This document shows positions 1-64,000 of a stretch of 64,000 nucleotides of DNA, in pieces. Numbering within the stretch: position 1 is the first letter of the stretch; each line of letters opens with the position of its first letter. The stretch comes from Bacillus sp. EAC. GTDB taxonomy: Bacteria > Bacillota > Bacilli > Bacillales > Bacillaceae_G. The notes below the pieces were generated by a model. That model had not been told where the DNA came from and did no database searches. It was given only the letters and a program-made list of their open reading frames with translations. The DNA is taken from NCBI RefSeq assembly GCF_002156875.1, contig NZ_NCSY01000014.1, positions 62,001-126,000 on the forward strand. Reading direction: 5' to 3'. The translations under genes were made by a program, and so were the position numbers.

Positions 1-628
1 TGGAGCATTCAAGCCAAGAACGTCACCTTATGATTTCCAAGGTCTTGGCTATGAAGGATTACAAATATTAAGAGAAGTAGCTAACGAATTTGATTTAGCG
101 GTAATTAGCGAAATATTAAACCCAAATGATGTGGAAGCATCTTTAGAATATGTAGATGTAATTCAAATTGGCGCTCGTAACATGCAAAACTTCGATTTAC
201 TTCGAACAGTAGGTCAAGTGAATAAACCAGTTTTACTAAAACGTGGTCTTTCAGCTACAATTGAAGAATTTATTAATGCAGCTGAATACATTATTTCTCA
301 AGGAAATGACCAAATTATTCTTTGTGAAAGAGGAATTAGAACTTATGAGAAAGCAACTAGAAATACATTAGATATTTCTGCGGTACCAATTTTAAAGAAA
401 GAAACGCATTTACCAGTTGTTGTAGATGTTACACACTCTACTGGTCGAAAAGATTTATTATTACCAACAGCAAAAGCAGCGTTAGCAATCGGGGCCGATG
501 CAGTTATGGCTGAAGTACATCCAGATCCAGCAGTTGCATTATCTGATGCAGCACAACAAATGAATATTCCACAGTTTGAAGAATTCATGTTTGAATTAAA
601 AGATTTCCGTGCAAAACTACAGTCTTAA
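1..628 (+). CDS. aroF: 3-deoxy-7-phosphoheptulonate (DAHP) synthase, 3' part
   Basis: The open frame runs in from the left edge (first full codon at 2) and stops at 628, so the 5' end is outside the window. Residues [19 protein letters not shown], followed by [12 protein letters not shown] and a late [15 protein letters not shown] segment, are typical of the type I-beta (KDO8P-synthase-like) DAHP synthases of Bacillus. These condense PEP and erythrose-4-phosphate at the entry of the shikimate pathway. In Bacillus the missing N-terminus usually carries a chorismate mutase domain, which cannot be seen here. tyrA follows after 35 bp, so the two probably form an aromatic amino acid unit. An internal ATG at 131 is not the start, because coding continues upstream of it. 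Confidence 0.93.
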
Positions 629-663
629 ATCTTACTAACAAAGCAAAGATAGGCGGTGAGGGC

Positions 664-1764
664 TTGAAAAAGAATGTCCTCTTAATCGGAACAGGTTTAA
701 TTGGAGGGTCTATCGCATTAGCAATTAAAAAAGTGCACGACGTAAATATCATTGGATTTGATATAAACGCAATGCAACTTGAAATTGGTAAAAAAATTCA
801 AATTATTGATGAAATCTCGGTACAGCTTAAAGAGTGTGCCGAGAAAGCTCATCTCATCATATTTTCTTGTCCAGTTGAAGAGTCAATAAAGTATATTCAT
901 AAGATAAGTGAGTATAAACTTATGGATGGGATCATTATCACTGATGTAGGTAGCACAAAAAGTGAAATCATGAAGCATTCAAGACCTCTAACTAGTAAAG
1001 GATATTGCTTTATTGGCGGACATCCAATGGCAGGTTCACATAAGACAGGAATCGAAAGTGCAAAAGTTCATTTGTTTGAAAATGCATATTATATTTTGAC
1101 ACCGAGTGAACTTACTTCAGATGATCAAATTGATGAACTAAAAGATTGGTTAAAAGGGACAGGCTCACATTTCGTCGTAATAGATGAAGCAACACATGAT
1201 AAAATTACAGGTGTCGTAAGTCATTTTCCACATTTAATTGCTGCAAGTCTAGTGAAGCAAGTTAAAAGCTATTCAAAAAAAGAACCGTTAACAACCGCAC
1301 TTGCTGCTGGAGGATTTAGGGATATTACGAGAATTGCTTCAAGTAGTCCGAAAATGTGGACTGATATTGTCATTCAGAATAAGGAAATTTTACTTTCACT
1401 AATCGCTAATTGGATAGATGAAATGAAAGAAATGTACCAGATTGTGGATCAGCAAAATAATGAAGAAATCTATCAATATTTTAAAGAATCTAAGGATTTT
1501 CGAGATAATATGCCAACTAAAGCAAACGGTGCAATTCCAAGTTATTTTGATTTATATGTTGATGTAATGGATAGAGTAGGAGAATTGGCAAATATTACAA
1601 CAATTTTATCTATTCATCAAGTAAGTATTACTAATTTAAGAATAATCGAATCACGGGAAGGATTACCTGGTGTTTTAAGGATTAGTCTACAAACTGAAAG
1701 AGACCGCGAAAAGGCTGAAAACTTTTTAAATGTAAATGGTTATGAAACCTATATAGTTTCTTAA
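664..1764 (+). CDS. tyrA: Prephenate dehydrogenase
   Basis: Oxidises prephenate to 4-hydroxyphenylpyruvate with NAD in tyrosine synthesis (cytoplasm). The 366 residues begin with a Rossmann motif GTGLIGGSIALA near residue 9. The family segments SCPVEES, DVGSTKSE and GGHPMAGSHKTG follow, and a C-terminal ACT-like domain (about residues 295-366, SIHQVSITNLRIIES) would bind the feedback effector tyrosine. The start is TTG, with an AGGCGGTGAG ribosome binding site just upstream. The gene lies 35 bp after DAHP synthase and ends in a clear terminator, so it is the last gene of this aromatic unit. Confidence 0.95.
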   Translation: MKKNVLLIGTGLIGGSIALAIKKVHDVNIIGFDINAMQLEIGKKIQIIDEISVQLKECAEKAHLIIFSCPVEESIKYIHKISEYKLMDGIIITDVGSTKSEIMKHSRPLTSKGYCFIGGHPMAGSHKTGIESAKVHLFENAYYILTPSELTSDDQIDELKDWLKGTGSHFVVIDEATHDKITGVVSHFPHLIAASLVKQVKSYSKKEPLTTALAAGGFRDITRIASSSPKMWTDIVIQNKEILLSLIANWIDEMKEMYQIVDQQNNEEIYQYFKESKDFRDNMPTKANGAIPSYFDLYVDVMDRVGELANITTILSIHQVSITNLRIIESREGLPGVLRISLQTERDREKAENFLNVNGYETYIVS

Positions 1765-1767
1765 AAG

Positions 1768-1802
1768 AAGTACTTCATCTAACTAGATGAAGTATTTTTT
1801 TT
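1768..1802 (+). terminator. Rho-independent terminator after tyrA
   Basis: A 10-bp perfect stem (TACTTCATCT / AGATGAAGTA) with a 4-nt loop is followed by a run of T, directly after the tyrA stop codon. Confidence 0.9.
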
Positions 1803-1828
1803 AATAAAAATGAATAGTCAGTCTATTT

Positions 1829-1860
1829 TTGTACCAATTTTCATTTTTTTATATTATAAT
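1829..1860 (+). promoter_or_regulatory. Candidate sigma-A promoter of the M29 aminopeptidase gene
   Basis: TTGTAC at 1829-1834 is followed after 17 nt by TATTAT at 1852-1857, with an overlapping TATAAT at 1855-1860. It lies about 45 nt before the start codon of the next gene and just after the tyrA terminator. This is pattern matching only. Confidence 0.45.
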
Positions 1861-1904
1861 TTAGTTGATTGTTTTATTAAAAACGTTAAAATGGAGGGAC
1901 TTAA

Positions 1905-3137
1905 ATGACTCAATTTAATCAGTTATTAGAGAAGTACGCTGAACTTGCAGTGAAAAGCGGAGTTAATATCGTACCAGGTCAAACATTACAAATAAATGCA
2001 CCAATTATTGCTGCAGAATATGTTCGTAAAGTTGTAAAATATGCATACGAAGCGGGAGCTAAAAATGTAAACATCGATTGGAATGACGATGTAGTTACAC
2101 GTACAAAATATGAATTAGCTCCAGATGAAGTTTTTGGAGAATTTCCAGCTTGGAGAGTAACAGCTATGGAAGATTTAGCTGAAAATGGTGGAGCAGTTCT
2201 TTCTGTTATTTCACCAAATCCTGAATTATTAAAAGGAATCGATCCAAAGCGTATTGCAACATTTAACAAAACAGCAAATACTGCATTACATAAATATCGC
2301 GAATATATGATGGCTGACCGAATTCGTTGGTCAATCGTTGCAATCCCATGTAAAGAATGGGCAGAAAAAGTTTATCCAAATGAATCGATTGATAAAGCAA
2401 TGGAATTACTTTGGGATTCAGTTTTCAAAATTTGCCGTGTTGATAATGAAAATCCAGTTGAAGCTTGGGTAAATCATAATGATTTCTTACAAGAAAAAGT
2501 AGTTCAATTAAATGACAAACGCTATAAAACATTACACTATACTGCACCAGGCACAGATTTAATGCTTGATCTAGTTGATGATCATGTATGGAAAGGTGGC
2601 GGGGCAAACAGTGAAGATGGAAAATGGTTTAATCCGAACATTCCAACAGAAGAAGTATTCTCAATGCCACATAGCCATGGTGTAAATGGAACAGTAACAA
2701 GTACTCTACCATTAAACTATGGTGGAAATTTAATCGAAAACTTCTCTTTAACTTTTAAAGATGGTATGGTTGTAGATTTCAAAGCTGAAAAAGGCTACGA
2801 TACATTACAACATTTACTTGATACAGATGAAGGTGCTCGTCGTTTAGGAGAGGTAGCATTAGTTCCTCACGACTCACCAATCTCAAATACAGGATTAATT
2901 TTCTATAACACTTTATATGATGAAAATGCATCTTGTCATTTAGCTCTTGGTAAAGCTTATCCGAACAATATGAAGGATGGCGAAAAACTTCCATCTGAAG
3001 AGCAAGCAAAACGTGGTATTAACCAAAGTTTAACTCACGTTGACTTCATGATTGGATCAGCTGAACTTAATATTGATGGAATCAAAGAAGATGGCACAGT
3101 AGAACCTATTATGCGTAATGGTAACTGGGCGTTCTGA
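1905..3137 (+). CDS. ampS: M29-family metal-dependent aminopeptidase
   Basis: A cytosolic exopeptidase that removes N-terminal residues from peptides. The 410-residue length is normal for the thermophilic aminopeptidase (M29) family. The metal-ligand pattern of that family is intact: E250 (in TEEVFSMPH), E316, H345 (ASCHLALG), H378 and D380 (THVDFMIG). The start ATG at 1905 follows an AATGGAGGGACTT ribosome binding site. The gene appears monocistronic, with its own promoter-like sequence upstream and a terminator downstream. AmpS is the usual name in Bacillus; PepS-type naming would be equivalent. Confidence 0.93.
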   Translation: MTQFNQLLEKYAELAVKSGVNIVPGQTLQINAPIIAAEYVRKVVKYAYEAGAKNVNIDWNDDVVTRTKYELAPDEVFGEFPAWRVTAMEDLAENGGAVLSVISPNPELLKGIDPKRIATFNKTANTALHKYREYMMADRIRWSIVAIPCKEWAEKVYPNESIDKAMELLWDSVFKICRVDNENPVEAWVNHNDFLQEKVVQLNDKRYKTLHYTAPGTDLMLDLVDDHVWKGGGANSEDGKWFNPNIPTEEVFSMPHSHGVNGTVTSTLPLNYGGNLIENFSLTFKDGMVVDFKAEKGYDTLQHLLDTDEGARRLGEVALVPHDSPISNTGLIFYNTLYDENASCHLALGKAYPNNMKDGEKLPSEEQAKRGINQSLTHVDFMIGSAELNIDGIKEDGTVEPIMRNGNWAF

Positions 3138-3156
3138 TTTTAATTTTAAACAAAAA

Positions 3157-3186
3157 GGCTACCTACTTAATACGGTAGCTTTTTTG
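3157..3186 (+). terminator. Terminator after the M29 aminopeptidase gene
   Basis: Stem GCTACC/GGTAGC, extended by A-T pairs, is followed by TTTTTTGC 20 nt after the stop codon. Confidence 0.85.
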
Positions 3187-3260
3187 CTTCTTAATAACAA
3201 CAAAGTATAAGAAAAACAGATTTTAAAAATTGTTATAAGAAAACAAACAGTTGAAGAAGA

Positions 3261-3386
3261 AGTTGATTGGAAATGAAGGTGCGAGCATCCTGTGGAATAG
3301 CGGGAAAGGTGAGACCCCGTAGGAGAGCCGAGAGACTCATCGTACGCCCAACAGAAACCGATCATCTTGATGTGGAAATCAACTTA
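3261..3386 (+). repeat. Dispersed intergenic repeat, copy 1 (short form)
   Basis: About 126 bp bounded by 9-bp inverted ends (AAGTTGATT and AATCAACTT). It contains the family landmarks GCATCCTGTGGAA, GAGACCCC and ATGTGGAAATCAAC. The same family recurs near 37.1, 49.5, 61.0 and 62.9 kb. This copy lacks the roughly 60-70 bp internal block found in three of the others. It is GC-richer than its surroundings and lies in a gene-free stretch. The terminal inverted repeats suggest a MITE-like element; I know similar intergenic repeats from other Bacillus genomes but cannot name the family. Confidence 0.7.
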
Positions 3387-3512
3387 GATCCTTCTTAAAA
3401 GTAACATTTCTTTTAAATCATTGATTGTTATTGCATATTTTATGTACATAATGGATAAGTGACTTGAATACCTTTAGATTTATAAGTCAAACAATAATTC
3501 GGAGGGAATAAA

Positions 3513-3962
3513 ATGGATCTTACGTACGAAATTTATATCGCAGCAAAACCTGAGGATGTATGGAATATCTTTGTTAAACCAGAAGGGACAAAGGCTATAT
3601 TTTTTGGATGTATTCTAGAATCAACATTTGAAATCGGAGCACGGTATGAATATATAGGTCCTTGCGAAGATGGCACGGAGACAGTTCATGTATATGGTAA
3701 TATACTAGCCTTCGAACCGTACAAAATGATGAGTTATACAGAACACCCAGGACCATTATACCGTGAAAATCATGCAGAACTTGAGACGAGAGTAACATTG
3801 AAGTTAGAAACAGTTGGAGACTGTACAAAGTTAACGCTTATTAACGATCAATGGCCGGAAAATCATCCATCTTATGAAAACACAAAATCGACTTGGCCGA
3901 TGATTTTAAGTAATGTGAAAACTTTTGCTGAAACTGGCAAAACATTGAATTTCGGTTGGTAA
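3513..3962 (+). CDS. SRPBCC / AHSA1-domain protein
   Basis: A 149-residue single-domain protein of the START-like SRPBCC superfamily (AHSA1 branch). It has the N-terminal strand-helix EIYIAAKPEDVWNIF, the strand GARYEYIGP, and a C-terminal long helix starting near STWPMILSNVKTFAETG. Such proteins form a deep hydrophobic pocket and often bind lipophilic ligands; the ligand here is unknown. The start ATG follows TCGGAGGGAATAA. It is flanked by the dispersed repeat upstream and a terminator downstream, so it is a single-gene unit with no informative neighbours. Confidence 0.8.
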   Translation: MDLTYEIYIAAKPEDVWNIFVKPEGTKAIFFGCILESTFEIGARYEYIGPCEDGTETVHVYGNILAFEPYKMMSYTEHPGPLYRENHAELETRVTLKLETVGDCTKLTLINDQWPENHPSYENTKSTWPMILSNVKTFAETGKTLNFGW

Positions 3963-3985
3963 GACACTAATTTTAAATGAAATGT

Positions 3986-4028
3986 AAAAAAGACTTCTGA
4001 TGATCGTTCATTCAGCAGTCTTTTTTTT
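3986..4028 (+). terminator. Terminator after the SRPBCC gene
   Basis: Hairpin AAAAGACTTCTGA...TCAGCAGTCTTTT followed by a T run, about 25 nt after the stop. One unpaired base in each arm. Confidence 0.8.
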
Positions 4029-4081
4029 GCTCTTAAATGGTTTTTTTAGCTTTATAAAACAGCCCTTTTTTACATTATGAA

Positions 4082-4435
4082 TTAAAAAATGTGATATCCA
4101 ATATAAGCACCACAAATACTAGTAATTGTAGAGAGTAGTACGTAATACAAAGCAATATTGAATTTTTTTGCAATGATTAATTGAAGCATCTCATAGCCAA
4201 AGGTTGAAAATGTAGTATATCCACCTAAGAATCCAATTCCGATAAATAACCATAGGTTCGTCGATATTGCATGTTTGAGGTACAAGGAATTAACGAGTCC
4301 TAATATGATTGAACCAGTAAGATTTATAAAAAATGTTCCAAAAGGAAAAATGGAACTAGTTTTATTGGTAATAAAGTTACCGAGTGCATAGCGTGTAATT
4401 GCTCCTAGTCCCCCACCTAACCCTACAAAAATCAT
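4082..4435 (-). CDS. crcB: Fluoride ion channel (Fluc/CrcB), second gene of pair
   Basis: A 117-residue, four-TM protein of the CrcB/Fluc family, which exports fluoride. It shows the N-terminal GLGGGLGAITRYALG signature (GxxGAxxRY) and the channel motif GGYTTFSTFG, whose Phe and Ser/Thr residues line the pore. Its start overlaps the stop of the upstream paralog by 4 bp, so the two are translationally coupled. In many Gram-positive bacteria such pairs are thought to form heterodimers, one subunit in each orientation, and this pair fits that pattern. Confidence 0.93.
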   Translation of the reverse strand: MIFVGLGGGLGAITRYALGNFITNKTSSIFPFGTFFINLTGSIILGLVNSLYLKHAISTNLWLFIGIGFLGGYTTFSTFGYEMLQLIIAKKFNIALYYVLLSTITSICGAYIGYHIF

Positions 4436-4821
4436 GATACTTGTTCTCCTTTAACTTGACGGAATTTCTCTGCTACTTTATATCCTAAAAATGATAAACT
4501 AATTCCAAATACGATACTAGTAAAGATATAGGCAGTGCTTGTAATCATTTGATTTTGATTCATTAATTTTACATTTTCAAGTGAAAAGGTAGAGAATGTT
4601 GTAAATCCTCCTGTAAAACCTGTTCCAATTAATAAACTATATTCTGGTTTTAAACGTTTTTTAGCAAATGGTAAAAAGAATCCTAGGAAGAAACAACCGA
4701 TTAAATTAATTAATAGGGTTTGAATAGGAAACCCACTCGAAAAAGGCTGGATAGTATTACCGACAAGATAACGAGCGATAGATCCGAAGACCCCCCCGAT
4801 AAATACATATAAATAATTCAT
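4432..4821 (-). CDS. crcB: Fluoride ion channel (Fluc/CrcB), first gene of pair
   Basis: A 129-residue paralog of the adjacent gene with the same signatures: GGVFGSIARYLVG near the N-terminus, GGFTTFSTFS in the third membrane segment, and four predicted membrane spans. It is the promoter-proximal gene of the pair. Only 60 bp separate it from the upstream CPBP gene, and that space holds a hairpin terminator, so no room remains for a full fluoride riboswitch. Expression may come from a promoter in that gap or from read-through. Confidence 0.93.
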   Translation of the reverse strand: MNYLYVFIGGVFGSIARYLVGNTIQPFSSGFPIQTLLINLIGCFFLGFFLPFAKKRLKPEYSLLIGTGFTGGFTTFSTFSLENVKLMNQNQMITSTAYIFTSIVFGISLSFLGYKVAEKFRQVKGEQVS

Positions 4822-4852
4822 TATTCACCTCTTGAAAATTAAATTCAAAGAA

Positions 4853-4873
4853 ACACGCTTCATAGAAGCGTGT
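4853..4873 (-). terminator. Hairpin terminator after the CPBP gene
   Basis: Perfect 9-bp inverted repeat ACACGCTTC/GAAGCGTGT with a 3-nt loop, lying directly after the CPBP stop on the minus strand and followed by TTTCTTTG. The interrupted T tract makes termination probably partial, so read-through into crcB is possible. Confidence 0.65.
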
Positions 4874-4881
4874 AACTAGTG

Positions 4882-5643
4882 TTAAGTAATAAAGTAAAAT
4901 GCAATAATTGAAACTAGATTATTTAAAAAATGAGCCATCATTGAAATTTCAATTCTCTTAGTTATTAGATAAACAATACCAAAAATTAAACCAGCCAATG
5001 AGTATTGAATTAACGCATAAATTGAAAAACCTGCAATCATATGAAGTAACCCAAAACCAAATGAACTTACGATTAAACCGATAATTGGTAGATTTTTGAA
5101 TACCGATCCTATTATTAATTTTCTTGTAATCCATTCTTCTTTAATTGGAGCAAGAATAACAGCGGATATTATCATTAAAATGGGATTTGATTTTAATAAC
5201 CCCTCAACAGCTATTTGATTATCAGGTGTTGCCATTGAAAAACCAAAATATTTAAAGGACGCATCAAGTAAATAAGCTGAAACGATCACTACTGCGTATG
5301 AACAAAGAATAATTACAATATCGACTACTGAAAAACTTAATTTACGAAAAGTTAATAATCCATTCTTTTTTGTATAATAAAAAAGCCACCATATTCCTAG
5401 AAAACCAAAAATTGTATCTGCATAAACAGACACGTCATTTAATATTTTGTCAAATTGTGCTTCAGTATAGTTAATACCAGCAACTTCTACAAAAATCATG
5501 CCCCAAATGGAAGCAATTAATAATAGTAAATTCAATCCAACTATAAAAAATAAAAAATAGTAACCTAGTGTTTTTAATGCAGCTTTTCGTTCGTTCGGAA
5601 TATTCTCGGGTATAAGAGTATTATAATGTAATTCGTTGTTCAT
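4882..5643 (-). CDS. CPBP-family intramembrane metalloprotease
   Basis: A 253-residue polytopic membrane protein of the CPBP (CAAX protease / bacteriocin-processing, Abi) family. The three family motifs are present: E169-E170...R174 in PIKEEWITRK, FGLLH201 on the next helix, and H238-x-x-N in MAHFLNN. These residues are thought to form the metal and catalytic site inside the membrane. About seven hydrophobic segments are visible. No bacteriocin or lantibiotic gene lies nearby, so the substrate is unknown. The start ATG follows a weak AATTGGGGGAAACGA ribosome binding site. Confidence 0.85.
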   Translation of the reverse strand: MNNELHYNTLIPENIPNERKAALKTLGYYFLFFIVGLNLLLLIASIWGMIFVEVAGINYTEAQFDKILNDVSVYADTIFGFLGIWWLFYYTKKNGLLTFRKLSFSVVDIVIILCSYAVVIVSAYLLDASFKYFGFSMATPDNQIAVEGLLKSNPILMIISAVILAPIKEEWITRKLIIGSVFKNLPIIGLIVSSFGFGLLHMIAGFSIYALIQYSLAGLIFGIVYLITKRIEISMMAHFLNNLVSIIAFYFIT

Positions 5644-5885
5644 TCGTTTCCCCCAATTGTTAAATTTATCTATTAAAAAAGCAGTTTTTCGTAAAAATTC
5701 AAATTTAATATTTATATAACATATCCTATTTTATCGCAAAAATGAAGTTGAAAGAACTATATTTAAAAAAGAGGATTAAAAAATTGAATTAAAATTGAAA
5801 AAATTTCCATCCAATGATAGAAATTGCCAGAAATGCTTCAATAATAATTAGGCCGCATTATCTAAAAATGAGTGGGGTGAAAAAT

Positions 5886-6164
5886 ATGAATCTTGATATA
5901 GAAATTGTTAAAAAAATGCTTGATAGAGACTAAGAAACACTAGTCTAGTTTGGGAGTATGTACGGAAAACTAGTGTATTTTCTTTTAAGTAGAGCGTTAA
6001 TCGAGCCTAGTGAAAAAGATTATATAGAAGACTGTTATAATGATGTTTTATCTACAGTTTGATATAACATTGACTGTTTTAATCCTGAAAAATAGTTCCC
6101 TAATAAACCAGTTAATCGCAATAAATGGTATTATAAGTTATTTACGGTAAGATGGGGAGTATAA
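5886..6164 (+). pseudogene. Decayed sigma-70 (ECF-like) factor pseudogene
   Basis: An ATG with a GAGTGGGGTG ribosome binding site opens a frame of 93 codons broken by four internal stops (codons 16, 21, 59 and 70). Between the stops the frame reads FGSMYGKLVYFLLSR, then IEDCYNDVLSTV-stop-YNIDCFNPEK-stop-F. This resembles region 2 of ECF-type sigma factors, where DIEDCxNDVFxxVWxNIxxFDPEKGxF is expected. The third stop is TGA exactly where a Trp (TGG) is expected, and the fourth is TAG where a Gly usually stands. The rest of the 650-bp stretch from 5644 to 6293 is AT-rich and shows no other gene. The resemblance is judged by eye. Confidence 0.5.
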
Positions 6165-6256
6165 ACATTCCTTTTAATTGCATAGTTCTTGTATAGAGTA
6201 AGTTTAAAGGGATGAAAAATAATTTCTATTATAACTCGAATTCATGGTTTCAATAA

Positions 6257-6293
6257 AAAAAGTGACTAAAGGGGAACCCCTTTAGTCACTTTT
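6257..6293 (-). terminator. Strong terminator after the alarmone synthetase gene
   Basis: A 14-bp perfect stem (AGTGACTAAAGGGG and its complement) with a 2-nt loop at 6261-6290. On the minus strand it is followed by TTTTTTATTG. It touches the stop codon of the gene it serves. T residues on the other side may let it work in both directions. Confidence 0.92.
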
Positions 6294-6917
6294 CTATACT
6301 TCGGCCAAGTGTTCAAGTTGATTTTTTATACTCTCCATCTTAAAGTCCAATGAATTAACAGTAGCAGATGCTTCGTTTAAGCTTTCTAATATTTCTTTAG
6401 GTACTTTTTTGTTGTATTTATAAAAGATTTTGTGTTCAAGACTTGCCCAGAAATCCATAGCTACTGTTCTGATTTGTATTTCAACTTTAACTTTCTTCGT
6501 TTCAGACGCAAGGAAAATCGGAATTTCAATAATCATATGGAAACTTTTGTATCCATTCGGTTTAGGATTTTTGATATAATCTTTTACTTCTATTATATAG
6601 ATATCATCTTGCTGTCTTAAAAGATCATAAATTTTGTATATATCACTAATAAAAGAACAACTTATTCGAACACCAGCTACATCATTAATATGATGTTCGA
6701 TATTCTCTTGGGTTAGATCAAGTCCTTTTCGTTCAAGTTTTTGAATAATACTTTCAGGTTTCTTGATTCGAGATTTTATGTGTTCAATTGGGTTATGTTC
6801 ATGATTTAAAGTGAATTCTTCATTTAATATTTTTATTTTCGTATTTATTTCATCTAACGCAAACTTATATATTAAAAGTGTGTTTGTCCATTCACCTAAG
6901 CTTTGTTCTGCAAACAT
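6294..6917 (-). CDS. Small alarmone synthetase (RelA/SpoT synthetase domain only)
   Basis: A 207-residue protein with a RelA/SpoT nucleotidyltransferase domain and no HD hydrolase, TGS or ACT domain, hence a stand-alone (p)ppGpp synthetase. Family motifs seen: DVAGVRISCSFISDIY (about residues 74-89), the substrate-binding loop NPKPNGYKSFH, and EIQIRTVAMDFWASLEHK, which holds the metal-binding Glu. The motif wording is closer to my memory of B. subtilis YwaC (SasA/RelP) than of YjbM (SasB/RelQ), so it is probably the stress-induced type. It is monocistronic with its own strong terminator. The start ATG is preceded on the minus strand by TTAGGAGGTAGCCT. Confidence 0.88.
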   Translation of the reverse strand: MFAEQSLGEWTNTLLIYKFALDEINTKIKILNEEFTLNHEHNPIEHIKSRIKKPESIIQKLERKGLDLTQENIEHHINDVAGVRISCSFISDIYKIYDLLRQQDDIYIIEVKDYIKNPKPNGYKSFHMIIEIPIFLASETKKVKVEIQIRTVAMDFWASLEHKIFYKYNKKVPKEILESLNEASATVNSLDFKMESIKNQLEHLAEV

Positions 6918-7185
6918 AGGCTACCTCCTAATGTAAATTACATCAGTATTGTACCAGCTTAATGTGAATTTAGTGTGAAGTACAAATGAACGATTAGTGA
7001 CAGTGTGGAAAATCTAGAGTAAAGTAGAAAAGGATATAGAGTAGAAAAAGTGAAAAGAATGTTGATGGAAATAGCAATAATTAATAGATTGAACTAGAAT
7101 AGAAGGAATATGAGTAAAGAAAAACTTAATATAGAATAATAAAAAAAACTAAAAAGTTAATCTTTAGCTATGAAGGAGTACGTAG

Positions 7186-7965
7186 ATGAAGCAAAGTTTT
7201 TATCGAGTGTTTATCGAATTAACAAATAACAAATTGACTTCTGGATTTCTTAGGAAATTCTCAACATCAAGAATGAGTAAAATACTAATTCAGCCGTATA
7301 TTAAGGCGTTTGATTTAAATATGGAAGAAAGTAAAAACACCTCATTTCCAACATTGCATGCACTTTTTACAAGAGAGTTGAAAGAATCCGCAAGACCTAT
7401 TCATGCAAGTGAAAGTGAATTAGCCTGTCCAGTAGATGGGGTATTAGAGTCGAATGGGAAAATGGAAAAAGATATCCAATTTGTTGTTAAAGGCAAAACA
7501 TATAGTATTATTGAGATGTTAGGATCAAAAGAAATGGCTGATAAATATAATGAAGGTTACTTTATGGTATTGTATTTAAGTCCAAGTCATTATCATCGAA
7601 TTCATAGTCCAATCGCAGGGGAAGTAATATCACAATTTGAATTAGGAGCTAAATCCTATCCTGTAAATAAAGCAGGCTTAACTTATGGAAAAGATCCTTT
7701 ATCTAAAAACTATCGTGTTATTTCAGAGGTCCTTTGCTCTGAGAACCAAAAACATGTTGCAATGATTAAAGTTGGTGCTATGTTTGTAAATACAATCGTA
7801 GTAACAGCTAAAGAAAAAAAATTAAAGAAAGGCGAAGAAGTTGGGTATTTTTCATTTGGATCAACAGTAGTGTTACTGTTTGAAGCAAATAGTTTTATAC
7901 CAGATGAGAAACTTCAAGCTGGCCAACCAATAAAAGTGGGGCAATTTTTAGGGAAATTACATTAA
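7186..7965 (+). CDS. psd: Phosphatidylserine decarboxylase proenzyme
   Basis: Makes phosphatidylethanolamine from phosphatidylserine at the membrane. The 259-residue proenzyme carries the family signatures: CPVDGVLESNG, the substrate-binding LSPSHYHRIHSP (about residues 129-140), and the self-cleavage site FGST near residue 225. There the Ser becomes the pyruvoyl group of the alpha chain. The site is FGST instead of the more common LGST; the Gly-Ser pair needed for cleavage is intact. The start ATG follows GAAGGAGTACGTAG. pssA is not next to it in this window. Confidence 0.93.
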   Translation: MKQSFYRVFIELTNNKLTSGFLRKFSTSRMSKILIQPYIKAFDLNMEESKNTSFPTLHALFTRELKESARPIHASESELACPVDGVLESNGKMEKDIQFVVKGKTYSIIEMLGSKEMADKYNEGYFMVLYLSPSHYHRIHSPIAGEVISQFELGAKSYPVNKAGLTYGKDPLSKNYRVISEVLCSENQKHVAMIKVGAMFVNTIVVTAKEKKLKKGEEVGYFSFGSTVVLLFEANSFIPDEKLQAGQPIKVGQFLGKLH

Positions 7966-8000
7966 AAAAGAATATTAGTTTGCACTTTTTTCACGAAATC

Positions 8001-8032
8001 AGAGCCATCATATAGAAAGATGGTTCTTTTTC
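8001..8032 (+). terminator. Terminator after psd
   Basis: Stem AGAGCCATC/GATGGTTCT (one G-T pair) with a 9-nt loop and TTTTTC, 36 nt after the psd stop. Confidence 0.8.
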
Positions 8033-8103
8033 TGTTATTGTAAAGAGTACTTGTATTTTTATTTCACTTGTATTATTTGCTTTTATTGAAAATAATAAAG
8101 ATA

Positions 8104-8244
8104 TTAAGATGTTCGTCTGATATAGTAATCCAGACCTCTTCTTTTAATTTCTTTTTCAATTAAATAAATGAAAGCCGGATCAAGTTTTAAACCAATAGCC
8201 TTTTTATAGGACTCAAGTAACAAATCGTCATCTAATTTGTACAT
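8104..8244 (-). CDS. sda: Sporulation checkpoint protein Sda
   Basis: A 46-codon gene beginning MYKLDDDLLLESYKKAIGLK and ending in IEKEIKRRGLDYYIRRTS. Length and pattern match Sda, the helical-hairpin inhibitor that binds sporulation histidine kinases (KinA) and blocks phosphorelay entry while DNA replication is active or damaged. Position confirms it: sda lies next to yqeG in B. subtilis too. A stop codon just upstream rules out a longer frame. A strong GGAGGTGA ribosome binding site stands unusually far (about 20 nt) from the ATG, with a small hairpin GCCC-AAAC-GGGC between them. DnaA boxes lie upstream, as expected for a DnaA-controlled gene. Confidence 0.9.
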   Translation of the reverse strand: MYKLDDDLLLESYKKAIGLKLDPAFIYLIEKEIKRRGLDYYIRRTS

Positions 8245-8305
8245 ATTTTTGCCCGTTTGGGCTTCACCTCCGCGTGATAAAAGTTTTAAAAATCCTTGTA
8301 AACTT

Positions 8306-8334
8306 AATGTATCAAATTTCTTTCTTTAGAACAA
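8306..8334 (-). promoter_or_regulatory. sda: Candidate sda promoter
   Basis: On the minus strand TTGTTC (8334-8329) and TACATT (8311-8306) are separated by 17 nt, about 62 nt before the sda ATG. A perfect DnaA box starts 9 nt upstream of the -35 element. Inferred from sequence only. Confidence 0.5.
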
Positions 8335-8342
8335 TCGTTCGT

Positions 8343-8442
8343 TTATCCACAAGAAACAGTGGATAAGTTGTGAGTAATTTGTTTATATTTTCTGAAAACA
8401 TAGGTCTAGGGCAATAGGATAATGTGCATAGTTTTATCCACA
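8343..8442. promoter_or_regulatory. DnaA-box cluster between sda and yqeG
   Basis: Two perfect DnaA boxes TTATCCACA at 8343-8351 and 8434-8442 lie on the plus strand. A one-mismatch box in the opposite orientation (AGTGGATAA) is at 8358-8366. In B. subtilis DnaA binds the sda-yqeG intergenic region and activates sda, tying sporulation onset to replication. The same arrangement here suggests the control is conserved. The cluster lies between divergent genes and may affect both. Confidence 0.85.
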
Positions 8443-8500
8443 GCGAAGGTATTTGTTGTTATTTGTCGAACGATTTAATGAATATAATTGAGGTGTAATC

Positions 8501-9022
8501 ATGTTTAATAAATTTTTACCGAATGAAACAGTAAATAATGTTTTTGCAATAACTCCTGAGCATTTAAAAAGCTTAGGCATTAAGGGGATTATTACTGACT
8601 TAGATAATACGTTAGTTGAATGGGACCGCCCATTAGCTACACCTGAACTGACAAAATGGTTCAAGGGAATGGATGATGCCGGTATTAAAATCACAGTTGT
8701 TTCAAATAACAACGCGATTCGTGTTGGGAAATTTTGTGATCCATTAGGTATTCCATTTATACATCGAGCAAAAAAACCACTTTCGATTTCATATAAAAAG
8801 GCATATGAACAAATGAAATTAAAACCTAATGAAGTAGTTATGATTGGAGATCAACTACTTACCGATGTATTTGGTGGGAATCGCCAAGGAATTCATACGA
8901 TTTTAGTCGTTCCAGTTGCAAGTACCGATGGAATATGGACGAGATTTAATCGAATGGTAGAGCGTAGAATTCTAAATTCATTAAGGAAACAAGGATTATT
9001 ACAATGGGAGGATAAAAAGTGA
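8501..9022 (+). CDS. yqeG: YqeG, HAD-superfamily phosphatase (subfamily IIIA)
   Basis: A 173-residue cytoplasmic HAD phosphatase. Motif I is DLDNTLVEWD (the nucleophile Asp followed by DxT), motif II is the Ser in TVVSNN, and motif IV is MIGDQLLTDVFGGNRQG. Its physiological substrate is not established. It opens the conserved yqe block and overlaps yqeH by 4 bp (ATG at 8501, stop at 9022, next start at 9019). The ribosome binding site is TTGAGGTGTAATC. Confidence 0.93.
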   Translation: MFNKFLPNETVNNVFAITPEHLKSLGIKGIITDLDNTLVEWDRPLATPELTKWFKGMDDAGIKITVVSNNNAIRVGKFCDPLGIPFIHRAKKPLSISYKKAYEQMKLKPNEVVMIGDQLLTDVFGGNRQGIHTILVVPVASTDGIWTRFNRMVERRILNSLRKQGLLQWEDKK

Positions 9023-10128
9023 GTCATAATGAAATAAGATGTATTGGTTGTGGAGTGGAAATTCAAACAGAGGATAAAAACAAACTTGGATTTGCGCCTC
9101 CATCGTCATTAGAAAAAGAAGAAATTATTTGTCAGCGTTGTTTTCGTTTAAAGAACTATAATGAAATTCAAGATGTTGAACTAACAGATTCTGATTTTAT
9201 CCGAATTTTAAATGGAATTGGGGATACAGACTGTCTTGTTATTAAAGTAGTTGATGTTTTTGATTTTTCTGGTAGTTGGCTAAATGGTTTGCATCGTTTT
9301 GTTGGGAAAAATAAAATTTTACTAGTTGGTAACAAAGCAGATTTAATTCCAAAATCAGTTAAGAAAAATAAGCTTATTCAATGGATGAGTGGAACAGCGA
9401 AGCGCTGGGGTCTTCATCCAGTTGGAGTACACCTAATTAGTGCTGAAAAAGGTACTGGGATTGACGAATTAGCTGAAAGTATTGAAAAGCATCGTGAAGG
9501 TAAGGATGTTTATGTAGTCGGATGTACAAATGTTGGGAAGTCAACGTTTATTAACACGATGATTAAACGATATAGCGAAGAAAGCAGCAATATTATTACT
9601 ACATCCCATTTTCCTGGAACAACTCTTGATTTAATTCAAATTCCACTTGATGATGAAAGTGATTTAATTGATACGCCTGGTATAATTAATCATCACCAAA
9701 TGGCTCATTTTGTTGATAAAAAAGGATTGAAAATAATTACTCCGAAAAAAGAAATTAAGCCAATGATCTATCAATTAAATGAAGGTCAAACATTATTCTT
9801 CGGAGGATTGGCACGTTTTGATTATTTAGAAGGTGGAAGACGCTCATTTACTTGTCATTTTTCAAATGAATTAACTATTCATCGTACAAAACAAGAAAAT
9901 GCTGATGATTTATATGAAAGACAAGCAGGTGAATTATTAGTACCACCGTATGGTGAACAAATTAAAGAGCTGCCTAAATTAGTAAAACATGAATTTACGA
10001 TTAAAGAAGGGAAAACGGATATCGTTTACTCAGGGCTAGGTTGGATTACAGTTAATGATCCAGGAGCAAAAATTGTTGCTTATGTTCCAAAAGGTGTAGG
10101 TGTAACCCTTCGTAATTCAATTATCTAA
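9019..10128 (+). CDS. yqeH: YqeH, circularly permuted ribosome-assembly GTPase
   Basis: A GTPase for 30S subunit assembly. The 369 residues begin with a zinc finger (CIGC at residues 8-11 and CQRC near 38). The G motifs then come in permuted order: G4 NKAD, G5 SAEKG, G1 GCTNVGKST (near residue 170) and G3 DTPG. A C-terminal domain binds RNA. The start is GTG, overlapping yqeG by 4 bp, so the two are translationally coupled. Length and order of motifs are normal for the family. Confidence 0.95.
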   Translation: MSHNEIRCIGCGVEIQTEDKNKLGFAPPSSLEKEEIICQRCFRLKNYNEIQDVELTDSDFIRILNGIGDTDCLVIKVVDVFDFSGSWLNGLHRFVGKNKILLVGNKADLIPKSVKKNKLIQWMSGTAKRWGLHPVGVHLISAEKGTGIDELAESIEKHREGKDVYVVGCTNVGKSTFINTMIKRYSEESSNIITTSHFPGTTLDLIQIPLDDESDLIDTPGIINHHQMAHFVDKKGLKIITPKKEIKPMIYQLNEGQTLFFGGLARFDYLEGGRRSFTCHFSNELTIHRTKQENADDLYERQAGELLVPPYGEQIKELPKLVKHEFTIKEGKTDIVYSGLGWITVNDPGAKIVAYVPKGVGVTLRNSII

Positions 10129-10150
10129 AGATAAATTGGGGGCGGGAGAG

Positions 10151-10987
10151 ATGAGGGACCAATTTTATGTAATCGGTCAACCGATTGGTCATTCTATGTC
10201 ACCAACGATGCACAATGAGTGGTTTGAATCAAATAATTTATCTGGCCACTATTCTGCGAAAGAAGTTGGGATAACAGATTTAGAGTCAGTTATTGGAGAA
10301 TTTCGTTCGACAGTTAAAGGATTTAATGTAACAGCACCATTAAAAGTTGAAATAATGAAGTTTTTAGATGTGATTGATCCTCTTGCGAAGAATATTGGTG
10401 CAGTCAATACCGTTATTAATCAAGACGGTCTTTTATATGGAAAGAACACAGATGGAATAGGTTATTGTAGAGGACTATCCATGGTGTTAAAAAATCCAAT
10501 CGAACAAGAAAATATATTAATCATTGGTGCTGGCGGTGCTGCAAGAGCAATTTTATATAGTTTATTACATTTAGGCGTTAAACATATTTCAATTACAAAC
10601 CGAACTTTGGAAAACGCACATGAATTGCTAGATGGTAAACTATTTAACGATGTAAAGGTTATCTCGATTTCAGATGCTGAGGAGAACTTAGAGAATTATT
10701 CGCTAATCATTCAAACGACTTCACTAGGAATGAAACCAAATGAAGACCAAGTACCACTATCACTTCATAATTTATCGTCAAAAACAATTGTATCTGATTT
10801 AATCTATAGTCCATTTAAAACAGCCTTTTTAAAAGAAGCTGAAAAAAGAAATGCAATTATCCAAAATGGACTACCAATGTTTATTTACCAAGGTGCATTG
10901 GCTTTTCAAGAATGGACAGGGATTTTTCCGAATACGATTGATGCATATAAAATATTAGAAACAAAACTTGGAGGAACAAAATGTTAA
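10151..10987 (+). CDS. aroE: Shikimate dehydrogenase
   Basis: Reduces 3-dehydroshikimate to shikimate with NADPH. Visible motifs are the substrate-binding SMSPTMHN, the catalytic Lys in NVTAPLK, NTDGIGY and the nucleotide fold GAGGAARA. I choose ATG 10151 (278 residues), preceded by GGGGGCGGGAGAG. An in-frame TTG at 10136 would extend it by five residues and lacks a good ribosome binding site. The 3' end overlaps yhbY by 7 bp, placing aroE inside the yqe operon as in B. subtilis. Confidence 0.95.
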   Translation: MRDQFYVIGQPIGHSMSPTMHNEWFESNNLSGHYSAKEVGITDLESVIGEFRSTVKGFNVTAPLKVEIMKFLDVIDPLAKNIGAVNTVINQDGLLYGKNTDGIGYCRGLSMVLKNPIEQENILIIGAGGAARAILYSLLHLGVKHISITNRTLENAHELLDGKLFNDVKVISISDAEENLENYSLIIQTTSLGMKPNEDQVPLSLHNLSSKTIVSDLIYSPFKTAFLKEAEKRNAIIQNGLPMFIYQGALAFQEWTGIFPNTIDAYKILETKLGGTKC

Positions 10988-11271
10988 CTGGTAAACAAAA
11001 AAGATTTTTACGTTCAAAAGCTCATCACTTAAACCCTATTTTTCAAGTAGGTAAAGGTGGAGTAAATGGTAATATGGTAAAACAAATTTCAGAAGCACTT
11101 GAGGCAAGAGAACTTTTAAAAATAAGCATACTGCAAAACTGTGAAGAAGATCGATATGATGTTGCAGATTTACTTGTAGAAGGAACTGGAGCTGAACTTG
11201 TTCAAGTAATTGGACATACAATTGTATTATATAGAGAATCAGAAGAAAGCAAAACAATCGTTTTACCTTAA
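10981..11271 (+). CDS. yhbY: YhbY/YqeI, CRM-domain RNA-binding protein
   Basis: A 96-residue single CRM domain (LTGKQKRFLRSKAHHLNPIFQVGKGG), associated with pre-50S ribosomes in other bacteria. The conserved GKGG loop lies near residues 23-26. Its ATG lies inside the 3' end of aroE. In B. subtilis the next gene is nadD. Here only 36 bp follow before yqeK, so nadD is absent from this position. Confidence 0.92.
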   Translation: MLTGKQKRFLRSKAHHLNPIFQVGKGGVNGNMVKQISEALEARELLKISILQNCEEDRYDVADLLVEGTGAELVQVIGHTIVLYRESEESKTIVLP

Positions 11272-11307
11272 AGAACCAATACCGTTAATTAGAGGAGAAG
11301 CAGATTA

Positions 11308-11889
11308 ATGGATAAACAAAAAGCACTTTCAATTGTAAAAGAAAAACTAACAGGTCAACGTTTTACACATACTATTGGTGTAATGGAAACAGCAGTTGAT
11401 CTTGCACAAAAATATGGTGCTGATGTTAAAAAAGCCGAATTAGCTGCAATTTTCCATGATGTTGCCAAATGTATGCCGATTATTGAATTGAAATCTATTT
11501 TGGAAGTAAACAATCTTTCATTAGAGCTTTTAGGATATAATAAAGAACTTTGGCATGCTCCAGTTGGTGCATTTCTTTCAGAGCATGAATATGGGATAAC
11601 TGATAAGGAAGTACTTCAAGCGATTACTTATCATACGAGTGGCCATGAAGAAATGAATTTATTAGATAAAGTCATATATGTAGCAGATTATATTGAACCA
11701 AATCGTCAATTTCCAGGCGTTGAAAAAGCAAGGGAATTAGCAAATGAGGATTTAGACCAAGCTTTATTATATGCTTTAAAAAATACAATTACCTTTCTAA
11801 TTGAAAGAGAACAAACAGTCTATCCACTGACGGTAAAAACATACAATTCAATTTTAAAGCAAGTACATGATCGGGGGAAAAATAAATGA
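11308..11889 (+). CDS. yqeK: YqeK, HD-domain diadenosine tetraphosphatase
   Basis: A 193-residue HD-domain metallohydrolase with H...HD...D ligands: FTHTIGV, AAIFHDVAK and VIYVADYIEPNR. YqeK proteins hydrolyse Ap4A symmetrically to two ADP. In most Firmicutes the gene follows, or is fused to, nadD, but here yhbY precedes it directly. The start ATG follows TAGAGGAGAAGCAGATTA. It overlaps rsfS by 4 bp. Confidence 0.93.
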   Translation: MDKQKALSIVKEKLTGQRFTHTIGVMETAVDLAQKYGADVKKAELAAIFHDVAKCMPIIELKSILEVNNLSLELLGYNKELWHAPVGAFLSEHEYGITDKEVLQAITYHTSGHEEMNLLDKVIYVADYIEPNRQFPGVEKARELANEDLDQALLYALKNTITFLIEREQTVYPLTVKTYNSILKQVHDRGKNK

Positions 11890-12242
11890 GTGAAAAAGAA
11901 TTAATGATGTTAGCTGTAACAGCGGCTGATGATAAAAAAGCAGAAGACTTAGTTGTATTAGATATGAAAGGTATTTCAGCAATTGCCGATTATTTTATTA
12001 TTTGTCATGGTAATTCTGATAAACAAGTTCAAGCTATTGCAAGAGAAGTAAAGGATCAAGCGCTTCAAAACGGGAAAAACGTAAAGCGTTTAGAAGGATT
12101 TGATGAAGCACGTTGGGTATTAGTGGATATTGGTGATGTAGTTGTCCATATTTTCCATAGAGACGAAAGAAATTATTATAACTTAGAAAAGCTTTGGGGA
12201 GATGCGCCAACTCTTGATGTATACGGAGAATTGCTTTCATGA
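11886..12242 (+). CDS. rsfS: Ribosomal silencing factor RsfS
   Basis: A 118-residue Iojap/RsfS protein that binds uL14 on the 50S subunit and blocks 30S joining during starvation. Signature segments are DMKGISAIADYFIICHGNSDKQVQAIA and GDVVVHIFHRDERNYYNLEKLW. It is coupled to yqeK and to the next methyltransferase by 4-bp overlaps. Length is typical. Confidence 0.95.
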   Translation: MSEKELMMLAVTAADDKKAEDLVVLDMKGISAIADYFIICHGNSDKQVQAIAREVKDQALQNGKNVKRLEGFDEARWVLVDIGDVVVHIFHRDERNYYNLEKLWGDAPTLDVYGELLS

Positions 12243-12982
12243 CATACAATCGCTTCGCGTATTTGTATGATCAATTAATGAATGATGTCCCATATGAAAA
12301 GTGGCTTCAATTCGTTAAAGATGTGTTTGAAAAGTACGAAATGATTAATCCGACGATCGTTGATATAGGGTGTGGGACAGGAACTCTGCCTATATTATTG
12401 GCGAAGCAAAATTTCTCTATAAGTGGTGTAGATCTATCAGAGGAAATGTTAAGTGTTGCGATGGCTAAAGCAGAGCATGAGAGAGTTCAAATTCCATTTT
12501 ATCAACAAAATATGATGGAACTTGAAGGCTTTGAAGATTTAGATTGCGTAACAATTTTCTGTGATTCACTTAATTATTTAGAATCAAAAGATCAAGTGAA
12601 ACAAACTTTTGAAAAGGTTTATGAGAGCTTATCAGAAAACGGCTTATTTCTATTCGATGTACATTCACCTTATAAAATTGAAGAAATTTTTGGAGAAGAT
12701 ACATTCTTTATTGATGATGCAGAATTAAGCTTAGTTTGGTCTTGTACACAAGGAGACCAGCCATTAAGTGTTGAACATGATTTAGTCTTCTTTATGAAAG
12801 AGGAGAATAGTGACTTTTACGAACGATTTGAGGAATATCATAATCAAATGACTTTTCCGATAAATACGTATCAATCGCTTTTAGAACAAATAGGTTTTGA
12901 AGTGAAAGAAATACGTGCTGACTTTCATGAGGAAGTTGAAGAAACTTCAGAGCGAATCTTTTTTATTGCAATGAAAAAATGA
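12239..12982 (+). CDS. yqeM: YqeM, class I SAM-dependent methyltransferase
   Basis: A 247-residue Rossmann-fold methyltransferase: motif I VDIGCGTGTLPI near residue 41, the acidic end of strand 2 in ISGVDLSEEML, and CVTIFCDSLNYLE as motif II-III. The substrate is unknown. It is the last gene of the co-oriented yqeG-yqeM run, coupled by overlap to rsfS, and it ends in a strong terminator before the oppositely oriented comER. Confidence 0.9.
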   Translation: MTYNRFAYLYDQLMNDVPYEKWLQFVKDVFEKYEMINPTIVDIGCGTGTLPILLAKQNFSISGVDLSEEMLSVAMAKAEHERVQIPFYQQNMMELEGFEDLDCVTIFCDSLNYLESKDQVKQTFEKVYESLSENGLFLFDVHSPYKIEEIFGEDTFFIDDAELSLVWSCTQGDQPLSVEHDLVFFMKEENSDFYERFEEYHNQMTFPINTYQSLLEQIGFEVKEIRADFHEEVEETSERIFFIAMKK

Positions 12983-12983
12983 A

Positions 12984-13024
12984 AAACCCTTTAAAGAAAA
13001 CTTCTTTTCTTAAAGGGTTTTTTT
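12984..13024 (+). terminator. Terminator after yqeM
   Basis: Hairpin AAACCCTTTAA...TTAAAGGGTTT followed by TTTTATTT, starting 2-3 nt after the stop. Confidence 0.9.
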
Positions 13025-13099
13025 ATTTATTAATCGGGTAAAATTCAAATTTGTGTGTTTGATGGATTACAACAAAATAGCTATAATTAAGTATGTTAT

Positions 13100-13915
13100 T
13101 TAAAATTGCTCTTTAACTCTTTCAATTTCCTTATCAAATTTATCATGAGTCTTTTCGAAAATCTCCTCAAATAAATCACCGACTCGGGCTTCGAGTACTT
13201 TTATTCCTTCTCCAGTTATACCGCCTTTAACACAAACCTTTTCTTGAAGAGTTTCCAATGTAAAGTGCTTTTGTTCAATTAGTTTACCAAATCCGATGAT
13301 CATTTCTTCAGCTAAAATAGTAGCTTGTTGCTTAGAAATAGCTGTTTGACAGACAGCGGCATCAATGAACTTTTGAAGTAAGTAACTAAAAAATGCTGGA
13401 CCGCAGCTTGCGATATCAGAAGACACTCTCGTGATGTCCTCCGTGATCATAACTGGCTTTGAAATATTTGAAAAGAGTTCAATGATACGTTCTTTGTTCT
13501 TTGCTATACAGCGTTTTCCAAAATTAACTAATGTCACTCCACTTAATGCTTGGTTAGTTATACTCGGAATAACGCGAGCTATTTGGCATGGAAGTATGGC
13601 CTCAAGCTGTTCTACATTAATAGGGCTAGTAATCGATATTAAGACGTGTTCTTTAGTGAATTGCGTTTGTAAAGATGATAGAAGTGGCTGAATCTCTAAA
13701 GGCTTAACACAAACTAAAATGATGTCTGATGCGTTTATAACATCTTTAGCAGTTTCAACTACATTTAATTCAGGATATATATTTTTTAGCTCATAAGCTT
13801 TATAGATTGAACGGTTTGTCACTGTTAATTCGGAGGGTTTTACTGCATTTGATTTAATAAACCCGTTAAGCAAAATGGTTCCCATATTTCCTGTACCTAT
13901 GATCCCTACGTTCAT
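13100..13915 (-). CDS. comER: ComER, pyrroline-5-carboxylate-reductase-like protein
   Basis: A 271-residue ProC-like protein with an N-terminal Rossmann motif MNVGIIGTGNMG and ProC-type segments VCVKPLEI and ITSPINVEQLE. B. subtilis ComER lies divergently next to comEA and has been linked to sporulation and biofilm entry, not to competence itself; its reaction is unproven. The true start is ATG 13915, preceded by AGGAAGGGATGTACTC. The same frame stays open upstream to 14026, but that stretch (FRNILFIDSPPSN...) has no family match and overlaps the comEA control region. Confidence 0.88.
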   Translation of the reverse strand: MNVGIIGTGNMGTILLNGFIKSNAVKPSELTVTNRSIYKAYELKNIYPELNVVETAKDVINASDIILVCVKPLEIQPLLSSLQTQFTKEHVLISITSPINVEQLEAILPCQIARVIPSITNQALSGVTLVNFGKRCIAKNKERIIELFSNISKPVMITEDITRVSSDIASCGPAFFSYLLQKFIDAAVCQTAISKQQATILAEEMIIGFGKLIEQKHFTLETLQEKVCVKGGITGEGIKVLEARVGDLFEEIFEKTHDKFDKEIERVKEQF

Positions 13916-14003
13916 GAGTACATCCCTTCCTTTGCATACATTCTCTCCTACACTATATGAAATAAGTTTGTAAATAATGATTAAGTTAGAAGGAGGACTA
14001 TCG

Positions 14004-14615
14004 ATGAAAAGTATATTTCGAAACAAATTAGTATGGTTATGCCTAATATTCCTTGTGATTGTTAGCTTAAATTTTTTTCAAGAACAACGTAAAAATAAAG
14101 TTGTTTTTGCCAATCAATCAACTAATGGAGATGAAATTAATCAGAATATAGAAACAAAAAAGGAAGTTGAGAAAAATGTTATTTCTAATTTAATAGTAAT
14201 TGATGTGAAAGGTGCGATCAAAAACCCAGGTGTATTTGAAGTAATCAACGGAAATAGAGTTTTTGATGCGATTAAACTTGCTGGAGGATTTAGTGAAGAT
14301 GCTGATAAAAATAAAGTTAATCTAGCAGCAAAATTAACAGATGAAATGGTCATTTATGTTCCAAAGAATGGAGAAGAGATACCTGTATCATTGCTGAATA
14401 TTCATAGCGAGAAAAATAATGAAGGAATAGATATTAATCATGCATCGCAAGAAGAGTTAGAGAAAATACCAGGGATAGGTCCTGTTAAGGCGAAAAACAT
14501 ACTAGAATACATTGAAACGAAAGGGCCTTTTACATCTGTTGACCAATTAGATAAAGTGAATGGTATTGGTAAGAAATCACTTGAGCTTATACGACCTTTC
14601 ATTTTAATCAGATAA
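14004..14615 (+). CDS. comEA: ComEA, competence DNA receptor
   Basis: A membrane-anchored DNA-binding protein for transformation. Seen: one N-terminal membrane helix (FRNKLVWLCLIFLVIVSLNFF), a SLBB domain (about residues 60-120, VIDVKGAIKNPGVFEVINGNRV), and two helix-hairpin-helix motifs at the C-terminus (KIPGIGPVKAKNI and KVNGIGKKSLELI) that bind double-stranded DNA. ATG 14004 has a strong AAGGAGGACTATCG site; the frame opens earlier at 13977 without one. comEC follows after 7 bp, with comEB missing between them. Confidence 0.95.
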   Translation: MKSIFRNKLVWLCLIFLVIVSLNFFQEQRKNKVVFANQSTNGDEINQNIETKKEVEKNVISNLIVIDVKGAIKNPGVFEVINGNRVFDAIKLAGGFSEDADKNKVNLAAKLTDEMVIYVPKNGEEIPVSLLNIHSEKNNEGIDINHASQEELEKIPGIGPVKAKNILEYIETKGPFTSVDQLDKVNGIGKKSLELIRPFILIR

Positions 14616-14622
14616 TGATGAT

Positions 14623-16935
14623 ATGAGTATCGTGTTAGCCTACATAACTTTAGGACAAATTTTAACAATCATCTATTTTAATGAAGATCATCAGCTATTT
14701 ATTTTGTTAATTTTATTAATCCTTCTAGTATTTCTTCTAATAAAAAGGAAATGGATCTGCTTCTATTCCTATATCTTAACAGTTATTCTTACATCGATCA
14801 TCTGTTTTATTCAAAACGATTCTACTCTTACCCCAAAAGCAAAACCAAGTAAATCAATCCACGGTGAAATTAGTACATCTCCTATAATTGATGGAAACAA
14901 AATCTCCTTTTCGTTTAAACTCCAAGAACAAAGAATAATGGTTTCTAGTTATGCACATTCAAAAAATGAACTGACTGAATTTCAAGAAAGGAAAATAGGT
15001 GATATTTGTAAATTAGAAGGTGAAAGCTCAAAACCTGAACCGAATTCAAATCCATATATATTTAATTACAAAGAATATTTACTAAACCAAAATATTCAAT
15101 GGCTATATACTGCAGAAGCCAAAAGTCTTAACTGCGTTGAAGGTAAGCGTACTTTAATCCAGTCATTAATATTGAGTAGAACCGCATTAACGAATTATGT
15201 AGAAAAAAGCTTTAATGATCAAACTGAAGGATATATCAATGCACTACTTTTTGGAGAGCGTACAAAAATGGATGTTGAAACGGAATCACAATATCAAATA
15301 GTTGGGATCGTTCATTTATTAGCGATTAGCGGTTCACATATTAGCTTACTAAGCTTGGTGATTTATTACCTATTTGTACGTGTAGGATTTACTAAAGAAA
15401 GTAGTTTAATTATTACAATCATGTGTATTTTTTCTTATGGATATTTAGCAGGCGCATCAGCTTCTGTAGTTAGAGCGGTAATTATCGGTATTCTTGTATG
15501 TGTGTACAAACTTATGAAAAAGAAAATTAATATTATTTCGCTGTTATTTATTTCGTGTATAGTCATGCTTTTTGCGAAACCAAGTTTTATAGCTGATATA
15601 GGCTTTCAATTTTCATTTGTTACAAGCTTTGTACTTGTTTTAACTTCCAAACGTTTACTTCAATATAAGACATGGTATGGTCAAGCATTATTTGCCTCTT
15701 GTACAACACAATTAGTTTCGATCCCCATTTTACTAGCTAACTTTCATGAAATATCTCCTTACAGCATCATATTAAACCTAATTTTTATACCGTATATTAC
15801 ATTTATAATTATGCCTCTTTGCTTAATTTGCTTCACATTTAGTTTTTTTCCTCATGCTGGTGAAGGGGTTGAACATATTTTAACTTTATTCATAAAATTG
15901 TCAGATAAATTTCTGACATTATGTATGCATCTACCTTTTGTAAAACTAACCTTTATGCACCCATCATTAATAGTTGTTTTTATGTATGTGATAACTATTT
16001 TTTTGATATTTTATTTCATGGAAAAAGAAAAAGAGAAAAAGCTCCTAAACTTAAGCCTAATTAGTTTTTTTGCATTAGTAACTTGTCATTATTTTTATCC
16101 ATATTTTAATCCTGTTGGGAAAGTAATCTTTGTAGATGTTGGACAAGGTGATTGTACACTTATAAAACTTCCTTTTAATAAAGGGAATTATCTCATAGAT
16201 ACAGGCGGAAGATTTAATATAAATCAAGAAAAATGGCAAATCCGAAAAAATTCATTTTCAACAGGAAAAGATATTGTATTACCCATTTTAAAAGGTGAAG
16301 GCATTAGTAAGATCCATAAATTGATCTTCACTCATGGAGATTATGACCATATAGGTGGTGGGGAGGACGTGTTAACCTCTTTTAATGTTGAGGAATTATA
16401 TGTGGGTGACAAACAGAAATATACTCTAGAAGAGCAGAAGCGGGTTGAAATTGCTATAAAACATGGAACTATCATTCAAAAAGTGAGTGAAGGGTTTAGT
16501 TGGAGAATTGGCAACAATCATTTTCAGATTTTGTCTCCAGTCAAAAGGTATAGTGGGGAAGAAAATCACGGTTCAATTGTATTGAAAGCAAAAATGAATG
16601 ATAAATCCTGGTTATTTACAGGAGATCTAGATATAAGTGGAGAAATGAGACTCATTTCAAACTATCCTAAGTTAAAATCAGATATTTTAAAGATTGGGCA
16701 TCATGGAAGTGATACGTCAACTTCAGATGAGTTCATTCGGGCGTTATCACCAAAAATTGCTATTATTTCAGTCGGTAAAAGTAATCGGTATGGCCATCCG
16801 AAAAAAGAAGTAATTAACCGATTAAATGAAAATCATGTAACTATTCTTCGAACGGATTTAAATGGAGCGATTTCTTATGAATTTAAATATGGACAAGGTA
16901 CCTTTTTTACGTTTACAGCATACCGTAAAACATAA
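14623..16935 (+). CDS. comEC: ComEC, DNA uptake channel
   Basis: A 770-residue polytopic membrane protein that carries single-stranded DNA across the membrane. Order: N-terminal hydrophobic segments and a soluble OB-like domain (about 60-165), the Competence domain with LLFGERTKM and VGIVHLLAISGSHISLL, several membrane helices, and a C-terminal metallo-beta-lactamase-like domain from about residue 500 (VIFVDVGQGDCTLI, THGDYDHIGG, LFTGDLD, IGHHGSDTSTS). Full length and uninterrupted. No strong ribosome binding site precedes ATG 14623, so it is probably translationally coupled to comEA. Confidence 0.95.
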   Translation: MSIVLAYITLGQILTIIYFNEDHQLFILLILLILLVFLLIKRKWICFYSYILTVILTSIICFIQNDSTLTPKAKPSKSIHGEISTSPIIDGNKISFSFKLQEQRIMVSSYAHSKNELTEFQERKIGDICKLEGESSKPEPNSNPYIFNYKEYLLNQNIQWLYTAEAKSLNCVEGKRTLIQSLILSRTALTNYVEKSFNDQTEGYINALLFGERTKMDVETESQYQIVGIVHLLAISGSHISLLSLVIYYLFVRVGFTKESSLIITIMCIFSYGYLAGASASVVRAVIIGILVCVYKLMKKKINIISLLFISCIVMLFAKPSFIADIGFQFSFVTSFVLVLTSKRLLQYKTWYGQALFASCTTQLVSIPILLANFHEISPYSIILNLIFIPYITFIIMPLCLICFTFSFFPHAGEGVEHILTLFIKLSDKFLTLCMHLPFVKLTFMHPSLIVVFMYVITIFLIFYFMEKEKEKKLLNLSLISFFALVTCHYFYPYFNPVGKVIFVDVGQGDCTLIKLPFNKGNYLIDTGGRFNINQEKWQIRKNSFSTGKDIVLPILKGEGISKIHKLIFTHGDYDHIGGGEDVLTSFNVEELYVGDKQKYTLEEQKRVEIAIKHGTIIQKVSEGFSWRIGNNHFQILSPVKRYSGEENHGSIVLKAKMNDKSWLFTGDLDISGEMRLISNYPKLKSDILKIGHHGSDTSTSDEFIRALSPKIAIISVGKSNRYGHPKKEVINRLNENHVTILRTDLNGAISYEFKYGQGTFFTFTAYRKT

Positions 16936-16960
16936 GACAGAAACCCAAAAAATCGGTAAA

Positions 16961-16983
16961 TAAAAAAGACTGCATAAGCAGTC
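16961..16983 (-). terminator. Terminator after yqzM
   Basis: Perfect hairpin GACTGC-ATAA-GCAGTC at 16968-16983. On the minus strand it is followed by TTTTTTATTT. It also stands at the 3' end of comEC, where the plus strand lacks a T run. Confidence 0.85.
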
Positions 16984-17003
16984 CCGTCATTTGATTCTAT
17001 GTA

Positions 17004-17138
17004 TTATCGTGCAACGAATTCTACAATTGTTGCAATGATAAATAGAGTAGCGAAGAAACCAAATGAAACAGCAAAACCAACGCCTGAATCTGTTGCATCA
17101 TTACGTTTGCTTTGTACGTTTTTTTCAAATGTATTCAC
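17004..17138 (-). CDS. yqzM: YqzM family small membrane protein
   Basis: A 44-codon gene beginning with GTG: residues NTFEKNVQSKRNDATDSG are followed by one hydrophobic helix (VGFAVSFGFFATLFIIATIVEF). Length, sequence pattern and position between comEC and holA on the opposite strand match YqzM of B. subtilis. GTG at 17138 is preceded by GGAGGGGTTAAT; an overlapping ATG would run straight into a stop. Function unknown. Confidence 0.88.
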   Translation of the reverse strand: MNTFEKNVQSKRNDATDSGVGFAVSFGFFATLFIIATIVEFVAR

Positions 17139-17215
17139 ATTAACCCCTCCTAATTCACATTTTAGTATAAATCAATATAACTAAAAAATCCATAGTATGT
17201 TTGTTTTAGTTATAC

Positions 17216-17288
17216 CGTTTTAAATAAAGAAACCGGGTCTTTATTTAAAACGTTAATATAAATTAGAGATTAGTATTTACTAATCTCT
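17216..17288. repeat. Two perfect inverted repeats between yqzM and holA
   Basis: A 15-bp perfect inverted repeat (CGTTTTAAATAAAGA, 7-nt loop, complement) lies at 17216-17252. A second, 11 bp with a 2-nt loop (AGAGATTAGTA / TACTAATCTCT), lies at 17265-17288. Both sit upstream of two divergent genes. Neither has a clear T run, so they are not ordinary terminators; operator or leader RNA structures are possible. Confidence 0.75.
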
Positions 17289-17347
17289 TCCTTCTAATGT
17301 AGGACATGTTATACTATATTAAGAAAATTAGTGTAGGGGAGCAAAAC

Positions 17348-18352
17348 ATGATTACCGATTTACATAAAAAATTGAAAAAAGATGTATCACCGATGTACTT
17401 GCTGGTTGGTACTGAAGATTTTTTACTTCAAGAAGCAGAAACAGCGATCGTGAAAGCAGCCTTACAAGGTGAAATTGATGATTTTAACTTTCAAACATAT
17501 GACTTAAAAGAAGCTTACTTAAGCGAAGCACTTGAAGACGCTCAAACACCATCTTTTTTTGGTGGTCACAAAGTGATTATTATTAAGTCGTGCGCTTTTC
17601 TAACTGCTCAAAAAGAAAAAATTGTACAAGACATAGAGCCTTTATTTGATTACATAGAGAACCCATCGCCATTTACTACAGTTGTTTTTGTTGCGCCATT
17701 TGAAAAATTGGATGAACGTAAAAAAGTTACGAAAGCATTGAAAAAACTAGTCGAAATTGTTGAATGTCATCCGGTAGAAGTAAATAATTTAGATAGTTGG
17801 ATTACAGAACAATTTTCAGGAAATGTTTCGATTTCAAAGGGTGCAGTTGAAACATTAAAGTTACTTGTTGGAAATAATTTATCTATTTTGAAGCTGGAAT
17901 GTGAAAAGCTACAGTTATTTGTAGGGGATGAAGGCGAAGTTACTGCTGAGTTAGTTGAATTAATGGTTGCTAAAACGATTGAGCAGAACGTCTTTTCACT
18001 TATAGAAAAAACAGCTGCTAGACAAACAACTGATGCTTTAAAAATTTTACATGAGCTTCTATATATAGGGGAAGAACCAATAAAAGTTGTAGCTTTATTA
18101 GCAAGTCAATTTAGATTGCTTTATGAAATTAAACAACTATCAAGCAACGGGTATTCTAATAATCAGATAGCTTCTTCGGTTGGTGTATCTCCAGGAAGAG
18201 TCTTTTACGGACAAAAACAGGCAAATCACTTTCAAGCAAGTGAGTTAAAAGAAGCAATTCGTTTGATCGCTAAAGCAGATTATAATATGAAGACTGGTCA
18301 AGGGGATAAAGTGCTAATATTGGAAATGTTAATTTTACAAATGAATAAATAA
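17348..18352 (+). CDS. holA: DNA polymerase III delta subunit
   Basis: Clamp-loader subunit that opens the sliding clamp. 334 residues; the N-terminus MITDLHKKLKKDVSPMYLLVGTEDFLLQEA is characteristic, followed by the AAA+-like fold (SFFGGHKVIIIKSC) and the C-terminal collar domain (ALLASQFRLLYEIKQL). ATG 17348 follows TGTAGGGGAGCAAAAC. An earlier in-frame ATG at 17306 overlaps the promoter region (TATACT near 17310) and adds no family residues. Confidence 0.95.
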   Translation: MITDLHKKLKKDVSPMYLLVGTEDFLLQEAETAIVKAALQGEIDDFNFQTYDLKEAYLSEALEDAQTPSFFGGHKVIIIKSCAFLTAQKEKIVQDIEPLFDYIENPSPFTTVVFVAPFEKLDERKKVTKALKKLVEIVECHPVEVNNLDSWITEQFSGNVSISKGAVETLKLLVGNNLSILKLECEKLQLFVGDEGEVTAELVELMVAKTIEQNVFSLIEKTAARQTTDALKILHELLYIGEEPIKVVALLASQFRLLYEIKQLSSNGYSNNQIASSVGVSPGRVFYGQKQANHFQASELKEAIRLIAKADYNMKTGQGDKVLILEMLILQMNK

Positions 18353-18360
18353 ACACGAAA

Positions 18361-18388
18361 AAATGGTGTCTCAAATGAGACACCATTT
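18361..18388. terminator. Bidirectional terminator between holA and rpsT
   Basis: A 12-bp perfect stem AAATGGTGTCTC / GAGACACCATTT with a 4-nt loop between two convergent genes. The A/T edges give weak T tracts on both sides. Confidence 0.8.
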
Positions 18389-18394
18389 AATTCA

Positions 18395-18661
18395 TTACGC
18401 GTTCATAGCGTTAACTTGTTTAGCTAAACGAGATTTTTGACGTGAAGCAGCGTTTTTATGGATTAGATTGCTGTTTACAGCTTTATCTAATTTTTTAGAA
18501 GCAGTTAATAAAGCTTCTTTCGCTTTTTCAGTTTCGTTATTAGTAACTAAAGCTTCAACTGTTTTCACTGCAGTACGCATTTCTGATTTAACAGAAGCGT
18601 TGTGAGCACGATGAGCCTCAGCTGTTTTTACACGTTTAATCGCTGATTTAATATTTGGCAT
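18395..18661 (-). CDS. rpsT: 30S ribosomal protein S20
   Basis: 88 residues beginning [23 protein letters not shown], the standard S20 N-terminus, with a basic helical bundle that binds 16S rRNA. ATG 18661 follows GGAGGTGAAAGGT. An open frame continues upstream to 18751 but is not S20. The leader contains a small hairpin (TCGAG...CTCGA near 18683-18702), whose role is unknown. Position and orientation are as in B. subtilis. Confidence 0.97.
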
Positions 18662-18881
18662 ACCTTTCACCTCCCGAATGCAGTCGAGAAATTGGCCCTC
18701 GATTACAAATAGAACAAAACTTATTTTATCAAAACAAGTACCAATTTGCAATAGAATTCATAAAGCTATTTTCGCCTTTTTAAAAGAAAAATAAACAATT
18801 CGTTTAGAATTGGTAACATCTAGCTAAACTACATAAGAAGAGACTAGTTAAATTTAGATGAGTATTATGGAGGCTAGAAAG

Positions 18882-19982
18882 ATGAGTGAGTTAGATTTAA
18901 GTCAATATAGTGTTCGAACTGATTTAGCAGTAGAAGCAAAAGAGATGCTACAAGAGCGAGAACAAACGAAGGAAGAAATTACCGGTATTATTGTTAAAGA
19001 GCGCGAAGTTGAGGGTGTGAGTATTTCACATGTTCATATTAAAGAATCTGCATCTGAAAGAATAGGTAAAAAACCTGGTAATTATTTAACGTTACAAGTA
19101 CAAGGTATACGTGAACAAGATACTGAACTGCAAGATAAAGTTGAAAGAGTTTTTGCAAATGAGTTTTCTGCTTTCCTAAAGAATTTAGGAATTACTGAAG
19201 ATCAAACATGTTTAGTAGTAGGGTTAGGAAATTGGAATGTAACTCCGGATGCACTAGGACCGATGGTTGTTGAAAATTTAGTGGTTACAAAGCATCTTTT
19301 TGAATTGCAACCTGAAAGCGTTCAAGATGGCTATCGACCAGTTTGTGCTTTATCTCCTGGTGTAATGGGAATTACTGGCATTGAAACAAGTGATATTATT
19401 TCGGGTGTTATCGATAAAGTAAAACCAGATTTTGTCATTGCAATTGATGCACTTGCGGCAAGATCGATTGAAAGAGTTAATACGACAATTCAGATAACTG
19501 ATAACGGAATACATCCAGGTTCAGGTATTGGAAATAAGCGTAAAGAATTAAGTAAAGAAACATTAGGCATACCTGTTATTGCGATTGGAGTTCCAACAGT
19601 TGTAGATGCTGTAGCAATCACTAGTGATACGATTGACTTTATACTTAAACATTTTGGTCGTGAAATGAAAGAAGGGGATAAACCTGCTAAAGCTTTAATC
19701 CCTTCAGGCATGGCTTTCGGAGAAAAGAAAAAATATACCGAGGATGACTTACCTGGTGAAAAAGAAAGAATGGCATTTATGGGTATTGTAGGAACACTTG
19801 AGGAAGATGAAAAACGAAAATTAATTCACGAGGTATTATCACCCCTTGGCCATAACTTAATGGTAACACCAAAAGAGGTAGATACTTTTATAGAAGATAT
19901 GGCAAATATTATCGCTGGTGGAATGAATGCAGCACTACATGCCAAAATTAACCAAGATAATATTGGGTCGTATACCCATTAA
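18882..19982 (+). CDS. gpr: GPR, spore protease for small acid-soluble proteins
   Basis: Endopeptidase that degrades SASPs during germination; an A25-family aspartic-type protease made as a zymogen in the forespore. 366 residues; the N-terminal [11 protein letters not shown] resembles the SASP-like self-cleavage region removed on activation. Conserved core: [44 protein letters not shown] and [16 protein letters not shown] 18882 follows TATGGAGGCTAGAAAG; an in-frame ATG at 18858 is poorer. Expected to be sigma-G controlled, but no convincing sigma-G promoter was seen. spoIIP, next in B. subtilis, is absent. Confidence 0.95.
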
Positions 19983-19999
19983 GTAGTGAGGAGAAACCG

Positions 20000-20350
20000 A
20001 TGAAATATATGCTTCGGTATTTTACTTTAATAATTATTTGTACAATTACTATTTTTAGCTGTATGCAAATTGCTAAAAACGGAATAAGTAAAGTAACTTC
20101 AACTGATTACTATCACGTGAATGACGTTGTAACTTTAGCAAAAAAAGATGGGAAAGCTGGAGCGGTGGTTTTCGGTAAGGACTATACGGACAGAGGAATC
20201 GCTATTCGTGAAGAGCATTTAGAGAAGTTAGGTGCATTCAACTATTTTACAGCTGTCGGAAAAGGTCTGACGAAAATCGTCACTTATATTACTGAGGAAG
20301 GAGTTAAGATTTTTGAAAAAATTCCTTCAGTTATTGATAAATTAAGATAG
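20000..20350 (+). CDS. yqxA: YqxA family protein (DUF3679)
   Basis: A 116-residue protein with an N-terminal membrane helix ([20 protein letters not shown]) and a short outside domain. Sequence pattern and its place directly before lepA match YqxA of B. subtilis, whose function is unknown. ATG 20000 follows GTGAGGAGAAACCG. It starts 17 bp after gpr, with no room for spoIIP. Co-transcription with gpr suggests a sporulation role. Confidence 0.75.
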
Positions 20351-20389
20351 TCCTTCTGAACTTGATTCGACATATACTGCTAATAGAGA

Positions 20390-20419
20390 TTGTATATTGG
20401 CCTATATTTTTGATATAAT
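20390..20419 (+). promoter_or_regulatory. lepA: Candidate sigma-A promoter of lepA
   Basis: TTGTAT at 20390-20395, 18-nt spacer, TATAAT at 20414-20419, about 40 nt before the lepA ATG and after the yqxA stop. Confidence 0.6.
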
Positions 20420-20459
20420 CAAAACTATCTATGCTGTCGAGAAATTTAGGAGTGATGAA

Positions 20460-22280
20460 ATGAATAAAGAGTCAAGATCAGAAAGACAAAAGAGAATTAG
20501 AAACTTTTCAATCATCGCGCACATTGACCATGGAAAATCTACATTAGCAGATAGAATTCTTGAGAAAACAAATGCATTAACACAGCGTGAGATGAAATCT
20601 CAGCTTTTAGACTCAATGGATTTAGAACGTGAACGTGGAATTACCATAAAATTAAATGCTGTGCAATTACAATATAAAGCGAAAGATGGAGAAGAATATA
20701 TTCTTCATTTAATTGATACCCCAGGTCATGTCGACTTCACATATGAAGTTTCACGAAGCTTAGCTGCTTGTGAAGGTGCAATCTTAGTTGTCGATGCTGC
20801 ACAAGGAATCGAAGCCCAAACATTAGCAAACGTATATTTGGCGTTAGATAATGATTTGGAAATTCTACCGGTTATTAATAAAATTGACTTACCAAGTGCT
20901 GATCCAGAACGAGTTCGTCAAGAAGTTGAAGAAGTAATTGGGTTAGATGCTTCTGAAGCAGTATTAGCTTCTGCAAAAGCTGGAATCGGAATCGAAGAAA
21001 TACTTGAGCAAGTTGTAGCAAAAGTACCAGCTCCTACAGGAGACCCAGATGCACCATTAAAAGCCCTAATTTTTGATTCGTTATTCGATCCATACCGTGG
21101 AGTAGTAGCATATATTCGAATTGTAGAAGGAACGGTTAAGGTCGGTCAAAAAATTAAAATGATGGCAACCGGAAAAGAGTTTGAAGTTGTTGAAGCTGGT
21201 GTTTTCACACCACGTACAACACAAAGGGAAGAATTAACAGTTGGAGATGTAGGGTTCCTTACTGCATCAATTAAAAATGTTGGTGATACTCGTGTAGGTG
21301 ATACGATTACACTAGCAGATAACCCTGCAATTGAACCTCTAGCAGGCTATCGAAAAATGAACCCAATGGTATTCTGTGGTTTATATCCAATTGATACTTC
21401 TAAATACAATGACTTACGTGATGCTTTAGAAAAACTTCAATTGAATGATGCAGCTCTTCAATTTGAAGCAGAAACTTCTCAAGCGTTAGGTTTTGGTTTC
21501 CGTTGTGGATTTTTAGGCTTGTTACACATGGAAATCATCCAAGAGCGTATTGAACGTGAATTTAAAATCGACTTAATTACAACTGCGCCAAGCGTTATTT
21601 ATAGTGTTTACACAACAAAAGGTGATTTGATTACAGTCGATAACCCAGCACATATGCCAGATCCTCAATCGATTGAACGTGTTGAAGAGCCTTACGTTAA
21701 AGCTAAAATTATGGTTCCAAACGATTATGTTGGAGCGATCATGGAGCTTTGTCAAAAGAAACGTGGTAACTTTATCGATATGCAATATTTAGATGCAAAT
21801 CGTGTTTCATTAACTTATGAAATTCCATTATCAGAAATCGTTTACGACTTCTTTGACCAATTAAAATCAAGTACAAAAGGCTATGCTTCATTTGACTATG
21901 AATTAATCGGATACAAAGCGTCTAAACTTGTGAAGATGGATATTTTATTAAATGGTGAACAAGTTGATGCTTTATCATTTATCGTTCATAGAGATTCTGC
22001 ATATGATCGCGGTAAAATAATTGTTGAAAAGCTTAAAGAACTTATTCCAAGACAACAATTCGAAGTACCAGTTCAAGCGGCAATCGGACAAAAAATCGTT
22101 GCTCGATCAACAATCAAATCAATGGGTAAAAACGTATTAGCAAAATGTTACGGTGGAGATATCTCTCGTAAACGTAAGCTATTAGATAAGCAAAAAGAAG
22201 GTAAAAAACGAATGAAAGCTGTTGGTTCTGTTGAAGTACCACAAGAAGCATTCATGGCTGTTTTACGAATGGATGACTAA
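20460..22280 (+). CDS. lepA: Elongation factor 4 (LepA)
   Basis: Translational GTPase of the EF-G family that acts on stalled or assembling ribosomes. 606 residues with G1 [10 protein letters not shown]2 [10 protein letters not shown]3 DTPGHVDF and G4 NKIDLP. The LepA-specific C-terminal domain ends in [36 protein letters not shown] 20460 follows TTTAGGAGTGATGAA. The frame is open upstream to 20397, but that stretch overlaps the promoter. Confidence 0.97.
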
Positions 22281-22283
22281 TCG

Positions 22284-22400
22284 AAAAGTGGAGCAAGTTG
22301 GTCCAGCTCTGAAAGGAATGTCTCCGTTCATCTGAAGAAGTGGTGGTTTTTCCACTTCAAAGATTAATGGAATATTACCGAAGAGCTAACTTGAGAAACC
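22284..22400 (+). repeat. Structured intergenic repeat R2, forward copy
   Basis: About 117 bp able to fold into a long interrupted hairpin: CAAGTT/AACTTG and AGCTCT/AGAGCT outside, CCGTT/AATGG and ATCT/AGAT inside, and GAAGTGG/CCACTTC around the loop. An inverted copy with about 85% identity lies after hemW (23852-24010), so hemW is bracketed by inverted R2 copies. Starts like the R1 repeats (GAAAAGTGGA). No coding potential seen. Confidence 0.75.
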
Positions 22401-22404
22401 AGAC

Positions 22405-22560
22405 ACCACGAAAAGTGTAGGCGACTCGCCCTGCCCCGACAAGCATAAGACGAAGAACAGTAAAGGTTGGTTTTTAACCTTTGCAGTGCTTTGGCTTATG
22501 ACCTCGAGGGGCAAGGAGCCGGAACTAGACACCACGAAAAGTGTAGGCGACTCGGTCAAA
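22405..22560 (+). repeat. Structured intergenic repeat R1, copy with a truncated second unit
   Basis: About 125 bp from CACGAAAAGTGTAGG to GGAACTAGACA. The core is GCCCCGACAAGCATAAG paired with CTTATGACCTCGAGGGGC, and an inner stem AAAGGTTGG/...AACCTTT surrounds a loop. A second unit starts at 22532 but stops after about 30 bp. The same family occurs as two complete tandem units after dnaK. R1 and R2 share their ends (GAAAAGTG..., ...CTAGACA), so they may be variants of one element. Confidence 0.75.
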
Positions 22561-22630
22561 TGAGGAAGCACCTAAGCTGTTTAGTTAGACAAAAACATTA
22601 CGAAGATATACAATTCTAAAAGATAATTAC

Positions 22631-22681
22631 AAAAGTCCCTGAATCGATTCCTTTATGGGTATCAGATCCAGGGGCTTTTCG
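22631..22681 (+). terminator. Probable terminator upstream of hemW
   Basis: AAAAGTCCCTG pairs with CAGGGGCTTTT (one wobble) over a long loop, with TTTTC at the end. It probably terminates lepA transcription beyond the repeats. Confidence 0.6.
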
Positions 22682-22704
22682 TTACAAAGAAAAGAGGAGA
22701 AGAG

Positions 22705-23841
22705 ATGGTATCTTCTGTTTATATTCATATACCGTTTTGCCAACAAATTTGTTATTACTGTGACTTTAATAAATTCATGATGGATCGCCAGCCAGTGGAT
22801 CAATATTTAGAATACCTTGAAAAGGAAATAGTTCAGAGCTTAAAACGAAATCCCATAATGAATTTGAAAACTGTATTTGTTGGAGGAGGAACACCTACCG
22901 CACTTACAATACCCCAAACACAACGTCTAGTTGATATGATTAATCGACATATTATTAAAGGACAGAATGGCATTGAAATGACATTTGAAAGTAATCCGAA
23001 TGAGATTTCAAAAGAGAAACTCCAGATTCTAAAAGATGGTGGCGTAAATCGAATTAGTTTTGGTGCACAAACTTTTGATGAAGGCTTACTTAAGAAAATT
23101 GGTCGAACTCATTCACCAAATGAAATTGAAGAAGCAATTCAGACTGCAAGAGAGGTTGGAATTGAAAATATTAACCTTGATTTAATGTATGCATTGCCGG
23201 GACAAACAATGGACCAATTTGTTGATTCATTAGATAAAGCCATGGAGCTACCGATTCAACATATATCAGCTTATTCATTAATTATTGAACCGAAAACGGT
23301 TTTTTACATAGAAATGAATAGGGGAAAATTAAAGCCTGCCCCAGAAGAAGATGAAGCTGCAATGTATGACTTCTTAATGAAGTATTTAGAAGAAAAGGGC
23401 TTTCACCAATATGAAATCAGTAACTTTGAAAAAAATGGACTTGAAAGTAAACATAATCTTGTTTATTGGAATAATGAAGAGTATTTCGGATTTGGTGCTG
23501 GTGCTCATGGGTATATTAATGGAGTTAGATATTCAAATGCTGGGCCATTAAAGAAATATTTTCAATTAATTGATGAAACAGGTGTTTCAATTATTCATGA
23601 ACACACAGTAACCAAACAAGAGAAAATGGAAGAAGAAATGTTTCTGGGACTTCGAAAAATGAAAGGTGTTTCTCAAATAGAATTCCAAGCAAAATTTGGA
23701 GCTCCAATTAATGAAGTATTTCCAAATGTAATTGAGAAATTAACTAAAGATGGACTTGTTGAATTTGATCATGAATTCCTTCGATTAACTCACAAAGGAA
23801 AGTTATTAGGTAATGAAGTGTTTCAACAGTTTCTATTATAA
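22705..23841 (+). CDS. hemW: Radical SAM protein HemW (HemN-like)
   Basis: 378 residues with the radical SAM cluster motif CxxxCxYC (IPFCQQICYYCDF, residues 9-21), then VFVGGGTPTAL, FESNPNE, ISFGAQTF, NLDLMYALPGQT and HYQYEISNFEKNG-type segments. Genes at this locus were named hemN (coproporphyrinogen III oxidase). HemW-type members lack the extra N-terminal cysteine arrangement of true HemN and act in heme insertion or trafficking, which fits this sequence better. ATG 22705 follows AAAGAGGAGAAGAG. Flanked on both sides by inverted R2 repeats. Confidence 0.88.
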   Translation: MVSSVYIHIPFCQQICYYCDFNKFMMDRQPVDQYLEYLEKEIVQSLKRNPIMNLKTVFVGGGTPTALTIPQTQRLVDMINRHIIKGQNGIEMTFESNPNEISKEKLQILKDGGVNRISFGAQTFDEGLLKKIGRTHSPNEIEEAIQTAREVGIENINLDLMYALPGQTMDQFVDSLDKAMELPIQHISAYSLIIEPKTVFYIEMNRGKLKPAPEEDEAAMYDFLMKYLEEKGFHQYEISNFEKNGLESKHNLVYWNNEEYFGFGAGAHGYINGVRYSNAGPLKKYFQLIDETGVSIIHEHTVTKQEKMEEEMFLGLRKMKGVSQIEFQAKFGAPINEVFPNVIEKLTKDGLVEFDHEFLRLTHKGKLLGNEVFQQFLL

Positions 23842-23851
23842 GAAGTGATAG

Positions 23852-24010
23852 AGCTGAGCAAGCTCGTTCCACATTTCTTTATTGTCTAGTTCCACGAGCT
23901 AGCTCTTCGGTAATATTCCATTAATCCTTGAAGTGGAAAAATCACCACTTCTTCAGATTAACGGAGATATTCCTCTCAGAGCTGAGCAAGCTCGTTCCAC
24001 ATTTCTTTTT
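23852..24010 (-). repeat. Structured intergenic repeat R2, inverted copy
   Basis: Reverse-complement copy of the R2 element at 22284. It has landmarks GAAGAAGTGG...CCACTTC, TTAATGGAATATTACCGAAG and CTCAGCTCTGAGAGGAATAT. A 30-bp segment beginning AGAGCTGAGCAAGCTCG is directly repeated at about 23850 and 23979, so part of a second unit is present. Lies just before the hrcA promoter. Confidence 0.75.
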
Positions 24011-24013
24011 TAA

Positions 24014-24079
24014 TTGACATTATAAATAGGATTTGTTAAGTTAATAATATATTTAGCACTCGCTAGTCAAGAGTGCTAA
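24014..24079 (+). promoter_or_regulatory. hrcA promoter region with CIRCE operator
   Basis: A perfect CIRCE element TTAGCACTC-N9-GAGTGCTAA lies at 24053-24079, the HrcA binding site of class I heat-shock operons. TTGACA at 24014-24019 is the likely -35; the -10 is in the TTAATAAT stretch about 24037-24048. HrcA should therefore repress its own operon, with DnaK/GroE feedback as in B. subtilis. Confidence 0.95.
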
Positions 24080-24093
24080 TAGAGGTGATAAAC

Positions 24094-25122
24094 ATGTTGA
24101 CAGAAAGACAGTTATTGATTCTTCAAATCATTATCGATGACTTTATTCGCATGGCACAGCCTGTAGGTTCAAGAAGTTTATCTAAAAAAGAAGGTATTTC
24201 ATTTAGTTCTGCAACTATACGAAATGAGATGGCAGATTTAGAGGATTTAGGCTATTTAGAGAAACCTCATAGCTCTGCAGGTCGTATACCTTCTGAAAAA
24301 GGGTATCGTTTTTATGTTGACCATTTATTATCACCACAGCTTATTAATGAAGATGATGTGCGTTCCGTTAAGAGTATTTTCGCTGAGCGTATTTTCGAAA
24401 TTGAAAAGCTAGTGAAAAACTCTGCCGATATATTATCTGATTTAACAAATTACACAACTATTGCACTTGGTCCAAAGGTTTCCGAGAATAAGTTGAAAAG
24501 CATACAACTTATACCGATTGGTCCAAATCAAGCAGTCTCTATTATTGTGACAGATACCGGTATCGTAAAAAATCGTACCGTTACAATTCCGCCTGGTGTA
24601 TCAATGAGTGATATTGAAAAAATGGTAAATATATTAAATGAACGTTTAGTAAATGTACCAATCCATCAAATAAATGACAAACTTTATAAAGAAGTTGCAA
24701 TGATTTTAAAATCACATATATCGAATTATGAAAGTGTCATTAAAATGGTAGGTAGCTCGATTGATGTACCGATTGAACAAAAACTGTTTTTAAGTGGGAA
24801 GACCAATATATTAGCTCAACCTGAATTTCATGATGTTGAAACAATGAGGATATTGCTCAACATGATTGAACGGAAGGATGAATTAAAAAGTATTCTCCCG
24901 ATTGAACAGATGGGGTTAAGTGTCAAAATTGGTAAGGAAAATGAAAAGTCTGGGTTAGAAAATGTAAGTATTATTAGTGCAACCTATTCGTTAGGTCAAA
25001 ATCAAATTGGTACGATCGCTGTATTAGGTCCAACTAGAATGGAATATTCTCGTGTGATTTCATTAATGCATTTATTAACAGGGCATATAAATTTATTATT
25101 TTCATCTAAGGATGTTGAATAA
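24094..25122 (+). CDS. hrcA: Heat-inducible transcription repressor HrcA
   Basis: 342 residues: an N-terminal winged helix ([66 protein letters not shown]), a GAF-like dimerisation core and a C-terminal part ending in [12 protein letters not shown] 24094 follows AGAGGTGATAAAC; the frame is open from a GTG at 24073 inside CIRCE, which is not the start. First gene of hrcA-grpE-dnaK. Confidence 0.96.
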
Positions 25123-25149
25123 ATTCATTGTACTTAGTAACAATGAATT
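25122..25149 (+). other. Hairpin in the hrcA-grpE spacer
   Basis: AATTCATTGT and ACAATGAATT, a perfect 10-bp stem with an 8-nt loop, begins at the last base of the hrcA stop and has no T run. In B. subtilis the dnaK operon mRNA is, as I recall, processed between hrcA and grpE, and this hairpin could mark or protect such a processed 5' end. Confidence 0.6.
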
Positions 25150-25178
25150 ACATATAAAAAATAGGAGGTGAAGGTGAC

Positions 25179-25757
25179 ATGACAGATCGTCAAGAGGATC
25201 TTGTAAAAGATGAAGCTGTTACTGATGAAGTAGTAAATGAAGAAACTACTGTTGAAGAACCTTCAGTCTTTACAGAAGAAGAAAAAACAGAAGCAGTTGA
25301 TTCAATCGAAGACGAAATTCAAAAACTTCGTGCTGAGATAGATGAAAAAGAAAACAAGTTTTTGCGTCTACATGCTGACTTTGAAAATTACAAACGTCGT
25401 GCACTTTTAGACCAACAATCATTAATGACTTACCGCGCTCAAAGCTTAGTATCTGATCTTTTACCAGTACTAGATAACTTTGAACGAGCTTTACAGGTTG
25501 AAGCTTCAGATGAACAAACTGCATCGTTTAAACAAGGTATGGAAATGGTTTACCGCCTACTAGTTGAAGCAGTGAAAAAAGAAGGCGTAGAAGAAATTCC
25601 AGCTATTGGAGAACAGTTTGATCCGAATTTCCATCAGGCTGTAATGCAAGAAAGTGATTCTTCAAAACCATCAAATGAAGTGTTACAAGAATTCCAAAAG
25701 GGATACAAGTTGAAAGACAGAGTAATCCGTCCTTCAATGGTTAAAGTAAACGAGTAA
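25179..25757 (+). CDS. grpE: Nucleotide exchange factor GrpE
   Basis: 192 residues. An acidic disordered N-terminus (about residues 1-45) and a long coiled coil ([29 protein letters not shown]) precede the beta domain with the signature [11 protein letters not shown]...[17 protein letters not shown]. Releases ADP from DnaK and acts as a thermosensor in relatives. ATG 25179 follows ATAGGAGGTGAAGGTGAC. Confidence 0.96.
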
Positions 25758-25843
25758 AATTGCTTTATTGCGTCTATTTGGTCGCAAAAGCATTTAAAAA
25801 AATGAATTAATTAAATCTAAAATATAATTTTTAAAGATTTTAG

Positions 25844-27679
<1,836 letters not shown>

Positions 27680-27680
27680 T

Positions 27681-27934
27681 AACGAAAAGTGGAAGGCGTT
27701 TGTTCAGCCCCGACAAGCATAAGAACAAGAATGGAAAAAGTTTGGTTTTTAACTTTTACAGTACTTGGGCTTATGACCTCGAGGGGCTAACGCCTGGATC
27801 TAGACAAAACGAAAAGTGGAAGGTGTTTGTTCAGCCCCGACAAGCATAAGAACAAGAACGGAAAAAGTTTGGTTTTTAACTTTTACAGTACTTGGGCTTA
27901 TGACCTCGAGGGGCTAACGCCTGGAACTAGACAA
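27681..27934 (+). repeat. Two tandem R1 repeats between dnaK and dnaJ
   Basis: Two direct units of 127 bp, starting at 27681 and 27808 and almost identical (differences such as GGCGTT/GGTGTT, AATGG/AACGG and GGATC/GGAAC). Each folds around AGCCCC...CATAAG paired with CTTATG...GGGGCT and an inner AAAAAGTTTGG/...AACTTTT stem. No open frame or ribosome binding site. The near identity indicates a recent duplication or concerted evolution. Confidence 0.9.
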
Positions 27935-27958
27935 TATATATATCTAAAACGTGAGGGA

Positions 27959-27995
27959 AGTCAAAGTCAGGGGAGTCTTGGCTTTGACTTTTTCT
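27959..27995 (+). terminator. Terminator downstream of dnaK
   Basis: Stem AAGTCAAAG/CTTTGACTT with a 14-nt loop, then TTTTTCTC. It lies after the tandem R1 units, so these are probably in the 3' untranslated region of the dnaK transcript. Confidence 0.82.
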
Positions 27996-28097
27996 CATTT
28001 TAAGAAAGTATAAATTGGCTGCAATGATGATTACTCGACGTAGTAACCAATTTAGAATAAAGTATAAGTGCAACTATGCCTCTGACTTAACCTAAAA

Positions 28098-28126
28098 GGC
28101 TCGTCAGTCGACGAGTTTTCTTTATT
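28098..28126 (+). terminator. Second terminator before dnaJ
   Basis: Perfect stem CTCGTC-AGTC-GACGAG followed by TTTTCTTT, about 65 nt before the dnaJ ribosome binding site. With the terminator at 27959 it isolates dnaJ from dnaK. Confidence 0.8.
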
Positions 28127-28191
28127 TTCTTTAAGAAAAGAACAGGATATGTTAAAATATTCTTTATGTGAAAGGAGCGGATTGAAATACT

Positions 28192-29322
28192 ATGAGTAAA
28201 CGTGATTACTATGAAGTACTTGGTGTAAGTAAGAGTGCTTCAACAGATGAAATAAAGAAATCGTTTCGTAAGTTAGCAAAAACGTATCATCCTGATGTTA
28301 ACAAAGATGCAGATGCACCTGAAAAATTTAAAGAGGTACAAGAAGCATATGAAACTTTAATGGATGACCAAAAACGTGCTCATTATGATCAATTTGGTCA
28401 TACAGATCCAAACCAAGGCTTCGGCGGAGGCGGCTTTGGAGGCGGAGGTTTCGGTGGATTTGAAGATATCTTCAGCCAGTTCTTCGGTGGAGGCGGCGGC
28501 CGTCGCCGTGATCCTAACGCACCAAGAGCAGGAGCTGATTTACAATATACAATGACAATTCAGTTTGAAGAAGCTGCGTTTGGTATGGAAAAGGAAATAG
28601 AAATTCCAACTGAAGAAACTTGTCATACATGTAGTGGATCAGGTGCAAAACCTGGAACATCGAAAGAAACATGTAAACATTGTCATGGTTCAGGTCAAAT
28701 GAGTGTAGAGCAAAATACTCCTTTTGGACGTATAGTTAATCGTACGACGTGTTCTCACTGTCAAGGAACTGGTCAAATGATTAAAGAGAAATGTAATACT
28801 TGTCATGGAGCTGGCCGTGTGAAAACACGTAAGAAAATTATGGTTAAAGTACCAGCGGGTATTGATGATGGACAACAAATTCGTCTTTCGGGTCAAGGTG
28901 AACCAGGTAAAAATGGCGGACCTGCTGGAGATTTATATATAGCATTCCATATTCGTGATCATGAATTCTTTGAACGTGATGGAAATGACATTTACTGCGA
29001 ACTTCCATTAACTTTTGCTCAAGCAGCATTAGGAGATGAAGTAGAAGTTCCAACTTTACATGGTAAAGTAAAAACAAAAATTCCTGCAGGAACGCAAACT
29101 GGTACAAGAATGCGCTTAAAAGGTAAAGGAATTAAAGATGTTCGAGGATATGGTCAAGGTGATCAGCATGTAATCGTAAAAGTAATTACACCGACTAAAC
29201 TTTCAAGCCGTCAAAAAGAATTGCTTGAGGAGTTTTACGATATCGGAAAAGGACAAAAAGACGATAAGCATGATTCATTCTTTACAAAGCTTAAACGCGC
29301 TGTAAAGAACTTTAATGAATAA
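28192..29322 (+). CDS. dnaJ: Chaperone DnaJ (Hsp40)
   Basis: 376 residues: J domain with HPD ([12 protein letters not shown]...YHPDVNKD), a Gly/Phe-rich linker (about residues 75-105), a zinc domain with four repeats ([24 protein letters not shown] and CNTCHGAG), then the C-terminal substrate domains. ATG 28192 follows GTGAAAGGAGCGGATTGAAATACT. A TAAAAT at 28153-28158 may be its own -10; no CIRCE is seen before it. Partner of DnaK and GrpE. Confidence 0.97.
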
Positions 29323-29402
29323 ATAAGCGAAGTGAAACAATCACGGCGTTAATGAAGGTAAAAACTGGTAACACTAATAATAGATGGTTTATTAAAAATG
29401 GC

Positions 29403-29432
29403 ACCCTCTAAATCTAAATTAGATTAGAGGGT
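29403..29432 (+). other. Inverted repeat between dnaJ and prmA
   Basis: ACCCTCTAA...TTAGAGGGT with additional pairing of TCTAA/TTAGA inside. No T run on either strand, so it is not an ordinary terminator. It may structure the prmA leader or stabilise the dnaJ 3' end. Confidence 0.55.
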
Positions 29433-29475
29433 ATTGCCGACTAATGAAGAGAGTATGAATGGAGTTGGTAGATTT

Positions 29476-30426
29476 ATGAAATGGTCAGAATTAAGTATTC
29501 ACACTACACAAGATGCGGTTGAACCGATTTCTAACATCTTACATGAAGCTGGTGCTAGTGGTGTTGTCATTGAGGATGTGTTTGATTTGACGAAGGAACG
29601 AGCGCAGGTGTACGGTGAAATCTACCAACTAAACCCAAAAGATTATCCAGAGGAAGGTGTTATCGTAAAAGCATACCTTCCTGTGAATAGTTTTTTAAAT
29701 GATACTGTCGACGGGATAAAAGAAGCGATTAATAATTTAATGACATTTGATATTGACTTAGGTAAAAATACATTTAATATTCATGAAGTAAATGAAGAAG
29801 ACTGGGCGACTGCTTGGAAAAAGTATTATCACCCAATTTCAATATCAGATCGTTTCACAATTGTCCCAACGTGGGAAGAATACGAGCCGAAAAAATCAGA
29901 TGAATTAATTATCGAATTAGATCCAGGTATGGCATTTGGTACTGGAACTCATCCAACTACTGTTATGTGTATTCGTGCACTTGAGAAAGTTGTAAAAGTA
30001 ACAGACCGAGTAATAGACGTTGGAACTGGTTCAGGTGTATTAAGTATTGCGGCAGCAAAACTAGGCTCTACTAATATAGAAGCATATGATTTAGACGATG
30101 TAGCAGTTCAAAGTGCAAAAGAGAATGTTCGTTTAAATCAAGTTGATGATGTTGTAAAAGTAGACCAAAATAATCTTTTAAACGGTATTGATGGTCCTTT
30201 CCAAGTTGTCGTTGCGAACTTACTTGCTGAGATTATTCTTCGTTTTGTTGAAGATGTATACAATGTATTATCTCCAGAAGGGACATTCATTTCTTCAGGG
30301 ATTATTGGTTCAAAACAACAAGACATTGAAACTGAACTTAAGCGAGTAGGTTTTGAGATTGAAGAAGTGTTACATTTAGAGGACTGGGTTGCAATTATCG
30401 CAAAAAAACCAGCACAAGTGATTTAA
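29476..30426 (+). CDS. prmA: Ribosomal protein L11 methyltransferase
   Basis: SAM-dependent methyltransferase that trimethylates L11. Start [18 protein letters not shown]; the core has [15 protein letters not shown], motif [20 protein letters not shown] and [16 protein letters not shown] 29476 (316 codons) is preceded by GGAGTTGGTAGATTT. The frame is open from 29434, but the extra 14 residues have no family match. Followed after 1 bp by rsmE. Confidence 0.95.
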
Positions 30427-30427
30427 T

Positions 30428-31180
30428 ATGCAAAGATATTTTATAGAAGAAACACAACTACAAAATAAAGTTGTTACAATTTCTGGTGAGGACGCACATC
30501 ATATTGCAAATGTAATGAGGATGAAGCCTGAACAAGAAATCATTTGTACAGTTCCTGGCTCCTCGACAGTCAAATGTGTGCTTACAAATATTTCTAGTGA
30601 AACCATAACAGCTACTGTTGTAGAATATGTTGAGAATACAAATGAACTGCCGGTATCAATTACGATTGCAAGTGGACTTCCAAAAGGAGATAAGCTTGAG
30701 TTAATTATTCAAAAAGGTACTGAACTAGGTGCTTCGGAATTTTTACCTTTTGCCGCGGCAAGGTCAATCGTAAAGCTAGATGATAAAAAAGCTGGTAAAA
30801 AAGTTGAGAGATGGCAGAAGATTGCAAAAGAAGCTGCGGAACAATCTTATCGACATATTGTTCCTACTGTAGAGCAACCGATATCTTTTCAACAATTACT
30901 TAACTCAATACCGCAGTATGATGCGTGTATTGTTGCATATGAAGAAAGTGCAAAAACTGGAGAAACAGCTCAACTTGTTCAAACATTCCATACTCTAAAA
31001 GATGGAGCACGACTTTTAGTAGTGTTCGGTCCTGAAGGCGGATTGTCTGATAAAGAAGTTGATCAGCTAACTGAAAAAGGTGCAAAATTATGTGGATTAG
31101 GACCAAGAATTCTACGTACAGAAACAGCACCATTTTATGTATTAGCTGCTGCCTCCTTTCATTTTGAATTAATGAGGTGA
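30428..31180 (+). CDS. rsmE: 16S rRNA (uracil-1498-N3)-methyltransferase
   Basis: 250-residue SPOUT-class enzyme that methylates U1498 of 16S rRNA. N-terminal PUA-like domain with DAHHIANVMRMKPEQEI. C-terminal knot with ASGLPKGDKLELIIQKGTELG and FGPEGGLSDKE...LGPRILRTETA. Its start lies 1 bp after prmA and lacks a good ribosome binding site, so it is translationally coupled. Confidence 0.95.
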   Translation: MQRYFIEETQLQNKVVTISGEDAHHIANVMRMKPEQEIICTVPGSSTVKCVLTNISSETITATVVEYVENTNELPVSITIASGLPKGDKLELIIQKGTELGASEFLPFAAARSIVKLDDKKAGKKVERWQKIAKEAAEQSYRHIVPTVEQPISFQQLLNSIPQYDACIVAYEESAKTGETAQLVQTFHTLKDGARLLVVFGPEGGLSDKEVDQLTEKGAKLCGLGPRILRTETAPFYVLAAASFHFELMR

Positions 31181-31184
31181 AGAA

Positions 31185-32519
31185 ATGCCACAAGTAGCTT
31201 TTCATACATTAGGCTGTAAAGTTAACCATTATGAAACAGAAGCAATCTGGCAACTGTTTAAAGCAGCAGGCTATGACCGTACGGAGTATGAAAGTCAAGC
31301 CGACGTTTATGTTATTAATACTTGTACAGTTACAAATACAGGCGATAAAAAAAGTCGACAAGTTATTCGTCGTGCAGTTCGTAAAAATCCAGACGCAGTA
31401 ATATGTGTAACAGGTTGCTACGCTCAAACATCTCCAGCTGAAATTATGGCAATTCCTGGGGTAGATATTGTTGTTGGTACACAAGACCGTACAAAAATGC
31501 TTGATTATATTGAACAATATCGTGTAGAACGTCAACCAATTAATGGTGTAGGAAATATTATGAAAGCTCGTGTTTATGAAGAGTTAGACGTACCAGCTTT
31601 TACAGATCGTACACGTGCTTCACTAAAAATCCAAGAAGGATGTAACAACTTCTGTACATTCTGTATTATTCCTTGGGCTCGTGGTTTAATGAGATCTCGT
31701 GACCCAAAAGAAGTTGTCCGTCAAGCGACACAATTAGTTGAGTCTGGCTACAAGGAAATCGTCTTAACAGGTATTCATACTGGTGGATATGGTCAAGACA
31801 TGAAAGATTACACATTAGCTATGTTATTAAAAGATTTAGAAGCTGTCGAAGGGTTAAAACGTGTTCGTATTTCTTCAATTGAAGCAAGTCAAATAACTGA
31901 TGAAGTAATCGAAGTACTTCGCCATTCGAATATTGTTGTTCGTCACTTACACGTACCATTACAATCAGGATCAGACACTGTTCTTAAACGTATGCGTCGT
32001 AAATATACAATGGCTCAATTTGCTGAACGAATTGAAAAACTACGAGAAGTATTACCAAACTGCTCAATTACATCAGATGTAATTGTTGGTTTCCCTGGTG
32101 AAACAGAAGAAGAATTTATGGAAACTTATAACTTCATTCGTGATAATAAGTTTTCTGAACTACATGTATTCCCATATTCTAAGCGTACAGGAACTCCTGC
32201 AGCACGTATGGAAGATCAAGTTGATGAAGAAATTAAGAACGAACGTGTACACCGCCTAATCGAATTATCAAATCAACTTGCAAAAGAATATGCTTCAATG
32301 TTTGATAAGGATGTTCTTGAAGTTATCCCAGAAGAGACATATACAGAAAATGGCTTAGAAGGTCACTTAATTGGCTATACAGATAACTATTTGAAAGTTG
32401 TCTTCCCTGGAACTGAAGACATGATTGGTAAAATAGTAAAAGTTAAAATTGCTCAAGCTGGATACCCACTGAACAAAGGTGAATTTGTTCGAGTATTAGA
32501 GGATGTAGCTGTTAACTAA
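31185..32519 (+). CDS. mtaB: tRNA (t6A37) methylthiotransferase MtaB
   Basis: Radical SAM enzyme that converts t6A37 to ms2t6A37 in tRNAs reading ANN codons. 444 residues: an N-terminal MTTase domain with three Cys (TLGCKVNHYE, VINTCTVT and VTGCYAQ), the radical SAM motif CNNFCTFCIIPWARG (about 145-160) and a C-terminal TRAM domain. ATG 31185 follows AATGAGGTGAAGAA. It ends the block that matches B. subtilis; the yqeW-yqeY-rpsU genes usually near are not here. Confidence 0.95.
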   Translation: MPQVAFHTLGCKVNHYETEAIWQLFKAAGYDRTEYESQADVYVINTCTVTNTGDKKSRQVIRRAVRKNPDAVICVTGCYAQTSPAEIMAIPGVDIVVGTQDRTKMLDYIEQYRVERQPINGVGNIMKARVYEELDVPAFTDRTRASLKIQEGCNNFCTFCIIPWARGLMRSRDPKEVVRQATQLVESGYKEIVLTGIHTGGYGQDMKDYTLAMLLKDLEAVEGLKRVRISSIEASQITDEVIEVLRHSNIVVRHLHVPLQSGSDTVLKRMRRKYTMAQFAERIEKLREVLPNCSITSDVIVGFPGETEEEFMETYNFIRDNKFSELHVFPYSKRTGTPAARMEDQVDEEIKNERVHRLIELSNQLAKEYASMFDKDVLEVIPEETYTENGLEGHLIGYTDNYLKVVFPGTEDMIGKIVKVKIAQAGYPLNKGEFVRVLEDVAVN

Positions 32520-32538
32520 GAATAAATAAAAATGAATA

Positions 32539-32576
32539 AGAGCTCAGTACATATGACATGTGCTGAGCTTTTTTGT
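32539..32576 (+). terminator. Terminator after mtaB
   Basis: Stem AGCTCAGTACAT/ATGTGCTGAGCT (one mismatch), then TTTTTTG. Marks the end of the prmA-rsmE-mtaB unit. Confidence 0.9.
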
Positions 32577-32582
32577 TATTTA

Positions 32583-33242
32583 CTATATTTTATTTATTTC
32601 ACTGCTTTCAATAATCGGTTTTGAATAGCCGTGCAAAGCAACTTTGATCATAGCACGTCCAATTTGTTCAGATGTAGTAACAGAATTAGGAAACATTTTT
32701 TTGAAAAATGGGTATAGAGGTCTTAATACATCATAAAAGACTTGATATACTTTTGTTTTTGATCTGACATTTTTTTGAGGAATAATACCACCTGGACGGA
32801 ACATATATGCACGCTTAAACGGTAATTTTAGCAGATCATTTTCCGTTTTCCCTTTTACTCTAGCCCACATTGAGTTGCCTTTTTCTGAACTATCCGTGCC
32901 AGATCCAGTAACATAAATAAATGTCATGTTAGGATTTAATTTTGATAATGTTTTTGCGACTGCCATTGTTATATCGTACGTGATACTACGATATTTTTCT
33001 TCGGACATCCTAAATGACGAAACACCAAGACAAAAGAAACAGGCATCAAAGTCCTTCAATTTATTTTCAATGTCAGTTAAATCTAAAAAATTGCGAATAA
33101 AAATTTCATTTAATTTTTCATGATGTATTCCTGTCGAGCTACGACCAATTGATTGAACTAATTTTACATCTTGATCTTCTAAACATTCTAGTAGCACACT
33201 TTTTCCTACCATCCCTGTTGCTCCAAAAAGCAGAACCTTCAT
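32583..33242 (-). CDS. NAD(P)-binding epimerase-like protein (atypical SDR)
   Basis: 219 residues. N-terminal Rossmann motif KVLLFGATGMVGKSVL, FFCLGVSS after strand 4, then YVTGSGTDSSE and a later YMFRPGGIIPQ. This is the pattern of atypical short-chain dehydrogenases related to HTATIP2 and NmrA-like proteins. The YxxxK catalytic pair of classical SDRs is not evident. Substrate unknown. It is convergent with mtaB and monocistronic. The minus-strand start follows GTCGGAGGCATTAAG. Confidence 0.8.
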   Translation of the reverse strand: MKVLLFGATGMVGKSVLLECLEDQDVKLVQSIGRSSTGIHHEKLNEIFIRNFLDLTDIENKLKDFDACFFCLGVSSFRMSEEKYRSITYDITMAVAKTLSKLNPNMTFIYVTGSGTDSSEKGNSMWARVKGKTENDLLKLPFKRAYMFRPGGIIPQKNVRSKTKVYQVFYDVLRPLYPFFKKMFPNSVTTSEQIGRAMIKVALHGYSKPIIESSEINKI

Positions 33243-33445
33243 CTTAATGCCTCCGACTAATTCTTACATAAAGAATTATTTTTATTATCAATTATAAATT
33301 AAAATCGTGCTCAAAAACTACACAATTACTTTAGACTGCTGATTTATTTAGTACTCATATTAGTATGAATTAATGAAAATTTAATGGGGTATAGTAAACT
33401 TTGTAGTTTTAAAAATGCTTATTAAATTTAAGGATGGTGTAGGTA

Positions 33446-34144
33446 ATGAAAAAATATGAGTGGACTGATTCTACATATGAAATGAAAAAAAACGTCATAA
33501 GTGTCGGTAAGAAAAGTCTTAGAACTATTTTACTTTCATCTGTTTTGTTACTAGGTACAACAACCTCAGGTTATGCTTTTGGTAAAGGCTCAGAAGGACC
33601 GGATGTGTTTGTCGTACAAGGCATGTTGAAGTCAATAGGCAGCTACTCAGGTAAAATAACAGGGCATTATAATTACTTAACTATAAAAGGTGTAAAGTAT
33701 TTTCAAAAAACACACGGTTTACCGGTTACTGGAGCAGTAGATACTAACACTTTTGCGTCTATTATGCATGCATATGAAGCAGTAAAAGCAGGTGGAGGAG
33801 CAGGCGGAGGTGCCCCTGGTGGAGATGACGGTTCAGGTGAAGGCGGCGGAGCAGGCGGTGGCGCAGGTGAAGGCGGCGGAGCAGGCGGTGGCGCAGGTGA
33901 AGGCGGCGGAGCAGGCGGTGGCGCAGGTGAAGGCGGCGGAGCAGGCGGAGGTGCAGGTGAAGGCGGCGGTCAAGGCGGTGGCACAGGTGAAGGCGGCGGC
34001 CAAGTGGAGCAACCAGGTAAAGGTGGAACAGAGCAACCTCCTGCTAAGGGCGGAACAGAGCAACCTCCTGCTAAAGGCGGAACAGAACAACCTCCTGCTA
34101 AAGGTGGAAATGAAAATCCTCCACCAAGTAAAGGTGGAAACTAA
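33446..34144 (+). CDS. Secreted peptidoglycan-binding protein with Gly-rich and Pro-rich repeat tail
   Basis: 232 residues. A basic, hydrophobic signal segment (KKSLRTILLSSVLLLG) has a likely cleavage site after SGYA near residue 46. A single PG_binding_1 domain (about 49-107, VFVVQGMLKSIGSYSGKITG...FQKTHGLPVTGAVD) is followed by a low-complexity tail: five units of GEGGG(A/Q)GGG(A/T) and three of TEQPPAKGG. No catalytic domain. The tail is encoded by nearly identical 30-bp and 27-bp repeats, GC-rich in an AT-rich genome, so its length probably varies between strains. Presumably it binds the cell wall or spore cortex. Confidence 0.78.
   Translation: MKKYEWTDSTYEMKKNVISVGKKSLRTILLSSVLLLGTTTSGYAFGKGSEGPDVFVVQGMLKSIGSYSGKITGHYNYLTIKGVKYFQKTHGLPVTGAVDTNTFASIMHAYEAVKAGGGAGGGAPGGDDGSGEGGGAGGGAGEGGGAGGGAGEGGGAGGGAGEGGGAGGGAGEGGGQGGGTGEGGGQVEQPGKGGTEQPPAKGGTEQPPAKGGTEQPPAKGGNENPPPSKGGN
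33836..34108 (+). repeat. In-frame minisatellite: 30-bp and 27-bp tandem units
   Basis: Five 30-bp units at 33836-33985 (GGTGAAGGCGGCGGAGCAGG core) plus an 18-bp partial unit. After a short linker come three 27-bp units at 34028-34108 (encoding TEQPPAKGG). Both unit lengths are multiples of three, so copy-number change keeps the frame. The tract has no stops in other frames either, which produces spurious long open frames on both strands. Confidence 0.95.
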
Positions 34145-34175
34145 TAAAGATTTTCTTTTGAAATGAATTAGTAAG

Positions 34176-34220
34176 AATTAAAAGAGCTAATCGACATTTT
34201 GATTAGCTCTTTTAATTTGG
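34176..34220. terminator. Bidirectional terminator, 17-bp stem
   Basis: Perfect arms AATTAAAAGAGCTAATC and GATTAGCTCTTTTAATT with an 8-nt loop between convergent genes. T/A-rich ends can serve both strands. Confidence 0.9.
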
Positions 34221-34230
34221 TGTAAAATTT

Positions 34231-35544
34231 CTATGCAGTTCTCTCTTTGGAAAAAATGAAACGATAGACCGTACAAGTACATATTATTATTAATGAAATA
34301 AGGGCACTAAACCATATACTTTGAAATTCACTTACATATTGTTGAATGATGTATGAAAGTATAATACTCAAAATAATACTAATTGGAATATAATTTGGTA
34401 CTTTTCCTTTACTAAAAACGATGACCAGTATTGGAATCAACAAAGCTGAATATACATTTCCAGAATAAAATAATAGCTCTACAATCGATTTAGAATTGAG
34501 CAATGTCAAAAAATAAACGATGGCAGCAATAATAATACAAAGTAGATAAGCTATTCTAATTTTTTGGTGATCATTCTGCTTCCTATGGAAAGGTTCGAGA
34601 ACATTTTGGACGATAAAACTAGCTAATGAATGTAGACATGCTCCAAATGTTGAAGTAATGGCATTAAAAGCACATAAAACAAAAAGTATGAAAAAGAAAG
34701 GAGTCGTTATTTTATTAGCTAATCCAACTAAAATTGAATGAATATCTGTAAAACCACCAGTAAAAATGACAATGATAAAAAGACATGAAAATGAAAGTGG
34801 AAAGATCGACCATATTAATCCTGATAAAGAGAAGGTTAATGGAACTTTTTTTACTTCAATCATAAATAAACGATGCCAAGATGCTAGATCAAAGAAAAAC
34901 TGGCCAAAGCCTACTAGCAGGCCTGAAAATAGAAAGCTCCATAAATCATAATGATCTATTACTAGCATATATGGGTGATATAAACGAATCCCATCGTATA
35001 CAGGCTGTACTCCTTCTTTCACGAAAAAATACAATGGTATTAAAATGGCGGCTGCAAACATTGTGATGACTTGAAAACCTGCTAATCTGTGAATCATTTT
35101 TAATCCACCAAATCCAGCAAACAAAACACAAAAAAGAGTGAAAATGAAAAGCTCTATATATAAAGGGAAATCAAATAGAAACTGAAACAAGGTAGACGCA
35201 GCCATTGATTGTATATATAAAATGTGAAAACTAGTTAAAATTAATAAGATAATAAAAATCCAATAGCCGAGTGGATGTAGTTTCGTTTTTAAATAATCTC
35301 CCATCGTTAAGCCATCTGAGAAATCTTGCCGAACTTTTTTCCCTATAAAACTAAACATAAATAAAGCAAATGCTCCAGCGAATGCGTAGCTAATTCCCCC
35401 GAAAACGCCATATTTCACCATCGATTCTGGAGAAGATAAAATGGTAGTACCTGTTACCCAACGTGCCAGAAGAGAAATAATTCCGATACCCATTCCAATT
35501 TGAACAGGACCTTGTACATACTCTTTAAATGAACGTGCAATCAC
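34231..35544 (-). CDS. SSS-like membrane transporter linked to a two-component system
   Basis: 437 residues with about 12 hydrophobic helices. The arrangement (GGISYAFAGAFALFMFSFIGKKVRQDFSDGLTMGDYL near the first helices, GLLVGFGQFFFDLASWHRLF in the middle) resembles sodium:solute symporters of the APC fold. I cannot assign a substrate. It is the third gene of an operon: histidine kinase, response regulator (4-bp overlap), then this gene 3 bp later. Such close linkage suggests that it imports, or helps sense, the signal of the two-component system. A strong bidirectional terminator follows. Confidence 0.65.
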   Translation of the reverse strand: MIARSFKEYVQGPVQIGMGIGIISLLARWVTGTTILSSPESMVKYGVFGGISYAFAGAFALFMFSFIGKKVRQDFSDGLTMGDYLKTKLHPLGYWIFIILLILTSFHILYIQSMAASTLFQFLFDFPLYIELFIFTLFCVLFAGFGGLKMIHRLAGFQVITMFAAAILIPLYFFVKEGVQPVYDGIRLYHPYMLVIDHYDLWSFLFSGLLVGFGQFFFDLASWHRLFMIEVKKVPLTFSLSGLIWSIFPLSFSCLFIIVIFTGGFTDIHSILVGLANKITTPFFFILFVLCAFNAITSTFGACLHSLASFIVQNVLEPFHRKQNDHQKIRIAYLLCIIIAAIVYFLTLLNSKSIVELLFYSGNVYSALLIPILVIVFSKGKVPNYIPISIILSIILSYIIQQYVSEFQSIWFSALISLIIICTCTVYRFIFSKERTA

Positions 35545-35547
35545 TAT

Positions 35548-36246
35548 TTATTTTCCTTTCTCACGGAACTCTTTAGGAGTTACTCCCTCGATCTTTCGAA
35601 ATAACGTACTAAAATAATGCTGACTGTTAAAGCCTGAGTTTTCCGCGACATCTGAAATATTCCAATTTGGATTATTTGTTAAAAACCGTTTTGCGGCTTG
35701 TATTCTGTAATCAATTAAATATTCTGAAAATGAAACGCCGACTTCTTCATGAAATTTTCTACTTAAATACGAATGATTTGTATGAACTTCACGTGCTATA
35801 TCAGAAAGTGAAAGTTTTTCAGCGAAATGTTCGTGAATATACAGTAGGGTTTGATGAATCAAACTTGAATAATGATTAGATGAATCAGACTGCATATATC
35901 TAGATAAAACCTTTTGTAATTCACTTTCTATGACTGGTTTCGTTAAATAATCAACCACACCAATCCTAATTGATTGTTGAGCATAATCAAAACTTTGATA
36001 TGCTGTTACCATAATGATATCTACGTCATTATTTAAAGATCTTAGCTCTTCACCGAATTCTAGACCTGAACGTCCAGGAAGATTAATATCTAAAAATGCC
36101 AGATTAATTTTATGGTTTTGGTTAATTGTAAGAGCTTGGCATGCATCGGCAGCTTTATGAAACTTCCATAATGGGAATATACTTTTAATCATATATTCCA
36201 TTTGTTCAAGTTCCAACGGTTCGTCATCAACTAATAATATATTCAT
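35548..36246 (-). CDS. Response regulator with AraC-type DNA-binding domain (YesN-like)
   Basis: 232 residues. Receiver domain with acidic pair D7-D8, phospho-acceptor D53 (LAFLDINLPGRSG), the T in MVTAYQSFDYA, and K103 in YLTKPV. A C-terminal AraC/XylS double helix-turn-helix follows (LSLSDIAREVHTNHSYLSRKFHEEVG and ISDVAENSGFNSQHYFSTLFRKIEGVTPKEFR). AraC-type domains bind direct repeats about 21 bp apart, the same spacing as the AGTAAAG pairs before three nearby transcription units. I infer, without proof, that it activates them. Its start overlaps the kinase gene by 4 bp. Confidence 0.92.
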   Translation of the reverse strand: MNILLVDDEPLELEQMEYMIKSIFPLWKFHKAADACQALTINQNHKINLAFLDINLPGRSGLEFGEELRSLNNDVDIIMVTAYQSFDYAQQSIRIGVVDYLTKPVIESELQKVLSRYMQSDSSNHYSSLIHQTLLYIHEHFAEKLSLSDIAREVHTNHSYLSRKFHEEVGVSFSEYLIDYRIQAAKRFLTNNPNWNISDVAENSGFNSQHYFSTLFRKIEGVTPKEFREKGK

Positions 36247-37010
36247 TCCTTTGCTACCTCCTCGACTCTTAAATCATGAACAAGTGGCCATATGATTTTC
36301 ACATTAGTGCCGTTTTCATTAGATTGAATTTTGACTTGAGCTTTGTTACTGAAATATAATTTTAATCGTTTTTTTATATTATCTAATCCATGTCCATCGC
36401 TACCTGTAAAAGAGTTAGTCATGCCCATTAAACCATTATCGGTTACATCTAAATAGACAGTTTGAGCTACCTGATAAAATCGAATATGAAGTAATGCTTC
36501 GCCAACTTTCTTTTCTAAACCGTGTTTAAATGAATTTTCAACTAAGGTTTGCAATATAAAAGGGGGGACAAGTGCAATTAATAAATCCTCAGGGCAATCT
36601 AACTGAACTTTAAGTCGATCACCAAAACGTAGTGTTTGAATGTCCAAATAATATTGAGTATATTGAATTTCTTGAGCTAGTGGAATTAATGGCTCAGAAG
36701 GTTTATATTTGAATTTCAAGAATTGTGAAAAAGTCTCTAGAGCTCGGATTAATTCTTTAGTTCTGTTTAAACGTGCCAAACTCAATATAACATTTAATGT
36801 ATTAAACAAAAAATGTGGTTGAATTTGTTGATTTAATTTATTATATTGGGCTTCTTGAAGCGCGTGCTCTAACCGAATTTCTCTATTCTTATTTTCAAGT
36901 AGATCAATTCTCTTTTCAAAGATAAATAAAAATAATAAAGCAATAGCTCCCATAATAGGAGCTAAAATGAATAGCATGATTAATAAAGTAAATCCCTCGT
37001 AACTTAGCAT
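36243..37010 (-). CDS. Short LytS/YesM-type sensor histidine kinase
   Basis: 255 residues. One N-terminal membrane helix (about 8-31) is followed at once by a coiled linker and the His_kinase domain with phospho-acceptor H66 in QIQPHFLFNTLN, then a HATPase domain (N-box LVENSFKHGLEKK and SDGHGLDNIKKRL). There is no extracellular or cytoplasmic sensory domain, whereas YesM-type kinases normally have a large one. Signal input may come from the transporter encoded two genes downstream. It is first in the operon; the ATG at 37010 is preceded on the minus strand by CTGAGGTTCTTC. Confidence 0.9.
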   Translation of the reverse strand: MLSYEGFTLLIMLFILAPIMGAIALLFLFIFEKRIDLLENKNREIRLEHALQEAQYNKLNQQIQPHFLFNTLNVILSLARLNRTKELIRALETFSQFLKFKYKPSEPLIPLAQEIQYTQYYLDIQTLRFGDRLKVQLDCPEDLLIALVPPFILQTLVENSFKHGLEKKVGEALLHIRFYQVAQTVYLDVTDNGLMGMTNSFTGSDGHGLDNIKKRLKLYFSNKAQVKIQSNENGTNVKIIWPLVHDLRVEEVAKE

Positions 37011-37065
37011 GAAGAACCTCAGATAGGTTTATATTTTTTATTTTTTGACTACGTTAAAAAAGAGT

Positions 37066-37267
37066 GTTGATTTCCACTTCAGGATGCTGGCTTTCCGTGA
37101 GGCGCGCTGCTTAATAAGCCTCCTGGGCCCACACGATGTGGGTCATGCATGCGTTACGACAGGACGTCGTGGTATTAGCATGCTACCTACCTTTTTGACA
37201 ACTGCGGGATCTCAACTATCCCGAAACTCCCACAGGAGTCGAGCACCTTACGCTCCAATCAGCTTCT
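37066..37267 (-). repeat. Dispersed intergenic repeat, copy 2 (long form, inverted)
   Basis: About 200 bp, reverse orientation relative to copy 1, from GTTGATTTCCACTTCAGGATG to CGCTCCAATCAGCTTCT. It contains the extra internal block (about 37128-37200) with hairpin CCCACACGATGTGGG, GCATGC on both sides, and ACGACAGGACGTC. It fills most of the 325-bp gap between the kinase gene and the ABC importer operon; otherwise that gap shows only AT-rich sequence. Confidence 0.85.
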
Positions 37268-37335
37268 AAATATCAACTGTATAAATTACCAGAACATATT
37301 ATATTAATAAAACACTCTTTCAAAAAATATACTAT

Positions 37336-38325
37336 TTAAACGACAATGTGACAAGCAACTTGATGATTTTGTTCAGAAATCTTTAAATCAGGAACTTTCG
37401 TTTTACAGATTTCTAAAGCAAAAGGGCATCTTGTATGGAAACGGCAACCGCTTGGCGGATCAATTGGAGAAGGAACGTCTCCGGTTAATAAAATTCTTTC
37501 TCTTGTATGCACTGGATTCGGTACTGGAATTGCCGATAATAACGCGCGTGTATATGGGTGTTGAGGATTTTCAAAGATTGATTTTTTATCAGCAATCTCT
37601 ACAATTTTTCCTAAATACATAACCATAACACGGTCAGAAATATGTCTAACTACACCTAAATCGTGTGAGATAAAAAGAAATGTTAATGAAAATTTTCGTT
37701 GCAATGATTTTAATAAGTTTAATACTTGAGCTTGAATTGAAACATCAAGTGCAGAAACAGCTTCATCACATATAATTAATTTTGGATCAACTGCGAGTGC
37801 CCTTGCAATTCCGACTCTTTGACGTTGTCCGCCACTAAATTCGTGAGGGTATCTATCCATTGCCTCAGGTCTTAATCCTACATGTCCTAATAATTCTTCA
37901 ATCCTAGCTTTTCGATCTTCTTTTGGCACGACATTTTGAATCGCTAAGGCTTCTCCGAGTATTTGACCAATTGTTTGTCTAGGATTAAGGGATGCAAATG
38001 GATCTTGAAAGATAACCTGTAAGTCCTTTCTAATTTTCCTCATTTCATTCTTTCTTAAACTTAGTAGGTCTTTATCTTGAAAATGGATACTACCACTAGT
38101 CGGTTCATCTAACCTGAGAATAGCCCGTCCAGTTGTAGATTTTCCGCAACCAGACTCCCCAACGATGCTTAATGTTTCTCCTTCATATATATGAAAACTA
38201 ATATCGTCCACTGCTTTTACATGATTGACTGTTCGACCGAAAATACCGCCCTTAATAGGGAAATATTGTTTTAACTGGTCTACATTAAGCAATACCTTTT
38301 TATCATCAACTTGTAAGCCCATCAT
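37336..38325 (-). CDS. Oligopeptide-type ABC importer ATPase (OppF/DppF-like)
   Basis: 329 residues. Walker [10 protein letters not shown], signature [15 protein letters not shown], Walker [15 protein letters not shown] and the H-loop HDLGVV, with the C-terminal Cys-rich OppD/F extension ([14 protein letters not shown]). Second nucleotide-binding subunit of the importer, overlapping the OppD-like gene by 4 bp. Last of four genes; the order on the minus strand is permease C, permease B, ATPase D, ATPase F. The linked amidohydrolases and permease suggest a substrate other than ordinary peptides. Confidence 0.93.
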
Positions 38326-39347
38326 TCAACACCTACTTTCTCTTGAAGTGTATAGTCTTTCTCCCATTGTGTTGTATACATCCAACAGCTAACCTCTGTT
38401 GATTGGTCAATTGATTGGAGTTCCGGTACAGAGTGTTTACAAATATCCTTAGCATGAGCACAGCGGGGGGCAAAGCTGCATCCTTTTGGCATATTGTAGG
38501 GACTCGGAACAGTACCAGGAATAGTCGTTAATTCATCTTGATCCATATCAAGGCGTGGTAAAGAGTTTAATAGTCCGATCGTGTATGGATGTTTAGGATT
38601 TGTAAAAAGATCTTTAGCTAATGTATACTCAACAATTTTTCCAGCGTACATAACAGCAACTCGATCACAAGTTTCATAGACAACCCCTAAATCATGAGTA
38701 ATTAAGATGACGGCTGTGCCGAAATCCTTTTGTAACGTTTTAATTAGTTCTAATATTTGTGCTTGAATCGTTACATCTAGTGCAGTTGTTGGTTCATCTG
38801 CAATTAATACTTCTGGATGACAGGCAAGAGCCATTGCGATCATAACTCTTTGTCTCATCCCACCGCTAAGTTCATGTGGCTCTTGTTTTGCTCTTTTTTC
38901 AGGAGAGGGGATACCTACTAATCGAAGCATTTCAACTGCTTTTTTCCAAGCTTCTTTCTTGCCAAGTTTTTGATGAAGTCGAATGGCTTCAGCGATCTGT
39001 TCACCTGCAGAATAAACCGGGTTTAATGACGTCATCGGCTCTTGAAAAATCATTGAGATTTCATTTCCTCGAATTGAACGCATCTGTTTTTCAGTCTTAG
39101 TTAATAAATCTTCTCCTTTAAAAAGAATGTTGCCTCCTGTAATTTTTCCTGGTGGGGATGGGATAAGTCTTAAAAGTGATAATGATGTAATACTTTTACC
39201 ACTTCCAGATTCTCCTACAATTCCTAATGTTTCTCCTTTATTTAAAGTAAAGCTAATGCCATCAACAGCTTTACTCGTACCTTCATCTGTAAAAAAGTAG
39301 GTTTGTAGATTTTTTACCTCAAGAATTGTTTCATCAAATTGTTTCAT
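38322..39347 (-). CDS. Oligopeptide-type ABC importer ATPase (OppD/DppD-like)
   Basis: 341 residues. Walker [10 protein letters not shown]-loop [12 protein letters not shown], signature [15 protein letters not shown], Walker [15 protein letters not shown] and the C-terminal extension [14 protein letters not shown]. Pairs with the following OppF-like protein to energise the two permease subunits. Starts 12 bp after the OppB-like gene, with AAGGAGGCACTAAG as the ribosome binding site. Confidence 0.93.
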
Positions 39348-39359
39348 CTTAGTGCCTCC

Positions 39360-40280
39360 TTAATTCAAGTCAATTCGTTTATTAAAGTATCGATAGAGGA
39401 CATCAACAGCTAAATTCATAAATACGAAGATGACAGAAGCAATTAGCACGCCACCTTGAACCATTGGTATATCCCTTGTTCTAATCGCATCAACTATTAA
39501 TCTACCAAGTCCATTAATTGCAAAAACTGACTCTGTTAAGACTGTGCCACCAAGAAGAGCACCGAACTGAAGACCAACAACTGTTATGACAGGGATCAAC
39601 GCATTTTTAAGACCGTGCTTATAAATAATGACATATTCCTTTAGACCTTTAGCTCTTGCAGTACGAATATAGTCCTGACGAACAACTTCGAGCATACTTG
39701 ATCTTGTCATTCTGGCTACAATCGCGGCTCCACCTGCACCAAGCGTTAATGCTGGAAGAATCATATGTTTAATTGTCCCCCAACCTGCAACTGGAAAAAT
39801 ATGAAGATTGACTGAAAAAAAGTAGATTAGCATTAAGCCGAACCAAAAGCTAGGTAAAGAGATTCCTAATAAAGCAATGATCATAATCGTAATATCTGAG
39901 ATTGAATATTGTTTCGTTGCAGAGATAATACCAGCTAACATCCCTAATACAACTGTAATAAAAATACTCGCTAGAGCAAGTTCAAGGGTAATCGGTAAGC
40001 GAATCATAATTTCGTCTAAAACTGGTCGATTATTACGAAGAGATTCACCAAAATCACCTTGTAAGACATGAAATACATAATCAAAATATTGAACAAATAT
40101 TGAACGATCTAGACCAAGTTGATGACGAATCATTTCAATTGTTTGTTTAGTTGCACCTTCACCAGCAAGTAGCGTAGCTGGATCACCAGGGACCATTTGC
40201 ATAATAAGGAATACGACTAAACTTACTCCAAGTAAAACTGGGATTGTTTGCAAAATTCTTCTAATAATAAATATAAACAT
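39360..40280 (-). CDS. ABC importer permease (OppB/DppB-like)
   Basis: 306 residues, six membrane helices, beginning MFIFIIRRILQTIPVLLGVSLVVFLIMQMVPGDPA, a standard OppB/DppB N-terminus. The coupling motif EYVIIYKHGLKNALIPVITVVG (EAA loop) contacts the ATPase. Forms the membrane channel with the OppC-like protein encoded just upstream in the operon. Confidence 0.93.
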   Translation of the reverse strand: MFIFIIRRILQTIPVLLGVSLVVFLIMQMVPGDPATLLAGEGATKQTIEMIRHQLGLDRSIFVQYFDYVFHVLQGDFGESLRNNRPVLDEIMIRLPITLELALASIFITVVLGMLAGIISATKQYSISDITIMIIALLGISLPSFWFGLMLIYFFSVNLHIFPVAGWGTIKHMILPALTLGAGGAAIVARMTRSSMLEVVRQDYIRTARAKGLKEYVIIYKHGLKNALIPVITVVGLQFGALLGGTVLTESVFAINGLGRLIVDAIRTRDIPMVQGGVLIASVIFVFMNLAVDVLYRYFNKRIDLN

Positions 40281-40292
40281 ATACTCTCCTCC

Positions 40293-41195
40293 TTATTTTT
40301 TCATCCTAGGATCAAGGGCATCTCTTAGACCATCACCAAAAATATTAAATCCAAGTACAAGTGTTGAGATTGCAATCCCTGGAAATAAAGCTATATGTGG
40401 AGCACTGAATAAATAATCTCGTCCACTACTTAACATCGCTCCCCATTCTGGAGAAGGAGGCTGAGCACCTAAGCCTAGATATGATAAGCCAGCTGCTGAT
40501 AAAATCGCAGTTGCTAGTCGTAAAGTAGCTTGTACGATAATAGGAGATAGAATATTCGGAAAAATATGTTTGAAAATAATGGTTGAATCAGAAGCACCTA
40601 ATGCCCGAATGGCGTCAATATACTCAAGTTTTCTAACAGAAAGTGTGGAACCTCGTACGATACGAGCAAACATAGGAATTGAAAACACGCCAACTGCTAC
40701 CATTACATTTATTAAACTAGGGCCTAGTGCACTAATAATCGCAAGTGCTAGCAAAATACCAGGGAAAGCGAGTAGTACATCAACAATTCTCATAATAATC
40801 GTATCCATCCATTTTCCGTAAAACCCTGCTAACAATCCAAGAATGATACCAATAAATGCTCCGAAAAATACAGAAACAAATCCGACTGATAATGAAAGGC
40901 GACTTCCATAAATTAATCTGCTTAATATATCTCTACCTTTATCATCTGTCCCCATCCAATGATCTACCGACGGAGGCTGGAGTTTGTGAATTAAATCAAT
41001 TGCAAATGGATCCTTTGGAGAAATAAGTGGTGCGAAGATGGCTACTAAAATATAAAAGAGTACAATGTATCCACCGATTAGCGCTAATTTATTTTTCTTA
41101 AACTTTTTATAAAAAACTTTCCACCGTTTAAGTTGTTGAGATTTCTTTTTTTCTAATTTTGTTTCATTATGATTCATTAAGATCTCTGGCTTCAT
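40293..41195 (-). CDS. ABC importer permease (OppC/DppC-like)
   Basis: About 300 residues with an N-terminal cytoplasmic tail and six membrane helices. It has the family segments APLISPKDPFAIDL, HWMGTDDKGRDILSRLIYGSRLSLSVG and the EAA-type loop LGASDSTIIFKHIFPNILSPI. I place the start at 41195 because AAGGAGGAAGGAACAACT precedes that ATG. An ATG at 41222 would add nine residues but lacks a ribosome binding site. First gene of the importer operon, divergent from the first binding protein gene. Confidence 0.92.
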   Translation of the reverse strand: MKPEILMNHNETKLEKKKSQQLKRWKVFYKKFKKNKLALIGGYIVLFYILVAIFAPLISPKDPFAIDLIHKLQPPSVDHWMGTDDKGRDILSRLIYGSRLSLSVGFVSVFFGAFIGIILGLLAGFYGKWMDTIIMRIVDVLLAFPGILLALAIISALGPSLINVMVAVGVFSIPMFARIVRGSTLSVRKLEYIDAIRALGASDSTIIFKHIFPNILSPIIVQATLRLATAILSAAGLSYLGLGAQPPSPEWGAMLSSGRDYLFSAPHIALFPGIAISTLVLGFNIFGDGLRDALDPRMKK

Positions 41196-41247
41196 AGTTG
41201 TTCCTTCCTCCTTTTCTTTCATTAAATTTATGCAAAATAGGTATTGA

Positions 41248-41333
41248 AGTAAATATGATGTGTAAAAGCAGTAAAGATAGTGTAAAAACGAGTAAAGATT
41301 CTGAAAATATAAAATTTTATTTTTTTTTATAAT
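41248..41333 (+). promoter_or_regulatory. Predicted activator sites and promoter of the first binding protein gene
   Basis: Direct repeats AGTAAAT (41248), AGTAAAG (41270) and AGTAAAG (41291) are spaced 22 and 21 nt apart on one helix face. TATAAT lies at 41328-41333, exactly 37 nt after the last half-site start. No good -35 is present, as expected for an activator-dependent promoter. The same geometry recurs at 46042 and 49800. The sites lie between divergent operons and may also affect the importer operon. Confidence 0.72.
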
Positions 41334-41408
41334 TTGAATAAGCCTGACGTACCCATAAAAAATTCACTTGGATAAACATAAGGCAAGTTTGAAGAGGAGG
41401 AAAAAATA

Positions 41409-42965
41409 ATGAAGAAAAGAACGGCTGGTTTTCTATTTGCATCCTTATTAACAATCTCATCTGTTTTATCAGCATGTACGTCTGATCAGACAAGTAGTAA
41501 TGAAACAGGAGGGAAAGCGAAAGCAGGAGGAACTTTAGTAGTTGCTCGACTTTCTGATGCGACTACTTTAGATCCACATTTTATTACAGATATTCCATCT
41601 GCGAACGTTGTATATGAAAAGGTATATGAAACATTAGTCGTGCCTGATAAAAATATGGAACCACAACCACTACTCGCTACAGAATGGAAACAGATTGATA
41701 ATGTTACGTGGGAGTTTAAACTTCGTGATGGAGTTAAATTCCATGATGGGGCACCTTTTAATGCGGATGCTGTTAAAACAAATTTCGAGAGAATACTAGA
41801 TCCAAAAACAGCTTCGCCACAAGCAGGTAAATTTGAAATGATTAAAGAGATCAAAGTAGTTGATGATTCAACGGTTCAATTTATTTTGAAATATCCTTAT
41901 GCACCACTGTTATCAATCTTAATGAGTAATGAAGGTAGTATTATTAGTCCAAAATCGATTGCAGAAAATAGTGATAAAATTGGACAAAATCCAGTTGGAA
42001 CTGGACCTTATGTTTTTAAATCATGGAAGTCAGGCGAAGAAATTAATATTGTAAAAAATAATGAGTATTGGGGCAATAAACCTAAAATAGATGGCGTTGT
42101 ATTTAAGGTTGTTCCTGAAGATGCGACAAGACTAGCAATGATTGAAACAGGTGAGGCTCATGTAACTGACCAAGTGCCAGTTACTGAAATTGAGCGAATA
42201 GAAGCTTCAGATACGATGGATTTATATCGTACAGATGGACTAGCAGTCGAATACTTAAGCTTTAATGTAAAGAAAAAGCCTTTTGATGATGTACGAGTTC
42301 GTAAAGCAATTGCACATGCAATTGAAGTTGATTCAATTATTAAAGGTGTATATAACAATGTAGGTACAAGAGCAAACTCAACAATGAGTCCTAAGGTTTT
42401 TGGATATGATGCCAATATTAAAGGCTACGACTATGATATTAATGAATCTAAAAAACTACTAAAAGAAGCAGGCATTAAAGATGGATTTGAATTTACATTA
42501 ACAACAAGTGATCGTAAAGAAAGAATAAATATGGCAGAGGTTATTCAATCTCAGTTAAAAGGCATAGGTATTAAAGTGAAAATCCAAGTCCTTGAATATG
42601 GTGCTTATATTGGTGTAATTGCAAAAGGAGAGCATCAAGTTTCTATAGGAGGTTGGGGAAATGCTACAGGAGATGGCGATTACAATCAATTTAATCTTTT
42701 TGATAGCAAATCTCAAGGTGCTGCAGGGAATAGTTCATTCTACAGCAACCCTGAAGTAGATAAGTTAATTGAAACTGCACGTAAAGAATCTGACAGCGAG
42801 AAACGAAAAGAATTGTATTCACAAGCACAAAAAATTGAAAGTGAAGAAGTACCTTATGTACCGATTCGTAACTATGAGCACTTAGCAGTATACGGTTCAA
42901 CTGTTAAAGGACTTTGGTTGAATCCAGCAAGTTATTTAATGCTTGATGACGTAACAGTGAAATAA
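41409..42965 (+). CDS. ABC importer substrate-binding lipoprotein (SBP_bac_5), first copy
   Basis: 518 residues. Signal peptide with lipobox VLSAC (Cys about 23) and a Ser/Asn-rich linker, then the family-5 extracellular binding fold (TLVVARLSDATTLDPHF, WEFKLRDGVKFHDGAPFNADAVKTNFER, VRKAIAHAIEVDSIIKGVY). Binds the substrate outside the membrane for the divergent Opp-type importer. Ribosome binding site AAGAGGAGGAAAAAATA. A paralog lies at 46152. The family is broad, so the ligand cannot be told. Confidence 0.93.
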   Translation: MKKRTAGFLFASLLTISSVLSACTSDQTSSNETGGKAKAGGTLVVARLSDATTLDPHFITDIPSANVVYEKVYETLVVPDKNMEPQPLLATEWKQIDNVTWEFKLRDGVKFHDGAPFNADAVKTNFERILDPKTASPQAGKFEMIKEIKVVDDSTVQFILKYPYAPLLSILMSNEGSIISPKSIAENSDKIGQNPVGTGPYVFKSWKSGEEINIVKNNEYWGNKPKIDGVVFKVVPEDATRLAMIETGEAHVTDQVPVTEIERIEASDTMDLYRTDGLAVEYLSFNVKKKPFDDVRVRKAIAHAIEVDSIIKGVYNNVGTRANSTMSPKVFGYDANIKGYDYDINESKKLLKEAGIKDGFEFTLTTSDRKERINMAEVIQSQLKGIGIKVKIQVLEYGAYIGVIAKGEHQVSIGGWGNATGDGDYNQFNLFDSKSQGAAGNSSFYSNPEVDKLIETARKESDSEKRKELYSQAQKIESEEVPYVPIRNYEHLAVYGSTVKGLWLNPASYLMLDDVTVK

Positions 42966-42980
42966 ATTATTGGTCAAAAT

Positions 42981-43013
42981 AGAGGACAGCATACACACGT
43001 TATGCTGTCTTCT
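42981..43013 (+). other. Hairpin between binding protein and amidohydrolase genes
   Basis: Stem GACAGCATA/TATGCTGTC, extended by AGAG/TTCT, with a 7-nt loop and no full T run. Hairpins after a binding protein gene commonly stabilise its mRNA or cause partial termination, giving more binding protein than downstream enzyme. Inferred here. Confidence 0.65.
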
Positions 43014-43030
43014 AAATTAGGAGGGAAAAT

Positions 43031-44539
43031 ATGATTGATCTATTACTAATTCATGGTACGGTCATTACAATGGACCCAAAACGAAGAATACTACATGACG
43101 GTTCCATTGCTATTTCAAATGGCAGAATACTAGACATAGGTTTAACCGAAAATCTGGAAATGAAATATGAAGCAAAAAAAGTGATTGATTGTAAGCATCA
43201 ATGTATCTTACCAGGATTAATCGATGTTCATGGTCATGGCGGTCATTCCATGTTTAAGACAATCGCTATGGAAAATATTGATTTTTGGATGCCGATTATG
43301 ACAAATACGTATAAGCATTTTGTAACAGATGATTTTTGGTATTACGAAGGTAAACTCTCTGCTCTTGAAAGATTAAAAGCGGGTGTGACAACAGGAGTAA
43401 GTGTATTAGGTTCGATGCCACGGTCAGATGATCCAATTTTCGCTATAAATCATGCGAAAGCATATGCTGAAGTTGGCGTCCGTGAAGTTGTTTGTACTGG
43501 ACCATGTAATCCTCCATGGCCACATCTTTTTAGCAGATGGGTTGATGGGAAAAGAATCATAAAAGAAGTTTCCTATGAAGAAGTACTAAAAGGTGCTGAA
43601 GCTGTTATTGAAGCTTTAAATCATGCCAATGACGACCGAACTAGAGCATTTATTACACCATTTGTCATTGTAACGTCCGTTGATCCCTCAAACCCTACTT
43701 CTCCTGACAGACTTTATGGATTAACAAATCATGATCTTTATCAAGCAAAAAAAATAAGAGAAATTGCAAGGAAATATAACACAAGGATACACTCTGATGC
43801 ATTTGGTGGAATGATTCATTTAGCAATACAAGATAAAGAAAATGCATTATTAGGTCCTGATGTCCATCTCCAACATTGTCGTGGAATTTCATTTGATGAG
43901 GCTAGGATTCTAGCAGAAACAGGTACAAATATTAGTGCTTCACCAGGATTTGGGCAAGTTCTTGCACGCACACCAATTACCGAGTTAATCGAAATGGGTG
44001 CAACTGTAGCAATCTCAACTGACGGGACTTCACCTTCAACGAGCTTTGATCTATTTCAAGCAATGCGAAAAACTCAGTTCGTTCACCAAGCAGCATTAAG
44101 AGATTACTATTATTTACCCCCAGGCAAGTTGTTAGAAATGATTACGATCGATGCAGCGAAATGTATCGGTTGGGACGATGAAATTGGTTCACTTGAGATT
44201 GGGAAAAAAGCGGATGTCATTACTGTTAATTTACATCAGCCACATCTGACTCCAGAATTTATGCATGTCCACCGTCTTGTTTTTCAAGCAGTTGCTAGTG
44301 ATTTAGAACATGTAATTGTTGATGGGAAATTAATCATGGAAGGACGAAATGTAAGAACAGTTCATGAAAGTACAGTGTTAAATGAAGCAAATGAAGAAGC
44401 GTTTTCGACGATTAAGCGTGCTGGTTTAGAAAAATATATGCAACCTACGAAATATTTTTGGGGACATGCACGTGCTTATGTTGATGAAAAGAGATATGAA
44501 GAGAGTGAAAATAAAGTGGCTATGTGGGAAGGAGAATAA
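43031..44539 (+). CDS. TRZ/ATZ-type amidohydrolase, first
   Basis: 502 residues. Metal-dependent amidohydrolase fold: N-terminal composite domain (LLLIHGTVITMDPKRRILHDGSIAISNGRILDIG), HxH on strand 1 (PGLIDVHGHGGHS), H in TRIHSDAFGG (strand 5), H in HLQHCRGIS (strand 6) and D in ISTDGTSPS (strand 8). The usual deaminase Glu after the strand 5 His is not obvious. The family includes S-adenosylhomocysteine, guanine and triazine deaminases or hydrolases. The ribosome binding site AGGAGGGAAAAT follows the hairpin. Probably co-transcribed with the binding protein before and the amidohydrolase after. Confidence 0.85.
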   Translation: MIDLLLIHGTVITMDPKRRILHDGSIAISNGRILDIGLTENLEMKYEAKKVIDCKHQCILPGLIDVHGHGGHSMFKTIAMENIDFWMPIMTNTYKHFVTDDFWYYEGKLSALERLKAGVTTGVSVLGSMPRSDDPIFAINHAKAYAEVGVREVVCTGPCNPPWPHLFSRWVDGKRIIKEVSYEEVLKGAEAVIEALNHANDDRTRAFITPFVIVTSVDPSNPTSPDRLYGLTNHDLYQAKKIREIARKYNTRIHSDAFGGMIHLAIQDKENALLGPDVHLQHCRGISFDEARILAETGTNISASPGFGQVLARTPITELIEMGATVAISTDGTSPSTSFDLFQAMRKTQFVHQAALRDYYYLPPGKLLEMITIDAAKCIGWDDEIGSLEIGKKADVITVNLHQPHLTPEFMHVHRLVFQAVASDLEHVIVDGKLIMEGRNVRTVHESTVLNEANEEAFSTIKRAGLEKYMQPTKYFWGHARAYVDEKRYEESENKVAMWEGE

Positions 44540-44540
44540 G

Positions 44541-46010
44541 ATGAAAACAAAGTTAAAAGGAAGATATGTCATCGGATTTGACGGTAGTGATCATGTCATT
44601 TTAGAAAATTCTGAGATTGTTTTTGAAAAGGATACGATTTTATATGTTGGTAAAAATTACGCAAATGAAGTGGATGAGGTTATAGATGTTGGAAAAGCGA
44701 TTCTTAGTCCAGGTTTCATTGATTTAAATGCTTTAGGTGATATTGATCATGATATTTTACATTTTGAAGCCAGTTCTAATAGACAGAAAAATCTTCTCTG
44801 GTCAGAAGACTATGTTCAACATGGACATCACGAATTGATGACAGAGGAAGATGAAGCGTTTAAGTCTTTATATGCTTATTCCCAACTTATTCTACATGGA
44901 ATTACGACTGCAATGCCCATTACGAGCGTTTTTTATAAAAATTGGGCTGAAACATATGAAGAATTAGAGGAAGCTGCAAAACATGCGGCAAGCCTTGGGT
45001 TAAGAATTTATCTTGGACCAAGTTATCAATCAGGTATAAGAGTCGTCCAACAAGATGGCACGATTAAATTACACTGGGACGAAAAAGCAGGTGAAGCTGG
45101 TTTAGAGAGAGCCGTTAAGTTTATCGAAACTTTCGATGGTTCCTATGATGGTCTAGTTAGAGGAATGCTTGCGCCAGAAAGAATTGAATCACAAACTGCT
45201 GATGTTTTAGTAAAAACAAAATATTATAGTGAGAAGTTAAACGTACCAATTAAACTGCATGCAGCACAAGGAAGTTTTGAATTTAACACAATCGTGAAAG
45301 AACATGGGGTTACACCAATTAGATATTTATATAATTTAGGTTTTCTTGGGCCAAAAACGGGAATACCGCATGCCCATTTTGTGTCTGGTTATAGTGAAGC
45401 AAATTATAAAATAGATAATGATATTTCGTTACTAAAAGAAACAAATACGACAGTTATACACTGTCCACTTATTATAGGAAGACATGGTTCTACACTTGAA
45501 TCATATGCAAAATATAAAAGTGAGGGAATTAATATTGCACTAGGTACAGACACATTTCCACCAGATATGTTTCAAAATATTCGAACTGGAAGTATGCTTT
45601 CGAGAATTGTTGAAAAAGAAGTTAAAGGTTCTACATTTGCTGACTTTTTTCGTTCTGTTACGATTGATGCAGCAAATTTCCTTAATCGAAGTGACCTTGG
45701 AAGAATTTCCGTTGGAGCAAAAGCAGATATAATCGCGATTGATTTAGATGGGTTTCATATGGGTGTACTAGATGATCCGATTCGAACGATGTTTGTAAGT
45801 GGATCCGGAAGAGACGTTAAATTATCAATCATTAATGGGAAAATCGTTATGAAAAACCAAGAAATATCCAATGTCAATTTGGAAGATTTGAAGCTGAAAG
45901 GACAAAAATATTTTAACAAGATGAAAAAGGGATATTTGGAAAGAGACTTCGAACAGCATACAAAGAAGGAGTTATTTCCACAATCTTTTCATTTTGTAGA
46001 TTCGATTTAG
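44541..46010 (+). CDS. TRZ/ATZ-type amidohydrolase, second, without strand 1 HxH
   Basis: 489 residues. Composite domain MKTKLKGRYVIGFDGSDHVILENSEIVF; strand 5 His in IKLHAAQGSFEF; strand 6 His in PHAHFVSGY; strand 8 Asp in LGTDTFPPDM. Strand 1 reads PGFIDLNALGDIDHD, where the family normally has DxHxH, so one pair of metal ligands is missing. It may use a different metal site, or pair with the previous enzyme. ATG 44541 follows GAAGGAGAATAAG, 1 bp after the previous stop. The frame is open from 44466 inside that gene but not coding. Confidence 0.83.
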   Translation: MKTKLKGRYVIGFDGSDHVILENSEIVFEKDTILYVGKNYANEVDEVIDVGKAILSPGFIDLNALGDIDHDILHFEASSNRQKNLLWSEDYVQHGHHELMTEEDEAFKSLYAYSQLILHGITTAMPITSVFYKNWAETYEELEEAAKHAASLGLRIYLGPSYQSGIRVVQQDGTIKLHWDEKAGEAGLERAVKFIETFDGSYDGLVRGMLAPERIESQTADVLVKTKYYSEKLNVPIKLHAAQGSFEFNTIVKEHGVTPIRYLYNLGFLGPKTGIPHAHFVSGYSEANYKIDNDISLLKETNTTVIHCPLIIGRHGSTLESYAKYKSEGINIALGTDTFPPDMFQNIRTGSMLSRIVEKEVKGSTFADFFRSVTIDAANFLNRSDLGRISVGAKADIIAIDLDGFHMGVLDDPIRTMFVSGSGRDVKLSIINGKIVMKNQEISNVNLEDLKLKGQKYFNKMKKGYLERDFEQHTKKELFPQSFHFVDSI

Positions 46011-46041
46011 TAGATATTGATTAGATGATTTTTCGAAAACA

Positions 46042-46105
46042 AGTAAAGAAACTGAAAAAACTAGTAAAGATTTTCAAAAATAATATTCTGAATATTTTAT
46101 ATAAT
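46042..46105 (+). promoter_or_regulatory. Predicted activator sites and promoter of the second binding protein gene
   Basis: AGTAAAG at 46042 and 46063 (21 nt apart) and TATAAT at 46100-46105, 37 nt after the second half-site start. Identical geometry to the sites at 41270-41333 and 49800-49863. Half-sites extend as AGTAAAGAAACT and AGTAAAGATTTT. Confidence 0.75.
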
Positions 46106-46151
46106 TAGATAAATATTTAGAAAACAAACAAAAAGCAGGGGGTCGAAGTCT

Positions 46152-47717
46152 ATGAAATTTAAAAGTGGAATAGGGAAATCTTTTCTAGTACTTTTAACGG
46201 CTGTTGCAATTACTGGTTGTTCGTCTAATCAAAGTGTCGGTACAAAATCAAATAACTCAAGCAATGAATCGAAAGGTGGTAGCACATTAGTCATTGCTCG
46301 TTTATCGGATGCAGAGAATTTGGACCAGCAATTTATGTCCACAATTAATGCAGCAAGTGTAACGCATCATAAAATTTATGAAGGGCTTGTTCAACGAGAT
46401 AAAAATAATGAAATCCAGCCTATGCTAGCTGAAAAATGGAACCGAATTAATGAAACGACATGGGAGTTTAATCTTAGACATGATGTACAGTTTCATGATG
46501 GTACTCCTTTTAATGCAGAGGCAGTAAAAAAGACGTTTGATCGGTTATTAGATCCAAAAGTTGCATCACCTAGAGCTGTCGTTTTTAAAATGGTAAATCA
46601 AGTGAAAGTAGTTGATGAATACACAGTTCAATTCATCTTAAAAGAACCTTTTTCTCCTCTTCTTTCAATTTTAGCAAATCATGAAGGTGGAATTATTAGT
46701 CCGAAAACGATTAACAAGTATGGGAAAGACATTATCCAAGAACCAAATGGAACTGGCCCTTTTGTATTTGATTCATGGTCACCAGGCCAAGAAATTACTC
46801 TAGTTAAAAACAAGAATTACTGGGGTGACAAACCAAAAGTGGACAAAGTGATCTTCAAGGTTGTCCCAGAGGATTCTACAAGAATATCGATGATTGAAAC
46901 AGGAGAAGCACAAATTGCTGAACCCCTTCCAGTTGCTGTAATGGACCAAGTTGAATCTTCAACAGCGATGGATGTATACCGTAGTGAAGGATTTGGTACT
47001 GAATATATTGGGTTTAATGTAAATAAAAAACCATTCAACGATGTCCGCGTTCGTAAAGCTATTGCTCATGCTGTTGAAATGGATTCAATTATAAAAGGTG
47101 TGTTTAATAATGTAGGTAAAAAGGCGAATTCAGCGATGGGATCGAAAGTATTTGGATATGATGCTGAATTGAAAGCATATGATTACAATTTGAAAGAGGC
47201 AAAGAAGTTATTGAAGGAAGCAGGCTATGCGAATGGATTTGATGCAACAATTCTTACGATGGATAGTAAAGAACGAGTTAATTTAGCAGAAGTGATTCAA
47301 TCTCAGTTAAAAGGAATAGGGATTAATTTAAAAGTACAAGTCATGGAGTATGGTTCTTTTGTTGAACGAGTAAATAAAGGACAATCGCAAATGTTCATTA
47401 TTAGCTGGAGGAATGCAACTGGAGATGCAGATTATAATCAATATAATCTTTTCCATACAGATTCACGTGGAGCAGCTGGAAACACATTCTTTTATAGTAA
47501 TCAAAAAGTCGATGATTTAATCAATGCTGCTCGTAAAGAAACGGAAGAAGAGAAGCGTAAAGAGCTTTACGCCGAAGCACAAGAAATTGAAATGAGTGAT
47601 GCGCCATATATTCCAGTACGCGTAATCGAAAATGTGGCTGCAGTCTCAAAAGATGTAAAAGGATTTTCAATCAGCCCATCTGGCTATTTAGAAATTAATG
47701 ACGTATCAATAAAGTAA
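46152..47717 (+). CDS. ABC importer substrate-binding lipoprotein (SBP_bac_5), second copy
   Basis: 521 residues with lipobox VAITGC (Cys about 23). The core is strongly similar over its length to the protein at 41409 (TLVIARLSDAENLDQQF, HDVQFHDGTPFNAEAVKKTFDRLLDPKVASPRA, VRKAIAHAVEMDSIIKGVFNNVGKKANSAM). It has its own activator-type promoter and terminator, so it is a separate unit. No further permease or ATPase genes accompany it, so it probably shares the divergent importer with a different ligand preference. Ribosome binding site CAGGGGGTCGAAGTCT. Confidence 0.93.
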   Translation: MKFKSGIGKSFLVLLTAVAITGCSSNQSVGTKSNNSSNESKGGSTLVIARLSDAENLDQQFMSTINAASVTHHKIYEGLVQRDKNNEIQPMLAEKWNRINETTWEFNLRHDVQFHDGTPFNAEAVKKTFDRLLDPKVASPRAVVFKMVNQVKVVDEYTVQFILKEPFSPLLSILANHEGGIISPKTINKYGKDIIQEPNGTGPFVFDSWSPGQEITLVKNKNYWGDKPKVDKVIFKVVPEDSTRISMIETGEAQIAEPLPVAVMDQVESSTAMDVYRSEGFGTEYIGFNVNKKPFNDVRVRKAIAHAVEMDSIIKGVFNNVGKKANSAMGSKVFGYDAELKAYDYNLKEAKKLLKEAGYANGFDATILTMDSKERVNLAEVIQSQLKGIGINLKVQVMEYGSFVERVNKGQSQMFIISWRNATGDADYNQYNLFHTDSRGAAGNTFFYSNQKVDDLINAARKETEEEKRKELYAEAQEIEMSDAPYIPVRVIENVAAVSKDVKGFSISPSGYLEINDVSIK

Positions 47718-47736
47718 AGATGATAAATGAAAGGTA

Positions 47737-47774
47737 TTAAGTCGATTTCCAAACACGGAAGTCGGCTTTTTTTG
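47737..47774 (+). terminator. Terminator after the second binding protein gene
   Basis: Stem AAGTCGATTTCC/GGAAGTCGGCTT (wobbles) with a 6-nt loop, then TTTTTTT. Confidence 0.88.
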
Positions 47775-47875
47775 ATTCATTCTAATCTTAATGTGCAAAA
47801 GACTTTGGATTTTCTTCAATTAAATTTTTAGCAGTTCCTAAGAGAAAAAATTGGTTTATTTTTTAGAGTTAGAAT

Positions 47876-47928
47876 ATACTGTTAATAACATAATACTGTC
47901 ATTAACAGTATTATGTTATTAACAGTAT
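47876..47928. promoter_or_regulatory. Perfect 24-bp-arm palindrome upstream of a PadR-like regulator gene
   Basis: A 53-bp element with two perfectly complementary 24-nt arms and a 5-nt centre (CATTA). Each arm starts and ends with ATACTGT (or its complement ACAGTAT) around TAATAACATA, so four heptamer copies are present. It lies 65 nt before the regulator start. The most likely role is an operator for autoregulation, possibly containing the promoter. It lacks a T run and so is not a terminator. Confidence 0.75.
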
Positions 47929-47992
47929 GATGAAGTTATCCATGATATCAAAAACGATTATTTTTCCATTGCATTTAGGAGGTTAGTTATTT

Positions 47993-48334
47993 ATGAAACA
48001 TACAGGAAGACATACAGGGGCATTTCTTTTACTGTTTTTAACAGAGGGAGATAGCTACGGAGGCAAACTTTTGCAGAAATGTGAGGATGATCTTCCCATC
48101 AATCCAATTGATAGTGCCATATTGTATCGCACACTTAAGCAACTAGAGAAAGAAGGGGCAGTTGAGTCCTATTTGGGTACATCTGAACAAGATAAGCCGA
48201 TAAAAATGTACAAAATTACTGAAGAAGGGAAATGCAAATTAGAAGAATTTCAAATCAATATTGAAACAAAACTTAAGAATTTATCTTTTTTCTTAAACAA
48301 ATATGAAGTATGGAAGGAGTCTGATCATGATTAA
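47993..48334 (+). CDS. PadR-like transcriptional regulator
   Basis: 113 residues with a winged helix (HTGAFLLLFLTEGDSYGGKLLQKCED...AILYRTLKQLEKEGAVESYLG...MYKITEEGKCKLEEF) and a short C-terminal helix, the PadR family layout. It is preceded by TAGGAGGTTAGTTATTT and by the long palindrome. It overlaps the first half-permease gene by 8 bp, so it probably controls that pair. Ligand unknown. Confidence 0.8.
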   Translation: MKHTGRHTGAFLLLFLTEGDSYGGKLLQKCEDDLPINPIDSAILYRTLKQLEKEGAVESYLGTSEQDKPIKMYKITEEGKCKLEEFQINIETKLKNLSFFLNKYEVWKESDHD

Positions 48335-48809
48335 TGCTACTATCCTTTACAGTCTGGCTATTATTCTTACCAGTATTTCTTTTATAAAGGATCGAAATAA
48401 AACAAAAGATGCTCTATTGCAGTCATGGAAAATGTTTCGTAATATTTTACCGGATGTTTTATCAGTTATGCTTTTTGTTGGACTATCACTATCATTACTA
48501 ACGCCATCCTTAATTTCCTCAATCATCGGAGAGAAATCTGGATTAATGGGAATTGTTTATTCTACAATAATTGGATCTGCCGTACTAATTCCAAGCTTTG
48601 TCGTATTTCCTCTTGGCGATACATTAGTTCAAAATGGTGCTGGACTCCCACAAGTAGCTGCATTAATGTCTACGATGATGTCAGTAGGAATAGTTACTTT
48701 ACCTATGGAACAAAAATTATTTGGTAGTAGGTTTGCTTATACTCGTAATGCAGCTGGAATAGTAATGTCGCTTGTTTTTGCATATATTATTTGGGTGGTA
48801 ATTGTATGA
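48327..48809 (+). CDS. Permease half, first (YraQ/ArsP-like)
   Basis: 160 residues, about five hydrophobic helices, with LLQSWKMFRNILPDVLSVMLFVGLSLSLL and a central STIIGSAVLIPSFVVFPLGDTLVQNGAGLPQVAALMSTM. The pattern resembles half of the DUF318/ArsP_1 (YraQ-like) permeases. ATG 48327 follows AAGGAGTCTGATC and overlaps the regulator's end; a frame open from 48303 is longer but poorer. It overlaps the second half by 4 bp. Substrate unknown. Confidence 0.7.
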   Translation: MINATILYSLAIILTSISFIKDRNKTKDALLQSWKMFRNILPDVLSVMLFVGLSLSLLTPSLISSIIGEKSGLMGIVYSTIIGSAVLIPSFVVFPLGDTLVQNGAGLPQVAALMSTMMSVGIVTLPMEQKLFGSRFAYTRNAAGIVMSLVFAYIIWVVIV

Positions 48810-49339
48810 ATGAATTAAGAAAATATCGGTTCTTTTTCATTTTATTTTTTGGAATGATTCTACTTACTTGTATTAATCAAACAGTTGGATGGAAGGCATT
48901 TCGATTATCAGGAAATAGTATCTTAAATATGATGCTGCTACTTCCTCCTGTTTTAATATTCGTAAGTTTACTAGATAAATGGGTGGAGAAAGAAACACTC
49001 ATTAAATATATGGGGAAAAAATCTGGCATCTATGGTACACTGTTCTCCTTTTTATTAGGAGCAATTGCAGCTGGTCCACTCTATGTAGCTTTTCCAATGG
49101 CTGTACTTTTTTTGAAAAAAGGAGCTAGTATACGGTACATTGTATTTTTCTTAGGAGTTTGGACAACTGCTAAAATACCAACTGCAATATATGAATTTTC
49201 TTCATTTGGAGTTAAGTTTTCACTAATTCATATTGGTTTTGGTCTAGTATTTTACTATTTTTTAGGTATTATTTTTGAGAAGTTTTATGACCGCCGACAA
49301 ATATTGAAATCTGAAATAAATGAAGAAATATCGATTTAA
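48806..49339 (+). CDS. Permease half, second (YraQ/ArsP-like)
   Basis: 177 residues with about five helices, including VLIFVSLLDKWVEKETLIKYMGKKSGIYGTLFSFLLGAIAAGPLYVAFPMAVLFLKKGASIRYIVFFLG. The same motif type (GxxxGxxAAGPLYVAFP) faces the corresponding segment GSAVLIPSFVVFP in the first half. This suggests two halves of a duplicated-fold permease encoded separately. ATG 48806 overlaps the previous stop. A frame open from 48791 (TTG) is less likely. Confidence 0.7.
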   Translation: MNELRKYRFFFILFFGMILLTCINQTVGWKAFRLSGNSILNMMLLLPPVLIFVSLLDKWVEKETLIKYMGKKSGIYGTLFSFLLGAIAAGPLYVAFPMAVLFLKKGASIRYIVFFLGVWTTAKIPTAIYEFSSFGVKFSLIHIGFGLVFYYFLGIIFEKFYDRRQILKSEINEEISI

Positions 49340-49378
49340 GTGAGTATATTTTTATGTTAATAGATACTTTAATGAAAA

Positions 49379-49410
49379 CAGCTAATCATTGAATTGGCTG
49401 TTTTTATTTA
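49379..49410 (+). terminator. Terminator after the permease pair
   Basis: ACAGC(T/C)AAT...ATTGGCTGT stem followed by TTTTATTT. Confidence 0.75.
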
Positions 49411-49510
49411 CCTCTCTCAATAAATTTAACAGCATTTAGGTTGAGCTTTGACTAACATTAAGGCTCTTTTCTAAAAGATTGATGTTTTTAAAACAAACTT
49501 TAAATAAAGA

Positions 49511-49690
49511 AGATGATGAACGGATATGCGAGACTCCTGTGGGAGTAACGGGACAGGAGAGTCCTTAGCAGGCGTCAAAAAGGTAGGCATGCTAAAACCA
49601 TGACGTCCTGTCGTAACGCTAACGCATGCATACCAGGAGGCCCATCGCACGCCCCACGGAAATCGAGCATCTTGGAGTGGAAATCAACTT
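49511..49690 (+). repeat. Dispersed intergenic repeat, copy 3 (long form)
   Basis: About 180 bp, same orientation as copy 1: TGCGAGACTCCTGTGGGAG, GGAGAGTCC, then GCACGCCCCACGGAAATCGA and GCATCTTGGAGTGGAAATC. The extra block is at about 49574-49632 (AAAAAGGTAGGCATGC...GCATGCAT) without the CCCACA hairpin seen in copies 2 and 5. It lies in the 566-bp gap between the split permease and the deaminase genes, along with a terminator and the activator-type promoter. Confidence 0.85.
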
Positions 49691-49799
49691 AGATACTTCT
49701 TAAATAGCAACAAAGTGTACGAAAACAACCAAAATAAAAAGTCATTTAATTTATCAACTCTTTCTCCTCAATTTTTTCACTTTGGTTTGTACAAGAATT

Positions 49800-49863
49800 A
49801 GTAAAGAAACCTTAAAAATATGTAAATATACTAAAATCTTATTATTTCGATTAGTTTTATAAT
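49800..49863 (+). promoter_or_regulatory. Predicted activator sites and promoter of the deaminase cluster
   Basis: AGTAAAG at 49800 and TGTAAAT at 49821 (21 nt apart), then TATAAT at 49858-49863, 37 nt after the second half-site start. Same spacing as the two binding protein promoters. The second half-site has two changes from the consensus. Confidence 0.68.
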
Positions 49864-49905
49864 GAAATAGATTCATATATACAATGGGATGGAAGGGTGA
49901 GAGTT

Positions 49906-51153
49906 TTGTCAAATTCATATTGGTTAACAAATGTACGCCTGGAGAATGGTTTTACTTATAATGACAATGAAACAATTACTGGAACTGCAACTGGAAAATA
50001 CAATGTAAAGATTGAAGACGGAAAAATTAACTCGATTCAATTAGAAAATGAGTTAATTACCGATCAAGCTCCACAGTTTGACGTGCAAGGTCTTCTAATG
50101 GTCCCTTCATTTAAAGAAATGCACATTCATATTGATAAAACATTCTATGGCGGACCATGGAAAGCATGTATGCCTGCAACAAATGGTGTAAAAACACGAA
50201 TAGAGGAAGAACAAATATTATTACCAAAATTATTGCCAACTGCTAAAGAAAGAGCAGAGAAAATGCTTGATCTATTAGTAAGCTACGGATCAACGCATAT
50301 TCGTACACATTGTAATGTTGACCCAGTTATCGGTTTGAAAAATCTAGAAGCTACATTACAGGCTTTAGAAGGTTATAAAAATAAATTAACACATGAAATC
50401 GTTGCATTTCCTCAACATGGTTTATTAAGAAGTAATTCGGTTGAACTAATAAGAGAAGCAATGAAATATGGTGCGAATCTTGTTGGTGGAGTAGATCCAG
50501 CTTCAATCGATGAAAATATAGAACGTTCACTTGAAACAATTATGGATATAGCAGTTGATTCAAATTCTGATATAGATGTTCATTTACATGACCCAGATCA
50601 TCTTGGTCTTTTTACAATGCAAAGACTAGCAACATTAACTGAAAAAGCAGGCTGGCAAGGAAGAGTGACAGTAAGTCATGCGAGTGGATTGGCTGATTTG
50701 ACAGTTGTTGAAGCAACTGCTATTGCAGAGAGATTTGCTGAATTAGGAATTTCAATCACGTCTACAGTCCCTATTTTCAGAACGATTCCAATTCCTTTGT
50801 TACGTGAAAAAGGTGTAAAAGTAGAATTAGGAAATGATAGTCTTACAGATCATTGGTCTCCTTTTGGTATCGGGGATAATCTTGAAAAAGTTGGTCGTTT
50901 AGCTGAAAGATTCCGCATGATTGAAGAAAAATCATTGGGTAGCAGTTTAGGATTTATTACAGGTGGTAAAACTCCTTTGAATAACGAAGGTGAAAGAGTA
51001 TGGCCTGCTATTGGAGATGAAGCGAGTATTGTTCTAGTTGAAGCTAGTTGTTCAGCCGAAGCAGTTGCTAGACGAGCAAAACGTAAAGCAGTCATTTTCA
51101 AAGGAAATATTGTAAGTGGTTCGATCTCGAATTTTGAATCAACAATAGTCTAA
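49906..51153 (+). CDS. Cytosine-deaminase-like amidohydrolase, first of three
   Basis: 415 residues starting at TTG 49906. This start gives an N-terminus (SNSYWLTNVRLENGF) that aligns with the next paralog and puts GGAAGGGTGAGAG at proper distance. An in-frame GTG at 49897 would overlap that site. CodA-type features: HxH in KEMHIHIDKT, AFPQHGLL, H in DVHLHDPDHLG, H in TVSHASGL, and the metal Asp in LGNDSLTDHWSPFG. At the catalytic Glu of cytosine deaminase (HCDE in CodA) these proteins have HxHD. First gene of a tandem triplet under the activator-type promoter. Confidence 0.88.
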   Translation: MSNSYWLTNVRLENGFTYNDNETITGTATGKYNVKIEDGKINSIQLENELITDQAPQFDVQGLLMVPSFKEMHIHIDKTFYGGPWKACMPATNGVKTRIEEEQILLPKLLPTAKERAEKMLDLLVSYGSTHIRTHCNVDPVIGLKNLEATLQALEGYKNKLTHEIVAFPQHGLLRSNSVELIREAMKYGANLVGGVDPASIDENIERSLETIMDIAVDSNSDIDVHLHDPDHLGLFTMQRLATLTEKAGWQGRVTVSHASGLADLTVVEATAIAERFAELGISITSTVPIFRTIPIPLLREKGVKVELGNDSLTDHWSPFGIGDNLEKVGRLAERFRMIEEKSLGSSLGFITGGKTPLNNEGERVWPAIGDEASIVLVEASCSAEAVARRAKRKAVIFKGNIVSGSISNFESTIV

Positions 51154-51177
51154 TCTTTTATTAAAGAGAGTGATGAA

Positions 51178-52419
51178 ATGAATCAATCTTATTGGCTTAC
51201 AAATGTGAAACTTGATAGTGGATTTATGTTTGAAAATGGGAGAATTGAGCATACAGAGACTGATTTATTTAATCTGTATATTAACGATGGTAAAATTGAA
51301 AAATTACAATTAGCGGAATTACCATTGATAACACAACTCCCTGTACAGGATGCAAGAAATTTACTTGCACTCCCTGCTTTTAAAGAAATGCATAACCATC
51401 TCGATAAAACGTATTTAGGTCTTCCATGGAAAGCTTGTACCCAAGCTCCAAATTTAGTAGAACGTTTAAATTTGGAAGCAATTGAGTTAGCTGAACTCGC
51501 TAAAACGGGACAACTTCGAGCGGAAGAAATGCTTCATCTTTTATTAAAAGGTGGGGCTACACATGTCAGAACGCATGTAAATATTGACCCTTATATCGGT
51601 TTAGAGAATTTAGATGAAATTCAAAAAGCTTTACTTACCTATAAAGATAAAATGACGAATGAAATAGTTGCTTTCCCTCAACATGGCCTTTTACGCACAA
51701 AAAGTATTCCGTTAATGAAATCAGCGATGAGAGAAGGAGCAACGATAGTTGGAGGATTAGATCCAGGTGGCATCGATCAAAATATCGAAGCTTCCCTGTT
51801 TGAAATGATTGATCTTGCTGTGGAGTTTAATGCAGATATTGATATTCATATACATGATCCTGGTCATCTTGGTTTTTATACAATTAAAAAACTAGTTTCA
51901 TTAATTGAAGAAGCAGGTTGGCATAATAGAGTAGCAATTAGTCATGCTTTTGCTCTTGGGGATGTTTCATTCGAGGAATCTGATGAAATGGCAAGTAAAC
52001 TAGCAAAATTAGGTGTTTCTATCATGTCAACCGTACCGATCAACCGTGTGATGCCTCCTGTTGATTTGCTTCATGAAAAAGGAGTAAAGGTTGCTCTTGG
52101 ATGTGATGGTTTCTATGATTCATGGTCTCCATTTGGGACTGGAGATATGTTAGAAAAGGCAGGGCGTTTAGCTGAACGATATAACTGGAAAGATGAGTAT
52201 AGCTTATCTCAAACACTACAATTTATTACCGGTGGAGTGAAAACACTTGATGATAAAGGAAACCGATTATGGCCTGCAGTTGGAGATGAAGCAAGTTTGG
52301 TCTTAGTGGATGCATCGTGCTCAGCAGAGGCAGTTGCAAGAAGGTCAGAACGTGCGGCTGTATTCCAAAAAGGTAAAATTGTTTACGGTGGACTTAATTC
52401 CATACCTACTTTGAAATAA
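51178..52419 (+). CDS. Cytosine-deaminase-like amidohydrolase, second of three
   Basis: 413 residues, colinear with the first: SYWLTNVKLDSGF, HxH in KEMHNHLDKT, THVRTHVNIDP, AFPQHGLL, DIHIHDPGHLG, AISHAFALG, LGCDGFYDSWSPFG. Starts 24 bp after the first gene, with AAAGAGAGTGATGAA as the ribosome binding site. It diverges mainly in substrate-facing loops (GLPWKACTQAPNLVERL against GGPWKACMPATNGVKTR), so a different substrate is plausible. Confidence 0.88.
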   Translation: MNQSYWLTNVKLDSGFMFENGRIEHTETDLFNLYINDGKIEKLQLAELPLITQLPVQDARNLLALPAFKEMHNHLDKTYLGLPWKACTQAPNLVERLNLEAIELAELAKTGQLRAEEMLHLLLKGGATHVRTHVNIDPYIGLENLDEIQKALLTYKDKMTNEIVAFPQHGLLRTKSIPLMKSAMREGATIVGGLDPGGIDQNIEASLFEMIDLAVEFNADIDIHIHDPGHLGFYTIKKLVSLIEEAGWHNRVAISHAFALGDVSFEESDEMASKLAKLGVSIMSTVPINRVMPPVDLLHEKGVKVALGCDGFYDSWSPFGTGDMLEKAGRLAERYNWKDEYSLSQTLQFITGGVKTLDDKGNRLWPAVGDEASLVLVDASCSAEAVARRSERAAVFQKGKIVYGGLNSIPTLK

Positions 52420-52452
52420 ATTGAAAGTTGATTAAAAGAAGGGAAGAATGTC

Positions 52453-53700
52453 ATGAAATCGGTTTATTGGCTAAAGAATGCACGTTTAGAAACAAGCTTC
52501 CAAAAAGAATATGAAAAAGTTACAGGCACGCTAACTGGACTATTTCATCTGTTAATAGAGAATGGTAGAATCAGTAAGATTTTAAAAGAAGAAGAGTCCA
52601 TTTCAAATGATATACACGTAGAAGATGCAGGCGGATTATTAGTCCTTCCTTCATTTATTGAAAAGCATGTGCATCTTGATAAGACATTAATGGGTGATGT
52701 TTGGAGAGCGTGCACACCAACGTCAGGCGTGATTGAACGATTTGAAAATGAAAAATCGGTTTTACCTACAATTGCAACAAGTACTACGAAGCGTGCTGAG
52801 TCTTTACTTGAAATACTATTAGCTTCAGGTTCTACCCATGTAAGAACACATGTAGATATTTATCCAGAAATAGGTTTGAAAAATTTAGAACAAGTCAAGA
52901 CGGCACTAGAAAACTATTCGAATCGACTAAGTTCTGAGGTCGTCGCATTTGCACAACACGGATTATTGCGATCAAATGCAACTAGTTATGTAAGAGAAGC
53001 ACTTCGAAATGGAGCAGGAATCGTTGGTTCGGTGGATCCGGCTGTAGTAGATCAAAATATCGAAGCATCATTAAACCAATTATTTGATTTAGCAGTAGAA
53101 GCTAACGCGGATATCGATCTACATCTACATGATCCTGGTCATCTTGGGACATTTACAATGAAACGTGTCGTTGAATATACGAAACAAGCAGGCTGGGAAG
53201 GCAGAGTAGCAATCAGCCATGCGTTTGGAATAGGTGACGTGTCGAAAGAAGAATCCTATGAACTGGCTAATAGTTTAAGTGATGCAGGAATAACCATCGT
53301 CACAAGTGTGCCAATTAATCGACAAATGCCACCAGTTGATTTGTTAAATGAACGTGGCGTAGAAGTTGCTGTAGGAAATGATAACATTTTTGATGTTTGG
53401 TCTCCATTAGGTAATGGAGATATTTTAGAAAGAGCTGGTCGACTTGCGGAGCGATTCAAATGGATTGATGAAGTTTCGTTAGCTCAAACTCTTAAGTATA
53501 TTACTGGTGGGAAAACACCATTAGATAAAAAAGGTATTCAAGTATGGCCAAAAGTAGGAGATGCTGCAAATCTAGTTTTAGTAGATGCGAGTTGTTCAGC
53601 TGAGGCATTAGCAAGACGCGCTGAACGGAAAGCAGTTATGTATAATGGTAATATCGTAGTTGGTTCATTAAGTAAACAAAATCAATCAATTAACGTATAA
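52453..53700 (+). CDS. Cytosine-deaminase-like amidohydrolase, third of three
   Basis: 415 residues: VYWLKNARLETSF, HxH in IEKHVHLDKT, THVRTHVDIYP, AFAQHGLL, DLHLHDPGHLG, AISHAFGIG, VGNDNIFDVWSPLG. The HDPGHLG motif is kept in all three paralogs. The loop after HLDKT (LMGDVWRACTPTSGVIERF) is the most divergent. ATG 52453 follows AAGAAGGGAAGAATGTC. A weak terminator follows, so it ends the triplet unit. Confidence 0.88.
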   Translation: MKSVYWLKNARLETSFQKEYEKVTGTLTGLFHLLIENGRISKILKEEESISNDIHVEDAGGLLVLPSFIEKHVHLDKTLMGDVWRACTPTSGVIERFENEKSVLPTIATSTTKRAESLLEILLASGSTHVRTHVDIYPEIGLKNLEQVKTALENYSNRLSSEVVAFAQHGLLRSNATSYVREALRNGAGIVGSVDPAVVDQNIEASLNQLFDLAVEANADIDLHLHDPGHLGTFTMKRVVEYTKQAGWEGRVAISHAFGIGDVSKEESYELANSLSDAGITIVTSVPINRQMPPVDLLNERGVEVAVGNDNIFDVWSPLGNGDILERAGRLAERFKWIDEVSLAQTLKYITGGKTPLDKKGIQVWPKVGDAANLVLVDASCSAEALARRAERKAVMYNGNIVVGSLSKQNQSINV

Positions 53701-53711
53701 AAAAACTGCCG

Positions 53712-53752
53712 AAAAGGATCTCTGGATACTTCTAGATTTCCTTTTTCCTTTT
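53712..53752 (+). terminator. Probable terminator after the deaminase triplet
   Basis: GAAAAGGA...TTTCCTTTTTCCTTTT with an imperfect stem (AAAAGGA/TCCTTTT, TCT/AGA). Moderate quality; read-through to the transporter gene is possible. Confidence 0.55.
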
Positions 53753-53783
53753 GCTTAACTAAACAAATAGAAAGCAGGCTGTT

Positions 53784-54692
53784 ATGTTGGTCCGATCTTA
53801 TCTTTTATTACTATTTTGCGTGATCTGTTGGGGAAGTAATTTTATTTTTGGCGCTTTATTAGTCAAAGACTTTTCACCACTTTTCCTTTCAGCATTAAGA
53901 TTATTTTTCATTTTACTCTTTCTAATGCTATATGCTTTACGAAAGAAAAAATGGAAAAAAATTCAAAAAAGAGATTGGTTACTGATGATCTTATTAGGCT
54001 TAATTGGTACATGTATTAACCAATGGTCATTTTATTCGGCTCTAGAAACTGCCCATCCTACTACCTCGGCATTAATACTAGCTCTTGCTCCTCTTACAAC
54101 ATCTCTTTTAGCTTCGATGTTTTTAAAGGAAAGACTAACAAAAGGGTTTTTATTCGGCTCAATAGTCGCTTTTGTCGGAGTATTTTTTGTTATTACCAAT
54201 GGTGAAAAGCTGCATATTACAATCGGCTTGGTTTGGATATTTCTTACAATGCTAACATTTTCAATCTCTATTATCATGATTAAAAAGCTATCTGAAAAAT
54301 ACCATTCCATTTCCATAACCCTCTATTCAAATTTCATTGGATTTGGTGGTTTACTGCCTATTACCCTTTTAGCTGACTCGTCTAAACAAATGAGTAGAGA
54401 AGTAATGCCTTGGATACTATTAATTGTAACGGCAATCATTATGCATGGGATATGTACGTTAATTTGGAATCAACAAATTCAAGCAGTTGGAGCCTCAAAA
54501 GCATCAATGTTTCTTAATTTAGAGCCATTTGTTGCAATGATTGTAGGTTTAATGATTTTGAAAAACAATATAACTGGTTCACAATTAATCGGAGGAGCAC
54601 TCATTATAATTGGTGTTTTTCTTTCAACTTCATTAAAATGGAAAAAGGTGATTGAGGAACCAAACTATACAAAAGAAACGCAGAATTACTAA
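53784..54692 (+). CDS. EamA/DMT-family transporter
   Basis: 302 residues, ten membrane helices in two EamA repeats (WGSNFIFGALLVKDFSPLFLSALRLFFILLFL; QIQAVGASKASMFLNLEPFVAMIVGLMILKNNITGSQLIGGALIIIGVFLST). Drug/metabolite transporter family, usually exporters of amino acids or metabolites. It lies between the deaminases and an NCS2-type permease, so it may export a product of the pathway. ATG 53784 has only a weak AAAGCAGGCTGTT site. Confidence 0.88.
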   Translation: MLVRSYLLLLFCVICWGSNFIFGALLVKDFSPLFLSALRLFFILLFLMLYALRKKKWKKIQKRDWLLMILLGLIGTCINQWSFYSALETAHPTTSALILALAPLTTSLLASMFLKERLTKGFLFGSIVAFVGVFFVITNGEKLHITIGLVWIFLTMLTFSISIIMIKKLSEKYHSISITLYSNFIGFGGLLPITLLADSSKQMSREVMPWILLIVTAIIMHGICTLIWNQQIQAVGASKASMFLNLEPFVAMIVGLMILKNNITGSQLIGGALIIIGVFLSTSLKWKKVIEEPNYTKETQNY

Positions 54693-54712
54693 GCGCTAAG
54701 GAGGGGGAAACT

Positions 54713-56008
54713 GTGAAAAACTTGAGGGTTTCTACTACTCTATTTTCATCGGTTCAATGGTTATTTTTTATTTTTGCAAATACAATTGTCGTACCTATTT
54801 CAATAGGAGCGGCTTTTAATCTTCCGTCAGATGTGGTTGAAATGACGATTAGAAGTTCACTAATCTTCACTGGAATAGCATCTGTGTTACAAGGTTGGAT
54901 TGGACACAAATACCCTGTAATGGAGGGACACTCTGGTTTACTTTGGGGGGTTATGTTGAACTTAGGTTTATCAGCGTCCTCTTTTGGTCTAAGCTTTGCT
55001 GAAATTGGAGGAGGAATGGCAACAGGATTTATTGCAGCTGGGATTGTAACGATCTTATTGTCAGCATTTAATTTGATTTCGTTTCTTCAGAAAATCTTTA
55101 CTCCAATGGTAATGACAGTCTATTTGTTTTTACTGTCATTTCAGCTGATTTTTGTCTTTTTTAAAGGTATGCTGGGGATTACTGAAAAGGGTGAAATAAG
55201 TATACCAATTAGTATACTTTCACTATGTATTGTTTTGTTTGTGAGTATATTGAAGCTTAAAGGAACTCGTATTATTAGCAATTTTTCGATTTTAATTGGA
55301 ATTGTCGTAGGATGGTTTTTTTATTCGTTATTATTTGGTGGAGATATGAAAGAGGTAGGCTCAGCGGCTGCTAATTTTTCGTTCTTCCCATTAGGAGCAC
55401 CCAATTTAGAAATTGGTATTATCGCGATCTCGTTTTTCGCTGGAATCATGAACTTAAGTAATACTTTTGCTTCAATAAAAGCTGCATCTGATTTGTTAAA
55501 AGAAGTAGATCAACCAAAACAGTATCGCTATTCATTATTTATAACAGGTAGTTTCACAATCATTGCTTCTTTATTCGGTATTGTTCCTTATACACCGTTT
55601 ACTTCATCACTGGGATTTCTTCAAAGTACCCAGATTTATGAACGTAAACCGTTTATATATGGAGGTGCTTTATTAACTGTTATTGGATTACTTCCACCAT
55701 TTATTGCGTTCTTGGCAAATATGCCAATTACAGTTGGAAATGCAGTTTTATTCGTTGCGTATCTTCAATTATTTGGAACAGCTTTTAATAGTACAAAGGG
55801 GCAAGTATTTACATCAGATACGATATTTAGACTAGCAGCACCAGTGTTGTTAGGTGTAAGTTTAATGAATATTTCACCTGGTACATTTGGAAATCTTCCA
55901 ATGTTTTTACAACCATTTTTAACGAATGGTTTAATTATGGGAGTCATTATTTCAATTTTATTAGAAAAAGCAGTGAACTGGAAACAGTATGAGCAATTAA
56001 AAGTTTAA
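54713..56008 (+). CDS. NCS2-type nucleobase (xanthine/uracil) permease family protein
   Basis: 431 residues, about 12-14 helices. It has FIFANTIVVPISIGAAF near the N-terminus and GHSGLLWGVMLNLG. A later segment (FAGIMNLSNTFASIKAASDLL) and FGIVPYTPFTSSLGFLQSTQIYERKPF resemble the xanthine/uracil permease family (NCS2) but are clearly divergent. The substrate is probably a nucleobase-like compound, which fits the nearby cytosine-deaminase-like enzymes. GTG 54713 follows AAGGAGGGGGAAACT. 20 bp after the DMT gene, so co-transcribed. Confidence 0.75.
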   Translation: MKNLRVSTTLFSSVQWLFFIFANTIVVPISIGAAFNLPSDVVEMTIRSSLIFTGIASVLQGWIGHKYPVMEGHSGLLWGVMLNLGLSASSFGLSFAEIGGGMATGFIAAGIVTILLSAFNLISFLQKIFTPMVMTVYLFLLSFQLIFVFFKGMLGITEKGEISIPISILSLCIVLFVSILKLKGTRIISNFSILIGIVVGWFFYSLLFGGDMKEVGSAAANFSFFPLGAPNLEIGIIAISFFAGIMNLSNTFASIKAASDLLKEVDQPKQYRYSLFITGSFTIIASLFGIVPYTPFTSSLGFLQSTQIYERKPFIYGGALLTVIGLLPPFIAFLANMPITVGNAVLFVAYLQLFGTAFNSTKGQVFTSDTIFRLAAPVLLGVSLMNISPGTFGNLPMFLQPFLTNGLIMGVIISILLEKAVNWKQYEQLKV

Positions 56009-56016
56009 ATCCAAAA

Positions 56017-56053
56017 AGTAGTCCTATCAAAAAGATAGGCTTCTTTTTTTTTG
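56017..56053 (+). terminator. Terminator after the NCS2-type permease gene
   Basis: AGTAGTCCTATC/GATAGGCTTCT with a 5-nt loop and a long T run. Marks the right end of the uptake/amidohydrolase region. Confidence 0.88.
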
Positions 56054-56158
56054 TAAAGGTACATAAACTGAAGTGATTGCCTTGAGTGCTGATAAAGAGG
56101 ATTATCGTAAGAAAGTGAAGAATTTTTATTAACTAGCGATAATGGAAGGGTGAAATCT

Positions 56159-56695
56159 TTGTCTGTAAAAAAAGAACAGAAAGCTACAATTCGAACAGTA
56201 CGTATGGAAGATGCTATAGCATTATTAGAAATTCAGCGTGAAGTTGTCGAAGAAGGTGATTTTTTTATTTCAGTTTCGGAAGAATTCAAGAAAACGCTTG
56301 AACAACAAAGCGAATGGATTAAAAACATACTAGGAAATGAAAGAGAAACATTGTTTGTTGCCGAATTGGACGGTAAAATTGTTGGGTGGATTGTCTTCAC
56401 AACACAAGATCGTAAACGACTATCACATACTGGTTCGATGGGAATTATGATAAAAAAAGAGAAGAGAAATCTGGGAATCGGAAAGTTATTGTTAGAAGAG
56501 CTATTGTCTTGGGCAGAGCTAAATCCACTTATTGAAAAAGTATCCTTAGGAGTGTTTTCGACAAATCAAAAAGCAATCGCTTTATACAAAAGTATGGGAT
56601 TTGTTGAGGAAGGTCGTAAAATTAAAGGGTTTAAATTTAGCGACAATGAATATGTTGATGATATTCTAATGTATAAACTCGTTGCAGACTGTTGA
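56159..56695 (+). CDS. GNAT-family N-acetyltransferase
   Basis: 178 residues. GNAT fold with GSMGIMIKKEKRNLGIGKLLLEELL (acetyl-CoA loop R/QxxGxG) and a C-terminal SLGVFSTNQKAIALYKSMGFVEEGRKIKGFK. Acceptor unknown. I place the start at TTG 56159, with GGAAGGGTG ahead of it at good spacing; an in-frame GTG at 56150 lies inside that site. The last codons (GCA GAC TGT TGA) lie within the MITE-like element that starts at 56683, so the C-terminus may have been altered by its insertion. Confidence 0.85.
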   Translation: MSVKKEQKATIRTVRMEDAIALLEIQREVVEEGDFFISVSEEFKKTLEQQSEWIKNILGNERETLFVAELDGKIVGWIVFTTQDRKRLSHTGSMGIMIKKEKRNLGIGKLLLEELLSWAELNPLIEKVSLGVFSTNQKAIALYKSMGFVEEGRKIKGFKFSDNEYVDDILMYKLVADC

Positions 56696-56812
56696 CAAAC
56701 GCTCGCATTCTTCGTTACTTCGCCTTCTTGCGGTGCTCATTTCCGACAATGGTAACTCCGCTCCTCATCAGGCTTTGCGCCTCGAAAGACAAGCATTTTC
56801 AATCAGTCTGCA
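56683..56812. repeat. MITE-like element with 9-bp inverted ends
   Basis: 130 bp bounded by TGCAGACTG and CAGTCTGCA. Internal landmarks are GACAAACGCTCGCATTC, GCCTTCTTGCGGTGCTC and GGTAACTCCGCTCCTCATCAGG. GC-rich relative to its surroundings and resembling intergenic repeats I know from other Bacillus genomes. It overlaps the last codons and the stop of the GNAT gene. Confidence 0.75.
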
Positions 56813-56842
56813 TCTGTTGTTTTTGACTTTTTCAACACACTG

Positions 56843-56868
56843 AAAGGACCTAATGAAGGTCCTTTTTC
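56843..56868 (+). terminator. Terminator between the GNAT and UvrC-like genes
   Basis: Perfect stem AAAGGACCT/AGGTCCTTT with a 5-nt loop, then TTC. Lies between convergent genes; the T run favours the plus strand. Confidence 0.8.
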
Positions 56869-56882
56869 ACTTTGTAAATTAA

Positions 56883-57941
56883 TTAGTTTAAGGAGTTCAG
56901 AAAATTAAACAATTCCCTATCTAGTTTTTTAGTGCCAGATGCGTTCAGCCAATCAGATGGTATAAGCAGGGAGTTGCAATTTGTACTATTTAAATAACTA
57001 TAAATGATTTGAGCTTCATCTATTTCATCTTGGCTTACATCGTATGTCGAATTCATTATTATTTTACTAAAATTAGATAAGATAATGGATTTAAACACTT
57101 CACATAATTGTTCAATCGATTGATTTTGAAAATGATATTTTCCAGTAAAAAGTACTTGAGTTCGGTTGATTAAAAATAGCTTAATCATGCCTTCATCATC
57201 TAATTTCTCAACGATAAGGATATTATGATTTTCTTCAGTAAATTCAATGACTTTCTCTTTATTTAGTAGTGATTTCACTGCCTCAATCCAATCACGATAT
57301 TTAGCTGCAGCTTCAAAATCAAATTCCTCTGAAGCTGAATACATCATTTTTTCCATTTCTTCTAAAAGGCTCGTGTCAGTCCGATGTAAGAATCGATTCA
57401 TTTTATCAATAATGGCATTGTATTCATCGACAGCTGGTCCACCTAAACATAACCCATTACACAATCCTAAAGAGTAATTTAAACAAGCACTATTCTTTAC
57501 AGTTGAGTGAGCACAATTAATTTTAAAACAATCTTTCATTCCATTAATTGCTCTTTCAACTATTCCTCTACTTGTAAAAGGACCAAAAATTAAATTGTGT
57601 TCATTTTCAGAAGGTTGATAGCTGATCTCAAAGGAACGTATTTTCTTATCCATGTTAATAACTAAGTAAACAAACGACATTGGGCTTTTCATCATGCGAT
57701 TATAATGTGGTTTGATTTCTTTAATCAAATGACATTCAAGCATAAAAGCATCAAATTCGGTATCCGTTAGAATGGTATCAAAATCTTTTAAATGAGTAAC
57801 TAGCTTCTTTACTTTTGGAGAATGATTACTAGAATCTCGGAAGTAAGATTGAACTCGTTTCTTCAAACTTTTTGCTTTTCCTACATAAAGAATATGACCT
57901 TTAGAATCTTTCATTAAATAAACACCAGGAGTCTGTGGCAA
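56883..57941 (-). CDS. Short UvrC paralog (Cho-like GIY-YIG endonuclease)
   Basis: About 352 residues from the TTG at 57941. GIY-YIG nuclease domain (TPGVYLMKD...HILYVGKAKSLKKRVQSYF, metal Glu in FMLECHLIKEIKPHYN), a Cys cluster (CFKINCAHS...CLNYSLGLCNGLCLGG), and a UVR motif (SEEFDFEAAAKYRDWIEAVKSLL). A remnant of the middle follows, but the RNase H-like endonuclease and helix-hairpin-helix of full UvrC (about 590 residues) are missing. E. coli Cho has a similar short form and cuts 3' of a lesion. The 5' end is odd: the frame continues upstream without a normal start, and an ATG with AAAAGGA sits out of frame. Confidence 0.78.
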   Translation of the reverse strand: MPQTPGVYLMKDSKGHILYVGKAKSLKKRVQSYFRDSSNHSPKVKKLVTHLKDFDTILTDTEFDAFMLECHLIKEIKPHYNRMMKSPMSFVYLVINMDKKIRSFEISYQPSENEHNLIFGPFTSRGIVERAINGMKDCFKINCAHSTVKNSACLNYSLGLCNGLCLGGPAVDEYNAIIDKMNRFLHRTDTSLLEEMEKMMYSASEEFDFEAAAKYRDWIEAVKSLLNKEKVIEFTEENHNILIVEKLDDEGMIKLFLINRTQVLFTGKYHFQNQSIEQLCEVFKSIILSNFSKIIMNSTYDVSQDEIDEAQIIYSYLNSTNCNSLLIPSDWLNASGTKKLDRELFNFLNSLN

Positions 57942-58174
57942 GTTTTGTACTTTATCTTGTAACTCGATTTGGATTCATTCCTTTTCTAGATAGTATATGT
58001 CTCATTTTATCATGAGAGGGTTAATAATTGTCGACTCACTTGTGTGAAAAATAGGTATATGTATCTTTTGAAAAAATAATGTAAATAAGCTTAAATACAA
58101 GCATAAAAGAGAGACTGCTAGCGTAAAAATTGACTACAGAGTATATCTGTAAAAATAGGAGAGAAGTGATTTAG

Positions 58175-58510
58175 GTGAAAACGATTTATACGACATCTTC
58201 TTTCTTCAATTGGGTTATAGCTTGTCTAGTAAATTTTGTAATAATTTTTACTTGCATCAAGTTTGCTCATAAAGTGGAATGGCATTATTTAGATATGGCT
58301 TTTTTTGCATATGTCGTCATCCTGTTATTCTATTTTATTTGCTTAAAAAAAGATGAAGGCTTTCCTGCTTTATTTCGTCAATTTGTTTTACGAAAAAAAA
58401 GTGTGTTGCTTCACGTGTCCTCATATGAAGTAACAATTGTTCTCATAGCTGCTGTTCATATAGTAAGAGCAATTATTTTATATAGAGAAGCATTTATATC
58501 CTTATTTTAA
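58175..58510 (+). CDS. Hypothetical membrane protein
   Basis: 111 residues from a GTG start with TAGGAGAGAAGTGATTTAG. Three hydrophobic segments (FFNWVIACLVNFVIIFTCIKF, LDMAFFAYVVILLFYFICL and VTIVLIAAVHIVRAIILY) are separated by a basic loop (RQFVLRKK). No family recognised. 82 bp ahead of the orphan ATPase gene in the same orientation; a link is possible but untested. A candidate promoter TATAAT at 58570 suggests the ATPase gene has its own start. Confidence 0.6.
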   Translation: MKTIYTTSSFFNWVIACLVNFVIIFTCIKFAHKVEWHYLDMAFFAYVVILLFYFICLKKDEGFPALFRQFVLRKKSVLLHVSSYEVTIVLIAAVHIVRAIILYREAFISLF

Positions 58511-58592
58511 TGATGACAGCAGATTATTCTGTTGTTTTTTTATGTCTAGGTCTTTAACTTTCGATATAGTATAATCTCCTTGGGTGATCTAA

Positions 58593-59321
58593 ATGTTTTT
58601 AAAGAGAATAACACTTTTACGTGAACAGATTCCATCTATTACAGACTATCCATTTTCAATTCCTTCACTCAATCATCTAGATGAAATTAGTTTGGAGAAT
58701 AGGGTAACCTTTTTTGTAGGGGAGAATGGGTCTGGTAAATCAACATTAATGGAAGCAATTGCTGATAAATGCGATTTCAATACAGCGGGTGGGGGACGAA
58801 ATAATATTTATGATGTGCATGCATCAGAATCAGTGTTAGGTAATTATTTAAGACTTTCTTGGTTACCTAAAACTACAAATGGCTTTTTCTTACGAGCAGA
58901 ATCATTTTATCATTTTGCAACATACATTGATGAAATCGATGATCCAGCTAAATATGAAAGCTATGGTGGGCAATCACTTCATAAACAATCCCATGGAGAA
59001 TCCTTTTTATCCTTATTTTTAAATCGATTTAATGGAAATGCACTCTATTTACTTGATGAGCCTGAAGCTGCACTTTCACCTGCTAGACAATTAGCCTTTT
59101 TGAAAATCATTCATGATTTATCTGAGGAAGAAAATTCGCAGTTTATCATTGCTACTCATTCGCCAATTTTACTCGGTTATCCAAATGCAGATATATTAAG
59201 CTTTGATAACGGAAAAATTAATCGAATAGACTATGAAGATACAGACCACTATCAAATCACAAAATATTTTCTACAGCATAGAGAGAAGTTTTTGAAAGAT
59301 TTGTTGGAGGATGAAGATTGA
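58593..59321 (+). CDS. Orphan ABC-type / AAA ATPase
   Basis: 242 residues. Walker A VGENGSGKST (about residues 43-52), an ABC-like signature HGESFLSLF, Walker B ALYLLDEPEAALSP and a His switch in FIIATHSPILL. This layout is typical of small cytosolic ABC/SMC-related AAA ATPases of unknown role, not of transporter subunits; no permease is adjacent. ATG 58593 follows TTGGGTGATCTAA, with TATAAT at 58570. Some such ATPases act with a nuclease in defence, but no nuclease partner is seen here. Confidence 0.75.
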   Translation: MFLKRITLLREQIPSITDYPFSIPSLNHLDEISLENRVTFFVGENGSGKSTLMEAIADKCDFNTAGGGRNNIYDVHASESVLGNYLRLSWLPKTTNGFFLRAESFYHFATYIDEIDDPAKYESYGGQSLHKQSHGESFLSLFLNRFNGNALYLLDEPEAALSPARQLAFLKIIHDLSEEENSQFIIATHSPILLGYPNADILSFDNGKINRIDYEDTDHYQITKYFLQHREKFLKDLLEDED

Positions 59322-59425
59322 AATTTAAAACAAATTAAATAGAAAACAAAAATACAGGATATTGTTTTCTTAGTGACAGTATTTCTTTCGCAGTTCGTGA
59401 ACAACCCTACATGAAACAAGCGAAA

Positions 59426-59458
59426 AACCCCTTCAGCATTTAATTTGAAGGGGCTTTT
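59426..59458 (+). terminator. Terminator between the ATPase and amino acid permease genes
   Basis: Perfect stem CCCCTTCA/TGAAGGGG with a 10-nt loop, preceded by AAAAA and followed by CTTTTC, so usable from both sides of these convergent genes. Confidence 0.85.
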
Positions 59459-59505
59459 CAAAATGATCATATTTATAAATATTAATCTATTAAGAGTTTG
59501 TGATC

Positions 59506-60843
59506 TTAGCTTGCTTTATACTTTTGTTCACTTTTAAAGTTTGATTTAAGTTTCCAATATACCGGTAAACCAATAATTGCAATTCCAATAGAAACGAGTG
59601 CATCAAACGGTGAGTTCATCAAAGTACTAACAATTATGTAAAGAGTACCTACAATTGCGATAATAGGCGTTATTGGATATAACGGAACTTTATACAGAAG
59701 CTTTTCACTTGTTTCTTTTTTTCGAAGTAAGAATACAGCATTAAAAGCTAAGCCATAAAATAGAAATACTGCGAAAATTGCCATATCAGAAAGTCTGTCA
59801 GGGTTCCAAAATACCATCATTGCTAATGCGATACTGATTTGAAAAATTGTGGAAGCTACTGGCGTTTTAAATTTAGGATGTATGCTAGAAAGAACTTTCG
59901 AGCCTGGAAGAAAGCCTCTTTCAGCCATCGCAAAAGTAATTCTTGGGAATGTAAGAATCTTTCCATTTAAACAACCGAAGATCGACACTAAAATACCAAC
60001 TGCTAAAAGTTTTCCGCCGAATTCACCAAACAATGAAGATGCTGCTGATGAAGCGGCATTAGGACCCAATTCAACGATTTGTTTTGCAGATAATACATGA
60101 AGCATTGCAATATTTACGGATAAATAAGCTAAAATAACAATTAAAATTCCAGAGATAATAGCTCTTGGAAGTGTTTTTGAAGGGTTTTTCATTTCCCCTG
60201 CCATAAACCCTACATTCATCCAGCCGTCATAAGCCCATAGAGTTGCTAAAACTGCTGCTCCCATACTTAATGAAGCTTGGGTACTACCACTTTCGGCATT
60301 AAAAACTGAAACGTCCCCCTGAAAAATACCAAAAACTGCAATAAGAATAATAGGGATTAATTTTCCAATAGTCGATAATGTTTGAATGAATCCGCCGAAA
60401 TGTGTTCCTAATAGATTCAAAGTACCAAGTAAAATAATCGTTAGGATTCCAATTGTAATTCTACTACTCTCTGAAAACCCAAAAAAATCAGCCATCAATG
60501 AACCAAAATACAATCCAAGGGCACCCATAACAGCAGGGCCGTAAATAAGTGTTTGTACCCATCCACATAAAAATCCCCACATCGGGCCATAAACTTCTTC
60601 GATATAGGCGTATAATCCACCTGTTTTTGGAATTTTTACACTGACTTCAGCAATTGTTAAACCACTTGCTAGTGTGATAATCCCGCCAATGATCCAGGCT
60701 AATAGAGCCATCGTGGAATTAGATGTAGAAGACAGTACGATTCCAGGTTTCATAAAAATCCCTGAACCAATTACAGTCCCTATAACCAAAGATGTTGAAA
60801 CGAAAAGGCCAATATTCTTCTTTAAATTTACTTCTTTTTCCAT
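59506..60843 (-). CDS. APC-family amino acid permease
   Basis: 445 residues with 12 membrane helices. It has the APC signature VIGTVIGSGIFMKPG in helix 1, GGLYAYIEEVYGPMWGFLCGWVQTL and LWAYDGWMNVGFMAGEMKNPSKTLPRAI. This last segment is close to the LAT-like exchangers (SteT/YkbA type) of Bacillus. Probably an amino acid exchanger; the substrate cannot be told. ATG 60843 is preceded on the minus strand by AAAGTAGGTGAGCTAAA. Monocistronic. Confidence 0.88.
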   Translation of the reverse strand: MEKEVNLKKNIGLFVSTSLVIGTVIGSGIFMKPGIVLSSTSNSTMALLAWIIGGIITLASGLTIAEVSVKIPKTGGLYAYIEEVYGPMWGFLCGWVQTLIYGPAVMGALGLYFGSLMADFFGFSESSRITIGILTIILLGTLNLLGTHFGGFIQTLSTIGKLIPIILIAVFGIFQGDVSVFNAESGSTQASLSMGAAVLATLWAYDGWMNVGFMAGEMKNPSKTLPRAIISGILIVILAYLSVNIAMLHVLSAKQIVELGPNAASSAASSLFGEFGGKLLAVGILVSIFGCLNGKILTFPRITFAMAERGFLPGSKVLSSIHPKFKTPVASTIFQISIALAMMVFWNPDRLSDMAIFAVFLFYGLAFNAVFLLRKKETSEKLLYKVPLYPITPIIAIVGTLYIIVSTLMNSPFDALVSIGIAIIGLPVYWKLKSNFKSEQKYKAS

Positions 60844-60969
60844 TTTAGCTCACCTACTTTTCATGATGTATTTTTAAAATTAAAAATAGTATAGCATATT
60901 AATTTTTCTGTAATAATTTTTTAAATATTTTTAATTATCGAACTTGTTTGTGCGCATTATTTATATATC

Positions 60970-61042
60970 CAGACTGCCAAGGGAGTAGCTAGTCACTGAG
61001 CGACAGCCCTACAGAAGACGAGCATCTTGGAGGGGAAATCAA
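60970..61042 (+). repeat. Dispersed intergenic repeat, copy 4 (decayed)
   Basis: Only the right half is recognisable: CTACAGAAGACGAGCATCTTGGAGGGGAAATCA, then CTCCTTAAATAGCAACA as after copy 3. It lies in the 366-bp gap between the amino acid permease and isp genes; the rest of the gap is AT-rich with a TATAAT near 61151 that may serve isp. Confidence 0.6.
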
Positions 61043-61209
61043 AAAAAACTCCTTAAATAGCAACATAGGAATGAAAACAGACAAAATTTAAATCTTAAAA
61101 ATCATTAATATAAAAAATTTAAAAAGGAAAATTTTGATAGACGTTGAATATAATCATAAACCTCATAGATTTATCCTACGTATAAATCCCAAAAAAGGAG
61201 AGGATAAGC

Positions 61210-62154
61210 ATGTCCAAGTTTAGGTTAATTCCTTATAAGTTGGAAGAAGTTAAGGGGCGTACAAAAGAAGTTCCTGTTGGAGTCCGTTTAATTGAAGCTG
61301 TATCTATCTGGGAAAAAGGGTATCAAGGGGAAGATGTGGTTGTTGCAGTTATTGACACTGGCTGTCAAACAGACCACTCCGATTTACAAGATCGAGTTAT
61401 TGGGGGATATAACTTTACAGATGACTATGGAGGAGATCCCAACGTATTCTTAGATAATAATGGTCATGGAACACATGTCTGTGGTACGATTGCTGCCAGT
61501 AAAGATGGACATGGTGTAGTAGGTGTAGCCCCTAAAGCGAAACTATTAGTTCTGAAAGTATTGTCTGGAGCAGGGGAAGGAACCGTCGATTCAATTAGGC
61601 AGGCCATTGAATATGCTACTACTTGGAGAGGGTGTAATGGAGAAACTGTTCGAGTGATATCTATGTCACTAGGAGGTCCAGAAGACGACCCAGATTTGCA
61701 TAAAGCAATTCAAAAAGCAGTAGATCGAAATATTATGGTTGTATGTGCAGCTGGAAATGAAGGAGACGGTGACGGAGAAACTAGTGAATATAGCTATCCT
61801 GGTGCTTATCAGGAAGTTGTAGAGGTAGGCTCTGTCAATCTGCGAAAACATCTATCTAGTTTTAGCAATACAAATGATGAAATTGATTTGTTAGCACCTG
61901 GAGAAAAAATTCTTTCTACTTATCCTACAAATCAATATGCTGTCCTTTCCGGTACATCAATGGCAACACCACATGTATCAGGAGCAATTGCCTTATTAAT
62001 TCAACAATATGAAACTGAGAATAATCAACCAATTACTGAGCCGGAGTTATTCGAATTGTTAATTAAGCATACTGTTTCGCTAGGATACAGCAGACTTGAA
62101 GAAGGAAATGGACTATTGAAACTTGGTGTTAAAGTTCCTGCTAATCTAAAATGA
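61210..62154 (+). CDS. isp: Intracellular subtilisin-like serine protease
   Basis: 314-residue S8 protease with catalytic triad D49 (AVIDTG), H86 (NGHGTHV) and S250 (SGTSMATPH). There is no signal peptide. The N-terminal RLIPYKLEE extension matches the short inhibitory LIPY-type propeptide of intracellular subtilisins (IspA of B. subtilis), and AAGNEGDGD supplies the oxyanion-hole Asn. Major cytosolic protease of stationary phase in relatives. ATG 61210 follows AAAGGAGAGGATAAGC. Monocistronic. Confidence 0.93.
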   Translation: MSKFRLIPYKLEEVKGRTKEVPVGVRLIEAVSIWEKGYQGEDVVVAVIDTGCQTDHSDLQDRVIGGYNFTDDYGGDPNVFLDNNGHGTHVCGTIAASKDGHGVVGVAPKAKLLVLKVLSGAGEGTVDSIRQAIEYATTWRGCNGETVRVISMSLGGPEDDPDLHKAIQKAVDRNIMVVCAAGNEGDGDGETSEYSYPGAYQEVVEVGSVNLRKHLSSFSNTNDEIDLLAPGEKILSTYPTNQYAVLSGTSMATPHVSGAIALLIQQYETENNQPITEPELFELLIKHTVSLGYSRLEEGNGLLKLGVKVPANLK

Positions 62155-62178
62155 AAAAGTAATATATAAATTGGAAGA

Positions 62179-62210
62179 AGTCCCGATCATTAAAGTCGGG
62201 ACTCTTTTTT
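62179..62210 (+). terminator. Terminator after isp
   Basis: Perfect stem AGTCCCGA/TCGGGACT with a 9-nt loop and TTTTTT. Stands between convergent genes. Confidence 0.9.
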
Positions 62211-62216
62211 ATACAC

Positions 62217-62834
62217 TTACTTTGCAATCATACTATCTAAGTAGGCCTTTATGGCTTCAATATTCCCGGATACTTTTTCTTCTCTCAATTCGTCTTTTCT
62301 CAATTTATCTATTGATTGCTCTAAGATTGACTGCGCCTCTGACTCCGGAATTACTACTACTCCATCAGCATCTCCCACTATGATATCCCCAGGATTGACT
62401 GCAGTACCACCACAAGAAATTGGAATATTAATTTCACCTATTCCAAATTTCCCACTAGCTGCTACAGAAGTTCCTCTAGAGAAAACAGGGAAGTTTAATT
62501 TTTTGACTCCAATAATATCACGAATTACACCGTCTACCACGATTGCGCTTACACCAAGTGTTTGAGCCATACCTACGACAAAGTCTCCAGCAATTGCTCG
62601 ATATTGATCCTCTTTTGCGTCAATAACGATTACATCTCCGGGTTTTGCTACTCTAATAGCTTTTAATACTGCTAGGTTGTCCCCGACTGGAATCTTTACA
62701 GTTAATGCTCTTCCGGCAAACTTATATTCTTCCTTTAAAGGCGTAATTGCTGAATGCATATTATTTAGTCCGTTCATTACATCTGATATACAGGTTGTTG
62801 GGATGTTTGAAAATTGTTTGATGATAGATTCCAT
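62217..62834 (-). CDS. RraA-family protein (HMG/CHA aldolase-like)
   Basis: 205 residues with the RraA fold: TTCISDVMNGLNNM, GDVIVIDAKEDQYRAIAGDFVVGMAQTLG, VVDGVIRDI (the Arg-Asp pair that binds substrate and metal in the aldolases) and GDIIVGDADGVVVIP. Members are 4-hydroxy-4-methyl-2-oxoglutarate aldolases or oxaloacetate decarboxylases, or bind RNase E (absent from most Firmicutes), so an enzyme is likelier here. No pathway neighbours. The ATG follows AAAAGGAGATAAACTTT on the minus strand. Confidence 0.82.
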   Translation of the reverse strand: MESIIKQFSNIPTTCISDVMNGLNNMHSAITPLKEEYKFAGRALTVKIPVGDNLAVLKAIRVAKPGDVIVIDAKEDQYRAIAGDFVVGMAQTLGVSAIVVDGVIRDIIGVKKLNFPVFSRGTSVAASGKFGIGEINIPISCGGTAVNPGDIIVGDADGVVVIPESEAQSILEQSIDKLRKDELREEKVSGNIEAIKAYLDSMIAK

Positions 62835-62905
62835 AAAGTTTATCTCCTTTTAGTTGATTCATTTAGGCTGTTTTCTTATTTATTGTTGCTATTTGAGAGT
62901 GTGCT

Positions 62906-63100
62906 AGTTGATTTCCACTTCAGGATGCTCCCTTTTTAGTGGGGCGTGAGTTGAGCCTCCTTGAGCCCACACGATGTGGGTCATGCATGCGTTACGACAG
63001 GACGTCATGGTTTTAGCATGCCTACCTTTTTGACGCCTGCTAAGGTCTCATCCTCCCGCTAGTCCCACAGGAGTCTCGCATATCCGTTCCAATCAACTTC
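62906..63100 (-). repeat. Dispersed intergenic repeat, copy 5 (long form, inverted)
   Basis: About 195 bp with AGTTGATT/AATCAACT ends, inverted relative to copy 1 and very similar to copy 2. The internal block at about 62965-63034 holds CCCACACGATGTGGG, ATGCATGCGTTACGACAGG and TTAGCATGCC. It takes up much of the 485-bp gap between the RraA-type gene and the appendage-like gene; the remainder is AT-rich with a terminator. Confidence 0.87.
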
Positions 63101-63261
63101 TGTCTATAAAGTTACAAAAAACTTGCTTAAAAGCAACAATCTCTTAGAAAAGAGACTTCATATAAGAAAATTATATAGTTAATTGGGTTAAATGAGTCAT
63201 TTAAAAAAGTTATCGGACATCATAATAAAATATTATTGAGAGATCTTCTCTGTATCAGCAA

Positions 63262-63295
63262 TAAAAAAAGGACTTTCAATTGAAATTCCTTTTAA
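63262..63295 (-). terminator. Terminator after the appendage-like gene
   Basis: AAAAGGA...TTTCAATTGAAA...TCCTTTT hairpin; on the minus strand followed by TTTTATTG. Confidence 0.8.
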
Positions 63296-63319
63296 TATTT
63301 ATAGAATGAACTAGACGAA

Positions 63320-63796
63320 TCAATTGAAAAAGAAAGTTTTGTCACGGAAAGGAAAACATATTTCCAAACAGTATGTTCCCTCTGCAACTCCTTCTTTTTC
63401 GTGATCTACTGTAATAGTAGTAGCCCCTTCAACTGTTGCGGAAAGTGTGTTTCCTCTGGGAACTTTAAATATAACTGGGCTTTGCCCCAATCGATTTATA
63501 GTAACTCGTAGAAAAGTAGTACTCGCAGCACTGTTGAATACTGAAACAGAAACAATTGCCTTTTCATTCAGTTGCTTTTTCCAAATTTCCAAATTTTTTA
63601 TATCATGATCTAAGAATAGGTTACCACAGAGCTTATTACAGATAATTTCTATTTCTTTACATGGAGGACAGCAATCTTTCTCATCTGGGGGAATTGGAAT
63701 GGGTGGCTTCGGTTTTGGTTTTGGAGGAGGCGGGGGGAGTTTCTTAGTTCTTTCTTCACATTCACAATCACATTTTTTATGTTTTTCTTCTCTCAA
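63320..63796 (-). CDS. DUF3992 / S-Ena-like endospore appendage protein with Pro/Lys-rich N-terminus
   Basis: 158 residues. N-terminal Cys-rich stretch (KCDCECEE), a Pro/Lys run (PPPPPKPKPKPPIPIPP), then CCPPCKEI and ICNKLCGNLF. A beta-rich core follows with VSVFNSAASTTFLRVTINR, FKVPRGNTLSATVEGATTITV and GTYCLEICFPF. The N-terminal Cys pair before CGN, the VPxGxxxSxTVEG strand and the final GTYC resemble the DUF3992 subunits of B. cereus endospore appendages (S-Ena), whose fibres are linked by such cysteines. The Pro/Lys run is unusual. A second gene ending in GTYCITLYKRILA lies upstream at the window edge. Family assignment is by eye. Confidence 0.55.
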   Translation of the reverse strand: MREEKHKKCDCECEERTKKLPPPPPKPKPKPPIPIPPDEKDCCPPCKEIEIICNKLCGNLFLDHDIKNLEIWKKQLNEKAIVSVSVFNSAASTTFLRVTINRLGQSPVIFKVPRGNTLSATVEGATTITVDHEKEGVAEGTYCLEICFPFRDKTFFFN

Positions 63797-63883
63797 GAAT
63801 AATTCCTCATTTCTGCAAAAGGGACTACCTTATAAATTATTAGAATATCAGTCAATTGTTTCCATAAAAACACTATTTCTTAA

Positions 63884-63916
63884 ATAAAAAAAGTTTCCTA
63901 TACAAGATAGGAAACT
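63884..63916 (-). terminator. Terminator after the edge gene
   Basis: Perfect stem AGTTTCCTAT/ATAGGAAACT with a 5-nt loop; the minus strand continues TTTTTTTATTT. It separates the two appendage-like genes. Confidence 0.9.
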
Positions 63917-63929
63917 CTATTTTCACTTT

Positions 63930-64000
63930 CTATGCCAAAATTCGTTTATATAACGTAATACAGTACGTACCATTTGTACCTGCTGGAACTTGTATAGCAA
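63930..64000 (-). CDS. Second DUF3992 / Ena-like gene, 3' end only
   Basis: The last 23 codons before the right edge on the minus strand read AIQVPAGTNGTYCITLYKRILA and stop at TAG (63930-63932). GTYCI near the C-terminus matches GTYCLEIC of the adjacent gene. A terminator follows directly. The 5' part is outside the window, so the call rests on this short piece. Confidence 0.5.
   Translation of the reverse strand, partial: AIQVPAGTNGTYCITLYKRILA

Follow-up and report, generated by a model that had tools for sequence, protein, structure and literature searches.

Phased tandem repeats before three nitrogen-compound units as the predicted operator of an AraC-type response regulator in Bacillus sp. 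EAC

The I1-I2 site of AraC is a tandem direct-repeat activation site, and in YesMN, XynDC and AraPST AraC-type response regulators work with LytS/YesM-type kinases encoded beside ABC importers. YesM itself carries an extracytoplasmic sensor domain.

For XylS, boxes A and B of the site are read by helices 3 and 6 (PMC5481539), and the operator description in the MtlR paper places two blocks at -72..-58 and -50..-36, each with two sub-boxes (PMC4514859). The XydS/R paper, on a LytS/YesM-type kinase with an AraC-type response regulator in Clostridium cellulolyticum, lists features shared upstream of two targets and states that a consensus for the AraC/XylS family as a whole is not known (PMC3572039). 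The SLC5/STAC sensor kinases CbrA, CrbS/MxtR and RpuS are presented as coupling a symporter-type membrane protein to a two-component system (PMC7918813, PMC9100948).

Here, we analyzed a 64,000-nt stretch of Bacillus sp. EAC DNA (the window), in which phased AGTAAAG-like repeats precede three units for uptake and breakdown of nitrogen compounds. Our main reading, to which we assign a probability of about 0.88, is that the repeats form the tandem operator of the window's AraC-type response regulator (RR), which would be phosphorylated via the adjacent histidine kinase (HK) and activate all three units. No literature on this regulon was recognized among open-licence PubMed Central papers.

Repeat pairs and promoter elements

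The initial annotation had described two AGTAAAG-like heptamers 21 nt apart before each unit, the second 37 nt before TATAAT, and this spacing proved exact at all three promoters (Table 1). AGTAAAG-like heptamers are likewise present before all three units, although the second one of the deaminase unit is TGTAAAT, with two mismatches. An additional half-site, AGTAAAT, does precede the first pair, but at an offset of 22 nt rather than 21. Among upstream half-sites this offset is the commonest (16 sites; the next commonest offsets have 5 each), occurring in divergent opp/SBP1-type promoters, Neobacillus-type AH1 promoters and one NCS2 promoter.

Table 1. Features of the window.
Feature	Position	Strand	Remarks
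SSF-like membrane protein	34231..35544	-	PF00474, 29 bits (cut-off 22.8); last gene of HK-RR cassette
RR, presumed activator	35548..36246	-	Pfam Response_reg, HTH_AraC, HTH_18 above cut-off
HK, LytS/YesM-type, 255 aa	36243..37010	-	PF06580, 76.9 bits (cut-off 25.2), sole Pfam match
opp-type ABC importer, two ATPases and two permeases	37336..41222	-	divergent from SBP1
Upstream third half-site AGTAAAT	41248..41254	+	5' of 41270
SBP1 promoter half-site 1	41270..41287	+	heptamer starts 41270
SBP1 promoter half-site 2	41291..41308	+	heptamer starts 41291
SBP1 unit -10 TATAAT	41328..41333	+	
SBP1, family 5 solute-binding protein	41409..42965	+	PF00496; closest solved chain 5u4o
AH1 and AH2 amidohydrolases, SBP1 unit	43031..46010 (43031-44539, 44466-46010)	+	PF01979
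SBP2 promoter half-site 1	46042..46059	+	heptamer starts 46042
SBP2 promoter half-site 2	46063..46080	+	heptamer starts 46063
CodY-box-like AATATTCTGAATATT	46082..46096	+	2 mismatches to AATTTTCWGAAAATT; P=0.025
SBP2 unit -10 TATAAT	46100..46105	+	
SBP2, family 5 solute-binding protein	46152..47717	+	PF00496
Deaminase-triplet promoter half-site 1	49800..49817	+	heptamer starts 49800
Deaminase-triplet promoter half-site 2 (TGTAAAT...)	49821..49838	+	heptamer starts 49821
Deaminase unit -10 TATAAT	49858..49863	+	
DA1-3, three PRK06846-family amidohydrolases ("deaminase" triplet)	49897..53700	+	
EamA transporter and uracil/xanthine-type NCS2 permease	53784..56008	+	NF008502, 493 bits (cut-off 370)

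In the 4.33-Mb genome there are two exact copies of AGTAAAG-N14-AGTAAAG, and both belong to the sites of the window. A whole-genome scan for AGTAAAG-N14-AGTAAAG-N30-TATAAT at up to three mismatches, as the initial annotation had suggested, returned six matches, of which the best three (0, 0 and 2 mismatches) were the window sites; the other three had three mismatches each, like the reversed-pattern control (0+2 matches). A same-genus profile recovered the three window sites at E 2e-11 or better, the next match following at E 0.0065. We discarded a match on contig C8 of the same genome (E 0.0065 with profile R1, 1.6e-4 with R2), which falls within an open reading frame (L246). Loose heptamer pairs alone (at most three mismatches) number 28 in the window versus 13.9 expected, a count reached by none of 100 shuffles; genome-wide, 706+895 pairs fall below the reversed control (1064+1320), and such pairs are thus uninformative without the -10 and the A-blocks.

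Each half-site corresponds to aGTAAAgATAnTtAAAA, in which block A (GTAAA) and block B (AAAA) are spaced by about 11 nt, an arrangement that fits reading by the two-helix-turn-helix domains of the AraC family and presents two sub-boxes next to -35, as in AraC/XylS operators. The reported lack of a good -35 was borne out: each of the three promoters matches TTGACA at 2/6 at best (spacers 15-19), against a random mean of about 3.1, and the match is at most 3/6 (spacers 16-18) at 59/59 compared sites, which were gathered with the pattern already in hand and come in many cases from close relatives. The counts of upstream offsets and the free-spacing comparison draw on the same collection. An extended -10 (TGn) was found at 0/59 of them, and we dismissed an extended -10 or a hidden -35 as a promoter element, both being absent at the compared sites. 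Some of the conservation could be structural, given the likeness of the A-rich block B to A-tract/UP-element DNA.

Sites are conserved in relatives and co-occur with the response regulator

In keeping with the hidden regulon proposed initially, 12 of 13 same-genus genomes have the same three promoters, and 10 families of the order are represented among the sites at E<=1e-5. A position weight matrix built from the three window sites only placed its top match on the expected-unit promoter in 21 of 24 relatives' loci from other genera, with scores of 14-48 versus a highest shuffled score of 15.0 (1.4 million positions). Three of the loci (L086, L087, L089) scored 14.2 (p 7e-7 per position), and two off-target matches above the shuffled maximum lacked TATAAT (L150:6069, 21.2; L090:11697, 18.0). 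When spacing was left free, 49/56 of the relatives' sites chose 21+37 and 4/56 chose 21+38; this geometry is kept while the half-site letters drift from AGTAAAG to TGTCAAA/GTCAGA and TTGCAAA types. In relatives the operator also precedes M24 peptidase and NCS2 permease genes and occurs at unlinked loci (G287 contig C4; G016 at 2.69 Mb), the 21-nt repeat precedes formamidase, and one profile match (G287 C18) stands before no recognized unit (L210). Neither frequent presence before unrelated genes nor loss from orthologous loci, which the initial annotation had named as speaking against a regulon, was observed.

The proposed link to the AraC-type regulator gained support from 397 genomes of the order, in which sites at E<=1e-5 were present in 35/57 genomes with RR versus 0/340 without it (Fisher p 2e-35, a value without phylogenetic correction). 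Two natural-absence controls agree: in G004 and G014, which lack RR, DA homologues persist at 58-65% identity and no site occurs (best 7.4); in G004 there is a divergent LysR gene instead. Profiles R1 (Gottfriedia-only) and R2 both contain the window's own sites, and R2 training also took sites from ten genomes of the set (G001, G002, G008, G016, G026, G028, G053, G065, G098, G345); of the 35 strong positives, 18 lie outside both Gottfriedia and the R2 training genomes. All counts over the two groups (35/57, 39/57, 44/57, 43/57, 0/340, 1/340, 25/340) were tallied by hand from search tables.

At the looser threshold of E<=0.01, 43/57 RR-positive genomes have a match no farther than about 6 kb from the RR gene. 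The other 14, without such a nearby match, encode regulators 35-49% identical, and many of their fetched loci hold formamidase units; in a motif-free repeat test of nine of these loci, lag 21 ranked first of 29 lags in six, and a leading 21-nt repeat was absent in three. Matches at E<=0.01 also appear in 25/340 RR-negative genomes, one of them (G312) at 8.9e-5, and weak matches are therefore not meaningful. With R1 in 60 genomes, E<=1e-3 was reached outside the genus in G016, G017 and G028 (RR present) and in G049 (RR absent), and by no match in G026, G044 and G053 (regulators 44-50%). The G049 match (E 3.9e-4) overlaps the end of an open reading frame (L244) and was rejected. A search for plasmid-borne copies gave only one match, at 28%. 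Co-occurrence could partly reflect linked inheritance.

Predicted regulator, proposed mechanism and alternatives

RR contains two helix-turn-helix units (HTH_AraC 88.8 bits, cut-off 26.6; HTH_18 78.3 bits, cut-off 33.6), and both recognition-helix regions are well conserved among aligned homologues. The receiver domain, with its Asp phosphoacceptor intact, retains D8, E9, D53 and K103 in 31/31 of these, as well as T or S at position 81. For HK, a Pfam search found no sensor domain, and the protein has a short membrane stretch; nine homologues (250-282 aa) show one or two by simple hydropathy. For the SSF-like protein, the G005 copy scores just below the SSF cut-off (21.7), 12 further partners gave no match in a Pfam search, and ten partners left out of the family profile still match that profile (E 4e-17 to 5e-31). 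An AlphaFold2 model of a diverged partner (L086) was too poor to use (mean pLDDT 45.9). In several lineages the protein appears to lack the Ser/Thr of what we take to be the sodium site, alignment of diverged copies being uncertain, and the gene still stays in the cassette. The window's HK-RR-SSF operon itself lacks a 21+37 site (best score -2.3). Among the predicted target genes, AH1 has atrazine chlorohydrolase as its closest solved chain (E 1.1e-38), and DA1 has N-isopropylammelide isopropylaminohydrolases, then cytosine deaminases. The EamA transporter and NCS2 permease probably belong to the DA1-3 unit, and oppC probably starts at 41195, with an RBS-like ggaggaaggaac as evidence.

The assignment of RR as predicted reader of the repeats is strongly supported. 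From sequence, we infer binding, phosphorylation, activation rather than repression, and the transcription start positions. One RR monomer would occupy each half-site, its two helix-turn-helix units reading block A and, one turn later, block B, and a pair of monomers would sit in head-to-tail order, offset by two helical turns. The proximal monomer would cover about -49 to -32 and reach into -35, thereby compensating for the missing -35 box and bringing RNA polymerase to TATAAT. An N-heterocycle- or amide-like substrate would presumably cause the short HK, probably together with the SSF-like protein as a putative sensor, to phosphorylate RR. Induced binding proteins would then feed the divergent opp importer, and induced amidohydrolases and deaminases would release nitrogen.

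Repression from these sites appears unlikely. Binding at the third half-site, which overlaps the presumed divergent opp promoter, could repress there, but the main sites end 5' of the -10, at the place of the missing -35 (59/59), which is the layout of AraC-family activators.

Rather improbable, too, is that RR is merely linked and that the repeats are read by a different DNA-binding protein, such as CodY, a further AraC protein or the PadR-like protein at 47993. Linkage alone cannot name the binder, and in loci L075 and L076, of Neobacillus type, there are two regulators of this kind (54-56% and 70-73%). However, HK, RR and the SSF-like protein stay constant across those fetched loci that show the HK-RR operon, while the targets differ (amidohydrolases, M24 peptidase, formamidase); L154 and L237 are exceptions, and RR is the sole DNA-binding member of the three; the window's PadR has no match in other annotated loci; and more distant RR relatives occur in 60/60 genomes, yet strong sites only with this subfamily. 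As for CodY, the box consensus is AATTTTCWGAAAATT, to which the best match has two mismatches at SBP2, three at SBP1 (P 0.12) and five at DA1 (P 0.90), and 11/59 compared sites match at two mismatches or fewer. The CodY-like box adjoining the SBP2 site, with a similar core in many SBP2-class promoters, is suggestive only; as main regulator CodY appears unlikely, fitting only part of those promoters.

It is very improbable that the repeats are phased A-tracts or UP elements that bend DNA and constitutively boost weak promoters, with no specific regulator. In favour of this, block B is rich in A and follows the helical phase, the promoters have no -35, and the MtlR paper describes an A-tract effect at an AraC-type promoter (PMC4514859). 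A-tracts do not, however, need the G2, T3 and G23 that are invariant in 30/30 aligned sites, and homologous deaminases have no upstream sites where the regulator is absent. Equally hard to credit is likeness by descent from gene duplication rather than by regulation: SBP1 and SBP2 are paralogues (the second copy in G003 shares 56% identity with SBP1) and RR, opp and SBP travel together, but non-block positions vary among the units while blocks and spacing hold, and the operator also stands before unrelated genes, the deaminases included, and at unlinked loci.

Under the RR-operator reading, the motif becomes a regulon whose candidate regulator can be named, whose operator is quantified and for which targets are predicted in many Bacillales. 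Formamidases, binding proteins and uncharacterised amidohydrolases with relatives in the atrazine pathway become testable as one inducible pathway. Letter drift with regulator divergence at fixed geometry is a natural data set on DNA recognition by AraC-type response regulators. More tentatively, and with somewhat less than even confidence, HK-RR-SSF may be a "split transceptor" widespread in Bacillales, in which a near-sensorless kinase, signalled by a separate symporter-like protein, would drive the drifting-letter 21+37 operator to scavenge nitrogen from N-heterocycles, amides and peptides. The cassette may offer a simple genetic system for signalling from a symporter-like protein to a kinase.

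Comparison with known systems

The locus resembles XylS/Pm and MtlR/PmtlE in its head-to-tail pair of half-sites, which lie about two turns of the helix apart and contain two sub-boxes each, in a proximal site next to -35 and in a dual-HTH DNA-binding domain. Unlike in XylS and MtlR, this domain sits on a receiver domain, the motif is GTAAA/AAAA and the host group is Bacillales; no -35 is recognizable, and the period is 21 versus 22 by the published MtlR consensus. As in XydS/R, a kinase and an AraC-type response regulator are linked to their targets, often with ABC importers, whereas RR has 232 aa and XydR 532. The kinase lacks an extracellular sensor domain, in contrast to XydS/R-type systems and to the extracytoplasmic one of YesM; an SSF-like gene completes the cassette, and the targets are amidohydrolases rather than glycosidases. 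With CbrA, CrbS/MxtR and RpuS the locus shares the coupling of a solute/sodium-symporter-type membrane protein with two-component control of nutrient use, but here symporter and kinase are separate open reading frames, not fused as in the CbrA type, and, unlike in SLC5/STAC systems, the response regulator is AraC-type.

Three phased promoters and their conservation

The initial annotation had described two AGTAAAG-like heptamers in fixed register before two binding-protein genes (for SBP1 and SBP2, family 5 solute-binding proteins) and before a deaminase triplet (DA1-3, PRK06846-family amidohydrolases). These phased repeats were confirmed at exactly the coordinates claimed: in all three units the heptamer starts are 21 nt apart and the second lies 37 nt before TATAAT (hereafter 21+37), the second heptamer of the triplet unit reading TGTAAAT. 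The 4,330,675-base genome contains two exact copies of the N14-spaced heptamer pair, both in the window. The genome scan that the annotation had proposed (pair plus TATAAT, at most 3 mismatches) returned six matches, of which the window sites were best with 0, 0 and 2, and the remaining three had 3 mismatches each, like the reversed control. A profile built on 12 sites from Gottfriedia, the closest relatives of the source genome, with the window's own sites among them, recovered all three of these in their own genome with E-values from 3e-13 to 2e-11; the next match (E 0.0065) falls within an ORF and was rejected. As far as the 21+37 arrangement defines it, the regulon of this genome is three promoters in 8.6 kb.

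Coordinates of features in the window and in loci of relatives
Feature	Position	Remark
SSF-like membrane protein	34231-35544	TST motif kept in presumed sodium-site helix
AraC-type response regulator	35548-36246	
Histidine kinase	36243-37010	
oppC start	41195	good RBS; probably favoured over 41222
Region of presumed divergent opp promoter	41196-41260	seems to overlap third half-site
Third half-site, AGTAAAT	41248	22 nt upstream in SBP1 promoter array
SBP1 site	41270, 41291	TATAAT 41328
SBP2 site	46042, 46063	TATAAT 46100
CodY-box-like palindrome AATATTCTGAATATT	46082-46096	between operator and -10 of SBP2
Deaminase-triplet site	49800, 49821	TATAAT 49858
Unlinked operator copy (G287)	L209:6617-8031	before 171-aa ORF, like C-terminal part of MctP-type symporter, and TadA-like deaminase gene
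Operator-like pair (G016)	L242:5171-5234	no TATAAT; beside unlinked DA1-like amidohydrolase gene, orientation opposite

All three sites are present in 12 of 13 same-genus genomes, the genome G004 having none. A matrix (PWM) derived solely from the window's three sites was applied to 24 loci of other genera (Neobacillus, Rossellomorea, Peribacillus, Metasolibacillus and several Bacillus sp. among them). In 21 of these its top match lay at a promoter belonging to a binding-protein, amidohydrolase, M24 or NCS2 unit. It fell elsewhere in L085 (regulator at the contig end), L152 (G044; a locus without opp, the ABC importer genes divergent from SBP1) and L154 (regulator 36% identical). Three loci from Metasolibacillus and Bacillus ndiopicus (L086, L087, L089) scored 14.2, just below the shuffled maximum of 15.0 over 1.4 million positions, with the register kept and the letters GTCAGA/GTTAGA. 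Off-target matches above 15, lacking TATAAT, were found at L150:6069 (21.2) and L090:11697 (18.0); L078:6722 (28.5) is the third half-site of that locus's array. With spacings left free over 13-30 and 26-49, the 56 non-window sites gave 21+37 in 49 cases, 21+38 in four and other values in three, a test of sharpness rather than discovery since these sites were gathered with the pattern in hand.

Architecture of the site

Ungapped alignments of the 12 same-genus sites and of 30 sites drawn from several genera gave the half-site consensus aGTAAAgATAnTtAAAA, in which GTAAA (block A) is followed about 11 nt later by AAAA (block B) and the repeat period is 21 nt; G2, T3, A15, A16, G23 and A36 are invariant in all 30. 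With the first T of TATAAT taken as -12 (assumed), one half-site spans -70 to -53 and the other -49 to -32. At the 59 sites examined, no -35 hexamer agreed with TTGACA at more than 3 of 6 positions, and TGn elements were absent.

For a third half-site, 16 sites favoured offset 22, against 5 sites for each of the next commonest offsets; most examples come from divergent opp/SBP1-type regions and from Neobacillus-type promoters of the amidohydrolase AH1. Because the third half-site covers the presumed opp promoter, the array may serve both directions and govern opp too. Many SBP2-class promoters also carry a CodY-box-like TCWGAAWATT between site and -10. The best CodY-box match over 59 promoters averaged 3.3 mismatches versus 4.5 expected, with half-site letters contributing; given that contribution, and the misfit of DA1-type promoters to the box, a putative CodY-like layer is a lead only.

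A candidate response regulator

The interpretation in the initial annotation, a hidden regulon under an AraC-type regulator, is supported by this conservation and by co-occurrence with the regulator gene. The candidate combines a receiver domain with an AraC two-HTH domain, and its phosphorylation residues are invariant among 31 aligned homologues. At E<=1e-40, 57 of 397 genomes of the order are regulator-positive and 340 negative. Sites at E<=1e-5 occur in 35/57 versus 0/340, the 35 genomes being spread over 10 families; the counts are 39/57 versus 1/340 at E<=1e-4 and 44/57 versus 25/340 at E<=0.01, and 43 of the 57 carry such a site (E<=0.01) no more than about 6 kb from the regulator gene.

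Two genomes, G004 from the same genus and G014 from the same family, serve as natural absence controls: they contain only distant relatives of the regulator (E 3.9e-15 and 2.7e-13) and lack an SBP1 homologue at E<=1e-150. Their deaminase genes are 58-65% identical to the window's, with no site upstream (best PWM 7.4). A divergent LysR-type gene adjoining the deaminase pair of regulator-less G004 (L258:2365-3243) is a possible replacement.

Fourteen regulator-positive genomes lack a nearby profile match (E<=0.01); 11 were fetched and nine analysed by motif-free self-comparison, leaving out G020 and G282 (fetched) and G165, G341 and G358 (not fetched). Lag 21 was top of 29 lags in six loci (L233, L234, L228, L236, L231, L235), which include near relatives and hence represent fewer independent cases; it did not lead in L229, L232 and L230. 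Read by eye, a -10-like hexamer in all six lies about 2 nt or less from its expected place, and the repeated letters of L233/L234, TTGCAAA, correspond in register to block B.

In L075-L078 and L090 (Neobacillus, Bacillus sp.), a regulator copy without adjoining kinase, sharing 63-73% identity with that of the window over the best segments, is divergent from AH1 or AH2-type amidohydrolase genes; the L090 copy is broken into two ORFs, and L075 and L076 have an additional 54-56% copy in the kinase operon.

Targets, cassette and known systems

Target genes differ among loci, comprising a binding protein with amidohydrolases (window type), an M24 peptidase with a binding protein (L221-type), formamidase (with an amino-acid permease alongside in L224 and L231) or an NCS2 permease (L149). 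AH1 has atrazine chlorohydrolase as its nearest solved relative, DA1 has N-isopropylammelide isopropylaminohydrolases and cytosine deaminases, and the permease downstream of the triplet scores above the uracil/xanthine cut-off. We infer a theme of nitrogen release from N-heterocycles or amides.

The constant part of fetched loci with the kinase-regulator operon in view is a cassette of kinase, regulator and SSF-like protein, the SSF-like gene not being seen in L154 (the 36% regulator) or L237 (near a contig end). Ten SSF-like partners excluded from the family profile match it at E 4e-17 to 5e-31, eight of them having no match in a Pfam scan, and among ORFs of at least 300 aa in L208-L247 the only matches at E<=0.01 were the cassettes' own SSF-like genes. 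In other lineages residues of the presumed sodium site appear altered or missing (the diverged alignment is uncertain), with cassette membership retained. The nine kinases examined have 250-282 aa and 1-2 predicted membrane stretches.

No published description of the regulon or split cassette was recognised in the literature searched, where most subscription papers are missing; as far as that search extends, the regulon is new, its mode of action being of an established type. AraC/XylS-like tandem-site activation is well supported as the working mode and is already known for that family (excerpts of PMC4514859 and PMC5481539), as are AraC-type response regulators adjoining ABC importers (excerpt of PMC3572039). 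SLC5-coupled kinases are known as fusions (excerpts of PMC7918813 and PMC9100948), whereas the cassette here is split, with kinase and SSF-like protein separate.
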